From Anthopleura xanthogrammica (Eukaryota; Cnidaria; Anthozoa; Actiniaria; Actiniidae), in NCBI GenBank assembly GCA_964019055.1, contig OZ025211.1, positions 3,456,835-3,520,834 on the forward strand: 64,000 nt of DNA, read 5' to 3'. Made by a program: the position numbers and the translations under genes. Under the pieces are notes generated by a model. That model saw only the letters and a program-made list of their open reading frames with translations. It was not told where the DNA came from and did not search any database. This document shows positions 1 through 64,000 of this stretch, piece by piece; the first letter of the stretch is position 1; every line of letters starts with the position of its first letter.

Positions 1-2187
1 TATGCTATTTTCTACCTGATATCTCAATTTTTTTCAAAAAATCTTCAATTTAAGTTAATCAGTTATAAACAGGAACTACTTATCTACTCGATATCGACTC
101 GGAAAGTAGACTAATTATCTCCAAAATAACCGCCGTAATTTTTATCAAATCATTGAATGATTTGATGAAATATTTCAAGACTAAATGAAAGAAACTTGAA
201 TAACAACCCAAGCTAGTAAATTGAATCAACCAATCTTAACTAGATTAAGGTTTTAAGAATAAAGCTAATCAACCTGGGCCTATCATTATAGATAAATAAA
301 TAATGAAATACGTACCAAAACTTGTGAAAGAAATGTTTGCCTTCTTTATTACCTTCTATTCAGAGATTCTTAATATTATTTCTAGGAATAAAAAATGCTA
401 AAAGTAAATGTTTAAAATTTATTAAAAAAGTCTTGGGACAAAGAAAAAAAGAGAGGAAAAAATCAAAGATTAAGAAACGACAGAAAATAAGGAGAAGTAA
501 TATGTGATATGTTCAATAAACAGAAATTACTTTCTTGTTTTTGCTTCCAATAGGCTTTTAAACAAAACCTCTACCTTTTCTTTTCTACATTTTTCTTTTT
601 CTGTTTTTTTTTTTTTTTTACTTTACTTTACTGCAAAATACAAGCCTAGAAAGTTATATATATATATCTCGAAACTAGTGCTGAAAATTCAGGTCCGTAG
701 CAAGGCTAACAATATTAGGAGGGCCCTAGGTCAAAAGTATTGGGGATGCTATATTCTGAAACGCCCTATGTATTACTAACAGACCTTAAATTTTCAGTGT
801 TCAATATACAGTACATCCGGAATTATTGGAGGGTCAGGCCCCTCCCCCTGCTACAGGCCTGAGAATATTAAATGCATATAGGCGTGGAGTGAAATTAAAG
901 GGGGGCCGTGACATCCTTCCTTCCTTCACTGGACACCAACCCCTACGACTCTTTTTAGCGACCAATTTATTTACTCAACTTTCGATTTTCAGTTGACAGA
1001 CTAAATATTATATGATCTTTAATGAGGAAATAATGCTAAAATATGAGGGGAAAACTCTATGTGGGGTCACTAAAGCCTCCAACCTTCCTTTCCCTCCTTC
1101 CCAGCCTACGCTAAACCATCTTGTACGGTGCGGAACGTTTCTTTTATCGTTTGTTATGATAATAAGCTATCAGTATTATATTCAAAATGCTCTTCCTCGA
1201 TAAATCAAGTAAAACTTATCAATACCTTATTCAAAACACAATACTGCTGCAGCGCTAGCCTAATCCAAACTAATACTTCCTTAATCTATAAAAAAGAATA
1301 CCGACTTAGATATAAATCAAAAAAAATAATTTTTTACTGGAAAAAAAATTTGACCAGAATTGGTCCTTAAATTCGGAGCCTGTTCAATGATATAATTTTC
1401 CATGCAAACGCGATCATTTGGTTGCCATGAGAACGAATGATAACTACGATTTCATTGGCTACTTTTGTATTGAAGGAGTCGCGTTTGAGGACAAGGCATT
1501 CATTCGACATCTGAAGACGTTTGGGAAATTTAACTGTTGTTTAATTTTCTTCTTTTAGTGTGAGGTCGACTGTTCAAATACTAGCATAAGCTGAATCATT
1601 ACTAACTGCGTGGATGAGCAAGGCTTCAGCGATATGTAAGTACCTCAGAAAGCGTTTAGGAATACATTTTCAACATAGAAATTTTGGCGGTGCTGCAATT
1701 ATTTTTGGTTAGCACATCGCTGGAGATAGGTTAACGTAATTAATTGAGTAATGCTCTCTTCAAAATATATCCAGTTGATAAGTTCATATAGAGAATTATC
1801 GGTAATGTTTTAAAGAAAATAAGGAAAGTCTAATATATACGAAAATGCATGAACTGAATAATTTAGAAACAAGCAAATATTAATTTTCGAAGCCAATCTC
1901 TTCTGTTCTTTTGTTTTTCTTCAATTTACTTCACTTTTCCACTTTATTTTACGTTTATAAATAATTCTAAAATAAGGGAATTAATTTTTTTTTCGATTAA
2001 GTTTTTTCAAGTGACAAAAACTAATTTGGCCTCTTTTTAGGATGAAATTAAATTCTTAATTACCAAAAAAACAACTTCTGTTTTATTGCTAGGAAATTTC
2101 TTCCACATTTCAAAAATACTGCCTGTATATCGCTTCGTATATCACGCTCGTCAATCACTTGTATTATTGCCTACATGTCCAACTTAA

Positions 2188-2230
<43 letters not shown>
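2188..2230. repeat. (AAT)n microsatellite
   Basis: About fourteen uninterrupted AAT units, followed by a T run and further scattered AAT units up to about 2415. Confidence 0.9.
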
Positions 2231-2231
<1 letters not shown>

Positions 2232-4014
2232 TTTTTTTTTTTGAATTAATAATAATAATACTTTATTTCACAATAATAATGAAAATAGTAAAAAAGACAC
2301 GAAAATATTAACAGTGATTTTGAAGAATAATAAAGATACTAATGATTTATAGAATCTAAAAAAAAAAGGGATTAATACTAAAAAATAATATAATAATAAT
2401 GATAATAATAATAGTGATTATTTATACACGATGGGTTTTTACAGCATGGCTGATAAAGATCTAAAGTTTACGAATTCAGTAAAATATGCTGGTTTTGGTA
2501 GGGAAATTTTCAGTGTTTCTTTGCCAATGGCGTGCAAATATTGCTTAACTCAAATGTCTCAAAGCAAGTATATATTATACAAGCGGAAAGGATCGATGAG
2601 TTATTGACGAGTACGTAATTTGCTCAAGATTATTTTGAATAAATTCCTATTTCAATCACTGTTTTTTTTTCTGGCCGTATTCATACAAGGTTTCGTGAAT
2701 AAATAAATTGTTAAATTGGGATCAAAATTACTGCGGTTTTAAAAATATATAATTTCCCACATTTATCAGTTGAGTAAAGAATTCTACCTTTCAAGTACAG
2801 TTCAATCGTCCGTTAGTATAGCGCCGGCTGTTCACTGAATTTGCAGACAAGTTGTCCTTGCGGCATATATTGTAATTGCTCTTCTCGATTAAACCATTTC
2901 AATGTTGTAACAATTTTAGAGTGCTACCATTGGCTGAAAATTTCGTTATTTTTGATGTTTTGCCATATTTGGGATTCATCTTGGATTAATCCTCATAGCC
3001 AAGCGGGGATATTGAAGGATATTAATGACGGGGATATTTATTAACTGGTGGTTTTTTTTAATCGTAAAGCATTTAAAATTTTTCTGAATGGTATCCTAGT
3101 TGCAATGACAGGCGCGAAGGATAAAAAATGATCTGGATCAAAGCTTTGTCTTCAGACAATTACTTCTGGAAGTCTGTTAAGATATCAAGAGTAAACACTG
3201 TTATACGTGATCGGCATATTTTAAAGCTGAAAGAAACTTTTTTGTTTCGTTTCGTTTTGTTTTCTCTTCATTTCTTTTCTTGATAATACTTCCTTTCTAA
3301 AACTGGAAAATAAGAATGACAAAAACGAAAGCAATTTGGAGAGGGGAAGGGATACCCGATAATGTCCTTGCACCGCGTTCAACCCAAACTTCCAATTCAA
3401 GACTATGACGTCACACCCGCTAAATTGGTGTCGGTAGCGTAGCGAGGGCCAAGCGAAAATTTATGAAATAGAGGAAACGACAGCAGAATGAAGATAATAA
3501 ATTTGAAATTACTTTTGAAACCCCGCTCCTTGCGTAGGAATAAAGTCTACTTTACTACTTCTAATTTGCCTTGCTGTGTATTTTTGGTCTAGCACCATTT
3601 CGGTGGGATATCACAGATGTCCTTTGATATACCGTTCTCACTTTCTCGCCATTCTTAGAACACTAAACGTCGTCATCAACACCTCGACACTCCACAGCAC
3701 GTTTAAGGGGTCTTAAAGATTTACTTCAGGAGCAAATTTTCAAAGCGTTAAATTCAAAAATTATGAAGAGTTTTTAGCTTAAAAGTCGGTATGTTTTTCT
3801 CAAATCGGGAAAATTAGTGAAAATTCGCCGGCGATAACCACTCAGTGAAAACCTATGCAGTTTTGGCTGTTGTAAAACAACGTGGGACGCTCACAACAGG
3901 GCTAAGCTCCAATTACTGAGAAGCCCAGGATCTAATTGGAGTTTGAAATTAGATTTTTAAGGTAGTCAGTCAAGTGTTTTCGTGAAAATTAAAAATTATT
4001 ATACATAATAATTT

Positions 4015-4370
4015 AATGCTCCCTCGAAAAGCAATCAGGTGCCTTCTTTTCTATGACATTTGAGTTCTCTTCTCTTCATTCGCAATGATACGCTGATGTG
4101 ATATAAATGTTTTCATGATAATTGACTAAAAAAATATCATACAAAGTTTTTACTCCCTCGTGCACTCAGTTTAACAATCAGGTGTCCTTCCTTTCTATGA
4201 CATTCAAGTAGTTTTCTTCCCTTGATTAAAAATGATACGGGGATGATATGTGATGTAATTGTTTTCGTTAAAATTGAATGAAATTTTTTACTGCAAAGTT
4301 TTTTCTCCCTCGTGCAGGTGTCCTTGAATCCTTTCTATAACATTCTAGTTCTGTTCCCTTGATTCCCTTG
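4015..4370. repeat. Three imperfect tandem repeats of about 130-150 bp
   Basis: The words CTCCCTCG, CAGGTG, CCTT and TTTCTATGACATT recur in the same order at about 4019, 4153 and 4306. Each is followed by a CCTTGATT-like or ATGATACG-like word and by an AAAGTTTTT motif. The units have drifted and vary in length. No coding potential is visible. Confidence 0.6.
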
Positions 4371-6879
4371 AGTTGCTGATATGTTCCTGGTTTCAGTCAA
4401 ATTTTGTCACGTTTATAGTGTTCAATACGTTATGTAAGTAGACAAGTAGATTTGTTAATGGAATTTTCCCTTCTCCTTAAACACACATTCAAGGAAGTCT
4501 GTTTGTCAAAGCCCTTTTTGTTAATGTCCTTGAAGTGTCTTCTCTTCGTCTAATGCCCTGACAAGTATGACTAGTTTTTTAATGTGTGGAAAATGAAATA
4601 TTTTAGCAGCACGATGGTTTCTAATTAAAGCACTTTAAAGTTCATTTCCTCGATCACAGCTGATTTTGTGTTTTCTTTCCAAAAACTTTGGCATTTCGAC
4701 AAATACGAGATATTCCCCACGCACCAACCCCCACTTCTTTTCATTCACCCTCTCCTCTACTCCTTACCTTTATTAAAATCAAACCATTATATCAATCATT
4801 ATTATTTTTTAACTATTATTCTAAGATAGATTTAAAGTTTCTAATACATAATACGTGTTTTTATTAACCACAGTTTGTATCATAGAGTGGTCAAAATTAG
4901 TTTGTTTTCATGAGGTCTGGCCTAGTAATGCATATGTTAGTTTATACTGTCATTGATTCTACTTTGAGATATGGAGGTTACGGGCTCCAAAATAATCCAT
5001 GTTGAATTGAATCCAGTTCTGTTTGTATTATTTTATTTGTTTTTGTTTAATTTTCAATGTTTGTTGTTGTTGTTTTTTTTGTTTTTTTTTTGTTGTTGTT
5101 GTTGTTTTTGTTTGTTTGTTTGTTTGTTGCGGAACCATTTGATATTCACGGTATATATTCTCCAAATTACATGTTCAGAATCGCTCAAAAAGCCTCACGA
5201 CCGCTTTCTGTAATTTTGGGAACTTTATTATCACCGGTTTGTCCCTGCATGCTTCGTCAGATACTTATCTCAGCCATTTTCCCGCCAATTTCTGACCACG
5301 TGACTAAAACTTGCTGACGGCATTTCTCATTATTTCTGTTAAAGCACGATCCCAAATATCAGGAGTATTTTGATAATAATACAATTCAATTTTCTAAGCT
5401 TGTGATAATATCAAGGAAACGCCGAATCAACTAAAACACAGTCACGCCTACCCCCCGAGGACATGACAATCATTATTAGAGAGAAAAATCTAAAAGACTC
5501 CGATACTCAAAAAAAAAAAAACGATATCAAAATATGCCATCTTTCTTCACGAAATCTGCTCGGCTCCAAGACTCGGCCGCACAGGTGAGTAGAGATTGCA
5601 GCGTACTTTCCCTGCCTTAGAGGCAGTTTTTCTCCAGTTTCTCTGGTCTTCCTCCCTCCCGCGTAAAGCCCAACACTCTAAATTCCAAACCGATCTGTGA
5701 GTCAAACGTGACATGAGTTTGATCAGCCCTGAGGTTGTGTCAAAATTTGTGATAAAATTTATGTTTTAAATCTTTTGTGGTAATCAACGTGAATCTTAGA
5801 GGGAGATAAGCGCTTAGGATTACCATTAGGTATTCAATGTTATCCCAAGTTTAGTGCTGTAGCTGCTTCGATCATTTTTTAGTTGCTAAGGTTGTATATG
5901 ATAGTGATATAAACGCCACTTTTGAAGGTTAGCAAATGCGGCATTCACCATCTTTTCGCTTTTATTCATTGCGATTGCGATAGCTTTGCTTTACAGCCCA
6001 CGGCATTCATTGTTGTAGGTCCTTGCCTTTAACTCTATCCTATAAGGAAAATTTTATAATACTGAGGTATTTAAACATTCATCTCACGCAAAACATTTAC
6101 CACCATGAATGATTATATATATATAGCATATAACACATAGCGTATAATTACCGTACATATAACCGCTGTGGTCCCTTACGTACCTTCGATAATGCATGTC
6201 AAAGTACTTATCTTCCCGTCATCACTGTCCCGAACATTACTGCTATAAACTAGATCAGTTGGAAAAGAAATTTCTATTAAGTAACTTCAAGAAATTTTTA
6301 GATTAAAATAATCTTTCAGTTGACACTTTTTTTATCGAAAACTTAAAAATGTATACATAATAGCATTTTTCCTTTGCAACTTTCTGCTCGTTGTTCGTTT
6401 TACGGTTTTCGAGGTCCTAGCACAGCAAAGTTATTTCCTACAGTATTTTACGATTTCGATTTATTTGGAACATGGAATTCTTCTTCGATATCAGTATTCA
6501 TGAATTCATTTCATCTGTAGCTTTAAGTTCTAGCTTATTATAAAAATATAAACAGAAATGTCGGCGGTTTATACAGATTTGCCTTCAAAACAAAACCCTT
6601 TTCGCTTTGTATGTTTTGAATAATACTAAAATTGTTGACAGATTATTTTATTCCATCTAAGGAATTATTATGATATTTGAAATGTCATCGTGATTAAGGT
6701 ACCACTACTCTACCATCCCCTTTCCTACACTGATGGGGGAGATAACTTGATCTGCTTTTGCATACAGTATTTTCGTTGGGGGAGGTAGCTTGACTGCTAT
6801 CTTTGCATGCGAGATTGTCGTATTCTCTTTAATTTTTATTTTATTTTCGCTTGTTTTATTTTTTATCCTCGTCTATGCG

Positions 6880-6991
6880 TTTCTTTTTCCGATTATTCCT
6901 TTCTTCTTTCCTTTTCTTTCCTTTTTTTCCTTTTTCTTTTCGTTATTTCCTCTTTTTTTCCGCTTCTTTTTTTTTTTTTTTTTTTTTTTCC
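6880..6991. repeat. T/C-rich polypyrimidine tract
   Basis: A nearly pure pyrimidine run of TTCC, TTTC and poly-T words. Two overlapping open frames across it encode only Phe, Ser, Leu and Pro strings and are composition artefacts. Confidence 0.85.
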
Positions 6992-7904
6992 ATGTTCGTG
7001 TGATCATTCCGTGACTCACAACTACCAGAATCAATCCAATATACTCGCTATCTTTAGCAAGCTAAGCTATAATTTTAGTTCACTTCTCAAAAAAATCCGG
7101 CTTTCAATCACAGCCTGGGGTTCTCTCAAAAGCATCTTATTTTTCTCGTTATAGCATTTGAACAAAATACTTTACTTGAATAGCTTCTACATCCGGGCCA
7201 TTCAAAAGCCATTCAAATGTCGTTCAGAGTTGCTGTCAAAAAAGTTAAAGACTGAGGGCGTGAGAATGAATCGTCTTTTTGGTTAGTCTTTTTTTCTAGT
7301 TTTTTTTGGGGGGGTATGAATAGGCAGACTTATCTTTAATCTTTTCCGTGTATTATATATGTAGAGATTAGCAAACAAGCTAAGGAGCAAAACAACAATA
7401 TTACAATTCGTTAGTTGAATTTAATCTCTTTCTTTCTTTCTTTCTTTCTTCTAAGTTCGCATGTTGGGTAAAGAAAGAAATATAAAATTTACTCAAGGCT
7501 ATATGTGATTCAAAAAAAATATTGTTGGACCGAACCCACTCCTATTACACTCATATTTAGAATTGCGCACGATAAATTAATGTTCTGGCCCGAAGGCGGG
7601 GGAGAGACTAGCCGACCCCCAGATCGTACCTAAGGCTAATCCACCTCTGCCCTTGCACTATCTTCAACTCATATTGATTTGAATTGAAATTTAAAAAGTC
7701 TAGTCTATCTGCATGGTGCATTGTTTCCAAGGCTGCAAGGTTGTGATAATTTCCTGGAACCGTGGTCTATAGTTAGAAAAAAAAGGCTGTCATCTGAGGA
7801 AGTATGTCAAAAGGACTGTATTTTACTGAGGGATGATGCATAGATACCTGGTTGGGTTGACATCAAGCGACCACTTACTACTAATGAAGAATATGTAAGC
7901 TTTT

Positions 7905-8048
7905 TCTTTCTTTTTTTTCGGCTTTCTTTCTTTCTTTCTTTCTTGTTTCTTTCTTCCTTTCTTTTTTTCTTGTTTTCTTTCTTTCTTTCTCGTTTCTTTC
8001 TTTCTTTTTTTCTTTCTTTCTATCTTTCTATCTTTCTTTCTTACTTTT
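7905..8048. repeat. (TTTC)n microsatellite with interruptions
   Basis: Repeated CTTT units with TTTG, TTCC and CTAT interruptions. Reading frames across it on both strands encode Lys/Arg or Phe/Ser strings and are not genes. Confidence 0.9.
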
Positions 8049-9712
8049 TTGCCTACTTGCATGCTTGCATTATCATTTTTCTCGCTGTCGTTTGGTCTAA
8101 GAAAAGGATTATATTTTTTTTTTTGAAAAAAAAGCTCTAGGCAGTTTAGCTTGGGTGTAATGTTTTTCCATTTCATATCTCACGGAAAGAAAAAGAAGAA
8201 GAAAAAATCTGGCGTGTTTTTTTTTTTTTTGTTGTTTTTTTTTTTTTTTTGTTAGTACTATTATTGTTGTTTTCACTTCAAACCTAACCACCCTGTAGTC
8301 GTAGTGACCGTGTTTACGAGACATCCTAAAATACCCAACCCACGACTCTGCGAATAGGTCATTATCCTTGTTTATGTGTATCGCAAAGATATTTATTCCA
8401 AAGACTCTAAGAGATAATTAACTGGATTGATTTCATGTTGTGTGATTTTATATTTCGTGGGGGAGTTACTTAGGATATGACTTCTTGTTTACCGTTCACA
8501 TTTGGATGATGTCTCTATGCTATTACAGTGAACCACTCAAAATCAGACGCTCATCAGTTAGACTGGCGAAGATTCAAAGTTAGAATCTTCGAAGGTTTAT
8601 TTATCAACGTATGGTTTTTCCTGTTTTACCATGTTATTCAAAGCCGGCTTTTTCTTGCCTTTCTTGTTGCTTTCTTCTTCAAACACGTGTTCACTTTTCC
8701 TAGCTTTTTTTCTCAGTTAAATTAAAAATTAAAGGATATATATGAGAACCAGTCTTTATTCTAGACCAGCTGCTGTTATTGTTTAGTTGTCCAGCATATT
8801 TGTTGCTGCTGATGGTGGTGGTATTGGTGTTACGAAAGTACAGAAAAATCTAGATAATTTTTCTCTTTATTTTGATTCAGATCAAAACAACCATATTATG
8901 AAATAGTGACGTATTCCCCGGTAGCTTGAGGCCTGGAAAAACAAGCGTTTTTATCTTTTTTGTTGTGGTGTTTTTTCCTTCTTCTTTTTTTACTTTGCTT
9001 TATTTATTTCTTTCCAATCTTAATGAAAGTAAAACCTCTAGTAACCACTATTATTACTAGAATGCTGTTCGAATGAAAATAAATTGATATACATAGTAAT
9101 AGAGAGATGAAGATACCTATTTATCAGTACTGTCCAGATACAAGACTTCAAAACATATGGCCAATACATATCGCCATAGTAATGGCGCTGTCTTTGCGAA
9201 GAATGTCTCCAAAGATATCATAATTCGATTGAATAAAACCCATTTTGCGTACAAAGGAACACTTTATAACCATGAATAGAAGCATTTCACCTATCAGTTC
9301 GTAAATATCAAAAGGAAGATAGCTTTATTTCTTTTCAAAACAATGACAAAATAAAAGTGTTTTTCCCTTACCCTGAGCTAATGACCCTGTTGAAGTGTTG
9401 ATAGATCAATACGACATATATTATATATTAGAAGCACAAGATCGTAATCACTAGCTACTAGTAAGGGCTTGTGCTATTGTGAGGCCCTCGTTAAGAATTT
9501 AAAGACTGCTAATGGGACTCCAAGTCTAATCAATAAACCGGTGATGTGTATAAAAGGTATGGCATCAAAACTGATTACTATTAGAGGTTGCAATACTGGC
9601 CAGGCTTGTGCTCGGAGAAAAACAACTCTTTTTGGAAAAGTAAGTTATTTCTGGAGGCTATCGGAGTGACTAGATGTTGTAGTAGAAGAACTATAAGGAT
9701 TCAATATCTGTA

Positions 9713-10015
9713 ATGTTCTCTCTCCTTTGTGTTTTCTTCTTTCTTTTCGTTTTAATCCTTTTTTTTTTTCCTTTCTTTCTTTCTTTCTTTTCTATTCTTT
9801 TCTTTTCTTTTTATATTTCTTCATTTCCTTTCCTGGCTTTGCCTTGCTTTGCCTCTCGTCTCCTCCTCTCCATTCGAATTCCTTTCCTCTCTTCACTCTT
9901 CTCCCTTCTTTTACTTCTTTTCTTTTCTTTTCTTTTCTTTTGTTTCCTTTTTCTTTTCTTTTGTTTTCTTTTCTTTTCTCATCTTTTCTTATTTTTCTAT
10001 TCTTTCTCTTATCTT
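9713..10015. repeat. Long T/C-rich tract with TTTTC units
   Basis: About 300 bases of pyrimidine-rich DNA with many TTTTC and TTTC units. The apparent 109 and 126 residue frames are only Phe, Leu and Ser. Confidence 0.85.
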
Positions 10016-11668
10016 TATTCCTTAAGGATCTTAAAATCAGGCTTAAAACCTCTTGACACCTTATTCAAATCTTATGGATATAGTTTCAAGTAAGGCGCCT
10101 TTTCATATTCTATAGAGTATCAAGACCCACTTGTTTGGTGAGACAATATCAATCTATACAGTTCATCAAACACTTCTTATGATGACAATTTTTTTTTCCG
10201 TTAAATTTTCCTTCATCAAAATATGTATGTTATTGTTGATTGTTGGATCTTCGGGCAGAATACAAAAATATAAATTTGAATCTAAAGCAAAAAGATGAGA
10301 GAAAGACTGTTTTATAAACTGTAGCAAAAGTGTATATTTTGCGCATAGAATGTCATGTCGTGATTTGTGTAACATAAACAAGAACTTCGAACAGTGTTTC
10401 CATACTTGCTTAATTATATTTCTTTCAAGAAATAACGAAATATTGTTAATAAACGTCAAATGAAAAAAGTAATTGCCAAAAATATTTAATAATGCAAGAC
10501 ATGATGAAAACCCTCACGATTTTATTTTGATACGTGGATAAACTCACAGTTTATATTCTTCTTTGGTGAGAAAAAAATAAAGTTTATGAATATGAACATG
10601 AAACCCTTTCATTGCCGGAAGAGAGGAAAAGTAAGCGGCAAAGTCGAACAGAGGACTACTCGAGAAAAAAAAAGATGGTACTATTGATGAACAACCGAAG
10701 TAATTCGAAAATTCAAAAAGGTGTTTCACATAATAGCGAGGATTTAATTGTAACAATTTATGTTTCATTTTCATAGAATAACAGCTCAAAAATTAATGTA
10801 TTTTGAAGTAAAAAATGACCCTTGTTTCATAAGGAGGATAATTATACAACCCGACTCAAGTAGTAGAATTCTTAATTTGACTTTAATGAACCCTTCTCAG
10901 GCAAGCATGCTTCAGTCACACTCCTGAATCGTATAGCTTTATTAATTCATAATTTCTACAAAACTTTTAAATATCATTGATTAAACCTCGTGCAGATTTG
11001 TCTAATGGTAGTTTTTTAATTTTCAATTTCGTAGCATTATTGTAAACATTTTCTTTTTAAGCGATTGGTTTTAATTTCCTGCGTTTGAAGAGACAAATAA
11101 GTTTCATTCATTTCTTCTTTTTCAGATCTCACTGCGATAATACACGACAAAACGACAGGAAAATTAAAGGAATCACTGTAGATCGTCAAGCCTATTCATT
11201 ACATTGATTTGAAGGTCATTTATCTGCCGAAACGGCGAGAACTACAAGGATATAACAGGAAAAAGGCATCTTGGCATAAAAGATTTATTCATTGCCTCGT
11301 TCATCACTAATCAAGCGAAGGAAATTAAGAGAAATAAGGGCATGAAAGCGTGGTTGCTTTAATATCAGAATACAGCAACATCGGCAGAATCACAACATCG
11401 GCAGGATCCTTAAACATCAAGGTCATTATTCATTAATGATCCTCAATTAACATCAAAACGTCAAGACAGAGCACGTCACTAGAGAATAACGAAAATGGGA
11501 AAAAACGTCGCCAAAGGGAAAATAGGAAGGAAGCTGCTGTAATCGATGAATATATCTAAGGATGTAAGGAATCATTCCAGAGTAGTTCCTGATTTCAAAA
11601 GCAATATAAATACGAGGTTTTGAAGAACTTGAAAACATTGGGAAACAGTGAGTGCATCTATTGTCACC

Positions 11669-12691
11669 ATGGCCGACAACGTCTCTCAAATTTCCAGTCT
11701 TCAATCGAATAATTCAAGCCATAGTGCACCCTATATTGAGGATCACGCGTATTTTAGCGCAGAAGCGGATGTTTTCCCTCTTTTGGTGGCGTTCCTAATC
11801 ATCATGATAAACTCCTGGGTCATCATCCTGGTTTTAAAGAATAAACTTCTGAGGACCATCACAAACTTCATTCTGTCCAGCCTCGCGTTTTCTGACCTGT
11901 TGACAGGCTTGCTAAGCATTCCAATGTTTGTTTCATGCAACGTAGTCCGAACTTTACCATTTTGCATCACATCTGATGTATTTTTGAGATTCACGTCCAT
12001 CTCCACAGTTGCGCATCTTATGGCCGTCACATTCGACCGCTACCTTGCTATAATGCACTCCCTGAGATACGCTACCCTTATGACCAAGAGTCGAGCACTT
12101 TTCGGCCTTGCTTTCATCTGGGTTACCTCTGTTGGCATGTCCCTGATACACTTCAGTTGGACTTCTTTAACGACCGATACTGACGCGAAATCAAAAATGA
12201 GCGAATATGAGAAAGAAAACGAGATTCGTTATGATATTTTTTGTCTCATCGCGTACTTCTTTTTCCCGTTAATATTCATGATGTACGCTTATGGACGGAT
12301 CTTTTATCAGGTTGTGCGGCAGCGTAGGATCATGACCCGCAACAACCTCCCCGGCTACCAAGCTCATAATCGCCTCTCAATCGAAAGCCACAAATGGAAG
12401 GCCGCCATCATCTTTTTGGTTATGCTTCTGGTCTACACAATCTGCTGGCTGCCTTATTTTGCTTTTAGATTGCAGTACAACTACATGTTTCAAGATGGCG
12501 AAACAGTAGCCCTTACTGTAGCAATCCAGTATCTTATAGTCTATCAAAGATTTTGTACATCTTTATTCAACCCTTTGCTTTACATACTAGGAAAGCAAGA
12601 CTTTAGAAAGGCAATCCTAACGAGGTTCGAGAGAAGGCCCACCCGTTCATATACAGGATCGTCTTCATTGTTACGGTCAACTTATGTTTAA
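11669..12691 (+). CDS. Class A (rhodopsin-like) G-protein-coupled receptor
   Basis: Intronless frame of 340 residues. The ATG at 11669 lies in a CACCATGG context; the in-frame GTG seven codons earlier is not a likely start. The N-terminus has Asn-Val-Ser and Asn-Ser-Ser glycosylation sites. Seven hydrophobic segments are visible, with family landmarks: N48 in TM1, LAFSD (72-76) in TM2, C99 at the top of TM3, FDRY (122-125) at the TM3 end, W151 in TM4, CWLP (259-262) in TM6 and NPLLY (301-305) in TM7. The protein is therefore probably a plasma-membrane receptor coupling to heterotrimeric G proteins. The second extracellular loop (about 162-188) has no cysteine, so the usual disulfide to C99 seems absent, as in melanocortin- or lipid-type receptors. 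The C-terminus STYV fits a class I PDZ ligand. The activating ligand cannot be told. AATAAA follows the stop by about 50 bases. Confidence 0.93.
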   Translation: MADNVSQISSLQSNNSSHSAPYIEDHAYFSAEADVFPLLVAFLIIMINSWVIILVLKNKLLRTITNFILSSLAFSDLLTGLLSIPMFVSCNVVRTLPFCITSDVFLRFTSISTVAHLMAVTFDRYLAIMHSLRYATLMTKSRALFGLAFIWVTSVGMSLIHFSWTSLTTDTDAKSKMSEYEKENEIRYDIFCLIAYFFFPLIFMMYAYGRIFYQVVRQRRIMTRNNLPGYQAHNRLSIESHKWKAAIIFLVMLLVYTICWLPYFAFRLQYNYMFQDGETVALTVAIQYLIVYQRFCTSLFNPLLYILGKQDFRKAILTRFERRPTRSYTGSSSLLRSTYV

Positions 12692-12741
12692 GGTGTAAAG
12701 AAAACGGCTATTGTAGGCATAAAGGCGGGAAAATTTGTATG

Positions 12742-12747
12742 AATAAA
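12742..12747 (+). terminator. Poly(A) signal of the GPCR gene
   Basis: AATAAA 51 bases after the stop codon of the receptor, in the expected place for cleavage and polyadenylation. Confidence 0.6.
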
Positions 12748-14678
12748 CAAGAACTTATTTCACCGTGCAACACAATATGTCGAGCGAGCATGTCGTTACC
12801 GAAAACGAACAGCTGTCACTGAGAACCTTGGCCAACAAAATGATCCAAGTTAAGAAACCTTTACAAGTTTTTCATCAAAAAACTGACATTTGCCCTTCTG
12901 TTGGCAATTTCATACATGACATTTGAATGACCAGGTGACAATCTGCAACAGACTGACATCTTTTTCAATTTGGCGGGAAATACTATCACGTGACATTGGC
13001 TAAAAATAGCCCTCTATTAGGATCAATGGTGCATCTTGACATACTGCGTTCGATGGAAAGCCAAAGGCAGATACACCGGTTTATTTACAGAGAGTACATA
13101 ATATTTTGTTCTCTCCATTACGGCCCAAAGACATTGTGCAATAGAGAACACATGAACACATAAAACACTCTTGGCTTGGCTGCTGGCGGTGAAGTTAGGA
13201 ACAAAATCCTTGTTTCTAGAAGTAGAAGTCATTGTTTCTAGAAGTAGTGATACATAAAAGGCAAGCACTGCATGGACATAAATGTTCTTTCTTGGTTAAA
13301 GAAAAATAGCTAGCGCACAGTTTGATAAAAAGTTACTTACCATTTGTCATACATGACGTCATATGACCTTGCTGCCAGTACACGCGTTATTTACAAGATC
13401 GACGCAGTTTGACGTCAAGTAATATCAGCTACTGGGCTGAAAAGGGCGGACGTAATGGCGACGCACAAAAATACTTCTAAAAATACAAGTTAAGGATAAC
13501 AAGATAGACAAAACATGGATTTAAAGATTGTGTTGTTTTGTCCTGAGGCGTTTTAGTCTTCCGCCCGGCGATGTGACAAGATGGTATTGATGTAACTGGA
13601 CTGATTTATTGAAGACAAAATAGATAATTTGATAATAGTCAGTTTTTGAGCTGATCATCAGGAGATTCCAAGAAGATTCCAGGGCACTGATGGCGTAAAC
13701 TCAAGACAATTAATCGTGCCATCTAATGTAAGATATTTTTAATTCTTATAAAACGTGTCGCTTTGATTTCATGGCAGCCATGATGGTTGAGCAATACGTT
13801 TTGCCCCATAGCCTCACATCGATGCGTATGAGAACGAGGTTGGTAGGTTATAAACAAGGTTTTTATTCTCAACGGAATTGCTGTCGTATGATGGGCCATG
13901 AAAGGTTCTTATAAGAATTAACAGAGTTTTTTTTATAACGACAGTAATAGTGCAGGAAAGACTATGAATGCTCATCATGTGATGACTGCTGCATGAGGTG
14001 TCAAAATAACTAACAAAAAAATATACGTAAAAAAAAAAAGTGAATGATGATTTCACTGAATCATTCAAGATAAAGTTTCTGCTCCAATTTAAGATTTCAA
14101 GGGGGTCAATACCCCCTGGTTCCTCCGACTATTGTATCTAGTAAAACCTGCTCATCAGACTGAGCCAATGCTGCCTTACTTGATATGGAACTTGTCCGGC
14201 AGATTTCGGCGAAACTGTAAGATTACTCTCACGACACGGAATTGGCAACATCCAATCACAGCGTGCAAAATAAAGCGTGAGATCCGTAGTTCAATTCCAG
14301 ATGATCTCACACCCTTGTTTCGACTTCTCTTTAATCTGTATAGCTCCAGCTTTGAATACTCTTAAAACAGAGCACTGATGGAGAGAGGGGGTAAAGTGCG
14401 CACCGTAAGCTCCCTGGTAGACCAGCTACTAACTGGAGGAACACTGGCGTTATTAAGTACTAAGGCTTTTACCTTTACCTAAATCTAATCAGATGCTTGG
14501 ACATGACACTGCATATGTCACGTGACGGGCACGGCACGGTACGTCTTACCGTAAGTTTTTCACAGTCTTACGAAATTGAATCACAGCTAAAATACGCACT
14601 AGATATTCATTAGAATTCTTGAAAAGACGGGTAACACTAGCATGTTTAAATAAGGTTTACCTATACCTACTTACCAAT

Positions 14679-14792
14679 GCAGCACGTCGGAATGAGGCTC
14701 AATTTGGAGGGCAAAGCAAAAGAATTTCAATCTCCTGATTATTGGAACCTATTGTTTTACCATTCAAATTGAGCTGCATTCCGACGTGCTGC
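14679..14792. mobile_element. Foldback (MITE-like) element, palindrome family A, copy 1
   Basis: The left end GCAGCACGTCGGAATG and the right end CATTCCGACGTGCTGC are inverted copies. The inner words CTCAATTTGGAG and TTCAAATTGAG are also inverted. The centre carries TTTCAATCTCCTGA and TTGGAACCTA, found in the same order in the copies at 17.3 kb and 44.7 kb. There is no coding capacity, as expected of a non-autonomous element. Confidence 0.75.
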
Positions 14793-15204
14793 AAGGGGTC
14801 TAACTATTCCTATTAGGTCATATTGCTGTCGTTATGAAAAAGCTTTATATTTTAAATTGTCCAAAGCATAATCATTCAAATATGTATATAAAAGGAAACT
14901 TGTACATAGTGCATCAATGATTGGAATATCAATAGCGTAAACCTCTTATGGATTCGATAAACAGGATACTTTCTGGTCTAGCTTCTGTACAAACAACACC
15001 ATTATAAGGTATGATGAGCAAAATATGTTTGTACCCAAACTAGACCAGAAAGCAACCTTTTTATCGTACTCAAAAAAAGGTCTGTATATTTGATGTGGTT
15101 CTAGGCCTGACCAGGATATTTGACGACAATCTTTCGATGAACCCATCGACAAGGCTCTCATGCGAGCAAATGTTTTATTGAAACATGTAAGAATAGTAGC
15201 ATCT

Positions 15205-15300
15205 TCAGTTCCGCTCCATGGCGGCCATGTTGGTGATAAGGGAGGTATGAGAAACCTTTTGTTAAATACCAACAACATGGCGACGTTGTGGCAACATTCG
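15205..15300. repeat. Short foldback with GGCGGCCATGTTGG end, copy 1
   Basis: GGCGGCCATGTTGGTG is followed about 60 bases later by an inverted CAACATGGCGAC word, with a TTTTGTTAAATA core. Related copies are at 37.80, 42.74 and 56.04 kb. Confidence 0.5.
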
Positions 15301-16124
15301 AGTGAAAAACAAGCCATCCATAGAGTTTGAATCTGATCAAAGAAATCAAAAAATTGAATTTGTTTCTAAGTGAGTTTGGCGCACGAAAAGATTGACGTCT
15401 GAACCGGCTGTAACTTGCCTCAAATACTTGGTCAGAGTCGTTGCCCTTGTATCAGTTATTTAAAAAAACTTTTGTCTCGCGTTATAACAGATTAAGAGCT
15501 ATATTAGATCTTATAGACTACGGTCAAACGTCGAACTTCTTATGAGTCGTACGCATTTAAAACAATAGATCATAAGGGTCTTCTTTAAGGTCGTTAGGTT
15601 CGTCTCATCCTTTGGCCTTTGTCTTAGTAATCATTTGAATCAGGGGGGTGCTACACCTCCCAAAAGATAACGTATTTTTCAAGCACAGTTTTCCCTGCAT
15701 ATTTACTGCAATCATTAAGACATGGTAGGAATTAATAAATGATATATCTTCCTACTGAAATAGGAAATCAAAGATAACAGATCATAGGGCTCTTCTGAGC
15801 TTCCTAAACAGGATGCATTGTGGTCTATCTTGGGTAGAAATAACTGTTACATCATATAAGACAAGATGAACAAAAGATGTTTGTACCTAAGGTACACCCC
15901 AACGCACCACGTTGGCTATCATAAAACCTATTTGAGCCTGAGTGGAAACGAAATATTGGCAATTCATAGCTGTGGTGAAATAGTGCCTGAATAGTTTGAT
16001 AAAGTTATTTTCATGGCTAGATTGGATAGTTACATTAAAACAAGGAAAGCCATGCAAATATATTCCATACTCATGCCAAGTCCGTAGCACTGGGTGATCA
16101 TCAATGTTTCATCCTAATTTAAGA

Positions 16125-16330
16125 TGTTGTAATACGAGCAACAAAATCGTGCAACTTGTCGCGCAGCATTGTTTCGTTGCAAGCTGCAGAGTGGATGTTA
16201 CTCGCATTACAACCCTGTACAACAACAATTTTTTTGTGGCACGACTTTAATTTGTTGCACAAAGTAGAAACTCTAGTCAGCGGACACCAGGCAAGTTCCC
16301 GGAGGTGTCCGTATAACAAAAGTACCACTG
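16125..16330. repeat. Dispersed repeat shared with 55.5 kb
   Basis: The words ACAAAATCGTGCAAC, TTGCAAGCTGCAGAGTG and ATGTTACTCG lie in the same order as in a copy inside an SHQ1 intron at 55.48-55.70 kb. The element contains short inverted CAACAA/TTGTTG words. Probably a MITE; no coding content. Confidence 0.6.
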
Positions 16331-17318
16331 TACACTGCCTATCCAGAATGATAGTGAGCAAAACATAGCTTACAATGAGAGTCTTCGCTTCTTTATTGTG
16401 AAGGTCAAAGACATTGTAAATATTGTAACATAAATAAGAAATTTATGTATTACTGGGTTATCATGGTTCAATAAAGAAAAGTAATATTAGAAGAAATGTC
16501 ATGCGACAGAGTGCCTGTGAAAGTGGACTGCCAGACAAAAAAAAGTAGAATTATAGCAACTCATATTTTTATTTATTTTTTCAATTTAGGAGTAAGCTAC
16601 AAAAATCTCTCAAAAGCTTACTAACGCCGTCTTTACACTCAGACACATTACTGAGGTATAAGGGTAATAATACCTTGGTTAACATTTAACATTTATACGC
16701 CGGCAAAACCATTAGTAGAGTACCATTCAAAACAATAGAAAGTTTACCTCGATTTACTCTTCTATCAGACATGGTTAAGAACAGTAACCGACGGTACGAT
16801 GATTATTTATGCGTATCTTGCACTTCTTTTTGTAGAATGCAAGTGGTTTTATTTGCATTACAATGATGCATGGTAGCGCTCTCTGAGCATGAAAATTAAA
16901 TTCAGCGCCGTCTCTTCTTCATGCCGGTATTTTTGAATTTCCCAAAGTTTTCTCTGATTAGACAACTACGGTTATTTTATCATGTGTAAACAATTAACCA
17001 TTGAACTATGGTTATGGAAATTAACCTCTACTTTTTAAAACCTTAGTAAACGTCCAAGTGTAAACACGGCGTACGATAACTTTTGTTCCTTTTACTCTAT
17101 AACCGTGTTGCCATGTGATAAGGCCACGCCCTATCGTACTAACCCGTTGATAAAGCTACTCAGCCGCTGAATGAAATGACACCATTGATCCGACCCTTCA
17201 CCAACTAATGTTGCCATGTACGCCCTTCTATTATCATGCATTACCATGCACTACCATGTAATACCATGTACCACCATGTACTGCCACTAACTACCTTGTA
17301 CTATCATGCCTGGTTATG

Positions 17319-17430
17319 TAGCACGTGACGTCAAAGCAGCTCAATTTGGAGGACAAAAGAATTTCAATCTCCTGAGAATTGGAACCTACTGTTTTGTCCT
17401 CCAAATTGAGCTGCATTCCGACGTGCTGCA
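17319..17430. mobile_element. Foldback element, palindrome family A, copy 2
   Basis: GCAGCTCAATTTGGAGGACA and TGTCCTCCAAATTGAGCTGC form nearly perfect inverted arms. The core and the right flank ending in ACGTGCTGCA match the copies at 14.7 and 44.7 kb. The left outer end differs (GCACGTGACGTCAAA) and matches copy 3. Confidence 0.75.
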
Positions 17431-17604
17431 TGGGGTCTATATTGCTCTGTGAGTATACACACTGTTAAACATTTTATAACGGTGATCATGAACCTATAAC
17501 CTACTAACGTCCCTTAATCGATTCGCTTTGTACTACAAATCTTATATAATTCTTACCAAGGCGTACAGATTATCAATCGTTTTTGTATATAATTCGATTG
17601 GTTG

Positions 17605-20600
17605 TTAACGAACAAACACATTACCACGTGGCATTGCCACACCTTTCAACTGAGTCTGTTTACAATTCCCACAGGAATCATGAACCGGCCATCCTCGTAG
17701 TGTATCTCCATTGAAATCAATATAGCCATTAGAACATCTCTGGAATGGAGGTCCGATTCGACGCCTTGTAACTAGTCGAGGACCACACGTAGGCCCTCTT
17801 CGTGCGAGCATGGTCGGAACTATATCGCCACACTTTCCGATCACAATGCGAGCTACTTGACAATTAATCGATCCTTGCCTGTTTTTAACAAGATTCCCCA
17901 TGTTAGGCATGCAGGATATCCAGTTCATGATATTTGACTTGATCAAGAATTCTTCTCCAACCTTCGACCACAGAGAAAACAACATGGCGCCTGTTTGTTC
18001 TTCGCTCAGCGGAGTTGTTTCTGATTCCGGTTGGCAAACTTTGCCCTGTGCATGAGGTGTTCGGTTCCATTTAGGTAACGGAGTGACAGCGTTACTAACG
18101 CTATCAAAATTATTGTAATCAGTGAAGGTGTATGTCCAAACTAGTGTCCAGCCCCCTCCCGACGTTTCTTGGTCGCAGTAGGCCTTGAATGGTTTGTGTA
18201 TATTTGAACTGGCTGGTTTGATCAAATAGACACCAGAACGAGCATTGGGGTGAAGTGTTTTCAATGCTTTGCAGTTCTTAAATACCTTGTCTTTATAGGG
18301 CACTAAAATAAAAAGGGCATTTTTAATTTTTAGTCATGAGGCTTTGTAAAGATGTCGTAGGGCAATGGGAATGGGAAACATGATCACAAGCACAGGATTT
18401 CCCTAAGGTTCATCACTAGGACCGGGATTTAGATCACTGGGAATGGGAAATAGAATCACCACCACAGGATTTCCACAAGGTTCATCACTAGGACCGGGAT
18501 TTAGATCACTGGGAATGGGAAATAGAATCGCCAGCACAGCATTTCCACAAGTTCATGATTAAGGTCAATGGAACTGGAAACTAGAACCACTGACATGGGA
18601 TTTCTCCAAGGTTTATTACCAGATATGGGATTTTGGTCACTGGAAGTAAAAATAAAATCGCCAACATGGGATTTCCAGTCTAAATTTACTCTGACAAATA
18701 TTATGATGTTAGATTTTTACCGGCGCCGTGCAACAGGATTGAGTCTCTCCTTTAGGACTCTGACAAAGACAAGGCAAAGAAAACTGACAAGATAGCAGAT
18801 TTTGATCCTCTAATCTGTCAAGCAATATTTGAATTTAGATTATCAATAATACTATGCTTCACGTACCATGTTGTTTTCCAACTTCGGGTCCAAGCTGCAA
18901 ATAAGTAACATACACGTTCAGTAACACCACAAAAAAAAAACGAGTCACCCTACCTTATGAGAGACCATTCACATGAAGTTAAGGTGGCCCTGGTGCTAGC
19001 CGGGGGTGTTAGGGAAAAGTCTTTTGTTTTCCTTCCCCAGGAGACACCAAAAAACAAGAGTAAGCCCTAGGAGTAGGGTCACCCTACCTTATGAGAGACC
19101 ATTCACATGAAGTTAAGGTGGCCCTGGTGCTAGCCGGGGGTGTTAGGGAAAAGTCTTTTGTTTTCCTTCCCCAGGAGACACCAAAAAACAAGAGTAAGCC
19201 CTAGGAGTAGGGTCACCCTACCTTATGAGAGACCATTCACATGAAGTTAAGGTGGCCCTGGTGCTAGCCGGGGGTGTTAGGGAAAAGTCTTTTGTTTTCC
19301 TTCCCCAGGAGACACCAAAAAACAAGAGTAAGCCCTAGGAGTAGGGTCACCCTACCTTATGAGAGACCGTTCACTTGAAAATAGGGTGACCCTGGTGCTA
19401 GGGACGAATCTTTTGTTTTCCTTCCCCAGGGGACATGAACAATTAAAGTTACCCCTAGAGTAGGGTCACCCTTCCTTCATCCAATCATATAGGGTAATTC
19501 GTAACGCTAAGAGCGGTTTTCATGATGTGATTGGGAAAGATACGGTACTGACTTCCAGTCCATACACGATACGAAAAAATGCCGTAACTGTAATTCATCC
19601 GAACAGAACGCTTAGTTACAGTACGATACGGTACAGCTACAGTACTAGTACGGCTAAGAATTTGTACCCGGGGGGGGGGGGGGACTCCGGGGAAAAAGTA
19701 TCGGGTATGCTCGTCGTATCTCTTAGGGGTAAAAATCAGCGATTTGGTATCTTTTAGGGTCTTAAATTTGAGGTTTAGCAAATCAGCGCTTTCTGGTATA
19801 TTTTAGGGTGTTGAAAAAGGAACTAGCCCATCGCATAATAACGCAATACGTATGCCTGCGTAAACTCGGAATATTACTCAAGGAAAAACATTTCAAAAGC
19901 CTTTATTTTTTAATAGTATTATTTTTGTGGTATCTCTTAGGGGTTAACATTTGCCAAGCCTAGCCCTTTTGAAAAAACTTCCGGTATCTTTTAGGGGTAT
20001 TTTAGGAAATTTCCGACGAGCATACCCGATACTTTACCCCCTGAGTCCCCCCCCCCCCCCCCCCCCCCCCCGGGAATTTGTACCGTATCGTTTCCCGCTC
20101 ATTGGGAAACCGCTTTGAAGTCTTTATTTAATGAGGGTAGTAGCCCTCAAGATTGATGTATATTATTATTATATATTATATATAACATAGATTGATGTAG
20201 ATTATTCTTATTAGCTACTGAATTTCATAGCTTGGCTACTGCCTTTATTATAATCGAATCTTTAAGCACCAAAAAATAGAGAAAAACTCAACAACTCAAC
20301 TCAACGTGAAAAAAATAAGTGAGTAAATAAATGACTCACCATTTGTAAATGTGAAAACCTGCCATTAGCTTGAGAATAGTAAGAAGCTCTTTTCTCAATT
20401 TCTTCTTTATCAACTTTGTTCATTTTACTTAAGAAGCAGACGTTTTTCTCTTCATCGATGATTGCAGTCGTGCAAAACGACTTCCGCAGACACTTCAAGG
20501 CACAGCTTATTTTACTTTGAGGATCGTTCAGTATTTCCAATACCTTACCGTGTTTCACATCTGATCTGAAGCTATCCATGTATGACGTAATAGTATCTTT

Positions 20601-20666
20601 CTCCTTCTGAAACCAACAAGTAGCTTGACTCAAAATAATGAAAAAAATGAGCCAGAAGAAATCCAT
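17605..20666 (-). CDS. Secreted PAN / fibrinogen-like domain protein (coral skeletal-matrix-like)
   Basis: Three exons on the minus strand: 20666-20340, 18894-18867 and 18302-17605. The phases match (0, then 1), giving 350 residues. Translation could also start ten codons upstream at 20696, but the Met at 20666 directly precedes a hydrophobic signal peptide (FFWLIFFIILSQATC). The N-terminal part has a PAN/apple-like cysteine pattern (SCALKC, FCTTA, NVCFL). After a 28-base exon, the C-terminal 230 residues start like a fibrinogen-like domain: NCKAL, SGVYLIKP, AYCDQETSGGGWTLVW. This combination resembles cnidarian fibrinogen-like proteins found in coral skeletal organic matrix and related lectin-like proteins. 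I infer an extracellular matrix or recognition role. The usual calcium-site end of ficolins is not evident. Intron 1 holds a 134-bp array and a G/C-ended element; intron 2 holds 72-bp repeats. Confidence 0.78.
18390..18640. repeat. Tandem repeats of about 72 bp in intron 2 of the fibrinogen-like gene
   Basis: The words GGTTCATCACTAGG, CCGGGATTTAGATCACTGGG and AATGGGAAATAGAATC recur at 72-bp spacing. Two units are very alike and one or two flanking units are decayed. Confidence 0.8.
18942..19475. repeat. 134-bp tandem array, three full units plus a decayed fourth
   Basis: CACCCTACCTTATGAGAGAC begins at 18946, 19080, 19214 and 19348, exactly 134 bases apart. The first three units look practically identical. 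The fourth diverges and loses part of the GCTAGCCGGGGG segment. It lies in intron 1 of the fibrinogen-like gene. A single related stretch is at about 30.93-31.00 kb. Confidence 0.93.
19659..20084. mobile_element. G/C-tract inverted-repeat element with 10-bp flanking direct repeats
   Basis: AATTTGTACC occurs at 19659-19668 and again at 20075-20084, as expected for a target-site duplication. Between them the left end is a long G run, then ACTCCGGGG and GTATCGGGTATGCTCGTCG. The right end is its inverted copy, closing with a long C run. The interior has TCTTAGGGGT-like words on both arms. There is no reading frame, so this is a non-autonomous DNA element. Confidence 0.75.
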
Positions 20667-21060
20667 TTTTTCTAGCGCATGAAAAATCGTTCCCAAAATC
20701 TTTACGAAGGCTAAAACAGTACCAATATTTACAGAGTTACTTCAGTTATTTACACAGATTTTTTTTTCACTTTACATTTGCTTTATTCATTTCCCTGTAA
20801 GTTAATTTCCAGCTAGTCTTGTGTTTAACTTGGACAGTATTTCCATATCAATACTGAACAGTTCAAAATTGAAAAACGTACGCCAATGTTCTCTAACTTT
20901 ACTTTGATAATTTTTCAAATATAAGAACAATGGTCTATCCTTTAGTCTTATTTTTGTAGAATGAAAAGAAAAAAGCTGAGAAAATAAGACAGGTGAAATT
21001 TAATAATCTTTGTACATAAAAAGGAACGAAGTTTATTCTTCGATTTACGTTTGAAATTGC

Positions 21061-21265
21061 TTTTTTCGCTTTTCCTCTTTTCTTTTCTTTTCTTTTTTTC
21101 TATTAATTTTTTTCTTATTTTTCTCTTTGTTTTTATTACTCTTTCTTTCTTCTTTGAGTTCCTTTCACCTTCTCTTTAGTATATTTCTTTCTTTGTCGTG
21201 ATCTTTTTTTTCGCCTTTTTCCATTTCCGTCTCTATGTCTTTTTCTTCATTTTTTTCCGTTATTT

Positions 21266-21317
<52 letters not shown>

Positions 21318-21325
21318 TCGTTCTC
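21061..21325. repeat. T/C tract with (CTTT)n
   Basis: A pyrimidine-rich region ending in about 14 pure CTTT units (21262-21320). The reading frame across it is an artefact. Confidence 0.9.
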
Positions 21326-21499
21326 TCTTTCATTTGCAAACATTTTTGATATCATAAAAGCATTGAGACAAACCAACCAAAACATAAATTATCTTTATTT
21401 CGGCACAACATATCAGATATTTGCTCCTCGATGTCGTTACTAGGAGAATAATCCTTTCAAGTGCCATTTTTAATTTGTTTTTGTCTGTATATTGCTTGG

Positions 21500-22445
21500 C
21501 AGGCGAAAATCACGATATTTACTCATACAACGCCCTCAAGCACATCTCTATCTTGCTTGCTCACGTTTAAGGAATATTTATCAACTATTTTCAACCAGCA
21601 ACTAAAATGTTCTAGAAACCTACTTTTCGTTTTATTATGTTGTTTGACATTACCTTATTTTTCTGTTGATTTTAAGGTTGATTTTATCTAGTTATCAATT
21701 ATCGATTATGTTATACATAATACATAATACACAATTTGCTATGGTTGCCAAAAAAATGCATAATTTTACCTTTATTGTTTTATTTGATCTTTCTTTTTAT
21801 TCGTTTGTTTGTTTGTTTTGTTGTTTGTTTTTTTGTTTGTTTGTTTTTTGTTGTTTTTTTTGCATTCGGCATTTTATGTTGTTGCTGTTATTGTTCTTAT
21901 TAATTCTCTTTCTGGATTTCTTTAATTTGTTTGTTTGTCTTGTTTTATTCTTCTGTTTTTGGTAGGTAGTGTTGTTATTGTTTTAATTTTTCGTCATGTT
22001 TTCGGGGTTTTTTTCTTCGTTTATTTTATTTTTATTTTTTTCATCCTTTTTTTTTCCAGTTTTCTTGATTCCATAAAATACTCCTTTATCTTTTCGGCTA
22101 AATCACATATTTTTAAGATTCACTTTACAATCCTGCCAATATCGCGTATGAATTGATTATCAATACTATTTATCATCTCTATTTTTGGACATGATTTGCA
22201 CATGAGGTATATATAATTTTAGAAAAACTTAATGTCCTAGCAACAAAAATGCTGACTCATTTGTATAAACGATCTCGAAAACCGGGGAAAAAAAAGGATT
22301 TTTAAATTGTCTTTAATGACGTGAAATCCAAAACGAAAAATATGTATGTCGTTCGAGCGAGCAAAATCTTAATCTGCGTCATATGTATGATTAAAATTAA
22401 AATAAAAAAATAGGACAGTCTTCAGTTACAAAGTTCAAAAGTGCT
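21500..22445. repeat. Upstream block of the duplication unit, copy 1
   Basis: The order of words here recurs at 27.27-27.93 plus 28.39-28.50 kb and at 31.02-31.98 kb, with a shorter form at 25.24-25.48 kb. Examples are GGAATATTTATCA, GTTT runs, TTCCATAAAATACTCC, CATATTTT, GATTATCAATA, TCCTAGCAACAAAAATGC and CAAAACGAAAAATA. This shows that the gene cluster grew by duplication of segments including about 1 kb of upstream DNA. Confidence 0.8.
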
Positions 22446-22672
22446 GATGAAACTTTTTGTGCCTAGGTGTGTTTCTATTCGTGCTTCTTGTCTTATTAGT
22501 TAATCAATTAATTATTTTCCATACATCCATAAATAACTTTCAAACCCCTGACCTTTTAGCTGCCTAACTCATTTAGCGTTCTAGCTATTTTAGGTAGCTG
22601 TGCTCGTTTTTTTTTTTTTGCAATTTTTATATATTATTCAATGTAATTTTCATTTTCTTCAGAGTACAAAGA

Positions 22673-22685
22673 AATTGTTGTTGTT

Positions 22686-22718
<33 letters not shown>
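22673..22718. repeat. (GTT)n microsatellite
   Basis: A GTT run with one GTTATT interruption, about 200 bases upstream of the first TATA box of the peptide cluster. Confidence 0.85.
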
Positions 22719-22871
22719 CAAATTTTTTTTTTAAACATTGCTGATGTTGTTCAAATTGGTTGATATAATATCAAATGAATTGATTACATTACTATAGAAA
22801 CAAATTGCTCTCGTTTAAACGCGTTTCAACAATTCAATCTAAAAATATAAACCTGTTGCTGTGCTACATGG

Positions 22872-22982
22872 TATATAAAGGGAGCTGGTCCAGCAGGATT
22901 TCTTAACTTTCGAAACTCATTGTTCGGCATAGAATTTTTCAAGAATTAGCTTCAAGACTGTCAACTGATCTACCCAGTCAAG
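22872..22982 (+). promoter_or_regulatory. TATA promoter and untranslated exon 1 of peptide gene 1
   Basis: TATATAAAG at 22872, then a sequence shared by copies 1-4 (GGTCCAGCA, AAACTCATTGTTCGGCAT, TTAGCTTCAAGACTGTCAAC) ending at the donor AGTCAAG/GTAAATA, with exon end at 22982. Transcription would begin about 30 bases after the TATA. No ATG is used in this exon, so it is inferred to be 5' untranslated. The upstream word AAATATAAACCTGTTGCTG is also conserved among the copies. Confidence 0.75.
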
Positions 22983-23694
22983 GTAAATATACTATCATTT
23001 TCTAATATATATTCGGTGTATATTGAGAGGGGAACGAGGGTTAGATTCGGTTTCTGAGGTTATTTAGCAAATAAAACCCTTCTGGCGCCTTGGTTTTTAA
23101 CAGTTTTTGAAAACAATTTCGAAAACAAACAAAAAACTTCATTCACGAAACAACATGGATGCTTACCATTGAAGACATTTACAGCATACTTTGATCTTTT
23201 CGTGTTTCCTGGCGTAGTTTTCTCAACCAGTCTTTGTATTTTACTCTCACTTGTTTGTAAAAACCGAGTTTCTTTGTTTTCCGTGTTTTGTTTTGTTTTT
23301 CTTTTCTTTTTTAACGTTTTTCCCTTCTACTGGACGAATATCACTTCGGACGGGGGATATCGCCTAATACCCGTCCTGCACGTGACCCATTTGAACCAAT
23401 GACAGCGCGCGAAAACTCATCGTTGGGTTATAAAGGTGAATAATCGTAGATTGGTACACAGTATGCATCGCGGCGAATATGGTGATCAGGGGATGGAAGG
23501 AAAGAATGAAAACCGAATAATGAACGAAAGAAAAAATGAACGAAGAAGGGAGGGAGGGAGGGATAAAGATAAGGATTATTGAATAAAGAACATTTTATAT
23601 AACGATAGAAACAGTCGAAGTAAGAATGAACAGAAGAAAGGAATTATAGATTATAGTATAGTACAATACTAACATATTTCTATTCATCCACCAG

Positions 23695-24367
23695 ATGAAG
23701 AGTCTTATAGTTTCGCTGTTGTTTCTGAGCTGTGCGCTCTTCGTCTTCGCCAGTGACTCGAACGATGATGTAGAAGCAAAGAAGACGTCGATCATTCGTC
23801 CTCCTCCAAGGCCAATATCCAACTTATATCTCCCAGGGATTGTCATCAGTGCAAGCTCATTCAATATGGGTGTACGATACTGCTGGTGCTTTTCTTTTAA
23901 ATGCCACGGTAATGTCTATATATGATCGGACAATGTATAGTTATTCAATTTTGGGTTTTAGTGCATTCATAAATCACCCCAGATTGGTCTGACTCATTGA
24001 TCTTTTCTTATCTTCATCCATCTATCCATTTCGCACTCCTTCATTCCTTCTTTCCTTCATTCATTCCTTCCTTTCATTCCTCCTTCATTTCTTCCATTCC
24101 ACCCTTTTTCATTCCTTTCTTCCGTCCTTCATTTGGTCTATATATTCATATCTAATCAACCAACTAGCCAGCTATTCATTCAGTTGTTCCTTCCTTGTTC
24201 GTTCATTTATTTTTCTTGCGATTCTTCTCATTTTAATTTTTTTTTATTTCTCAGTTCCTGGGATGTATAATGGCTCCAAAGGCTGGATTATTAGCAACAA
24301 GAAGGGTTACTATGCAATCAATGGAAAGCTTTATATCATTTACCGATGTGACCAAAAGGGTTATTAG
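23695..24367 (+). CDS. Small secreted four-Cys protein, cluster copy 1
   Basis: Coding exons 23695-23908 and 24255-24367 join in phase 1 to give 108 residues. The splice acceptor directly abuts the ATG. A signal peptide (MKSLIVSLLFLSCALFVFAS) is followed by an acidic stretch (DSNDDVEAKK), a Pro/Arg linker (IIRPPPRP), a hydrophobic LYLPGIVIS segment and the core RYCWCFSFKC. The last exon adds [24 protein letters not shown] and RCDQKGY. The four mature cysteines fit C-x-C-x5-C-x(n)-C. I do not recognise the family; a secreted effector, matrix or antimicrobial role is possible but unproven. Intron 1 is about 0.7 kb, against about 0.13 kb in copies 2-4. No AATAAA stands at the position used by copies 2 and 3, where the word is AATAAG. 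Confidence 0.8.
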
Positions 24368-24520
24368 CTTGGATAAATTATTTCAAGTTTAAGAATATCG
24401 AACAATGTATTCAACATGGCTATAGTGGGTCAGTACTGCATATCTGTGATATCATGATAAGGTATAATTGAAATTAAAATAAGAAAAAATTCATAGAGAT
24501 GTGCTGTCATTTATTTTCTC

Positions 24521-24945
24521 ATCCATCCATCTATCCATCCATCCATTCATCCATCCATCCATTCATCTATCAATCCGTCCATCCATCCACCCACCCACCC
24601 ACCCCTCCATCCATCCATCCATCCATCCATCCATCCATCCCTCCATCCCTCCATCCCTCCATCCCTCCATCCCTCCATCCCTCCATCCCTCCATCCCTCC
24701 ATCCCTCCATCCCTCCATCCCTCCATCCCTCCATCCCTCCATCCCTCCATCCCTCCATCCCTCCATCCCTCCATCCCTCCATCCCTCCATCCCTCCATCC
24801 CTCCATCCCTCCATCCCTCCATCCCTCCATCCCTCCATCCCTCCATCCCTCCATCCCTCCATCCCTCCATCCATCCATCCCTCCATCCCATTAATCCATC
24901 CATCCATTATCCATCCATCCATCCATGATCCATCCATCCATCCAT
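24521..24945. repeat. (ATCC)n microsatellite converted to an 8-bp unit
   Basis: ATCC units flank a long core in which the unit is ATCCCTCC (about 24640-24862), i.e. two tetramers with one changed base. Both strands and all frames are open, giving repeat frames (HPSIPPSL or GWRDGGME) that are not genes. The 5' flank (ATAGAGATGTGCTGTCATTT) is the same as that of the pure ATCC array at 33.18 kb. Confidence 0.95.
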
Positions 24946-26150
24946 CCTCTATCTATTCATCCTTGTATCTAGAGTATCACTTAGCTTGTGGATCTCTGAT
25001 GATAACGTTGAAAGATGTATCACCAATAAAAACAACATGCACATCAAGCATAAAAATTGAATGAAGAAGGTTCAAGCACATTGAGTAATTATCAGTTTAT
25101 TCTGGTCGTTACAGTTCCTCAAATCTATCATTTTCTCCTTCCACTCGAAGCGTGCACTAAACTGTATAAGATCACGACAAGCCCGTTGTCCCCAAATAAA
25201 ACAATATCATGTGATCGATTTTAGCCAATGAGCGCCTTGAACTTTGGTCAGCGTACGAAGTTTCCATATTAACTATTCCCCCGTCGTTTTTTTCTTCGTT
25301 TTTTTGTTTTGTTTTTGTTTTGTTTTGTTTTTCTTCGTTTATTTTATTTTTATTTTTATTTTCAGTTTTCTTCTTGATTCCATAAAATACTCCTTTACAT
25401 TTTCGGCAAAATCACATATTTTCAAGATTCACTTTACAACTCTGCCAATATCGTGTATGAATTGATTATCAATACTATTTTAGTTGGTGAAGGAACGACA
25501 ATAGAATTCTTAATCCTGGGAATGTTTCTCGGATGGGTGGAAGACCATAGAAAATATGTATACCATTGGCCAAGACAATTGGTTACTTAAAACCCTTTTA
25601 TTTGAAAGCGTGCAGTCGTGATTTGAATATATTTAAGTATTCAAAATGGGATAGTTTCAACTCAACACTCATTTTGTGAAAATGACGGCGAGCATCGATG
25701 ATGACCTGTTTATCACTCAAAATATGTTCAGCAAAGTTTCTATACGGAGCTTCGATATTGACGATTTGTTGCCCGATTTGGAATTACGTGCTTGTGCTAC
25801 GATAGATACCGATGAATTCGTATGAAGAGGAAAGGAGAAACATTACAGTGGACCAAAATGGAGCACAGCTTGGTGTGTTATCACTGTTGTTACATGATAA
25901 GTACAACTCTTTATTGCATCCCGTTGAATTTGAGTTCTTGTTAGTATAATTAAAATTACGCAGAATTGCCGTGGTTTTGTTTGAGTAACTTAATTTAACT
26001 TAGTTACCTCGCATGCCAACGAGCTGTATATAGCTTAATGCCTCCGTTCTCGGTAACTAACTCTTACTTGATTGCATTACTATAGAAGCTAATTGCTCTC
26101 GTTTAACTACGTTTCAACAATTCAATCTAAAAATATAAACCTGTTGCTGT
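24946..26150. other. Intergenic stretch between peptide genes 1 and 2
   Basis: No gene. Holds the 3' flank shared with copy 3 (GATCTCTGATGATAACGT, TTCAAGCACATTGAG), a shortened copy of the upstream block at 25.24-25.48 kb and unrelated DNA at 25.5-26.05 kb. Confidence 0.6.
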
Positions 26151-26159
26151 GCTGGATGG

Positions 26160-26277
26160 TATATAAAGGGAGATGGTCCAGCAGGTCTTCTTCACTCAGA
26201 ACTCTGGAAACTCATTGTTCGGCATCGAATTTTTCAAGAATTAGCTTCAAGACTGTCAACTGATCTACCCAGTCAAG
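26160..26277 (+). promoter_or_regulatory. TATA promoter and untranslated exon 1 of peptide gene 2
   Basis: TATATAAAG at 26160. The exon 1 sequence is nearly the same as in copy 1, with a small insertion after the CAGCAGG word. The donor CAAG/GTAAATA ends the exon at 26277. Confidence 0.75.
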
Positions 26278-26406
26278 GTAAATATACCTTATATTTTAGT
26301 ACAATCTGGGGCTCATAATTTTTTCTTAGTCCATACAGTATGGTATGATCACATATGCATTTCACAGTATAGTACAATAATAACATATTTCTATTTATTC
26401 CACCAG

Positions 26407-27100
26407 ATGAAGAGTCTTGTAGTTTCGCTGTTGTTTCTGAGCTGTGCCTTCTTCGTCTTCGCCAGTGACTCGAACGATGATGTAGAAGCAAAGAAGACGT
26501 CGGTCGTTCTCCCTCCTGTTAAGCTTCCTCCCATCCGGATCCCATCACCCAACATCTATCTCCCAGGGATAGTCATCAGTACAAACTCGTTCACCCTGGG
26601 TGTACGGTACTGCTATTGCTTTTCTTTCAAATGCCACGGTAATGTCTAAGATGTATAGTTATTCAATTTTGGTTTTTAGAGCATTCATAAATCACCCCAG
26701 TTTGGTCTGACTCATTGATCTTTTCTTATCTTCATCCATCTATCCATTTTGCACTCCTTCATTCCTTCGGCTTCCTTCCTTCCTTCCTTCCTTCCCTTAT
26801 TCGTTCCTTTCATTCCTATTTCATTTCTTCCATTCCACCCTCTTTCATTCATTTCTTCCGTCCTTCATTCCGTCTATCCATTCATATCTAATCAACCAAC
26901 TAGCCAGCTATTCATTCAGTCGTTCCTTCCTTGTTCGTTCATTTATTTTTCTTGCGATTTTTCTCATCTTTTTTTTTTTTTTCTCAGTTCCTGGGATGTA
27001 TAATGGCTTCAAAGGCTGGATTATCAGCAACAAGAAGGGTTACTATGCAATCAATGGAAAGCTTTATATCATTTACCGATGTGACCAAAAGGTTTATTAA
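26407..27100 (+). CDS. Small secreted four-Cys protein, cluster copy 2
   Basis: Exons 26407-26638 and 26988-27100 in phase 1, 114 residues. The signal peptide MKSLVVSLLFLSCAFFVFAS is followed by DSNDDVEAKK. The Pro-rich linker is the longest of the cluster (VVLPPVKLPPIRIPSPN), then come IYLPGIVIST and the core RYCYCFSFKC, with Tyr instead of the Trp of copies 1 and 3. The last exon reads VPGMYNGFKGW, then [12 protein letters not shown], and ends RCDQKVY with TAA. AATAAA follows at 27211. The linker type pairs this copy with copy 4. Function unknown; secretion is inferred from the signal peptide and the absence of a second membrane segment. Confidence 0.8.
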
Positions 27101-27210
27101 CTTGGATAAATTATCTCAAGTTTAAGAATAGCAAACGATGTATTCAACATGGCTATAGTGGGTCAGTACTGCATATCTGTGATATCATGATAAGGTATAA
27201 TTGAGATTAG

Positions 27211-27216
27211 AATAAA
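27211..27216 (+). terminator. Poly(A) signal of peptide gene 2
   Basis: AATAAA about 110 bases after the stop, within a 3' flank shared by the copies. Copies 1 and 4 have AATAAG or AATAAC at this place. Confidence 0.55.
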
Positions 27217-27269
27217 CAAGAATTTTTAAAAAGACATGGGTACTGTCATATATATTTCTCGATAAGTAT

Positions 27270-28500
27270 GTTTTAGATAAAACACAATTTTCTATGGTTA
27301 CCAAAAAAAATGCATAATTTTACCTTTATTGTTTTATTTGGTATTTCGTGTTATTCGTTTGTTTATTTTTTGTTTGTTTGTTTGTTTGTTTTTTATGTTG
27401 TTGCTGTTATTGTTGTTGTTAATTATTTTGGATTTCTTTAATTTGTTTGTTTGTCTTGTTTTTTTCTTCTGTTTTTGGTAAGTAGTGTTGTTATTGTTTG
27501 AACTTTTTCGTCATGTTTTTCTTATATTAGTTTTTTCCCGCCGTTTTTTCTTCGTTTTTTTTTTTCTTTTTTTGTTTTTCTTCGTTTATATTATTTTTTA
27601 TTTTTTCATCATTTTTTTTCCAGTTTTCTTCTTCATTCCATAAAATATTCCTTAACATTTTCGGCAAAATCACATATTTTCAAGATTCACTTTACAACTC
27701 TGCCAATATCGTGTATGAATTGATTATCAATAATATTTATCATCCATATTTTTGGACATGATTTCCAAGGACAATTTTAGAAAAACTTAATGTCCTAGCA
27801 ACAAAAATGCTGACTCTTTTGTATAAACGATCTCGAAAACCGGGGGGGTGGGAAGGATATTAAAATTGTTATTAATGACCTGAAATCCAAAACGAAAAAT
27901 ACGGTATGTTGTTCAAGCGAGCAAAATCTTAAAGTGCACCTAAACCCTGATACGATACTTTTAGTATTGATTCTATATGAAGTGAATAGTTGAATGGTGA
28001 AATATTTCTTGATTTGAGTGTTGCGTTTTTAAGTTATGAAGGTTTATTTTTCCAATATGTTAATGACTGTGACGTCATCGCAAACTTTGAGTATATTTGT
28101 TTTACTCGTAATACTAAACACTGGCCATTACGACTCACCAAATTTACAGTAAACATTGTGGAAACCACGAGCATAATGATGATGCTTTTTAAATACTGTT
28201 TGTGTGAACCTGTTAAAGTTTGTATATTTCATGAAGTCTGCCATGATGTCACAGTCATTAACATATTGGAAGTATAAACCTTCATAACTTAAAGACGCAA
28301 CACTCAAATGAAGAAATATTTCACCATTCAACTATTCACTTCATGTATCCGATCAATACTGAAAGTATTGTATCTGGGGTTAGGTGCACTTTAATCTGCG
28401 TCATATGAATGATTACGATTAAAATTTTAAAATAGGACAGTCTTTAGATACAAAGTTCAAAAGTGCTGATGAAACTTTTTAAATATTTTCAACACTGCTG
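27270..28500. repeat. Upstream block of the duplication unit, copy 3, interrupted by a TTAA element
   Basis: Matches the blocks at 21.7-22.45 and 31.2-31.98 kb in word order, except for the 458-base insertion at 27933-28390. No gene of its own. Confidence 0.8.
27933..28390. mobile_element. TTAA-flanked long terminal-inverted-repeat element (piggyBac-type MITE)
   Basis: The ends are AGTGCACCTAAACCC and GGGTTAGGTGCACT. The inverted arms run about 147 bases each, including GTGAATAGTTGAATGGTG, AAATATTTCTT, GAGTGTTGCGT and TATGTTAATGACTGTGAC. TTAA flanks both sides (27929-27932 and 28391-28394). The paralogous blocks at 22369 and about 31870 carry a single TTAA in the same context (AAATCTTAATCTGCGTCAT and AAATTCTTAATCTGCGTCAT), i.e. 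the empty site. Open frames within are mirror images from the arms, not genes. TTAA duplication is typical of piggyBac-type transposition; the end sequence is not one I recognise. Confidence 0.88.
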
Positions 28501-28618
28501 ATGTTGCTCAAGATGGTTAATAATATCAATTGACTGCATTACTATAGAAACTATATTTACTTTCGTTTAACCACGTTTCAACAATCTAAAAATATAAACC
28601 TGTTGCTGTGCTGGATCT

Positions 28619-28729
28619 TATATAAAGGGACCTGGTCCAGCATGATTTCTTAACTTTGGAAACTCATTGTTCGGCATCGAATTTTTCAAGAATTAGCTTC
28701 AAGACTGTCAACTGATCTACCCAGTCAAG
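28619..28729 (+). promoter_or_regulatory. TATA promoter and untranslated exon 1 of peptide gene 3
   Basis: TATATAAAG at 28619, the shared exon 1 words, and the donor CAAG/GTAAATA with exon end at 28729. Confidence 0.75.
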
Positions 28730-28856
28730 GTAAATATATCTTATAGTTTAGTATAATCTGGGGCTCAGAATTGTTTCAGAGTCCATACAGTATGGTATGA
28801 TCACCTATCCATTCACAGTATAGTACAATAATAACATATTTCTATTCATCCACCAG

Positions 28857-29533
28857 ATGAAGAGTCTTGTAGTTTCGCTGTTGTTTCTGAGCTGTGCGCT
28901 CTTCGTCTTCGCCAGTGACTCGAACGATGAAGTACCAGCAAAGAAGAAGTCGATCATTCGTCCTCCTCCAAGGCCAACATCCAGCTTATATCTCCCAGTG
29001 ATTGTCATCAGTACAAGCTCGTTCAATCTGGGTGTACGATACTGCTGGTGCTTTTCTTTTAAATGCCACGGTAATGTCTATATATGATCGGACAATGTAT
29101 ATACAATTTTGGTTTTTAGTGCATTCAATACTGAATCACCCCAGATTGGTCTGACTCATTGATCTTTTCTTATCTTCATCCATCTATCCATTTCGCACTC
29201 CTTCATTCCTTCTTTCCTTCATTCATTCCTTCCTTTCTTTCATTTCTTCTTCATTTCTTCCATTCCACCATCTTCCATTCCTTTCTTCCGTCCTTCATTC
29301 CGTCTATCCATTTATATCTAATCAACCAACTAGCCAGCTATTCATTCAGTCGTTCCTGGCTTCCTTGTTCGTTCATTTATCATCATCCTTCATTCATCTT
29401 AATTTTTTTTTATTTCTCAGTTCCTGGGATGTATAATGGCTACAAAGGCTGGATTATCACCAACAAGAAGGGTTATTATGCAATCAATGGAAAGCTTTAT
29501 ATCATTTACCGGTGTGACCAAAAGGGTTATTAG
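28857..29533 (+). CDS. Small secreted four-Cys protein, cluster copy 3
   Basis: Exons 28857-29070 and 29421-29533 in phase 1, 108 residues. The signal peptide is as in copy 1. The acidic stretch is DSNDEVPAKKK, followed by the linker IIRPPPRPTS, LYLPVIVIST and the core RYCWCFSFKC. The last exon has [23 protein letters not shown] and RCDQKGY. The Trp-containing core and IIRPPPRP linker place it with copy 1, although copy 2 lies between them. AATAAA is at 29644. Function unknown. Confidence 0.8.
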
Positions 29534-29643
29534 CTTGAATAAGTTATCTCAAGTTTAAGAATATCGAACAATGTATTCAACATGGCTATAGTGGGTCAGT
29601 ACTGCATATCTGTGATATCATGATACGGTATAATTGAGATTAG

Positions 29644-29649
29644 AATAAA
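29644..29649 (+). terminator. Poly(A) signal of peptide gene 3
   Basis: AATAAA about 110 bases after the stop, matching the position in copy 2. Confidence 0.55.
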
Positions 29650-32090
29650 CAAGAGTTTAAAGACATGGGTACTGCCATATATTTTCTCGTCCTCCGTCCG
29701 TCCATTCAAGCAGTCAACCATCCATCCACATATCAACCCATTTTTTCATCCATCCATTCATCCCATTAATCTATCCATCCATCCATCCCCTCCCTACCTA
29801 TCCATCTCTGTATCTAGAATATCACTTGTGGATCTCTGATGATAACGTGAAAGCGGTATCATCAATAAGAAGACCATGTACATCCAGCATAAAAACTGAA
29901 TGAAAAAGGTTCAAGCACATTGAGCAGTTATCAGTAAAGTTTATTCTGGTGCTAAAGTTATGCAATCTTTCTTTTGATGAAGCCCTAGCTTTTAGATATT
30001 TCGAGTTCATTACAACAACGAACAAGAGTGTTTTTCAACAGAAAGTATAAAGTATTCTTAACAAAGTCCAACGATGTAGAACTTATGTGGATACCGCAAT
30101 CTTAGAATAGTTTAGAGTTAAATTGGGAAATCTTAAAATAGATTTTGGATATACGTGTTGCTGTGTAGGTTATTTTTATCAACCTGCATTTTTTGACGTT
30201 TTTTTAAAATGTTTATTGCAGTATTTTCCTCCATTTTTGGACAACCAACTAATCCGTAATATAATTTAGTTAAAGGCAGAAATAGAAGTACACAGTCAGT
30301 AACCGCAATAATAGTACATTGTGACGGCTTTGACGATCAGTTCAACAGGTAAAACAAGAGAAACTGTACGGGACCGGTCATTATTTATCGCCTGGGGGGT
30401 CGGGGGGTCGGAGGGTTTTACTTAAAAGCAGCAAAATTCAACTGACCCCCCTTGAAACATACTAAAATTTTGGTGCCCCGCCCCCTCTTAAGTATTGCTA
30501 ATTTTAGTGAAACACCCAACCCCCCTCCTCCTACTCCCAATGCGACTTTTTAAGGAATTATCATTATTTAACGTGGGCAAAGTTCATTATATCTTACAGC
30601 AGAGTGGCTGAAAAATTATTGAGGAGCATTAAGGTGGTTCAACTGAGCAGTCGTTCAAGCAGGGTTCTGAAAGGCGCTGAGGTGACAGCGAGTCCAGGGC
30701 AGAACCCTGGTGGGGGAACAGGGTGCAAAGCCCCCGAGCGCTCACAGACTTTTAACGCTTTAGGAGCGTTTTTCGGCATAAAAAATTCGTATTGTTAAAT
30801 ACTAATTCAACAAAAAGCATTGGAATCTCAAATAATCGAAAAACTGAGACCGATGCAGGGCCGTAGCCAGACTGACATCGTTACCGAGGCAATCGACCCC
30901 CAAAGCCGAAAGCAGCTAGCTAGGGGGTGCGGGGGCACCAGGGGACACCAAAAACAAGAGTTAGCCATACCAGTATAGGGGCACCCTACCTTATGAGACA
31001 CCGTTCACGATACTTAATCATTCAACGCCCTCGACTTTAGCATCTTTTTTGCTTGTTGGCGTTTTAGGAATATTTATCAGCTATTTTTAAACAGGAACTT
31101 GAATGTTTTAGTATAGAAACCTACTTTTCGTTTTATTATATTGTTTGACATTACCTTATTTTTCTGTTGATTTTAAGGTTGATTTTATCTATTTATCAAT
31201 TATCGATAAGTATGTTATAGATAAAACACAATTTTCTATGGTTACCAAAAAAAATGCATAATTGTACCTTTATTGTTTTATTTGGTATTTCGTGTTATTG
31301 GTTTGTTTATTTGTTTGTTTGTTTGTTTGTTTGTTTGTTTTTTATGTTGTTGCTGTTCTTGTTGTTGTTAATTGTTTCAGATTTCTTTAATTTGTTTGTT
31401 TGTCTGTTTTTTTCTTCTGTTTTTGGTATGTAGTGTGGTTATCGTTTTAACTTTTTCGTCATGTTTTTTTTATATTAGTTTTTTCCCGCCGTTTTTTCTT
31501 CGTTTTTTTCTTTTTTTTGTTTTTCTTCGTTTATATTGTTTTTTATTTTTTCATCCTTTTTTTCCCAGTTTTCTTCTTCATTCCATAAATACTCCTTTAA
31601 CTTCTCGGCAAAATCACATATTTTCAAGATTCACTTCACAACTCTGCCAATATCGTGTATGACGTGATTATCAATAATATTTATCATCTATATTTTTGGA
31701 TATGATTTCCAAGTATAATTTTAGAAAAACTTAATGTCCTAGCAACAAAAATGCTTACTCTTTTGTATAAACGTTCACGAAAACCAGGGAAAAAAGGATT
31801 TTAAAATTGTCTTTAATGACGTGAAATCCAAAACGAAAAATACGGTATGTCGTTCGAGCGAGCAAATTCTTAATCTGCGTCATATGTATGATTACAATGA
31901 AAATTTAAAAAATAGGACAGTCTTCAGATACAAAGTTCAAAAGTGCTGATGAAACTTTTCAAATATTTTCAACACTGCTGATGTTATTCAAGTTGGTTAA
32001 TAAAATCAATATTGTTTGCATTACTATAGAAACTATGACTTGCTCTCGTTAAACCACGTTTCAACAATCTAAAAATATAAACCTGTTGCT
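29650..32090. other. Intergenic stretch between peptide genes 3 and 4
   Basis: No gene. Contains the shared 3' flank (29.82-30.15 kb), a G-rich then C-rich stretch (30.39-30.54 kb), one unit-like piece of the 134-bp repeat (30.93-31.00 kb) and the upstream duplication block (31.02-31.98 kb). Confidence 0.6.
30930..31005. repeat. Solitary copy of part of the 134-bp repeat
   Basis: The words GGGGACACCAAAAACAAGAG, GGGGCACCCTACCTTATGAGA and CACCGTTCAC match the array at 18.94-19.48 kb. The repeat is therefore dispersed and the array arose by local amplification. Confidence 0.65.
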
Positions 32091-32101
32091 GTGCTGGATG
32101 G

Positions 32102-32212
32102 TATATAAAGGGAGCTAGTCCAGCATGATTTCTTAACTTTGGAAACTCATTGTTCGGCATCGAATTTTGCAAGAATTAGCTTCAAGACTGTCAACTGATC
32201 CACCCAGTCAAG
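32102..32212 (+). promoter_or_regulatory. TATA promoter and untranslated exon 1 of peptide gene 4
   Basis: TATATAAAG at 32102, the shared exon 1 words, and the donor CAAG/GTAAATA ending the exon at 32212. Confidence 0.75.
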
Positions 32213-32341
32213 GTAAATATACCTTATAGTTTAGTATAATCTGGGGTTCCTTTTTTTTTCTTAGTCCATTCAGTATGGTATGATCACATATGCATTTCAC
32301 AGTATAGTACAATAATAACATATTTCTATTCATTCCACCAG

Positions 32342-33028
32342 ATGAAGAGTCTTGTAGTTTCGCTGTTGTTTCTGAGCTGTGCGATCTTCGTCTTCGCCAG
32401 TGACTCGAACGATGAAGCACCAGCCAAGCTACTCCCACCTCCTCTTCCTCCTAAACCATCACCCAACATTTATCTCCCAGGGATTGTCATCAGTACAAAC
32501 TCGTTCAATCTGGGTGTACGATACTGCTATTGCTTTTCCTTCAAATGCCACGGTAATATCTATGATTGGACAATGATTGTTATTCAATTTTGGTTTTTAG
32601 AGCATTCATAAATCACCCCAGTTTGGTCTGACTCATTGATCTTGTCTTATCTTCATCCATCTATCCATTTCGCACTCCTTCATTCCTTCCTTCCTTCCTT
32701 CCTTCCTTCCTTCCTTCCTTCATTCATTCCTTCCTTTCATTCCTCCTTCATTTCTTCCATTCCACCCTCTTTCATTCCTTTCTTCCGTCCTTCATTCCGT
32801 CTATCCATTCATATCTAATCAACCAACTAGCCAGCTATTCATTCAGTCGTTCATTCCTTGTTCGTTCATTTATTTTTCTTGCGATTCTTCTAATTTTAAT
32901 TTTTTTATTTCTCAGTTCCTGGGATGTATAATGGCTTCAAAGGCTGGAATATCAACAACAGGAGGGGTTACTATGCGGTCAATGGAAAGCTTTACATAAT
33001 TTACCGATGTGACCAAAAGGGTTATTAG
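32342..33028 (+). CDS. Small secreted four-Cys protein, cluster copy 4
   Basis: Exons 32342-32552 and 32916-33028 in phase 1, 107 residues. The signal peptide MKSLVVSLLFLSCAIFVFAS is followed by DSNDEAPAK. The compact Pro linker (LLPPPLPPKPSPN) precedes IYLPGIVIST and the core RYCYCFSFKC. The last exon is VPGMYNGFKGW, NINNRRGYYAVNG, RCDQKGY. The Tyr core and PSPNIYLPG place it with copy 2. A second, intact version of the last exon lies 0.5 kb downstream (33512-33630) and could be used as an alternative end. Function unknown. Confidence 0.78.
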
Positions 33029-33177
33029 CTTGGATAAATTTATTTGTTAATTCAAGTTTGACTGAGAATATTGAACAATGCATTCAACGTTGGGTCAGTA
33101 CTGAATATTTGTGACAAGGTATAATTGAGATTAAAATAACAAAGAATTCATAGAGATGTGCTGTCATTTATTTTCTC

Positions 33178-33362
33178 ATCCATCCATCCATCCATCTATC
33201 CATCCCCCATCCATCCATGCATCCATCCATCCATGCATGCATCCATCCACTCACCCATCCATCCATCCATCCATCCATCCATCCATCCATCCATCCATCC
33301 ATCCATCCATCCATCCATCCATCCATCCATCCATCCATCCATCCATCCATCCATTCATTCAT
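33178..33362. repeat. (ATCC)n microsatellite
   Basis: Nearly pure ATCC units with a few GCATGC interruptions on the left. It has the same left flank as the array at 24.52 kb. The repeated HPSI and MDGW frames are artefacts. Confidence 0.95.
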
Positions 33363-33511
33363 ATCTAATCAACTAAGTCGCCAGCAGCATTTGATATATA
33401 GTTTTTTCGTTCCTTTGTTCGTTTGCATATCTATTTATTTTCTTACGATTCTTTTATTCTTTTCCTATGATCTTACTGATGCCTTACAAGGTTTGAATTT
33501 TTTCTTTTCAG

Positions 33512-33630
33512 TTCCTGGGATAATAAATGGACTCAAAAACTGGATTAGTAACAACATGCAGAAGGGTTACTATGCAATCAATGGAAAGCTTTACATCATT
33601 TACCGATGTGACCAAAAGTCGAGTTATTAG
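33512..33630 (+). CDS. Extra last exon of the peptide family (alternative exon or orphan)
   Basis: A polypyrimidine tract and CAG acceptor precede a phase-1 exon of 119 bases encoding [34 protein letters not shown] and KSSY before TAG. It is intact, has the family's splice phase and ends in the family's 3' flank, but no TATA, exon 1 or signal exon lies between it and copy 4. It may be an alternative terminal exon for copy 4, or the remnant of a fifth close copy whose 5' part was lost. The substitutions ([11 protein letters not shown], two added residues before the final Tyr) are larger than among copies 1-4. Confidence 0.65.
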
Positions 33631-36200
33631 CTTGGATGAATTTATTTGTTAATTTAAGTTTAACTGAGAATATTGAACAATGCATTCAACGTTGGGTCAG
33701 TACTGAATATCTGTGATAAGGTATAATTGAGATTAAAATAAGAAAGAATTCATAGAGATATTTCAAGTAAATTGCAACGACGAACAAGAGAGTTTTTCAA
33801 CAGAAAGTATAAAGTATTCTTAACAATATCCAACGATGTAGAACTAATGTGGATACCGCAATCTTAGAATAGTTTGGAGTTAAATTAGGAAATCTTAAAA
33901 CAGATTTTGGATACGTGTTGCTGTGTGTGGGTTATTTTTATCAACCTGCAATTTTTGGCGTTTGTTGCAGTATTTTTCCCCATTTTTGGACACTCAACTT
34001 ATCCTTAATAATATTGATTGAGAAGCAGAAATAGATGTACCAGGGGCGTATCTTCCTCTACGCAAATACGCACGTCCGTACTTGAGATTTACTGTGGTGT
34101 CATTGTTACTACCCTGGCGACTCGGGAAAAGGTTATTTCTTTGTTACAAAATAAGGTTACAGTCACGTGACCGCTTTTTACCAACTTATCTCGCGCGTGT
34201 TGTACATTTTTTCACTTGCCCTGATGATGGACGCTTTGTGCGAAAGCTTGGAGATTTATTAAATCTTCACGTGGTTGTAACTTTATTTTGTAACATGGAT
34301 AAACCCACGTACAATGGTATTCTTAATCGGTTATTTGATTATTTTATTTTCCCACTCAATAATGAATATCATAGTAAATGTATACAAAATATCAAAAACC
34401 TCTGCTGAAAATCTAGATTTATCTCAGATATAAACTTTTATAAGTCAATTTTCGCAGGCTTCATGACACCTCAGTTTTGCAGCGACGTCATTTCTACGTC
34501 ACCTTTTCAGATCAGCTGGAAGGTAGTTTAAGTATCAAAGAGACCAAATGTCAGTTCTATCCTAATAAGGTAAAATGGAAGTTAGCAAAAGTCTAGAAAT
34601 TTCTAGAAATTAATTTATTTTAAAGTCCAAACTTAGTAACATTCATTAAAACTAACAGGAGTGTACAGAACTTTTAAAAAAAGTGTATTGCATCATCGGA
34701 GTCTTACGTGAGCATCATTACGTCAAATGCGTGGTCAAGTGAAAAAAAAATAAAGAGCATTATAATTGTAATACTCTGCTTCTCTTTCCTGAGAAAAACA
34801 ATCATTCATAATTAACATTTACTGATTGAATTTATACCTAGTACATATGCATAAAGGGAAAAAATAAAAGAAATAAAGTATGAATGAAGTTTACGCCAAA
34901 ATTTCGACGTCATTCCAGCGTTGTAGCGGTGAAGAAAAGTGTAAAATAATACAATTAGTTATGTAAGGTTAAAACAGTTCACCAACAGTCTAATACCCCC
35001 ACGTTGCAGGGAAGTACGCATACGAAATCATTCTGCTTGGCCTTTGCCCCGCCTCAGTGCGTCATTAAGTGCGCTGTAAACGGCTGACTAGAGTACACAC
35101 GACTCACAGCTAAACTTTATCCTGAATAGCAAGACTGAAGTAACGATATATTAAATGTTAGCTTCTTTTATTCTATACTTCCAGGATTATGTCTTTTATT
35201 TCTTGATATCTTTATTGTAGGGGCAATAATAAGGGTGATAATCAAAGCAGAATACTTAAGGGTGGTGGTTGTTAAATATTATAATAATATGACATACTGC
35301 GCATGCGCAGATGCATTAGGCAAATGACTCGAGCTAAAAGCTAAGCATCTTTTTCCTGTACGTCTTTCCACTGATTCATTTATCATTTTCGTAAGGAAAC
35401 TTTACACCGGTGAATTCCATATTAGTTTTATAATCAGTCTTAGTGTTTTGTTTGATAACTCAGCCAAAATGTCTGATAAACCATTTAAAAACAAGTTAAA
35501 GAAGTTTCTATCTTGTTTACGTATCGTCCACTGACACGTGAATAGTAAGAGCCACGTATAGATAAATAAATAGTATATTCTCGATTCTTCATATACTACT
35601 TGAGAGCCATTAATAAGATATTTAAATACCACGCCTTGATAGGTCGGTGCTCATTGACCATGAAAAAAATATAAGATGCAAAAAGCTAAGATTCTTAATA
35701 CTTTTGAAACCTTTGATTCCAACTTTAGAAATTGTTCTAGGATTTAGAGTGATATTTACTGAAAATGTAGATTGCTGGTAGCTTTGCTCTGTCTTCATGA
35801 CCAAACATTTAAAGCTAACTAAATTAATGATATTATCGTTTGATACCAGCTCTCAAAATGTTATCCAATAAGGTTAAAGTGATGTTTAGAAATTACATTG
35901 CCAATGGCAAGTTTGGTCTATTGCACTACCAACAATTAAAAGCTAAAAATATTTAATGAATCTTTTCATTCAAAGTGCAAGCTATTTTTGCATTGTCATG
36001 ACTGATATTGTGGACGTCTTTAAAAAGAACATAACCATTGGTAGCTTTGCTTCGCTTCACTGCCATTGACGTGAACTTCGTGAATGAAAATTGTCCCAAT
36101 ATCAGAATTTTACGTTTGAAGCCCTCTTTGGGCTCCACTGAACTGTTTAATTCTTTATCATTGCATAAAACTACCTAAAATAACTTCAATGATTTTTCTA
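33631..36200. other. Intergenic stretch before peptide gene 5
   Basis: No gene. Contains the cluster's shared 3' flank (33.77-33.96 kb) and a dispersed repeat (34.1-34.56 kb) also found just upstream of SHQ1. The 108-residue frame at 34082 lies in that repeat and shows no domain. Confidence 0.6.
34110..34560. repeat. Dispersed repeat, long copy
   Basis: The words GCGACTCGGGAAA, GGTTATTTCTTT, CTCAATAATGAATA, TTTATCTC, GATATAAACTTTTATAA, ATGACA and TCAGATCAGCTGGA recur in the same order at 47.17-47.36 kb, where about 200 internal bases are missing. Confidence 0.7.
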
Positions 36201-36209
36201 AAATGCTTG

Positions 36210-36336
36210 TATAAATAAAGGCTTCTCTTGACGGATTGCTAGTTCGACTCTGGACTTCGGAATCGTCAAGAGCTTAAGGCGAACAATCGCACCAAAGTAG
36301 CAGAAAAACCGGCTAGAAAAATCGTCCAAGAACAAG
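36210..36336 (+). promoter_or_regulatory. TATA promoter and untranslated exon 1 of peptide gene 5
   Basis: TATAAATA at 36210 and, about 127 bases on, the donor AACAAG/GTAAGCA (exon end 36336). The sequence does not resemble exon 1 of copies 1-4, but the arrangement is the same. Confidence 0.55.
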
Positions 36337-36706
36337 GTAAGCACAGACATTGTTTATTCATTCATCGAGTAATTTGTCATTTGGTAATCAATTATTCTGA
36401 AAATGAACACGGTTTTTCCAACCTGACTAAATTTTCTTGTGAGCTGAAGATCGCATATTGAAAACCGTATATTGTATTGCGGGTCTACGACGCGCCGTGC
36501 GACAAATTCAGCTCGTCATTTAGAAACCAAAAAATAACGTTAACATAATTGTCTATCTACCTATTTATAGTTACAGCTTTTATCATTCATTCTTTCAAAA
36601 AAATGAACAAATTAATTTTAAAATAATATCGTAATATTCATGCTCAGAATAACGACAAGTAGACGTTTTTTTTTTCACGATTTCGTTTTTCAACTTTTTT
36701 CCGCAG

Positions 36707-37649
36707 ATGAAATATCTTGCAGCTCTTGTCCTTCTCGTTTTGAGTTGCGGACCCCTCGTTCGAGCTGAAGCTGAGAAATTAGAGAAGGAAGAAGTGCCAG
36801 TGGACGAAGTTCATGACGAGGCTGTTGTGAACACAAAAAGGCTTGTAAAACATACTTTAATCTCTATTCCTCTGATCGTTGACCCGAAGGATCCTGTCAA
36901 CTTACGTAAACGATACTGCTACTGTTTCCAACGTCGATGCAACGGTAAGAAATTTTTTTAATTCCTAATTCTTCCTTCCTTTCTTTCTTTTTTTCTTTCC
37001 TTTTCCTTTTTCTTTCTTCCAACTTTTTGCTATTTTGTCTCTTTTACTTTCTATACTATTTACTCTTTTCTCCTCCTCTTCTTCTTCTTCTTCCTTCCTT
37101 CTTTGTCTTCAATACTTAAATGTTTAGTCAAACTCCAAAAGATGTCACCTCAGACTTTAGACCACAAACGTTTGTGCATGTCCTTGTAGGTTTGTCTCAG
37201 TGCAAGGAAAATATCGTAAGACCCCGGTTATAAGCACACTAGTCTGCTAACACAAATATCCTTCCAGTTATGAGCCCCCCGGTGACCCCCGGTTATGAAT
37301 CCACTGGTAAACCCCGGTTATAATAAGCCCCCCCCCCCCCCCCGGTTATAAACGCACCTCTGGTATCTCGCGTCAGTGTTCATGTTCATATTTGCTCTTC
37401 ACGGTTTCACGGTATCACACAGTCAACAAGACAGTATAAGTATAAACCTACAATATAAACACAACTTAATATTCATTCATTCCCACCCATTCATTCATTT
37501 GTTCGTTCATTCATTTTATATCAGTTCCTGGTATGGAGAATGGAGTACAGGGATGGTCAGTGCAGAACCAGCAAGGTTATGTAGTGCTCTCTGGGAAGCT
37601 CTACCGCTTCTCTCGATGTGATGTTTCTAAATATAGGAGAGGTCGCTAA
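36707..37649 (+). CDS. Small secreted four-Cys protein, divergent cluster copy 5
   Basis: Exons 36707-36944 and 37525-37649 in phase 1, 120 residues. The acceptor again abuts the ATG. The signal peptide (MKYLAALVLLVLSCGPLVRA) is followed by an acidic propeptide-like stretch (EKEEVPVDEVHDEA), a basic segment (TKRLVK), LISIPLIVDP and NLRKRYCYCFQRRC. The LRKR just before the first Cys looks like a dibasic cleavage site, suggesting a mature peptide starting at YCYC; copies 1-4 have VRY there. The last exon has VPGMENGVQGW, QQGYVVLSGKLYRF and SRCD, ending with a basic YRRGR tail. Cysteine spacing and splice phase match the family although overall identity is low. Function unknown. Confidence 0.75.
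37215..37350. repeat. Short decayed repeats with CCCCGGTTAT words
   Basis: CCCCGGTTATAA or close variants occur four or five times within 130 bases of intron 2 of peptide gene 5, one after a C run. Confidence 0.55.
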
Positions 37650-37789
37650 TTCTGCCCGCAGACGACGACAACACGACCGGTACACTTTCAATCCTCTAGT
37701 CCTTGGAACTTCGATATTTTAGTCATAAAACGAACTACAAAATAACAGTTAAGAACTGATGGTTTGCAATCATTCCTAATAGAGTAAAG

Positions 37790-37872
37790 AGACGTGGCGG
37801 CCATGTTGGTGGTATTAACAAAGGTGGCTACTAAGAAATCATTTGTTGAATATCACCATGGCGACTATGACG
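37790..37872. repeat. Short foldback with GGCGGCCATGTTGG end, copy 2
   Basis: GGCGGCCATGTTGGTGG ... TCACCATGGCGAC; similar to the copies at 15.2 and 42.7 kb. Confidence 0.5.
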
Positions 37873-38149
37873 TAAATTGCAAACAAAAAGTAATTAAATG
37901 TTAAATAACATAATCAATAAAGTGCAACTTTAAAAATCAGCCATTTTGCAAATTTTAGTCGAGCTATTTTGAGTACTTTTTATTTTTGTATCAGTGTTAT
38001 TCTTCTTATGTCAACTATAAGCATTCTCATATAATAAGTAACATTTTTTATCACTATATGTTACTTTATCCAAGCCATTCTCTTGACTGATAAGCTAGTG
38101 TGATTATTCCAATTCGATAATTTTATATGGCTTGAGCAATGTACAGGCA

Positions 38150-38632
38150 ATGCAAAGTGTTGGGGGGTCAGATATCTTGTGCGCAATGCTCCAGTGTGTT
38201 GGAGGCTCAGATATCTTGTGCGCAATGCTCCATTGTGTCGGAAGCTCAGATATCTTGTGCGCGATGGTTCATTGTGTTGAGTGTCAGATATCTTGTGCGC
38301 AATGCTTTAGTGTGTTGGAGGGTCGGATATCGTATGCACAATGCTCCAGTGTGTTAGAGGGTCAGATGTCTTGTGCACAATGCTTCAGTGTGTTGGAGGC
38401 TCAGATTGCTTTTGCGTAATGATTCAGTGTGTTGGAGGGTCGGATGTCTTTTGCGCAATGCTTCAGTGTTTTGGAGACTCAGATTGCTTTTGCGCAATGA
38501 TTCAGTGTGTTGGAGGGTCAGATGTATTGTGATCAATGGGTCAATGTGTTGGAGGGTTAGATGTGTTGTGCACAATGGATCAGTGTGTTGGAGTGTCAGA
38601 TATCGTGTGCGCAATGCTCCAGTGTTCTAATT
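38150..38632. repeat. 39-bp minisatellite, about 12 units
   Basis: GTGTTGGAGG, CTCAGAT and CTTGTGCGCAATG recur every 39 bases (for example 38157, 38196, 38235). Thirteen codons per unit keeps all frames open on both strands, giving Cys-rich looking frames that have no start context or signal and are not supported as genes. Confidence 0.92.
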
Positions 38633-38980
38633 TTATTCTCTTTGGATTAAGTCAAAATATTGATTTCACCTAAAATAAGAAAATGATCGTAATATACCGA
38701 TCAAATGGGTAAAACTAACACTTGTTTCTATCACCTATCATATTACTAAGATATACATGCAATGGGAAATTCTTACAAATTGCATTCAAATTCATGCCGA
38801 AATATAAGATGTTTGCAACTCAAAATATCAAGGAAGCCCACATTAATTTGGGGCTGCGATCAGTCGGGATAAAAGTTCCAGATTCACGTTGTTTTCGAAT
38901 CACTAGATTATCACAAAAAGAAAATATATCTAGAAGTCCCTAATGAAATAAACGTGGTATTTGGTGGAAACTTCTATTAT

Positions 38981-41900
38981 CTAACAGTCAACAACATTTC
39001 CATCATCATCAACAAATTCCGCAAAACAACCACCACAAGATCTGGTTCTACATTTTGCTTGAGGATACGAAGGACAGTGAGATACTTGACAGGGATCAAC
39101 CAAGCATCGCGGGACTACCAGCTCTCCGGCATGGCACGAGCAGCGAGTTGTAATACTGTAATTGTATTGGTCAAAAAATTCGGCGTTACAACCTCCACAG
39201 TAATTTGACTGGCATTTGTTGTTGGGATAGGCTGGGCAGGAGGTCACGTCGCAAGGGTTAGCAAAACACTTGACCAAAGTGGAACCATCGGGGCATTCTT
39301 GAAATGAAAAAACAAAATAGCATAATGGGTTAAGAAGGTGTATAAGATAAATTGTTAGAGGGTTAGGGAAAAGACAACAAGCTAGTGTTCTCCCCAAGCT
39401 AGTGTTATGGTTCCTTCGATATTAGATACAAAAAGATATGATAAATTAGACTAAAGTCAAACGTCGAACTTCACATGAGCCGAACCTAATGCAGCAAAGA
39501 GGACCACCTTATTCGACGTTTGATCAGAGCCTTAGATCCGCAGTTCGCACAGGATATGATTTAAATACCTCTTTAGGAACAACTCATTTGCAACTACAGT
39601 GCATGATAGTCCATGAGGTCTAATTCAAGCGGCATAAACAGTACATTATTTTACTTGAGTGATCCCAGTTATCTTGGACTGGAATGTTTACCTGGTTTCT
39701 TGGGTCCACAAAGACTTTGGCAACTTTTCTTGTTCAAGAAATTATTTCCATTCGACTGGCAACCACCGTAAATGAAAGTGCGACACCTTTTCAAGGTGTT
39801 GTCGAAATACCAACGTCTAAAGGCAGCACGACAAGGCCCGACTTTCTTCGGTAAGAAACAAGCTGACGGCGATAGCCGAACTGTGAATAAGGGAGTAAAA
39901 ATTAGGACTGAACATAGGAGGCAAAGTTATATTCAACGCTGTTCAAAATGCCTCACGTGTGTCCAAGTCTGCGACTGATTGTCGCACGCGTCGCTGTTGT
40001 AGGAATACGACTTTTTTTTTTCTTTTTCACACACCTCCGCTTAGAAAACTGGAGGCCTATATACTGAATACTGCTCTTAGAAAATATACATGTGTTATTT
40101 AGACTGGTCTTACAGGTGATTAGAATACTTTGATGCAATAGCGTCGTAGATAATTACTTGCGCATTGTAGGAAAAACGTTCGCGTCCTGATGCTTAGCCT
40201 GAGAAAACAAAGTCGTCGGCACGAGCGCATTTTTTTTCGTGCGTGAACGGTCGCCAACGTAGTTGACGTCTTCGGCAGGACATGAAAATGCTGCAAATGG
40301 CGTTTTGATGCTAAATCACTGTAATATAAGCACAGTATAACCAGCCAATCAGCCCGCGCATCATATCTCTAACATAATATATCTATATCTATAATATATA
40401 CCTTATTACATGAAATTATCGCGACACGTATTTCATGTAATAAGGTATTACTAGGTGCATCAAATAGTTCATTACTTGAGAGTTTTTTAGTAGCTTTTTT
40501 GGACGCAGCATTCAGGTGTTTCAGTAACATGTTAAGTTGCTCTACTTCGTGTTGTGTAAGAGGAGAGGAATAGACACTTTTCAGCGTCTTCATTGACTGT
40601 ACTGCCTGGTAAAATTCACCTTCAAACCAAAAAATATAAAAATATAAATTTAGAATTCCGGTAACTTGAACATAACGAGCTTAAAATCTTTTACAAGCCA
40701 AGTTTGACTTCCTCAAGCAAAACACACCAAAAATATTTGAGTACCACATTTGACAATTATAAATGATTAAGGTTATACTATTATTTAACTCAAAAGGGCA
40801 GATAATTTTCGAGTGGTACAAAGTTACGATATACTACAGACGTGCTGTACCGTTACCGTGATAGTGACGTTTCAGACCATTTGATTGGATAAACAGTAAT
40901 ATCGCGCAGAGTGACTTGGTTGATAGAAATCATCTTTTCCCGTTACCGTGCCGTGCGCGCAATTTCTCACTCGGCTCTAAAATTATCATTACACTATTGC
41001 GCTCATATTGGATATGGACTCAGTATAAAGCAAATCCAATAATCTCAACAGTATTTGAGAACAATAGCCTTAAGAATAATGAAACACATGGGTGGCTTAC
41101 TTTTAAAAGCAAGAACATCATCTTCGTCAGCAGAATCTCCTCCCAAGTTGGACGAAGCCTGTAAAAAAAATCAACAGTCGAAAAAAATATCAAGGATTGA
41201 TGGGCCGAGACGAGTGAAAAACGCACTGCGCATGCTCTAAAATTTGTCGTGTTTACAAAGAAAACCATTGGAGATTTACCGGCGTTTAGTAAATCTCTAA
41301 AATTAAGGCCGTTCGTGGAAAGTTAGTGCTTATTTTTTCCTGACACATTGCTTTAGTTGTTTTCTTTCCGTGGTCAAATAATACAAGAGAAATTCGCATA
41401 ATACAAGACATGTAAATCTCCAATGGTTTTCTTGGTAAACACGACTCGTCTATGAATTTTCTGCCGAACTTTCGAGCATGCGCAGTGCGTTTTTCACCCG
41501 TGTCGGATGGGCCTTATTTTCCGTCCATACGGCGCCTCAGCTTCTGCTTCAGATTATAAGACCGATACTTACCGACTGTATGATTCTTGACAACGCGTTG
41601 CTCATTTTCAGGAATGCCCTGCAAACGGAAATTACTTTATATAAACATGTTATCCAGCTCTACTCTGCTTCTTATTTTTACTCCGACGAAGGGCAACTGT
41701 CTGAAACGTACGAGTACGAATACGAGAGTTTGTCGCTAAAAATCTTCCACTACAAACTCGCTCGATAGTTATCGTTCTCTGTTTGGCACAACACATTTCT
41801 AAGACAACAGACAAGGGAAACTACGAGTTTGTAGCAGCATACTTTAAAAGGAATATTCTCGTAGTCGTAGTCGTAGTTGTTCTTGTAGTCAAATCTAAAG

Positions 41901-44900
41901 CTCCATAATATTATCAGCTTCCAAGGTGAAAACATGGGGAGCCCACAGACTAGATATGGAATCGAAAGAATGTATCAATACTTACTCCATCAGCGAATCC
42001 CCAACACCATGTGGGATGTGTGGAGCCTTAGTGGTCAGTTTTGCGGCAGGCGGTGTTGGTGGCGCTGTTGTAGGAGCTGTAACATTTTAAAGAAAAAACC
42101 ATGTTGTTCTTATTTATGCACAATCGATATATTTGCAAAAATTGAATGAGGCTACCAAACTTCCTATACTAATAATAACTTAATAATCAAGTACAGTATG
42201 CGAGATGAATGCGCATCCAATTAAAACGCGGGGACATAGCACCGACACGGTCACGGCACAGTGCGTGCGTCCCTACCGAGAGTTGTTCATAGTCATACGA
42301 TTTATTTATGGAGGCTCGAAACCTTGTTTGTTCGGTTCGTTCCTTCGATCCAAGGTTGCACATATTCTAAGTACGATGAAAGTCATAGATTTAATAATTT
42401 GCGAATCAAATTTGAATTTGTCATTTAATTAAAATTTGACGAACTGTCACATCTTTAGGAGTAGCGTGCATTCTTTTCCATGAAAATTCAGCAAAGGACA
42501 AAAAACATGGTGACGACACAGCGCGTCCCTACCGAGAGTTGTTCATAGTCATACGATCTAATTAAGGATGCTCGAAACCCTGTTTGTTCGGTTCGTTCCT
42601 TCGATCCAAGGTTGCGCATATTCGAAGTACAATGAAGGCCATAGATTTAATAATTTGCGAATCAAATTTGAACTGTCACATCTTTAGGAGTAGCGTGCAT
42701 TCTTTTCCATGAAAATACAGCAAAGGACAAAAAACATGGTTGCCATGTTGGTTGACATAACAAAAGTCGGATCCAACATGGCCACTATTACGTCACATGT
42801 CTTACCAGGTTTGCCATACACGTGATAGTTGGCATGGAAACCAGCTTTGTAAACGGATTCGTCTGACTTGAAGATGATATCAATCCTTTTGGCTTCGTCA
42901 CTTTTGACTCTAACTTTAAAGGGAAAACGCGGTCCGCTGTATTGGCCAATCAGGAAGCCGCTGTCAGTGGTAATCTTGACGTAATCACAGCTATGGAATA
43001 AAGAAGCAATAATAAGAGGACACGGGGCCAATTTCAGACATGTTGAATAAAAATGTTTTTTAGTCTGAAATAGGTTATTTACATTAGCCAACTATTTTTG
43101 TGACCGGATATTGCAAATACATGACTTGTGATTTGTAGTGTACAAATATAGTCAATTATGATAATATATTAATATTATCATTATTATCATTACTAACATG
43201 TCCATAATTACTTCAGTATCTGACTCCACCCTGTCCCCTTCATCCTCCCCGTCCATCCTCCCCCTGCCCTCTCCCCCTCGAAACATTCCTGGATCACTCG
43301 TCACTCTCACTTACCACGCTTCGGTGACAAACTTAGTGAAGAAGATAGTAACATTTCCACCCTTAGGGATATCAATGCTCCATTTACACTGCGTGTTGTC
43401 AGGGTAGAAGTCGGGTGCACTGATGATTACAGGGCTGCTGATTGAACCGCTAGTGTTGGTCAAGGATCCTGAACATCCGCTCGAATAACTCTCTGTGGTG
43501 TACAACACGTAAATCATTAGGACACATGATTTTGATTATCAATCAATCATTAATTCGGTCAGTCAGTCAGTCAGTCAGTCAGTCAGTCAGTCAGTCAGTC
43601 AGTCAGTCAGTCGGTCAGTCGGTCAGTCGGTCAGTCGGTCAGTCGGTCAGTCGGTCAGTCGGTCAGTCGGTCAGTCGGTCAGTCGGTCAGTCGGTCAGTC
43701 GGTCAGTCGGTCAGTCGGTCAGTCGGTCAGTCGGTCAGTCGGTCAGTCGGTCAGTCGGTCAGTCGGTCAGTCGGTCAGTCGGTCAGTCGGTCAGTCGGTC
43801 AGTCGGTCAGTCGGTCAGTCGGTCAGTCGGTCAGTCGGTCAGTCGGTCAGTCGGTCAGTCGGTCAGTCGGTCAGTCGGTCAGTCGGTCAGTCGGTCAGTC
43901 GGTCAGTCGGTCAGTCGGTCAGTCGGTCAGTCGGTCAGTCGGTCAGTCGGTCAGTCGGTCAGTCGGTCAGTCGGTCAGTCGGTCAGTCGGTCAGTCGGTC
44001 AGTCGGTCAGTCGGTCAGTCGGTCAGTCGGTCAGTCGGTCAGTCGGTCAGTCGGTCAGTCGGTCAGTCGGTCAGTCGGTCAGTCGGTCAGTCGGTCAGTC
44101 GGTCAGTCGGTCAGTCGGTCAGTCGGTCAGTCGGTCAGTCGGTCAGTCGGTCAGTCGGTCAGTCGGTCAGTCGGTCAGTCGGTCAGTCGGTCAGTCGGTC
44201 AGTCGGTCAGTCGGTCAGTCGGTCAGTCGGTCAGTCGGTCAGTCGGTCAGTCGGTCAGTCGGTCAGTCGGTCAGTCGGTCAGTCGGTCAGTCGGTCAGTC
44301 GGTCAGTCGGTCAGTCGGTCAGTCGGTCAGTCGGTCAGTCGGTCAGTCGGTCAGTCGGTCAGTCGGTCAGTCGGTCAGTCAGTAATTTCCCCACACTGTC
44401 CATTCGACCGTGAGTTGTTGTTCAGATACTCCAATCCGGTAAGATCGAGACAAGAGACGCTTTGTTGCCATAGGAACACACTATGGACCCTAGGGCCATA
44501 AGCAGCAATAGTGCAACGTAATAAAGAATATACTTTAAATTGCACTTTGAACAAAACAAACTCAAAGATCATTTTAAACCATTCAAGATGTTCTCCAGAA
44601 CAAACACCAATTTTGTCGAACCCTGAAACAACCTCTGAGTTGATCTTGTATAGACACCTTTCACGTGACGTCAAAGCAACTCAATTTGGAGGACAAAACA
44701 AAAGAGTTTCTATATCCTGAGAATTGGATCCCATTGTGCTTCAAATTGAACTGCATTCGGACGTGCTGCAAAGGGTCAGTCAGCTACCTCACAGATTCAA
44801 TGTGAATTTAGCATGTTAGGTTTTGCGGAAGTGAAAAACATGAGAACCCGGAGAGACATAACAAATTCTATTCACATGTGATAACGAGTCAAGTAGTCGA

Positions 44901-45000
44901 GTCTCAGACCCTAGAATCGGTGCTTACCTTTCAAAATAGTTGTATCAGCTGTAAATGATAATGTAACGCAAATGGACAACACTACAGCAAAACACCACAT
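38981..45000 (-). CDS. Secreted CUB / Kunitz / Cys-rich mosaic protein, nine exons
   Basis: Minus-strand exons: 45000-44928, 43492-43315, 42990-42806, 42076-41986, 41618-41573, 41158-41101, 40601-40410, 39880-39692, 39297-38981. All junction phases agree (1,2,1,2,0,1,1,1), giving 442 residues. Exon 1 is a signal peptide (MWCFAVVLSICVTLSF). Exons 2-3 form a CUB domain (SGCSGSL, QCKWSID, CDYVKI, FHANYHVYG). Exon 4 is a Thr/Pro/Ala linker. Exons 5-7 are helical and charged (NALSRIIQS, NMLLKHLNAASKKATKK). Exon 8 is a complete Kunitz/BPTI domain with six Cys: CFLPKKVGPCRA, YGGCQSNGNNF, SCQSLC. Arg after the second Cys suggests inhibition of trypsin-like proteases. Exon 9 has two CP-YP-KC-CGGC-AEF repeats. 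An extracellular protease inhibitor or matrix protein is inferred. The donor at 40410 was chosen to restore phase. Confidence 0.72.
40398..40448. repeat. 19-bp perfect inverted repeat over a splice donor
   Basis: ATACCTTATTACATGAAAT (40398-40416) and ATTTCATGTAATAAGGTAT (40430-40448) are perfect inverted copies with a 13-base loop. The left arm contains the 3' end of exon 7 of the CUB/Kunitz gene and both candidate donors, GTAATA at 40409 and GTATAT at 40401. Confidence 0.9.
41201..41513. mobile_element. Foldback element in an intron of the CUB/Kunitz gene
   Basis: Left GTGAAAAACGCACTGCGCATG and TTTACAAAGAAAACCATTGG are mirrored on the right as CCAATGGTTTTCTTGGTAAA and CATGCGCAGTGCGTTTTTCAC. 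Arms are about 75-100 bases around an unrelated centre. No coding content. Confidence 0.75.
42250..42740. repeat. Tandem duplication of about 240 bp in intron 3 of the CUB/Kunitz gene
   Basis: CGTCCCTACCGAGAGTTGTT, TGTTTGTTCGGTTCGTTCCT, TTTAATAATTTGCGAATC and GGAGTAGCGTGCATTC occur twice in order (about 42269-42509 and 42527-42740). The second copy lacks a short AATTTGTCATTTAATTAA piece. Confidence 0.9.
42739..42796. repeat. Short foldback with CCATGTTGG end, copy 3
   Basis: GGTTGCCATGTTGGTTGACATAACAAAAG ... CCAACATGGCC; related to the copies at 15.2 and 37.8 kb. Confidence 0.45.
43553..44384. repeat. (AGTC)n / (AGTCGGTC)n satellite in intron 1 of the CUB/Kunitz gene
   Basis: A pure AGTC run (about 43556-43612) passes into roughly 95 units of the 8-mer AGTCGGTC and returns to AGTC at the right edge. 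The long SVGQSVSR frame it creates is an artefact. It sits between the signal-peptide exon and the first CUB exon. Confidence 0.97.
44657..44776. mobile_element. Foldback element, palindrome family A, copy 3
   Basis: CACGTGACGTCAAAGCAACTC, CAATTTGGAGGACAAAA, ATCCTGAGAATTGGA, TTCAAATTGAACTGC and ACGTGCTGCA match copies 1 and 2 in order. Located in intron 1 of the CUB/Kunitz gene. Confidence 0.7.
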
Positions 45001-47169
45001 CGTTTTCAGACAAACGAACTCGACTTGCTTATAATACCTTGCAAAGAAAAAGATGACGTCATTAGTATCATAATCAATTTTGTGTTTTTATGATATTGAT
45101 TCATTGTTTTTAATGAGTTTATTTGTTAAGAGAATTACAAACACACGGGCAATCTTATCTCTACATAAACAACAAAAAAGCTGATTTATGTCATTTCGTT
45201 TATCTATTTTTAGTGTAAGATGTTAGGTGAGAGAAAACGCAAACTAAGGAAGAATAAGACCAGTAGCAACAGCAACGACCACAAGACAAGAAACCACAGC
45301 AACTGCAGCAAAAAAAAATGACACCAACAACAGCGGCAGCAGCAAAAACAACCACAACAACCAAAAACCGAACCGAAAAGAAATCAGATCAGATCAGATC
45401 ATATCAGATCATATGCGGAACTTTATCAGTGAACTTCCACTATATTCAAGGTCATCTTGTTTGTTTCGTAGTGTGGTTGCTGTGGTAACGAATGACGACC
45501 ACGCGAAAAACAATTTGTCCCCGTTACTATACCTAGTAGAGGTACTTAGATTTCTGTTCAATATCAAAATCTTATATGTAAGCTAGTATTTTTCAACCTT
45601 CTATTTCTAAAGTACTTTCTTTAGGGCTTTAGCTAGGAATACCGTAATGAGATATTGGGCTAAATAGTTAAGGATTGATTTATAAAATAAATACGTTTTA
45701 GGGATAACGGGATTGGTGCTTTTTATAGGGATAGAACTGAACTGTACTCGGAAATAACTGACCCCCCTCTCTCCCTATCCTCCCTCTAAAAAGAGCTTCC
45801 GTTCTCGCTCTTTCGAGAAGCATGTTAGCATTGAATTTCTTTCGTCCGTGAAAAGTTGCATGTGAATAAGTTATATACGTAGATGACGAAATCATTGTGC
45901 ATTTACTAAGAACTTATTTGGAAGATTTCCAAGTAGATAGTGGAGTCATGCGTGCTTAAACTGAAGGAGTCGTGTTCGGAGGTAGTGTCACATACAAACC
46001 CCAGAAGTTTCTTCGTATAATCTCTTACACACACCAAGAGGGCTAAACTAACATTAACAATAACATTGGAGAATCGTAAATCTCGTAAAACTGTTTTAAC
46101 CTAGAGTTAATATTAGTGGATAATGATGAAAAGACCTGACGAAACAATGCGCTTTTCAGCACAAGAATAAACTCTAGCGTAATCTCTTTGGGAAGTCGGA
46201 AATCAGACGACAAGAATATCATTGACCTAAACAAGAGTTATTGATAATCTCACTCTCGTTTTCTAGCCTAAGTAAACTTTATATTCTGAGATGTAGCTAT
46301 GGTTGTTATAGACTCAATGAATAATGATCTTACCTTAAAGATGACGAGAAATCTCCGAACGTTTTTTGACTTATGAGACACTTTACAAATACGTGTTTGC
46401 GAACGGTAAAACGCCACTCAACTCACTGCTCGTTTTCATTTGATACTGCAAAAGAGGATTGTATTACAAGGTGCTGAAATCCTGAGTAAACCCCAGTAAA
46501 ACAGGAAGGGAGGAACTGAGGAACGTAACTTTAGTACCTACAACAAGAATGCTGTATGTGCAATAACATTTCCCATGTGCCCTACTGCTGCAGATCCATT
46601 TATCATCCATCATCCAGCTCTAATATCTGAGCTGAAATGGTATTCTCCCACACAAGGTAATTATGTCCATGATAAAACTTTCTCTTGACAGAAGTGAGTG
46701 GTTTCTAACGAGGTTGCGTAGTACCGGGGACAATTACATAGGATTGTTTGCTTCTAGGGTTTATTTTTGTCGGATGAACTTTCATCATTTTTTTATTTAC
46801 TTATTTTTTTTCACGAAGAAAAAATGTGGAACGGAACTTTAATTTTAATTTTAATTTTTAACAAACAAGCATCAAAGCTCACAAAGCACTATGGGAAAGT
46901 GAGTCCTGTAACAGGCAAATCAAAGGAAATATCATAAAAAAAATTACTCTGTTATTTTCGTCTGTCGAAATACATTTATTTCCATAAAAAAATGTCGAAG
47001 GAAAAGTTATCAGATGAAGTTTTTGAGGAGCCAAAAAAGCGTAAGGACTCATTTTCCCATCATGCTTTGTGCTAGAATTTGAAGCTCATGCCGCATCCAG
47101 CTGATCTGAGAACAAAATATTATTCAATCAGAGTTGAGAAAATTTGGAAAACCGAGGTGTCATCCTTTG

Positions 47170-47360
47170 TAGCCCGGCGACTCGGGAAACGGTTATTTCT
47201 TTATTTTATTTTCACATTCAATCATGAATACCATAGCGATAGTGTATAGATTTATCTCCGATATAAACTTTTATAACTCAATTTTCTCAGGCTGCATGAC
47301 ATCTCAGTTTTGCGGTGACATCTTTTGTACGTCACTATTTTAGATCAGCTGGATTGGCTA
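47170..47360. repeat. Dispersed repeat, internally deleted copy
   Basis: Same ends and word order as 34.11-34.56 kb (GCGACTCGGGAAA ... GATCAGCTGGA) but lacking about 200 internal bases. Confidence 0.7.
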
Positions 47361-47634
47361 TTATTTCAAATCGAGGCATTTGGGTCAACAATGCAGTAAA
47401 TGTATCAACAGGTATCAAAACTGACCCAAAACTGAAATTGTTTAAAGGCAATGGAGTATAACTCTGATATCTGCTATTGAAAAAAATGTCTAAAAAAAAA
47501 TCAGTGAAAGTAGATGAATTTGGAAAGGACAAGAGGGGTATCACTGCACTTGCGGTTTGGCCGCCAGCCAGTAGACCATTTTCGGGTCTCCTGTGGTTGT
47601 AAAGCCCGATGTCACCTGGGAACGATAACACTTC

Positions 47635-47643
47635 AAAATGGCG
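47635..47643 (+). promoter_or_regulatory. Possible YY1-type promoter motif of SHQ1
   Basis: AAAATGGCG, about 100 bases before the SHQ1 start. In metazoan housekeeping genes this motif often lies at or just after the transcription start. There is no TATA box nearby. Assignment is by motif and position only. Confidence 0.3.
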
Positions 47644-47744
47644 TCCACGAAGAATCGACTTTTCAAACTTTTCTTGACTTTTGGCTAAAATTTCCATTCA
47701 AATAATCCCAAGTATAAGTATTTTAAATACTATTTGAAATCATT

Positions 47745-50700
47745 ATGTTAACTCCAGCGTTTCAACTGAATCAAGAGGAGAGTTTCGTCATCGTTACCAT
47801 CAAAACACCGTATGTTAAGGTCAGCACGTGGTCTGAACATAAGTTGATATTATTTTTAGTTCATCTATTTCTTTCCCTTCTTCCACTCCATTTAAGCTTT
47901 AGTCAACCGAATATCAACATCAATGTGGAATATTTGATATCTAAAGTAACTATTAATTTATGAAGATTATCGATGTTTTACAATATTTGTTGGAGAAATT
48001 TTCTTATTTTTTAAATAGTTTATTTTAAGCTTACTATCCTTCTAGTGTTTACTTATATAAAGTTATTTAAAAATCTAATAAACCAAAAACCAAGAACTAA
48101 AAGATCTGTTGAATTTCGCATTTAGGTATAGCAATAATTCATGTGTTTAGGGGGCTTTCATTTATTAGTGTAAGGGGGGGGGGGGATCGGCAAAATCACT
48201 TGGTGTCTTTTCCAAATATTACCCAACCCCCCCTTCCTGGTTGGCAAAAATATTTTAACCCCTCTATGATTCATCCAGTTTATTACTAACCCCCTATAAA
48301 GCTGCATTAAATTAGTGACAACCCCCCCCCCCCCCCCCTATATGGCTTCCAAAAATGTGACCCCCCTCCCCCCAATTTTGCCGACCCCCCCCCCCACTAC
48401 CCTATTAAATGAAAGCCCCCTTCACTAACAATGGCACCTTTGCTAATCATTTTCACAAAAGCTCTTCACAAGTTGCTTTCTCTAAGTGACAGTTATTTGA
48501 ATAATGTAGACTCTTTGAAGATAGCTCATTCTTTGCTAGCAGAAAAATTATCTTGTGTTTTGTGTTGGAATCAATAAAAGAAATAAGGGGTTTTTAACGG
48601 CCAGGAGATCCAGATAGGGAGAAACTGTGCCAGAGGTCTTGATTATACAAACTGATGCTGTTAGGCCAGCCAAGGTCTGTTTTCAAGGTCAATTAAGGGC
48701 ACAGTTTTCCCTATCTGACTTCAAGATGGTAAATAATTTATATATATATTTTTCCCATTGACTTTTCCAATTGCTTTGCAATTTGTTTAGTTGTTTAGCA
48801 ATCCGTTATCTCAGAATACAGGACGGCAGACAGATACTGTGAAAATACTGCCCGTTCCAAAAACCAATCAGAATGCACTATTTTTAGGATACTATTAAAC
48901 CAGAAAAATAATATTTTTTGTTCAACAATTTTTTCTAGATATCTGATGTTGACTTTTTCATTGATGGGAATGAGTTTAAATTCTATGTGAAACCCTACTT
49001 CTTAAGGTAAAGTATTGATGTATTACTGTAATAGCCTTTTAGAGCAGTTTTAATTTGAGTAGGAAACACACTGTGAGTTAATTGCTTTACAGCATATATA
49101 CAGTACTATACATGCTGTAATATTAAAATTACTAAATTTTAAATAGTTACAGCTAGGGTAAGGTAGAGTATGGCTACAATTATGTTGTATCATTTCCCAC
49201 TAATACAAAAACTACTGTACCCCAACCAAACAAGAATAGCATTTTGCGAATTTTGATTGACTGTCAAATATTATTTTACAGGCTTAATCTTCCTGGTAAG
49301 GTCATTGAGGATGGACGGGAGGGTGCAACATATGATGTTGAAAAAGGTATGTTACAGTAAAACCACATATGTAATGAAATAGATTAGCAGACTTGATAAA
49401 CTTTTGCCATTAAACTGGGAAAAAAACTTGAATCAAAGGAGAGACCTAAAAAAATCTATTCACATGTGGTGCGGAGTCCAGGAATCGAACCCGAGACTCC
49501 AAAGGTGAGAGGCGAGTGCACTACCACTACACCACCAGTGATAAAAAGTCTCTTTATTTAAATGTCTAGTCATTCTATCACTTTTGGGGACACTTCACTC
49601 ACATACTACCACTATATTGAATTTTTTTAATGCTTGCACACAATGCTCAACTCACATGTTGATTTTTATGGAGGGAGAAAACTGGTGAACTTGGAAAAAA
49701 CCCTCGTAACATAGAGGAGAGAACAACACATCAGGGATCAAACCAGTGACCCAAACCTTAGGAACCACAGTGGTGAAAGACAATGTATTATCAGTGTATG
49801 CCACCTATGTTACCCATATTCTTATATTATAGTTCTAGGACCCAATTTCTTTTCATGTAAAGGTGCAAAAGCCATCTTGCTTTATTATAGCCTTTATAAA
49901 ACTTTGTTTTAGGAACATTCACTGTAAAACTACCCAAGCTTCACCAGGGTGAACACTTTGAGGGACTGGATATGCTAACATCCTTGCTTTCTCCAATCAA
50001 AAAATCCAAGATTAACCAACCTTTGATTGAGGTTATTAATGGTGAGAGATTGAGTGTTCACTTATTTTATTCATCTTAAATAATGACCTGGCTGATTTAC
50101 TATGAATTCATTTTGATTTTTGTTTTCTATAAATTTGTTTTTCTTTCAGATGATTCCAAACTAGCAGAAACTTGTGATGATTCCAGTGATGAAAACAGTG
50201 ATTTTGATTGGGAAATTGAGCAAGTTCTTTGTGAGGTAGACAAAATATCTCTCCCCTTCCCCTCCCTTCTCTCCTTCACTCTATTCAAACCTTCCTTTCT
50301 GTACCTCGCCACTAGATCAACTGTATCAATCGATTCCCTCCCTTTTCCTCTTCTCCTCTGGCCTCCCCTCAATACATTCCCTTACCATCTCAACCAATTG
50401 CTATGTTATGTCTGATAGACTACAGTATTTATGAACTTTTATTGTATTTTTAGGATGACATTTCATTGAATCTAGAATGTAAAGGTGGAGAAGGAAAATA
50501 TGGATTTGCAAACCTAAAGAAGGGAATTTTTGATAAGCGCCAGGTAGCTAAAGACATAGTGAATAATTTAGACCATCTTAGTTGTGGTGCAATGTTTTCC
50601 CATTTCAGACCATGTGTCACTCCCTAGAGAACATGCTTCATTGTTTGAGTTGTATCCATATTCATGTGATCTTCTCTTGCACAACCTTTAAACAAAGAAA

Positions 50701-53700
50701 TGATGCTCCAGGGAATGACACGTGGCCTGAAATGTGAAAAACATGGTGCCTCAATGAATAAGGTCTACATAACTACTATTTTACTACTAGTCTGCTGCTA
50801 CCACTGGCAGACCTACTCTTATTAATGATTGATTGATTTTTTTGAAGGACTTTTCAACTAAAAGATACAGTAACTTGAATACACTAGACTGTGAACGGTC
50901 CCTCCTTTTCCCTGTGGGATCAGTTGCCTCACGTTTCTGTAGACCCAAATGTGTTGGGATGGGGGTGAGTTTGAGGCAGGTTACTCAGGTCTCCTGACAC
51001 TCAAGGTGACTGATCCTGGAGGGGAAAAAGAGACTGTTCACAGGCTAGAATAACCCACCTGGCGACAACCTCATCTCTCTCATTAGTGGTTTCTTTATCT
51101 AATAAATAGATAAATAAATAGATAATAAATAAATCCCTTTTTTATAGTGGGATACAAATTCAGTATAGAGGCTTTGCACCATCACGTGATGGCAGCCATG
51201 ACAGGAGGCATAACAATAGAGTCTTTTTCCCCTGGGATACTGAATTCTTTCTCATGTAAATCAGATTAGACCAGATTCAATTGTTCCTGCCTGCTGTCAT
51301 GGCTGCCATCACATGATGGTGTAAAGACTCTATATGAATACTGGTTTCCAATTTGGCCCACTGTCACTCACACACACACTACCACTACAGTACATTATAT
51401 ATACTAGTTATACAATGGTTTCGAGTGGCATACCGTGGAATATCCCACGAGTCACTTGTAGTTTCTAGTATACACACGAGCCTTTAGGTGAGTGTGTATA
51501 CAAAGAAAATACAAGTGACGAGTGGGATATCCACTGTACATCACGAGAAACCATTGTATAACCGTTTTATCCCACACCATAGAAAATGCAAATGCGTAGA
51601 TTCAACGCGCCGTGCATGATGGGAAGGAAGGGTGAAATACCGACGTATATACAACGGCTTTCCTGCTTTCTGATTGGCTGTATTTTCTTTGGTGTGGGAT
51701 AAATTCTATGTATACAACTCAACTTACATGTTGATTTTTATGGAGGAAAGAAAAACCCTCATGGCAAAGGGGAGAACAAAACACCAAACTAACTCAAATC
51801 ACATATGATCCAACCTCAGCTGGGGCTCGAACACAGAGCATAGCATCCACTACACCACCCATGCCACCCAAGAGATCTGCTGATCCCTAGTATTCTGTTC
51901 AATTGTTTTGAAACTAGCTTAACATTTTCTTTCCATATTTGTTAAAGGAAGAACTTTATGAAATATCTGATGTGCCTGATCCAGAATCCCTGAGCTTGAA
52001 TGAAAGAAGACTTGTTCGTCTAGCAGCTGAAGACCTCAAGTTTGACCCTGAACATTATTTGTAAATATCATTGATTTTTATTTATTCTTAGTTTGCAAGG
52101 AAACGGAGAGATCCAGGATTTGTAAAAGTGGGGTGAGGGTTACAGGGTACCTCGAGCCATTGCCACAGGAAACCCATAAATGGTGGGAAAATGGTAAAAA
52201 AAATTGTGTATGAAATAGACCTTTTTAGCTTCGTATGTAAATTGCCCATTTCAGACCACATGACATTCCCTTGAGAAATGTTCTTTTGTTAAAATATTTA
52301 CACATGAAAGAATCAACTCCCAAGAGTGGCATCACATGGTCTGAAATGGGCACAACAAACAACGAAGCTAAAAAGGTCTATTGACAGAAATGAAATTTAA
52401 GAACTTCAAATAATCTAAATGAACACATTTTTTTATTTGAGCCAAACGGGTGGGGGGATGAATAGTCACCCTCTTTACCCTTCCCCCCCCCCCCCCCTCC
52501 CCTCCAGATCTGCCCCTGGAGGATTCCTGAAAGTTAATGAATGATTGATTGGCTCAAATTGCAATCTCATTCATTTTATAACAGGGCAGATTTCTTTGAT
52601 GAGGAAACTAATATACAAGCATTTCTAGAGTACAGTCCACCATGGGATAAGGAATACAAAGAACAACAAGAGAAAATTAAGGTGAAATTATGTAATGGAT
52701 AACCTACTGTATGGTTTATTATATTAGGGTTATGATGTTGAGGGAAAGGTGTTGGCTCATCATGAAGCTAGTTATTGGTGGTGGTTGCCATGGTTTTGGT
52801 GGTGGTGGAGGGTTTTGGAGGCAGTGGTACTGGTGGTGGTGGTGACGGTAGTATTGGTGATGCTTATGGATAGTGATAGTTGTGGTGGTGGTGGAGGTAG
52901 TGGTGTTTGTGCTGATAGTGGTGGTGGAAGTGTTACCAGTAGTGGTGGTGGTGGTGATAGAGGTTATGGTGGGGGCAGTGGTTGCAGTATTGGTGGTGAT
53001 AGAGGTTATGGTGGGGGCAGTGGTTGCAGTATTGGTGGTGATAGAGGCTATGGTGGGGGCAGTGGTTGCAGTATTGGTGGTGATAGAGGTTATGGTGGGG
53101 GCAGTGGTTGCAGTATTGGTGGTGATAGAGGTTATGGTGGGGGTAGTGGTTGCAGTATTGGTGGTGATAGAGGTTATGGTGGGGGCAGTGGTTGCAGTAT
53201 TGGTGTTGATAGAGGTTATGGTGGGGGCAGTGGTTGCAGTATTGGTGATGATAGAGGTTATGGTGGGGGCAGTGGTTGCAGTATTGGTGGTGATAGAGGT
53301 TATGGTGGGAGCAGTGGTCGCAGTATTGATGATGATAGAGGTTATAGTGGGGGCAGTGGTTGCAGTATTGGTAGTGATAGAGGTTATGGTGGGGGCAGTG
53401 GTTGCAGTATTGGTGATGATAGAGGTTATGGTGGGGGCAGTGGTTGCAGTATTGGTAGTGATAGAGGTTATGGTGTGGGCAGTGGTTGCAGTATTGGTGA
53501 CGATAGAGGTTATGGTGGGGGCAGTGGTTGCAGTATTGGTGGTGATAGAGGTTATGGGGGGCAGTGGTTGCAGTATTGGTAGTGATAGAGGTTATGGTGT
53601 GGGCAGTGGTTGCAGTATTGGTGATGATAGAGGTTATGGTGGGGGCAGTGGTTGCAGTATTGGTGGTGATAGAGGTTATGGTGGGGGCAGTGGTTGCAGT

Positions 53701-56700
53701 ATTGGTGTTGATAGAGGTTATGGTGGGGGCAGTGGTTGCAGTATTGGTGGTGATAGAGGTGATGGTGGGGCAGTGGTTGCAGTATTGGTGGTGATAGAGG
53801 TTATGGTGGGGGCAGTGGTCGCAGTATTGGTGATGATAGAGGTTATGGTGGGGGCAGTGGTTGCAGTATTGGTAGTGATAGATGTTATGGTGGGGGCAGT
53901 GGTTGCAGTATTGGTGATGATAGAGGTTATGGTGGGGGCAGTGGTTGCAGTATTGGTAGTGATAGAGGTTATGGTGTGGGCAGTGGTTGCAGTATTGGTG
54001 ATGATAGAGGTTATGGTGGGGGCAGTGGTTGCAGTATTGGTGGTGATAGAGGTTATGGTGGGGGCAGTGGTTGCAGTATTGGTGGTGATAGAGGTGATGG
54101 TGGGGGCCGAGGTTGCAGTATTGGTGGGGGCAGTGGTTGCAGTATTGGTGGTGATAGAGGTTATGGTGTGGGCAGTGGTTGCAGTATTGGTGATGATAGA
54201 GGTTATGGTGGGGGCAGTGGTTGCAGTATTGGTGGTGATAGTGGCCAAGATAGTGCTGGTGGTGGGAATTATTAATTTATTCCTTTGCAAATATTCTTTT
54301 ATTTCAGAGTATGGCAGCAGCAGACACTGAAGTCACTCCAGCAGATGAGACTGCAGGTACGTGATGACAACCTAACTGTAAATACACTACTGTATTACAC
54401 TATTTTTTCACAATTCTAACGATCCCTATCTGTTTTACAGATCCATTTACTGGAGAAGAAAAGGATAAATTGAGACATCTGCCAAACAAGGAATGTATCC
54501 TTTTTATCTATCAGTGTTCCTCTTTCGAGACTTTGTTGCAACCTCTACAACTTTCAGGGTCGGATCCTGGATTTTTGTTTTGGGGGGTTCGTAATTTTGA
54601 TTAGAGGGGTTCGACTGCCCTACAACTAAAGAAAAGTAATGGGGTCGATATACATCAAAAAGGAATGTTTGCTTGTTTGTTTGTTTGTTTCTTTTTTTTT
54701 AAGTATTTGTTCATAACTACAATACCACTGCTTAGATATATTTGACGACCAAATACAGCTGAACTTGTTACTTGGTTTGGTTGACATTATCTTTGCTTAT
54801 GCTTACAACCATCGCACAACTGAAGGAGAGAACACGGTATGTATAAAGCTACAGTATTTCAAGAAAAGGTTGGTGAATGTTTTGTTGCATGTTGCATTGT
54901 ACGAAGCCTGAAAAGCACTATGGGTGATTTGAATTCAAGCAGCGAAAGGTCACAACAATATGGAATTTTCCCAAACTTTGTCTGCACGTTTTTCCGGCAT
55001 ATTTCCTTCTGTGCTGACATTATTTGCATATGAATATAACACATTTCAAGCTTGGTAAGCAAAATGCAACATGCAATCAAACCTTCACCAACCTTTTTTT
55101 GAAATATCTGTACATAAGAGGCATTAGAGCAGAACAACTAACGTTACGAACGTCACGTGCCGTATCCGAGCATTTTTATTGGTTGAGCAGTGTTCTCGTC
55201 GCGATATCATGGCGCGAGTCGTTTCTATACTAGCGCAAACCAGTTTAAACTCGTTTAGACCAAAAGAGAAAGCCTGTGTTTCTCTCGTGTCAAAAATAAG
55301 TATGACTCCTCGATTCGATATGTCAGTATTGTACCAATGAAATCGTAGAAAGATTGTTTGATTTGTGATTTAGGTTGAATCTGGATGGACCATCAACAAA
55401 ATAAGTTCAACGCTTTGTTATTTTGAGGTGAGCAATAAGTATAAGTCTGCTGTAGTACTAGTAATGTTAGGTTAAGTTGAGGCGCGGGCATACGAGAAAC
55501 AAAATCGTGCAACGTTGTTGCGTTGCAAGTTGCAGAGTGTATGTTGCTCGTATAACCACCCTGCGCAACAGCAAAATTTTGTTGCGTGATTTTGTGAAAG
55601 AAGTAGAAGCTCTTTATACTCTCTGCAACCAAGAAAATTCGCGACAACTTGTCATCTTGACAACTTGAAGTTTCACGATTTTGTTGCTCTATTTCCGCGC
55701 CTTATCATAACCTTACATTACAAGCAGTACTAAATGGATGCAAAGACGGCTAAAGATGGCAAAAGGAACTGTGAGGGGGACTATTGTGTAGTTGTGTCCG
55801 CGTTTTCTAACTTTCTTTCTCTTATTTTTTATTCACCTAGACTTTTACCAACATAAATGACGTTATTACGTCCTGTTATCGTCGTTGTCTATCCTACCCT
55901 CTTCACCGTAACTGGAATCTTGTTCAGCTTGTACTAGAAGACACCAAAAAGATATTTGCTTTAGGTAAAACTATTTTATTTTATTTTCACGTTGTGTTGC
56001 GCATATTTAAATTAAACTTTAGACCGTTTTCTCGTGACGTCAGAGCGGCCATATTGGTGTTCCTAAACAATACGTTTTCCATCCTCCAGAAATTGAACTT
56101 TATTCTAATGGAAAAAACAGTTCTACATGAATAGACCAAATCTTCTAACGCGTTGCTATGTACGTTTTGACCCAATTCAAAAACTCTGGGAATAATTGTT
56201 TTTCTTTTTCATAATTTTGAACCAAAAGTTTTTATAGCAACGCGGTAGCCGATTTTGTCTATTGTTTACCAATACTAGTATGGCCGCCTTGTCATTAGTC
56301 TCCTTAGCAGCCGTTTTTGGAAGAGAGGAATGAACCGCGGGGGAATGGAACGAAAACTAAAAACGGCTGCTAAGGAGACTACCTTGTCATGTGAGTGAAA
56401 ACGATCTATACTCATTCTTTTCTTGCTACGATTTTTATTCGTCTCCTTGTTTGTTCGTTCCATTTCCATTCACGCTTAATGTCAACTTTATTTTTCGACT
56501 CTTTCCCTAGGCAAAAGAAGATTGCTCAAATGTTTGCTTGAAATCCACGTATTGTTTAATGAAGATGATCCTCGCTACATATTAAATGATCTGTATATTA
56601 CCGACTATTGTGTATGGATCCAAACAAGCAGGTATTTTGTACATCCAGGTTTCTTAATACTCGTGGAATTCCTGGAAATATCTCTGAAATTTGTAACTGC

Positions 56701-57933
56701 TCTTCTAGACTCTTCTTTTCTGCACATCTATTCCATCGATTGATTCCTAGCGTCAGGTGGGGGTGTGGTGGGGCGTTAGGTGGGGGTGTGGTGGGACATC
56801 AGGGGGTGGTGGGGCGTTAGATGGGGGTGTAGTGAGGCATAAGGTGGGGGTGGCGGGGCGTTAGATGGGGGTGTGGTGGGGCATCAGGTGGGGGTGGCGA
56901 GGCGTTAGGTGATGGTGTGGTGGGGCGTTAGATGGGGGTGTGGTGGGGCATCAGGTGGGGGTGGCGGGGCGTTAGATGGGGGTGTGGTGGGGCATCAGGT
57001 GGGGGTGGCGAGGCGTTAGATGATGGTGTGGTGGGGCGTTAGATGGGGGTGTGGTGGGGCATCAGGTGGGGGTGGCGGGGCGTTAGATGGGGGTGTGGTG
57101 GGGCATCAGGTGGGGTGGTTTGGCGTTAGATGGGGGTGTGGTGGGGCGTCAGGTTGGGGTGGTCGTCGTCATAATCATATAAAGGTTCTTAGAATGGCAC
57201 AAAAATCAGATTATCTAAGTATCTATTTCTTAACTCTAGTTTTAAAGCTCGTAAAAAAATTATTTGTACTTTTATACTTTCGACAGCAAAAAGAAGCTAA
57301 AATCCCTTGCGCAGAATTTACAAAAGGTAAAGCAGTATTTTTGAGCAGATGGACCCACAAATACGTAACTTAACATCTCTATTGTCATACAACAATATCA
57401 TTGCATTTGTTACTATGCTTTAACATGGCTATCGTGAACTGTAAAGGTTTTCACAAGCAGGGATAGAACCATTTTACAAAAATATTTTTCTTCCATAGTT
57501 GTGTGAATAAATGACAGCACATTTTTTGACTGCTAAACATTGTCTTAAAATTTATGTTTTGGGACAGATTAAAATTGATAAGAAGGATCTTGGATGGCAG
57601 TTGGAGGAATTGGAAAAAGCTGGTTTGTTAGTTAATGAAGAGAATGAAAATAATGACGGAAACAGCGAGGAAGAAGAAGAAGAAGAAGAAGATGCCGAGG
57701 AGTATAGTGAAGTTAGCGGCGAAGAAATGGAATCTTCTGAATCCAGCTCAACCACGAGTGACTCTACTTCAAGAGACTCCCAGGATGAACTCTTAGAAAT
57801 ACGAATTGGGAATTTAAAATTGACATCCGCTGAAGGAGAGATGGATGAAACATGGAACCAAGGAAATACTACTAAAGATTCCAATGAAAATGAAAAAATT
57901 TTCGTGTTAAGTTCGGAAACTTTTGATCCGTAA
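47745..57933 (+). CDS. SHQ1: SHQ1 homologue, H/ACA ribonucleoprotein assembly factor
   Basis: Sixteen exons: 47745-47819, 48939-49006, 49282-49346, 49913-50041, 50150-50235, 50454-50543, 51948-52060, 52585-52681, 54308-54356, 54441-54494, 54736-54836, 55374-55427, 55841-55964, 56511-56631, 57287-57326, 57568-57933. All phases agree, giving 543 residues. The N-terminus ([39 protein letters not shown]) is the SHQ1 CS domain, which holds dyskerin (Cbf5) before H/ACA snoRNP assembly. The middle has FDWEIEQ and YGFANL. The helical SHQ1-specific domain contains [60 protein letters not shown] and [14 protein letters not shown]. The tail is acidic and Ser-rich (long Glu run, [17 protein letters not shown]), as in animal SHQ1. 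Expected site: cytoplasm and nucleoplasm. Introns are rich in repeats. AATAAA follows at 57947. Confidence 0.95.
48147..48425. mobile_element. Foldback element with G/C tracts in SHQ1 intron 1
   Basis: GGGGGCTTTCATTTATTAG, a long G run and ATCGGCAAAAT on the left are mirrored on the right by ATTTTGCCGA, a C run and TTAAATGAAAGCCCCC. The centre has TTAACCCCT and further C runs. No open frame. Confidence 0.8.
49468..49536 (-). mobile_element. tRNA-derived SINE head in SHQ1 intron 3
   Basis: On the minus strand a 69-base tRNA-like unit reads GGTGGTGTAGTGGTAGTGCA (A box), CCTCTCACC in the anticodon region and GGGTTCGATTCC (B box), closing with CTCCGCACC. It resembles tRNA-Glu but the stems are imperfect, so a SINE or tRNA pseudogene is likelier than a working tRNA. 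Decayed relatives lie nearby at about 49.62-49.80 and 51.72-51.88 kb. Confidence 0.6.
50555..50770. mobile_element. Foldback element in SHQ1 intron 6 (family B, copy 1)
   Basis: TTAGACC, ATGTTTTCCCATTTCAGACCATGTG and CTCCCTAGAG on the left are mirrored, with drift, by CTCCAGGGAATGACACGTGG, CTGAAATG, AAAACAT and AAGGTCT on the right. The CCATTTCAGACC word is shared with the element at 52.2 kb. Confidence 0.65.
51155..51338. mobile_element. Foldback element in SHQ1 intron 6 (CACGTGATGGCAGCCATGAC arms)
   Basis: TATAGAGGCTTTGCACCATC and ACGTGATGGCAGCCATGACA are mirrored at the right by TGTCATGGCTGCCATCAC and GATGGTGTAAAGACTCTATA. The centre is about 100 bases. No coding content. Confidence 0.75.
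51405..51570. mobile_element. Foldback element in SHQ1 intron 6 (TTATACAATGGTTTC arms)
   Basis: Left arm: TTATACAATGGTTTC, GGAATATCCCAC, GAGTCACTTGTA. Right arm: TACAAGTGAC, GAGTGGGATATCC and GAAACCATTGTATAA in inverted order. GTATACACAC lies in the centre. Confidence 0.75.
51720..51885 (-). mobile_element. Decayed tRNA-derived SINE in SHQ1 intron 6
   Basis: On the minus strand GGGTGGCATGGGTGGTGTAG and TGTTCGAGCCCC resemble the A and B boxes of the 49.47-kb unit. The attached body (CAACTCA, ACATGTTGATTTTTATGGAGG, AACCCTC) matches that at about 49.64-49.71 kb. Confidence 0.5.
52215..52385. mobile_element. Foldback element in SHQ1 intron 7 (family B, copy 2)
   Basis: AATAGACCTTTTTAGCTTCG and TGCCCATTTCAGACCA are mirrored by TGGTCTGAAATGGGCA and CGAAGCTAAAAAGGTCTATT. 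The arms are nearly perfect at the outer ends, suggesting a young insertion. Confidence 0.85.
52925..54245. repeat. 42-bp minisatellite in SHQ1 intron 8, about 30 units
   Basis: GGTTATGGTGGGGGCAGTGG followed by TTGCAGTATTGGTGGTGATA recurs every 42 bases with point variants and a few small slips. Because 42 is a multiple of 3, several frames stay open ([14 protein letters not shown] and [14 protein letters not shown] repeats). They do not join SHQ1 in phase, and the flanking exons splice cleanly without them. Confidence 0.95.
55478..55700. repeat. Dispersed repeat in SHQ1 intron 12, related to 16.1 kb
   Basis: GAAACAAAATCGTGCAACG, GTTGCGTTGCAAGTTGCAGA, ATGTTGCTCGTAT and CCCTGCGCAACA match the repeat at 16.1 kb. 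Outer words (GAGGCGCGG and CCGCGCCTTA) suggest inverted ends. Confidence 0.65.
56298..56383. mobile_element. Short foldback in SHQ1 intron 13
   Basis: AGTCTCCTTAGCAGCCGTTTTT and its inverted copy AAAAACGGCTGCTAAGGAGA lie about 45 bases apart. GTCAT words flank both sides. No coding content. Confidence 0.75.
56750..57165. repeat. G-rich minisatellite in SHQ1 intron 14
   Basis: GTGGTGGGGCATCAGGTGGG and GGCGGGGCGTTAGATGGGGG alternate with a combined period near 44 bases, about nine or ten periods, with frequent GTGGGG runs on the coding strand. The glycine-rich frame across it is an artefact. Confidence 0.9.
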
Positions 57934-57946
57934 TCCACAAGCCAAG

Positions 57947-57952
57947 AATAAA
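57947..57952 (+). terminator. Poly(A) signal of SHQ1
   Basis: AATAAA 13 bases after the SHQ1 stop codon. A second AATAAA-like word lies about 20 bases further. The close spacing implies a very short 3' untranslated region. Confidence 0.55.
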
Positions 57953-58227
57953 AGGTTATGTAAATAAATTAATAATTATTCTCTTATTATAATTTCTTGT
58001 TATTAGTTTTTTTCCGTTTGTTGGTCGACGACCAAATTCTTCAACGACCCAACTGTGTGGTGAAGAGGTTTTCCGTGATTTTTGATTCAGGCTGCTTTGG
58101 ACTGATTCGTGAAATTCAAAACATAAGCAATAAGCCCGTGATTCATGAGTCCCTCTGTGATGCATGATCTGCTTCGAAGACGTGATTCGTGATTTTGCAT
58201 TAGTTTCTCTGAATCTTCGTATCGAGG

Positions 58228-58533
58228 TTAGTCAATAGTAATCGATGATAGTCAATAGTAATCGATGATAGTCAATAGTAATCGATGATAGTCAATAGTA
58301 ATCGATGATAGTCAATAGTAATCGATGATAGTCAATAGTAATCGATGATAGTCGATAGTAATCGATGATAGTCGATAGTAATCGATGATAGTCGATAGTA
58401 ATCGATGATAGTCAATAGTAATCGATTATAGTCGATAGTAATCGATGATAGTCAATAGTAATCGATGATGGTCAATAGTAATCGATGATAGTCAATAGTA
58501 ATCGATGATAGTCAATAGTAATCGATGATAGTC
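58228..58533. repeat. 20-bp minisatellite, about 15 units
   Basis: GATAGTCAATAGTAATCGAT repeats in exact 20-base register with a few A-to-G variants (GTCGATAG). Each unit contains ATCGAT. It ends directly at the left arm of the inverted-repeat element at 58535. Confidence 0.95.
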
Positions 58534-58534
58534 G

Positions 58535-58962
58535 CAACCATGTGACTACTTTGTGAGTGGGTGAAAGTGCTCTATAACCAACATTTCATTTTGATATAAA
58601 CTAGACGCTCTTGGAGCGTTCACTGGGTTACCTTTGCAAGTGTTCTAGAGCTTGAAGACTCGCCAAATCTCCAAGCTAATCCCGCTTACTCATTTCGCGC
58701 AGGAGTTTTCCTTTCCTGTGGACTGAACAACCTTTATCCTACTTTTCTAGTAGGACGACAGGTTTGATTGCTTTACTAACGCGTTTTAACGAGTATCAAG
58801 TTACTTGTTAACCTGGACTACCTTACAGACTAGCATGTCTGATGAAATAATTGTATTCATTTCAGGATCGAAACTGCTCACGGCCAAATAATCTTTTTTA
58901 TATCAAAATGAAATTTTGGTTATAGAGCATTTTCACCCACCCACAAAGTAGTCATATGGTTG
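58535..58962. mobile_element. Terminal-inverted-repeat element (MITE), 428 bp
   Basis: CAACCATGTGACTACTTTGT, GTGGGTGAAAGTGCTCTATA and ACCAACATTTCATTTTGATA on the left are mirrored by TATCAAAATGAAATTTTGGT, TATAGAGCATTTTCACCCAC and ACAAAGTAGTCATATGGTTG on the right. The arms are about 62 bases with a handful of mismatches. The interior has no open frame. A clear target duplication is not visible, perhaps because the 20-bp array has altered the left flank. Confidence 0.85.
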
Positions 58963-59575
58963 TACCAAAGAAAAGAAATTTTCTGCAATTTTTTTAGTCC
59001 TGCTTGGTTCGCGTTCAAGTCTTACAGCATGACAGTGTTCACATATTACACTATTAAGCATATAGTAATTAAGCTTTGAATAACTAGACCTCAAGTCATT
59101 TACTGAGTCTTTATCATCACCACTATATACAGTTACAGATAAATGCATAGCTTCCTCAAAGATATCACAGTCACTGAATGTATTCTCGATCCAATCATCG
59201 ATTGTTTGATATACAAAGGCATTGGTCAACAGTGTGAGTTGAACGAATGATATTGTGCCCTAAAACCTACAGCAATTCAATAGAATAATACCGATTATGA
59301 CTACATAAATAAACAACGATTTCACCTTGAGTTTCAGTGAATTACAGTTCTTATTTTCTGTGCTCTGACACATCTTGTCATCGATGCAAATATTCAACAT
59401 GCCGTCTTGCCAGTTCGCTTTCTCGTAGAACAAAACTGATCTGCTCGTCTGACTTCAAGTTCTTGTGGTCAGCTTCAAAGTTTTGCTTGTCAATTGTTTT
59501 GTAGTTTGTCTCCGTATACTTTCTATTTGAGATCTGGCAAGATCTAGTTTGGCTAGATAGTTCTAAGATTCTCAT
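58933..59575 (-). pseudogene. Broken frame with a membrane segment, unrecognised
   Basis: Three adjoining minus-strand frames look like pieces of one protein. 59575-59378 encodes a polar 65-residue piece (ISNRKYTETNYKTIDKQNFE, ESELARRHVEYLHR). 59373-59260 in another frame encodes MCQSTENKNC and a hydrophobic segment LFIYVVIIGIILLNC before TAG. After that TAG the same frame stays open (GTISFVQLTLLTNAFVYQ, IENTFSDCDIFEEAMHLSV) to 58933, its end running into the arm of the MITE. A cytoplasmic tail, signal anchor and outer part are suggested. The frameshift and stop may instead be explained by small introns. I do not recognise the family. Confidence 0.35.
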
Positions 59576-59879
59576 AGTTTGCTACGAACGAACCTCATTT
59601 TAGGACTGGTTTGCCACCAATAAACAAGCCGGATGAATTTCGACAGTTTTACTATTGAGAAATTTAAAAATGGGTAGATGAGGATGCATTATCTTAAGTT
59701 ATTGTTTGGTGTTAACCTATTAAGGACACCCAGGGAAACAATCCTGGGCTTTGTATGGATGACCTTATATAAACAGTGAGGAGAAATATGCAAATTTGTA
59801 AACACCAGGTTTGGTCAGGTGACCTCTTTTGTTGAAAATCTCAAATAAAAACTTATTAAACACTATAATAAGTTAACTT

Positions 59880-59885
59880 TTTTAT
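59880..59885 (-). terminator. Possible poly(A) signal of the Ig-domain gene
   Basis: AATAAA on the minus strand about 85 bases after the stop codon. Confidence 0.4.
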
Positions 59886-59969
59886 TAGTTTTCACTAAGG
59901 AATTACTGAAGGTCTCTTAAAATCAAAAACACTATTGATATCACAGTTATGGAAGCTATAAACGAGATT

Positions 59970-62900
59970 TTAAGAAATAGTTCCAAGACCAATAGTTCCA
60001 AGACCTTCCACTTTGAGCCAAGTTGAAGATACAATCATTCCCCAGTCGTTTTCAACAACACATTGGAATACACCTTCATTTTTCATCTCTATTTTCTTGA
60101 TCAACAGCTTATTCCCATCAACTATGATGTTTGGAGCCCTAGGTGGGATAAGGAATAAATTAAAGATGTATTAAGGGGATGTTTCATTTGGTAGTTTGCC
60201 GACTCCGCCTATCAAATCATGATTCTGAGGCAAGTACATTACAATGCTGGTACAAGGTTTTTATTTTACGACTTACAATTCTGTGTCGGATGTGAATTCT
60301 ATGCCATTGAGATACCACTTGTACTTTGGTGGAGGAGTACCTAAGGCTTCACAGACTAACTCATCATCGCCAAGAACAGCAACTGTTTTCACTGGAGGAG
60401 GTTTCACAGTCCACACAGGGGGAACTTATTGAGGAAAAACAAATAAGACAATTAAAATTGAGAACAAAATTTATAGAACAGTCCAGAGTGTATGGTTTGA
60501 TGCACAGTAGGTTATATATCTAGCAGATAAGCAGCAACTGATTGATCGTGTGATAACAATGCAAATGATCTGAAGAGCACTAAGGAAGCTTATTATAGGA
60601 ACCAATAACCAAATATTTCTTTCCCTTTTTGATGTTTTTTACATTTACTCCTAGATTGCTTACATGATTGAATTGGATATTTATGTACTGTACCTTATAA
60701 CAAGCCGAGGACCAATCAACTTTCAAGCCGTAAAGATCAGCATGCAAACAGTTGGCCAAATGTCGATTAACATTTGTCTACTTACCCTGGGTTCCAGAGT
60801 TTTTTCCGCGTTTCTCAAGAGAGCGGCGAAGAAAACCCTCTGGAACCCCAGGGTAGTGTCTACGGTAATTACAGTTTTAGTAGAGTATAGGCATCAGCTT
60901 TTATTTTTGGTGATTTTGAATGCGGAGCATGCAAGAATTATCCACATTATATCTTAAATATCTCATCTGCAGTAATGAAATAAATGTTGACTTACTATAA
61001 ACAGTGATCTTGATAAGTTTTGAGACCAATGCTTTTCCTTGACCATTTGAAACCTCACATTTGTAGTTTCCAGGCTCATGCAGCTCCTTAGAGACCTGTG
61101 GGATATGCAGAACCCTTCCATAATTGGCTGTTGGGATAAGAAATCCATCTCTCCCATTGATAATTTCTTTGGTTTTTCCATCCTGTACTCTATACCATGT
61201 AGTTTGAGGAGCAGGGCTATTGAAAATAAATGATTAATAAATGCATACCGTTAACCTACCGATATTAATCGCAAGTTAAGGGAGTGGAAAAATATTTAGA
61301 TTTTAAATTTTCCACATGACTTTTTAACCTGGCCTTTTCACCGTTTTCAAAAATAATGCTTAACTTTGTTTCAATTGATGTCAGCTATGATTTCGCTTAT
61401 TTTTGGGTAAAACCAACAAAATGCACGATTGTTTTCTAATTCTCTATAAAAATGACGTCATAAATTACGTAAGAGGGTTGACGTCATCACACCTATCAGA
61501 AAATGATCCATTTCACAAACTGGTTTTATGTACTGAAGTTAAAACATAAGAAAAACCTCTTAGAGACTTAGGTCCTTTCCATAGAAACCGTGTAGCTGGT
61601 AAATATATAAGACTCGTGAACTTCTCGACCTCCGATATCGCGAAATTTTAAAACAAGCCACAAGAATTCCATGCAATAATTACAGTATATTGTCTAGTAA
61701 TGTGTGTCCATATGAGACTCTCGTATTTAGTAGATAAGTACCACGGCGCTCTTTAAATTCGTAGTGTTTCGGTTAGCGGCGCTTTTGGGGGGTAGGGGGG
61801 AGCACTATTAGGAACATTACCAACTATGAAACTTTCAAGAAACACTTGAAAAAGCAAAAAATGACGCCGAAGCGGCGACACGTACTAAATAGATCGACAA
61901 TAATTAGACGCTCACTAATTAGACGCTCACTGATAAGACGCTCACTGATTAGACCTACACCGCCAATTACGCAACACCAGGTAATTGTGCTATTGTGTAT
62001 CGTGGCAGTATAAATATGACCTATCTGATTTTATCCTTCACTTGACTCTGAAGATGACTTCCGCTCAGGTTGTCGAAACGTCACTCACAAACAGTCCTTC
62101 TCAGGACTACATCCACCCGGATGATAATAATACAAATATTGTTTCTTCGACAAATATTGTTACTTCGATAATAAACATTCATCTGGGTTCAGACCTTTCT
62201 TTACAATATTATTAAATATTTGAGGGCGGCGCTCTGGAAAAATCATAACAGTTGTACCATGAACTATACCAAGATAATGTTAGGAACAAAATAAACATGT
62301 TTTAAATGTAATTCACTGTCTCAGTCTGACGATGCTTCGATGAAGCGCCGCATTGTTGTGAATGAATGCGGCACTTATTCGATGGTGGCGCTCTTAAATA
62401 TTTTTGCTCTTCTATGCTGCGCTTAATCAGAGTCGGAACTTAATCGGGGTGGCACTTGATTGAGTCAATATGGTATGCAGGGGACCAAACCCAATGAGCA
62501 TTCTCAAACAAACTACAGAACTAAAGAAATGAAAGGTTAACATTTTTTTAAGATTTCTGATGATGACTTACTTTCCACTTGCAATGCAGTAAAGGAACTT
62601 CTCTTTTCCTTGGACTGCTGTTTCCATTGGCTTAGGTTCTCCGCCAGGGGCAAATTTAGGAGCAAAGGTTGAGTTATCTAATGGAAAAGGAAAGAAATAA
62701 TATAATTATAGACGTTTACAGAGTATCTAGCTACATTCGTTCACTTAGATTCCAATAGGAATTTAGATGTTGAAGGAGAGAACCAACAAGGAACTCTACT
62801 TACATACAACACCGAACCCACGTCGCATTGGTGAGTCATGATACTCAAGAGGCGAGCGCTTTTCGAATTAGGTATATAGCTAGAGATGTCACTGCTAAAT

Positions 62901-64000
62901 CCCATTTGATTGATTTTTTTTTCCATTTCAGACCATCACTGTGTCCTGCATTACCAAGAGTATCATTTCTTTGTTTAACGGTTGTGCATTTGAAGACACA
63001 TGAATATGGATACAACTCAAACAAAGGGTGCACCAAGACAAATAAGGTCTAATTCGAAGGATTATACAGCTGTAGTAAACTCAGTAAAGTTACTAGAGTT
63101 GTTCTCTAATTAGGCTTCCTATGTTGTCAGGATCTCAAGGTATTTGCTTCAAAGTAGCGGAAATAGTTATAAAAAAGAAGGTTCCCTAAATAATACATAC
63201 CAGTTCCTATGACATTAAGTTTATGAATAAGCGAACGGTAGATTTCGTTACCAGACTCCACAACGCATTGCAGTTGTAATTGGGAAGGACGTTTTTCTAG
63301 CTTTTTAATGTCTTCCTGATCCACGTATGTGAAGAATAAACCACCATTGGGTAGTTGAGCTATGTTCTGTTTCATTTGCACTGTCATAAGCTTTCGTCCT
63401 CGCTTTCTTCCCCAAAAATATGAAGCTCCAAAGTTACTAAAAGCAGCACCAGTTTTTTGCTGTGGACATGGAATATACAAGGAACGGCCGACAGTGACAT
63501 TCACAGTCTTTTCTACAGTCTTTGGTATTATGAAATCTGAAGTTGCTGAAGCATAAAAACAAGTAAAAAAATGTCAGTACATTTATTTTAGAGTAGAGCA
63601 AAGCACATATTGCATGGAGATGAAGTCCTGATAACCTCAGGAACCGTAATTTACTGATTTAATTGACGGTAGACTCACTCTATGACCAATAAACCTGTTG
63701 TGACCTGTTTTGTCTTGTTCAACTCATAGCAATGAAAACAATTGTAAACAGAACCAACAGAACAAAACTCAAAATATCTTACCAGTTACTTTCAAGCGAA
63801 GCTTCCTTGAGAATGTTCCACCGGCAGAATTACTGACTAAACACTGATACTTTCCATCATTACGGGGTGAGAGTGTTTGAATAGTCAAATTAGAAGAATG
63901 CCCTGACGATGTTATTGTTTGGTAAGGGGGAAAATGTTTAAAATCTATACCAGATTTTTTCCACTTAAAGGTCAAGGGCAATGAACCAGTTGCTTTGCAA
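59970..64000 (-). CDS. L1CAM/contactin-like immunoglobulin-domain protein (5' end outside window)
   Basis: Minus-strand exons: 64000-63783 (partial), 63545-63201, 62677-62572, 61216-60996, 60424-60277, 60138-59970. The phases agree throughout. Four Ig domains are visible. Ig1 has CKATG, FKWKK and GKYQCLVSN. Ig2 has LYIPCPQ, YFWGRK, PNGGLFFTYVDQED and LQLQC. Ig3 has FLYCIASGN, TTWYRV and GNYKCEVSNGQG, split over two exons. Ig4 has LVCEALGTPPPKYKWYLNG and GVFQCVVENDWG, also split. The order and the form of Ig2 and Ig4 match the N-terminal Ig block of L1CAM/neuroglian or contactin adhesion proteins. The frame stops soon after Ig4 (LKVEGLGTIGLGTIS) and AATAAA follows at about 59885 on the minus strand, so it may be a short secreted form; no fibronectin domain or membrane segment is seen. 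Adhesion or recognition outside the cell is inferred. Confidence 0.75.
60783..60858. mobile_element. Short foldback in an intron of the Ig gene
   Basis: TACCCTGGGTTCCAGAGTTTT and AAAACCCTCTGGAACCCCAG plus GGTA form inverted arms around CGCGTTTCTCAAGAGAGCGG. The arms meet near the centre, so it is an almost complete palindrome of about 75 bases. Confidence 0.8.
61905..61950. repeat. AGACGCTCACTAATT tandem words
   Basis: ATTAGACGCTCACT or a close variant occurs three to four times in a row in an intron of the Ig gene. Confidence 0.7.

Follow-up and report, generated by a model that had tools for sequence, protein, structure and literature searches.

A tandem cluster of genes for small secreted four-cysteine proteins in Anthopleura xanthogrammica, possible precursors of cationic defence peptides

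Background

Lineage-restricted secreted peptides are a known kind of sea anemone product. The SA8 peptides are small, secreted, cysteine-containing and specific to Actiniaria, with tandem expansion possible (PMC10210398, in the part available). Their cysteine spacing is ShK-like, and ShK peptides have six cysteines (PMC11299110, in the part available). In the same part of that source, the SA9 boundless beta-hairpin peptides have four cysteines and KR sites in the precursor, the domains being short and typically several per precursor. According to the accessible text of PMC6627431, two of nine anemone neurotoxin folds are described as two-disulfide, namely the boundless beta-hairpin and that of the 17-residue PHAB peptides. 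Equinin B is related to an Actinia tenebrosa locus other than the two discussed below (PMC11051070, in the part available). In shrimp, penaeidins are cationic and combine a proline-rich N-terminal part with a cysteine-rich C-terminal part (PMC11767717, accessible text).

The family described here is new within this kind. Its pattern C-x-C-x4-C-x32-C differs from the ShK-like spacing of SA8. Each precursor carries one mature part of 71-84 aa, unlike the multiple short domains of SA9 as described, and neither the boundless beta-hairpin nor PHAB, as characterized in those excerpts, resembles such a peptide.

Results

Gene structure

The window is a stretch of 64,000 nucleotides of the A. xanthogrammica genome. 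It contains five tandem genes on the plus strand, G1 to G5, encoding proteins of 108, 114, 108, 107 and 120 aa (sequence reading and exon assembly). Each gene has a TATA box, a short exon 1, a coding exon 2 and a terminal exon. Exon 1 ends with CAAG/GTAA. In all five genes the acceptor CAG abuts the ATG, the phase 1 end of exon 2 lies one residue past the third core cysteine, the terminal exon opens with VPGM-NG--GW, and the core RYC[YW]CF is present, all as the first-pass annotation of the region had it. That annotation also gave the first cysteines as C-x-C-x5-C; this has to be corrected, as the spacer is x4 in all five genes and the full pattern is C-x-C-x4-C-x32-C.

All features in this paragraph are on the plus strand, with exon 1 starts inferred and coding exons assembled. 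In G1, the TATA box TATATAAA (22872..22879), which is aligned in G1-G4, is followed by the 5' UTR exon 1 (22900..22982, start inferred from the TATA box, end CCCAGTCAAG/GTAAAT), by exon 2 with the signal, pro-piece, linker and first three core cysteines (23695..23908), and by the terminal exon (24255..24367) with ATTAAA at 24473. The corresponding TATA box, exon 1, exon 2 and terminal exon are at 26160..26167, 26190..26277, 26407..26638 and 26988..27100 in G2; at 28619..28626, 28648..28729, 28857..29070 and 29421..29533 in G3; and at 32102..32109, 32131..32212, 32342..32552 and 32916..33028 in G4. In G5, the TATA box (36210..36217) was read by eye, exon 1 (36240..36336) ends with AACAAG/GTAAGC, and the exon 2 of subfamily B (36707..36944), to which an archive sequence, P0006, has a near-identical exon, is followed by the terminal exon (37525..37649).

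The terminal-exon motif has seven matches against 0.88 expected, and seven were reached in none of 100 shuffles. Six of them come from the five genes and an orphan exon; the remaining match, which has three mismatches and lies at 37805, is taken as chance.

The promoter and exon 1 of G1-G4 can be aligned with 89% mean column identity. G5 has the same layout and no convincing sequence similarity in this region; blastn of the G5 unit found nothing against G1 and only short pieces of intron repeats against G2-G4. Thus the common promoter proposed for all five genes holds for the layout in G1-G5 and, as alignable sequence, only for G1-G4.

Exon 1, annotated as untranslated, is supported as a spliced exon by a gene model of A. 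tenebrosa (LOC116286538, P0001); that it is untranslated in G1-G5 we infer. The last 11 residues of that model before MKSL are exactly those of exon 1 of G1-G3 in the same frame (in G1 the last 33 nt read LQDCQLIYPVK), and thus the model has the same junction between exon 1 and the ATG exon. Exon 1 of G4 differs by one base in this stretch. The same frame meets TAG in this cluster, so the longer N-terminus of the model is probably an annotation overreach.

A sixth terminal exon, absent from the first-pass annotation, was found without a gene of its own at 33512..33630 (plus strand). It is open, ends with CDQKSSY-stop, is preceded by an acceptor of its own and is followed by a 3' flank with ATTAAA at 33732. 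Over 137 nt this flank shares 96% identity with the flank of G4. In GYYA..DQK, at most one of 18 amino acids (0-1) differs from each of the four G1-G4 exons, whereas at the start of the exon 4 of 11 differ, and the glycine of GW is replaced by asparagine. This exon may be a remnant of a sixth copy or an alternative last exon of G4. The diverged 5' part, next to a 3' part and 3' flank nearly identical to those of other copies, suggests gene conversion.

An inverted repeat lies between G2 and G3 (27974-28087/28234-28347; 114-nt arms, 93% complementary, 146 nt apart) and looks like a small foldback or MITE element. Just downstream of the cluster, on the minus strand, a frame at 39669-39926 contains a Kunitz/BPTI domain (Pfam E 2.4e-19), and an adjoining cysteine-rich frame (38981-39421) contains two CGGC-containing repeats with no Pfam match. 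Elsewhere in the window there are a 352 aa open frame with a rhodopsin-type GPCR match (11633-12691, plus strand; Pfam 7tm_1, E 1.5e-39), a 134-bp unit repeated 3.4 times at 18944-19401 (98% match; a similar stretch was seen by eye near 30940-31010), about 103 repeats of the octanucleotide TCGGTCAG at 43555-44380 (99% match, open in three plus-strand frames), and a 42-bp minisatellite of 28 copies at 52949-54127 (94% match), whose open frames span hundreds of codons on each strand.

Relatives and distribution

Protein searches yielded seven relatives: two from A. tenebrosa, one each from Actinostola and Exaiptasia, and three archive sequences. The four named anemone proteins show full-length homology (E 7.6e-49 to 9.3e-30), have the same cysteines and core, and are annotated as "uncharacterized" or "hypothetical". 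Among named proteins, the nearest matches are those of Actinia. Invariant positions across the family alignment are Y-C-x-C-F-x3-C...VPG-x-x-NG-x-x-GW...R-C-D. Two of the three archive relatives look like genomic intron read-throughs. One of these, P0006, differs by eye from exon 2 of G5 in 4 of 79 residues.

Two subfamilies are separated in the tree with support 96/98 (10 rows; P0006 and P0007 left out). Subfamily A comprises G1-G4, LOC116286538, QZH41_006415 of Actinostola and AIPGENE8638 of Exaiptasia. Subfamily B comprises G5, LOC116286539 and, on a long branch, P0005; the grouping of G5 with LOC116286539 has support of only 81/76. The consecutively numbered A. tenebrosa loci LOC116286538 and LOC116286539 thus fall with subfamilies A and B, side by side as in the cluster.

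The family has so far been seen only in sea anemones, as judged by searches that probe other organisms weakly: the protein search needs exact words of five residues, a second search lost the Exaiptasia member, and a third returned only its own query. Scans of viral and prokaryote contigs found no relative. In the 290 Mb genome of A. xanthogrammica itself, all matches at E <= 0.001 to G3, G5, P0005 and P0004 fall in the cluster, these counts being lower bounds since only the best candidates were scored. A weak match on contig 9 (E 0.0885) was rejected on inspection: it seems to cover intron sequence that continues into an exon of an unrelated, larger gene.

There are four subfamily A copies here against one A cluster each in A. 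tenebrosa, Actinostola and Exaiptasia, where clustering of the protein database at 90% identity could hide near-identical copies. The Actinostola member spans two contigs. The coral setting, with calicoblast expression, that the first-pass annotation had considered is not borne out, all four named relatives being from sea anemones, animals without a skeleton. A role as a coral skeletal matrix protein was dropped on the same grounds.

That annotation could assign no known family, in agreement with all searches. In Pfam-A, no family exceeded its curated cut-off for G1, G4, G5 and P0001-P0005, the sole row being DUF1980 (E 0.078, 13.9 bits against a cut-off of 25.9). In NCBIfam, none did so for G1-G5, the sole row being NF038227 (E 0.058, one member). 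Sequence searches of PDB gave no significant match, only chance rows to a bacterial toxin chain (E 0.81) and a dihydroorotase (E 2.6). AlphaFold predicts a core of four beta-strands forming a sheet, placed alike in both subfamilies. The core pLDDT blocks are 72-89 and 86-94; pTM is low (0.43 and 0.50), and the two models share most alignment rows and are not independent. Foldseek found no match at E <= 0.001 to the subfamily A model in BFVD and PDB or to the subfamily B model in PDB. None of the main texts searched contains the locus names or the motif words, and no such family was noticed in topical literature searches.

Precursor anatomy

Precursor anatomy was compared in 11 sequences, the five cluster genes and six relatives; P0006 was left out as an intron read-through, and P0007 is truncated. 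The cysteine spacing is 1,4,32 in 8 of the 10 complete members, including all five genes, and 1,4,34 in the other two. The N-termini are hydrophobic and signal-like on direct reading, in agreement with the secreted nature assigned earlier. Three further traits are absent from the first-pass annotation: an acidic pro-piece, a dibasic site and a basic mature part. The pro-piece is acidic in all 11 sequences (net charge -1 to -8) and ends with KR in five, KK in three and a single K in three; thus eight have a dibasic pair, and G4, P0001 and P0005 do not. The mature part is basic in the 10 complete sequences (+6 to +13). These charges depend on placing the signal end uniformly at residue 20 and on cut points chosen by eye. 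Cleavage at a dibasic pair immediately ahead of the YC core was also weighed and discarded, since such a pair is not conserved at that position.

The predicted mature part, 71-84 aa, consists of a variable arm and a conserved aromatic four-cysteine core with 8-12 aromatic residues (10 complete sequences). The arm contains 5-10 prolines in subfamily A and 2-3 in subfamily B, so the proline-rich arm is a trait of subfamily A.

Evolution of the copies

G1-G4 are 84.8-91.8% identical at the DNA level (longest blastn piece per pair), which bears out the earlier suggestion of recent tandem growth. On sequence grounds, they are recent duplicates, and G5 belongs to an older subfamily.

A conserved core with a variable linker had also been noted, and this holds up. 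Across the six G1-G4 pairs, dN/dS in the core ranges from 0.14 to 0.28, resting on 2-8 nonsynonymous changes per pair, whereas the values for the pro-piece and linker are 0.38-2.98. With gapped columns left out, the amino acid varies at 2 of the 20 signal codons, at 17 of 37 codons of the pro-piece and linker, and at 8 of the 48 core codons. The pro-piece and linker are thus more variable than the core (Fisher P = 0.004), and columns with silent changes only are alike (3 of 37 against 9 of 48, P = 0.22). The signal peptide, described as strongly conserved throughout, is so within G1-G4 and not between these and G5.

We read the core as being under purifying selection. The arm is relaxed or diversifying, as its dN/dS and its share of variable codons exceed those of the core; counts this small do not separate the two possibilities.

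Discussion

The first-pass annotation likened the family to secreted effectors such as defence, venom or matrix peptides, which these proteins may be. An acidic pro-piece, a dibasic site and a basic mature part are in keeping with a defence or venom peptide that is processed. We tentatively favour a processed cationic peptide working like an antimicrobial or host-defence peptide, a reading whose probability we put somewhat below even. The precursor would be cut at the dibasic site within the secretory pathway, and two disulfides would pin the beta-sheet. The cationic peptide would then be released at the epithelium or into the mucus and bind to anionic surfaces of microbes, with the core kept constant and the target adjusted through the arm; tandem growth would raise the dose and diversify the arm. 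On the other hand, anemone toxins just as commonly have a basic charge and KR sites, and a conserved core also fits a signalling or structural protein.

The penaeidins offer a functional analogy only. Compared by description, their cationic layout of a proline-rich N-terminal part and a cysteine-rich C-terminal part is that of subfamily A and not of subfamily B. The anemone family has four cysteines, as against six in penaeidins.

Toxins usually diversify in the mature core. Here the core is the more constrained part, unlike that of a fast-evolving toxin, and for this reason among others we consider it unlikely that these are venom or acrorhagial toxins, with a new disulfide scaffold acting on ion channels of prey or competitors and duplicated like the SA8 family. 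The last inter-cysteine loop, 32 residues, is long, the loci and motif words are missing from the main texts searched, and there is no obvious match among the nine neurotoxin folds as far as the available part of PMC6627431 describes them, most spacings not being given there. The relatives seen only in sea anemones, the tandem expansion, the small secreted cysteine peptide and the dibasic site all agree with a venom role. There are also precedents in the SA8 and Nv1 clusters (PMC10210398, in the part available) and in the novel cysteine frameworks of anemone venom (PMC5673964, likewise).

Purifying selection on the core, and the presence of the two subfamilies side by side both in A. tenebrosa and in this cluster, would suit an anemone-specific secreted signalling or developmental ligand, with the core binding a receptor and the arm as a spacer. 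We hold this to be quite improbable, as the arm evolves freely, copy number seems variable (with the caveat of 90% clustering), and the Pfam and NCBIfam scans matched no known ligand family. Slightly harder to sustain is a basic component of mucus or mesoglea matrix that cross-links or binds polyanions. The aromatic residues of the core and the basic charge would serve such a role, and extracellular domains, among them Kunitz, CUB and fibrinogen-like, are encoded nearby; such a neighbourhood by itself is weak evidence, and the dibasic processing site, the small size and the lack of repeats within the protein speak against it. Finally, it is very improbable that the protein is a degenerate remnant of a known domain, for instance one half of a Sushi/CCP module or one blade of an olfactomedin beta-propeller; Sushi/CCP (PF00084) gave no row at E <= 10 in the Pfam scans, in which HMMER filters drop most weak matches.

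Returning to a defence function, a bolder and doubtful proposal is that the family forms a new structural class of animal host-defence peptides, born in sea anemones: a free-standing four-stranded sheet with C-x-C-x4-C-x32-C and a fast-evolving arm, released at a dibasic site and diversified by tandem duplication and possibly by alternative terminal exons such as the orphan at 33512..33630.

For a family named only "uncharacterized" or "hypothetical", the exons, precursor anatomy and predicted fold are now defined. If the peptides are venomous, they would extend by one scaffold the list of nine neurotoxin folds given in 2019 in the available part of PMC6627431; if they are antimicrobial, a scaffold would be added to those known from anthozoans. 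The conserved core and free arm lead to clear predictions on maturation and target binding, and the apparent difference in copy number between related anemones makes the family a usable case for the growth of young secreted families.
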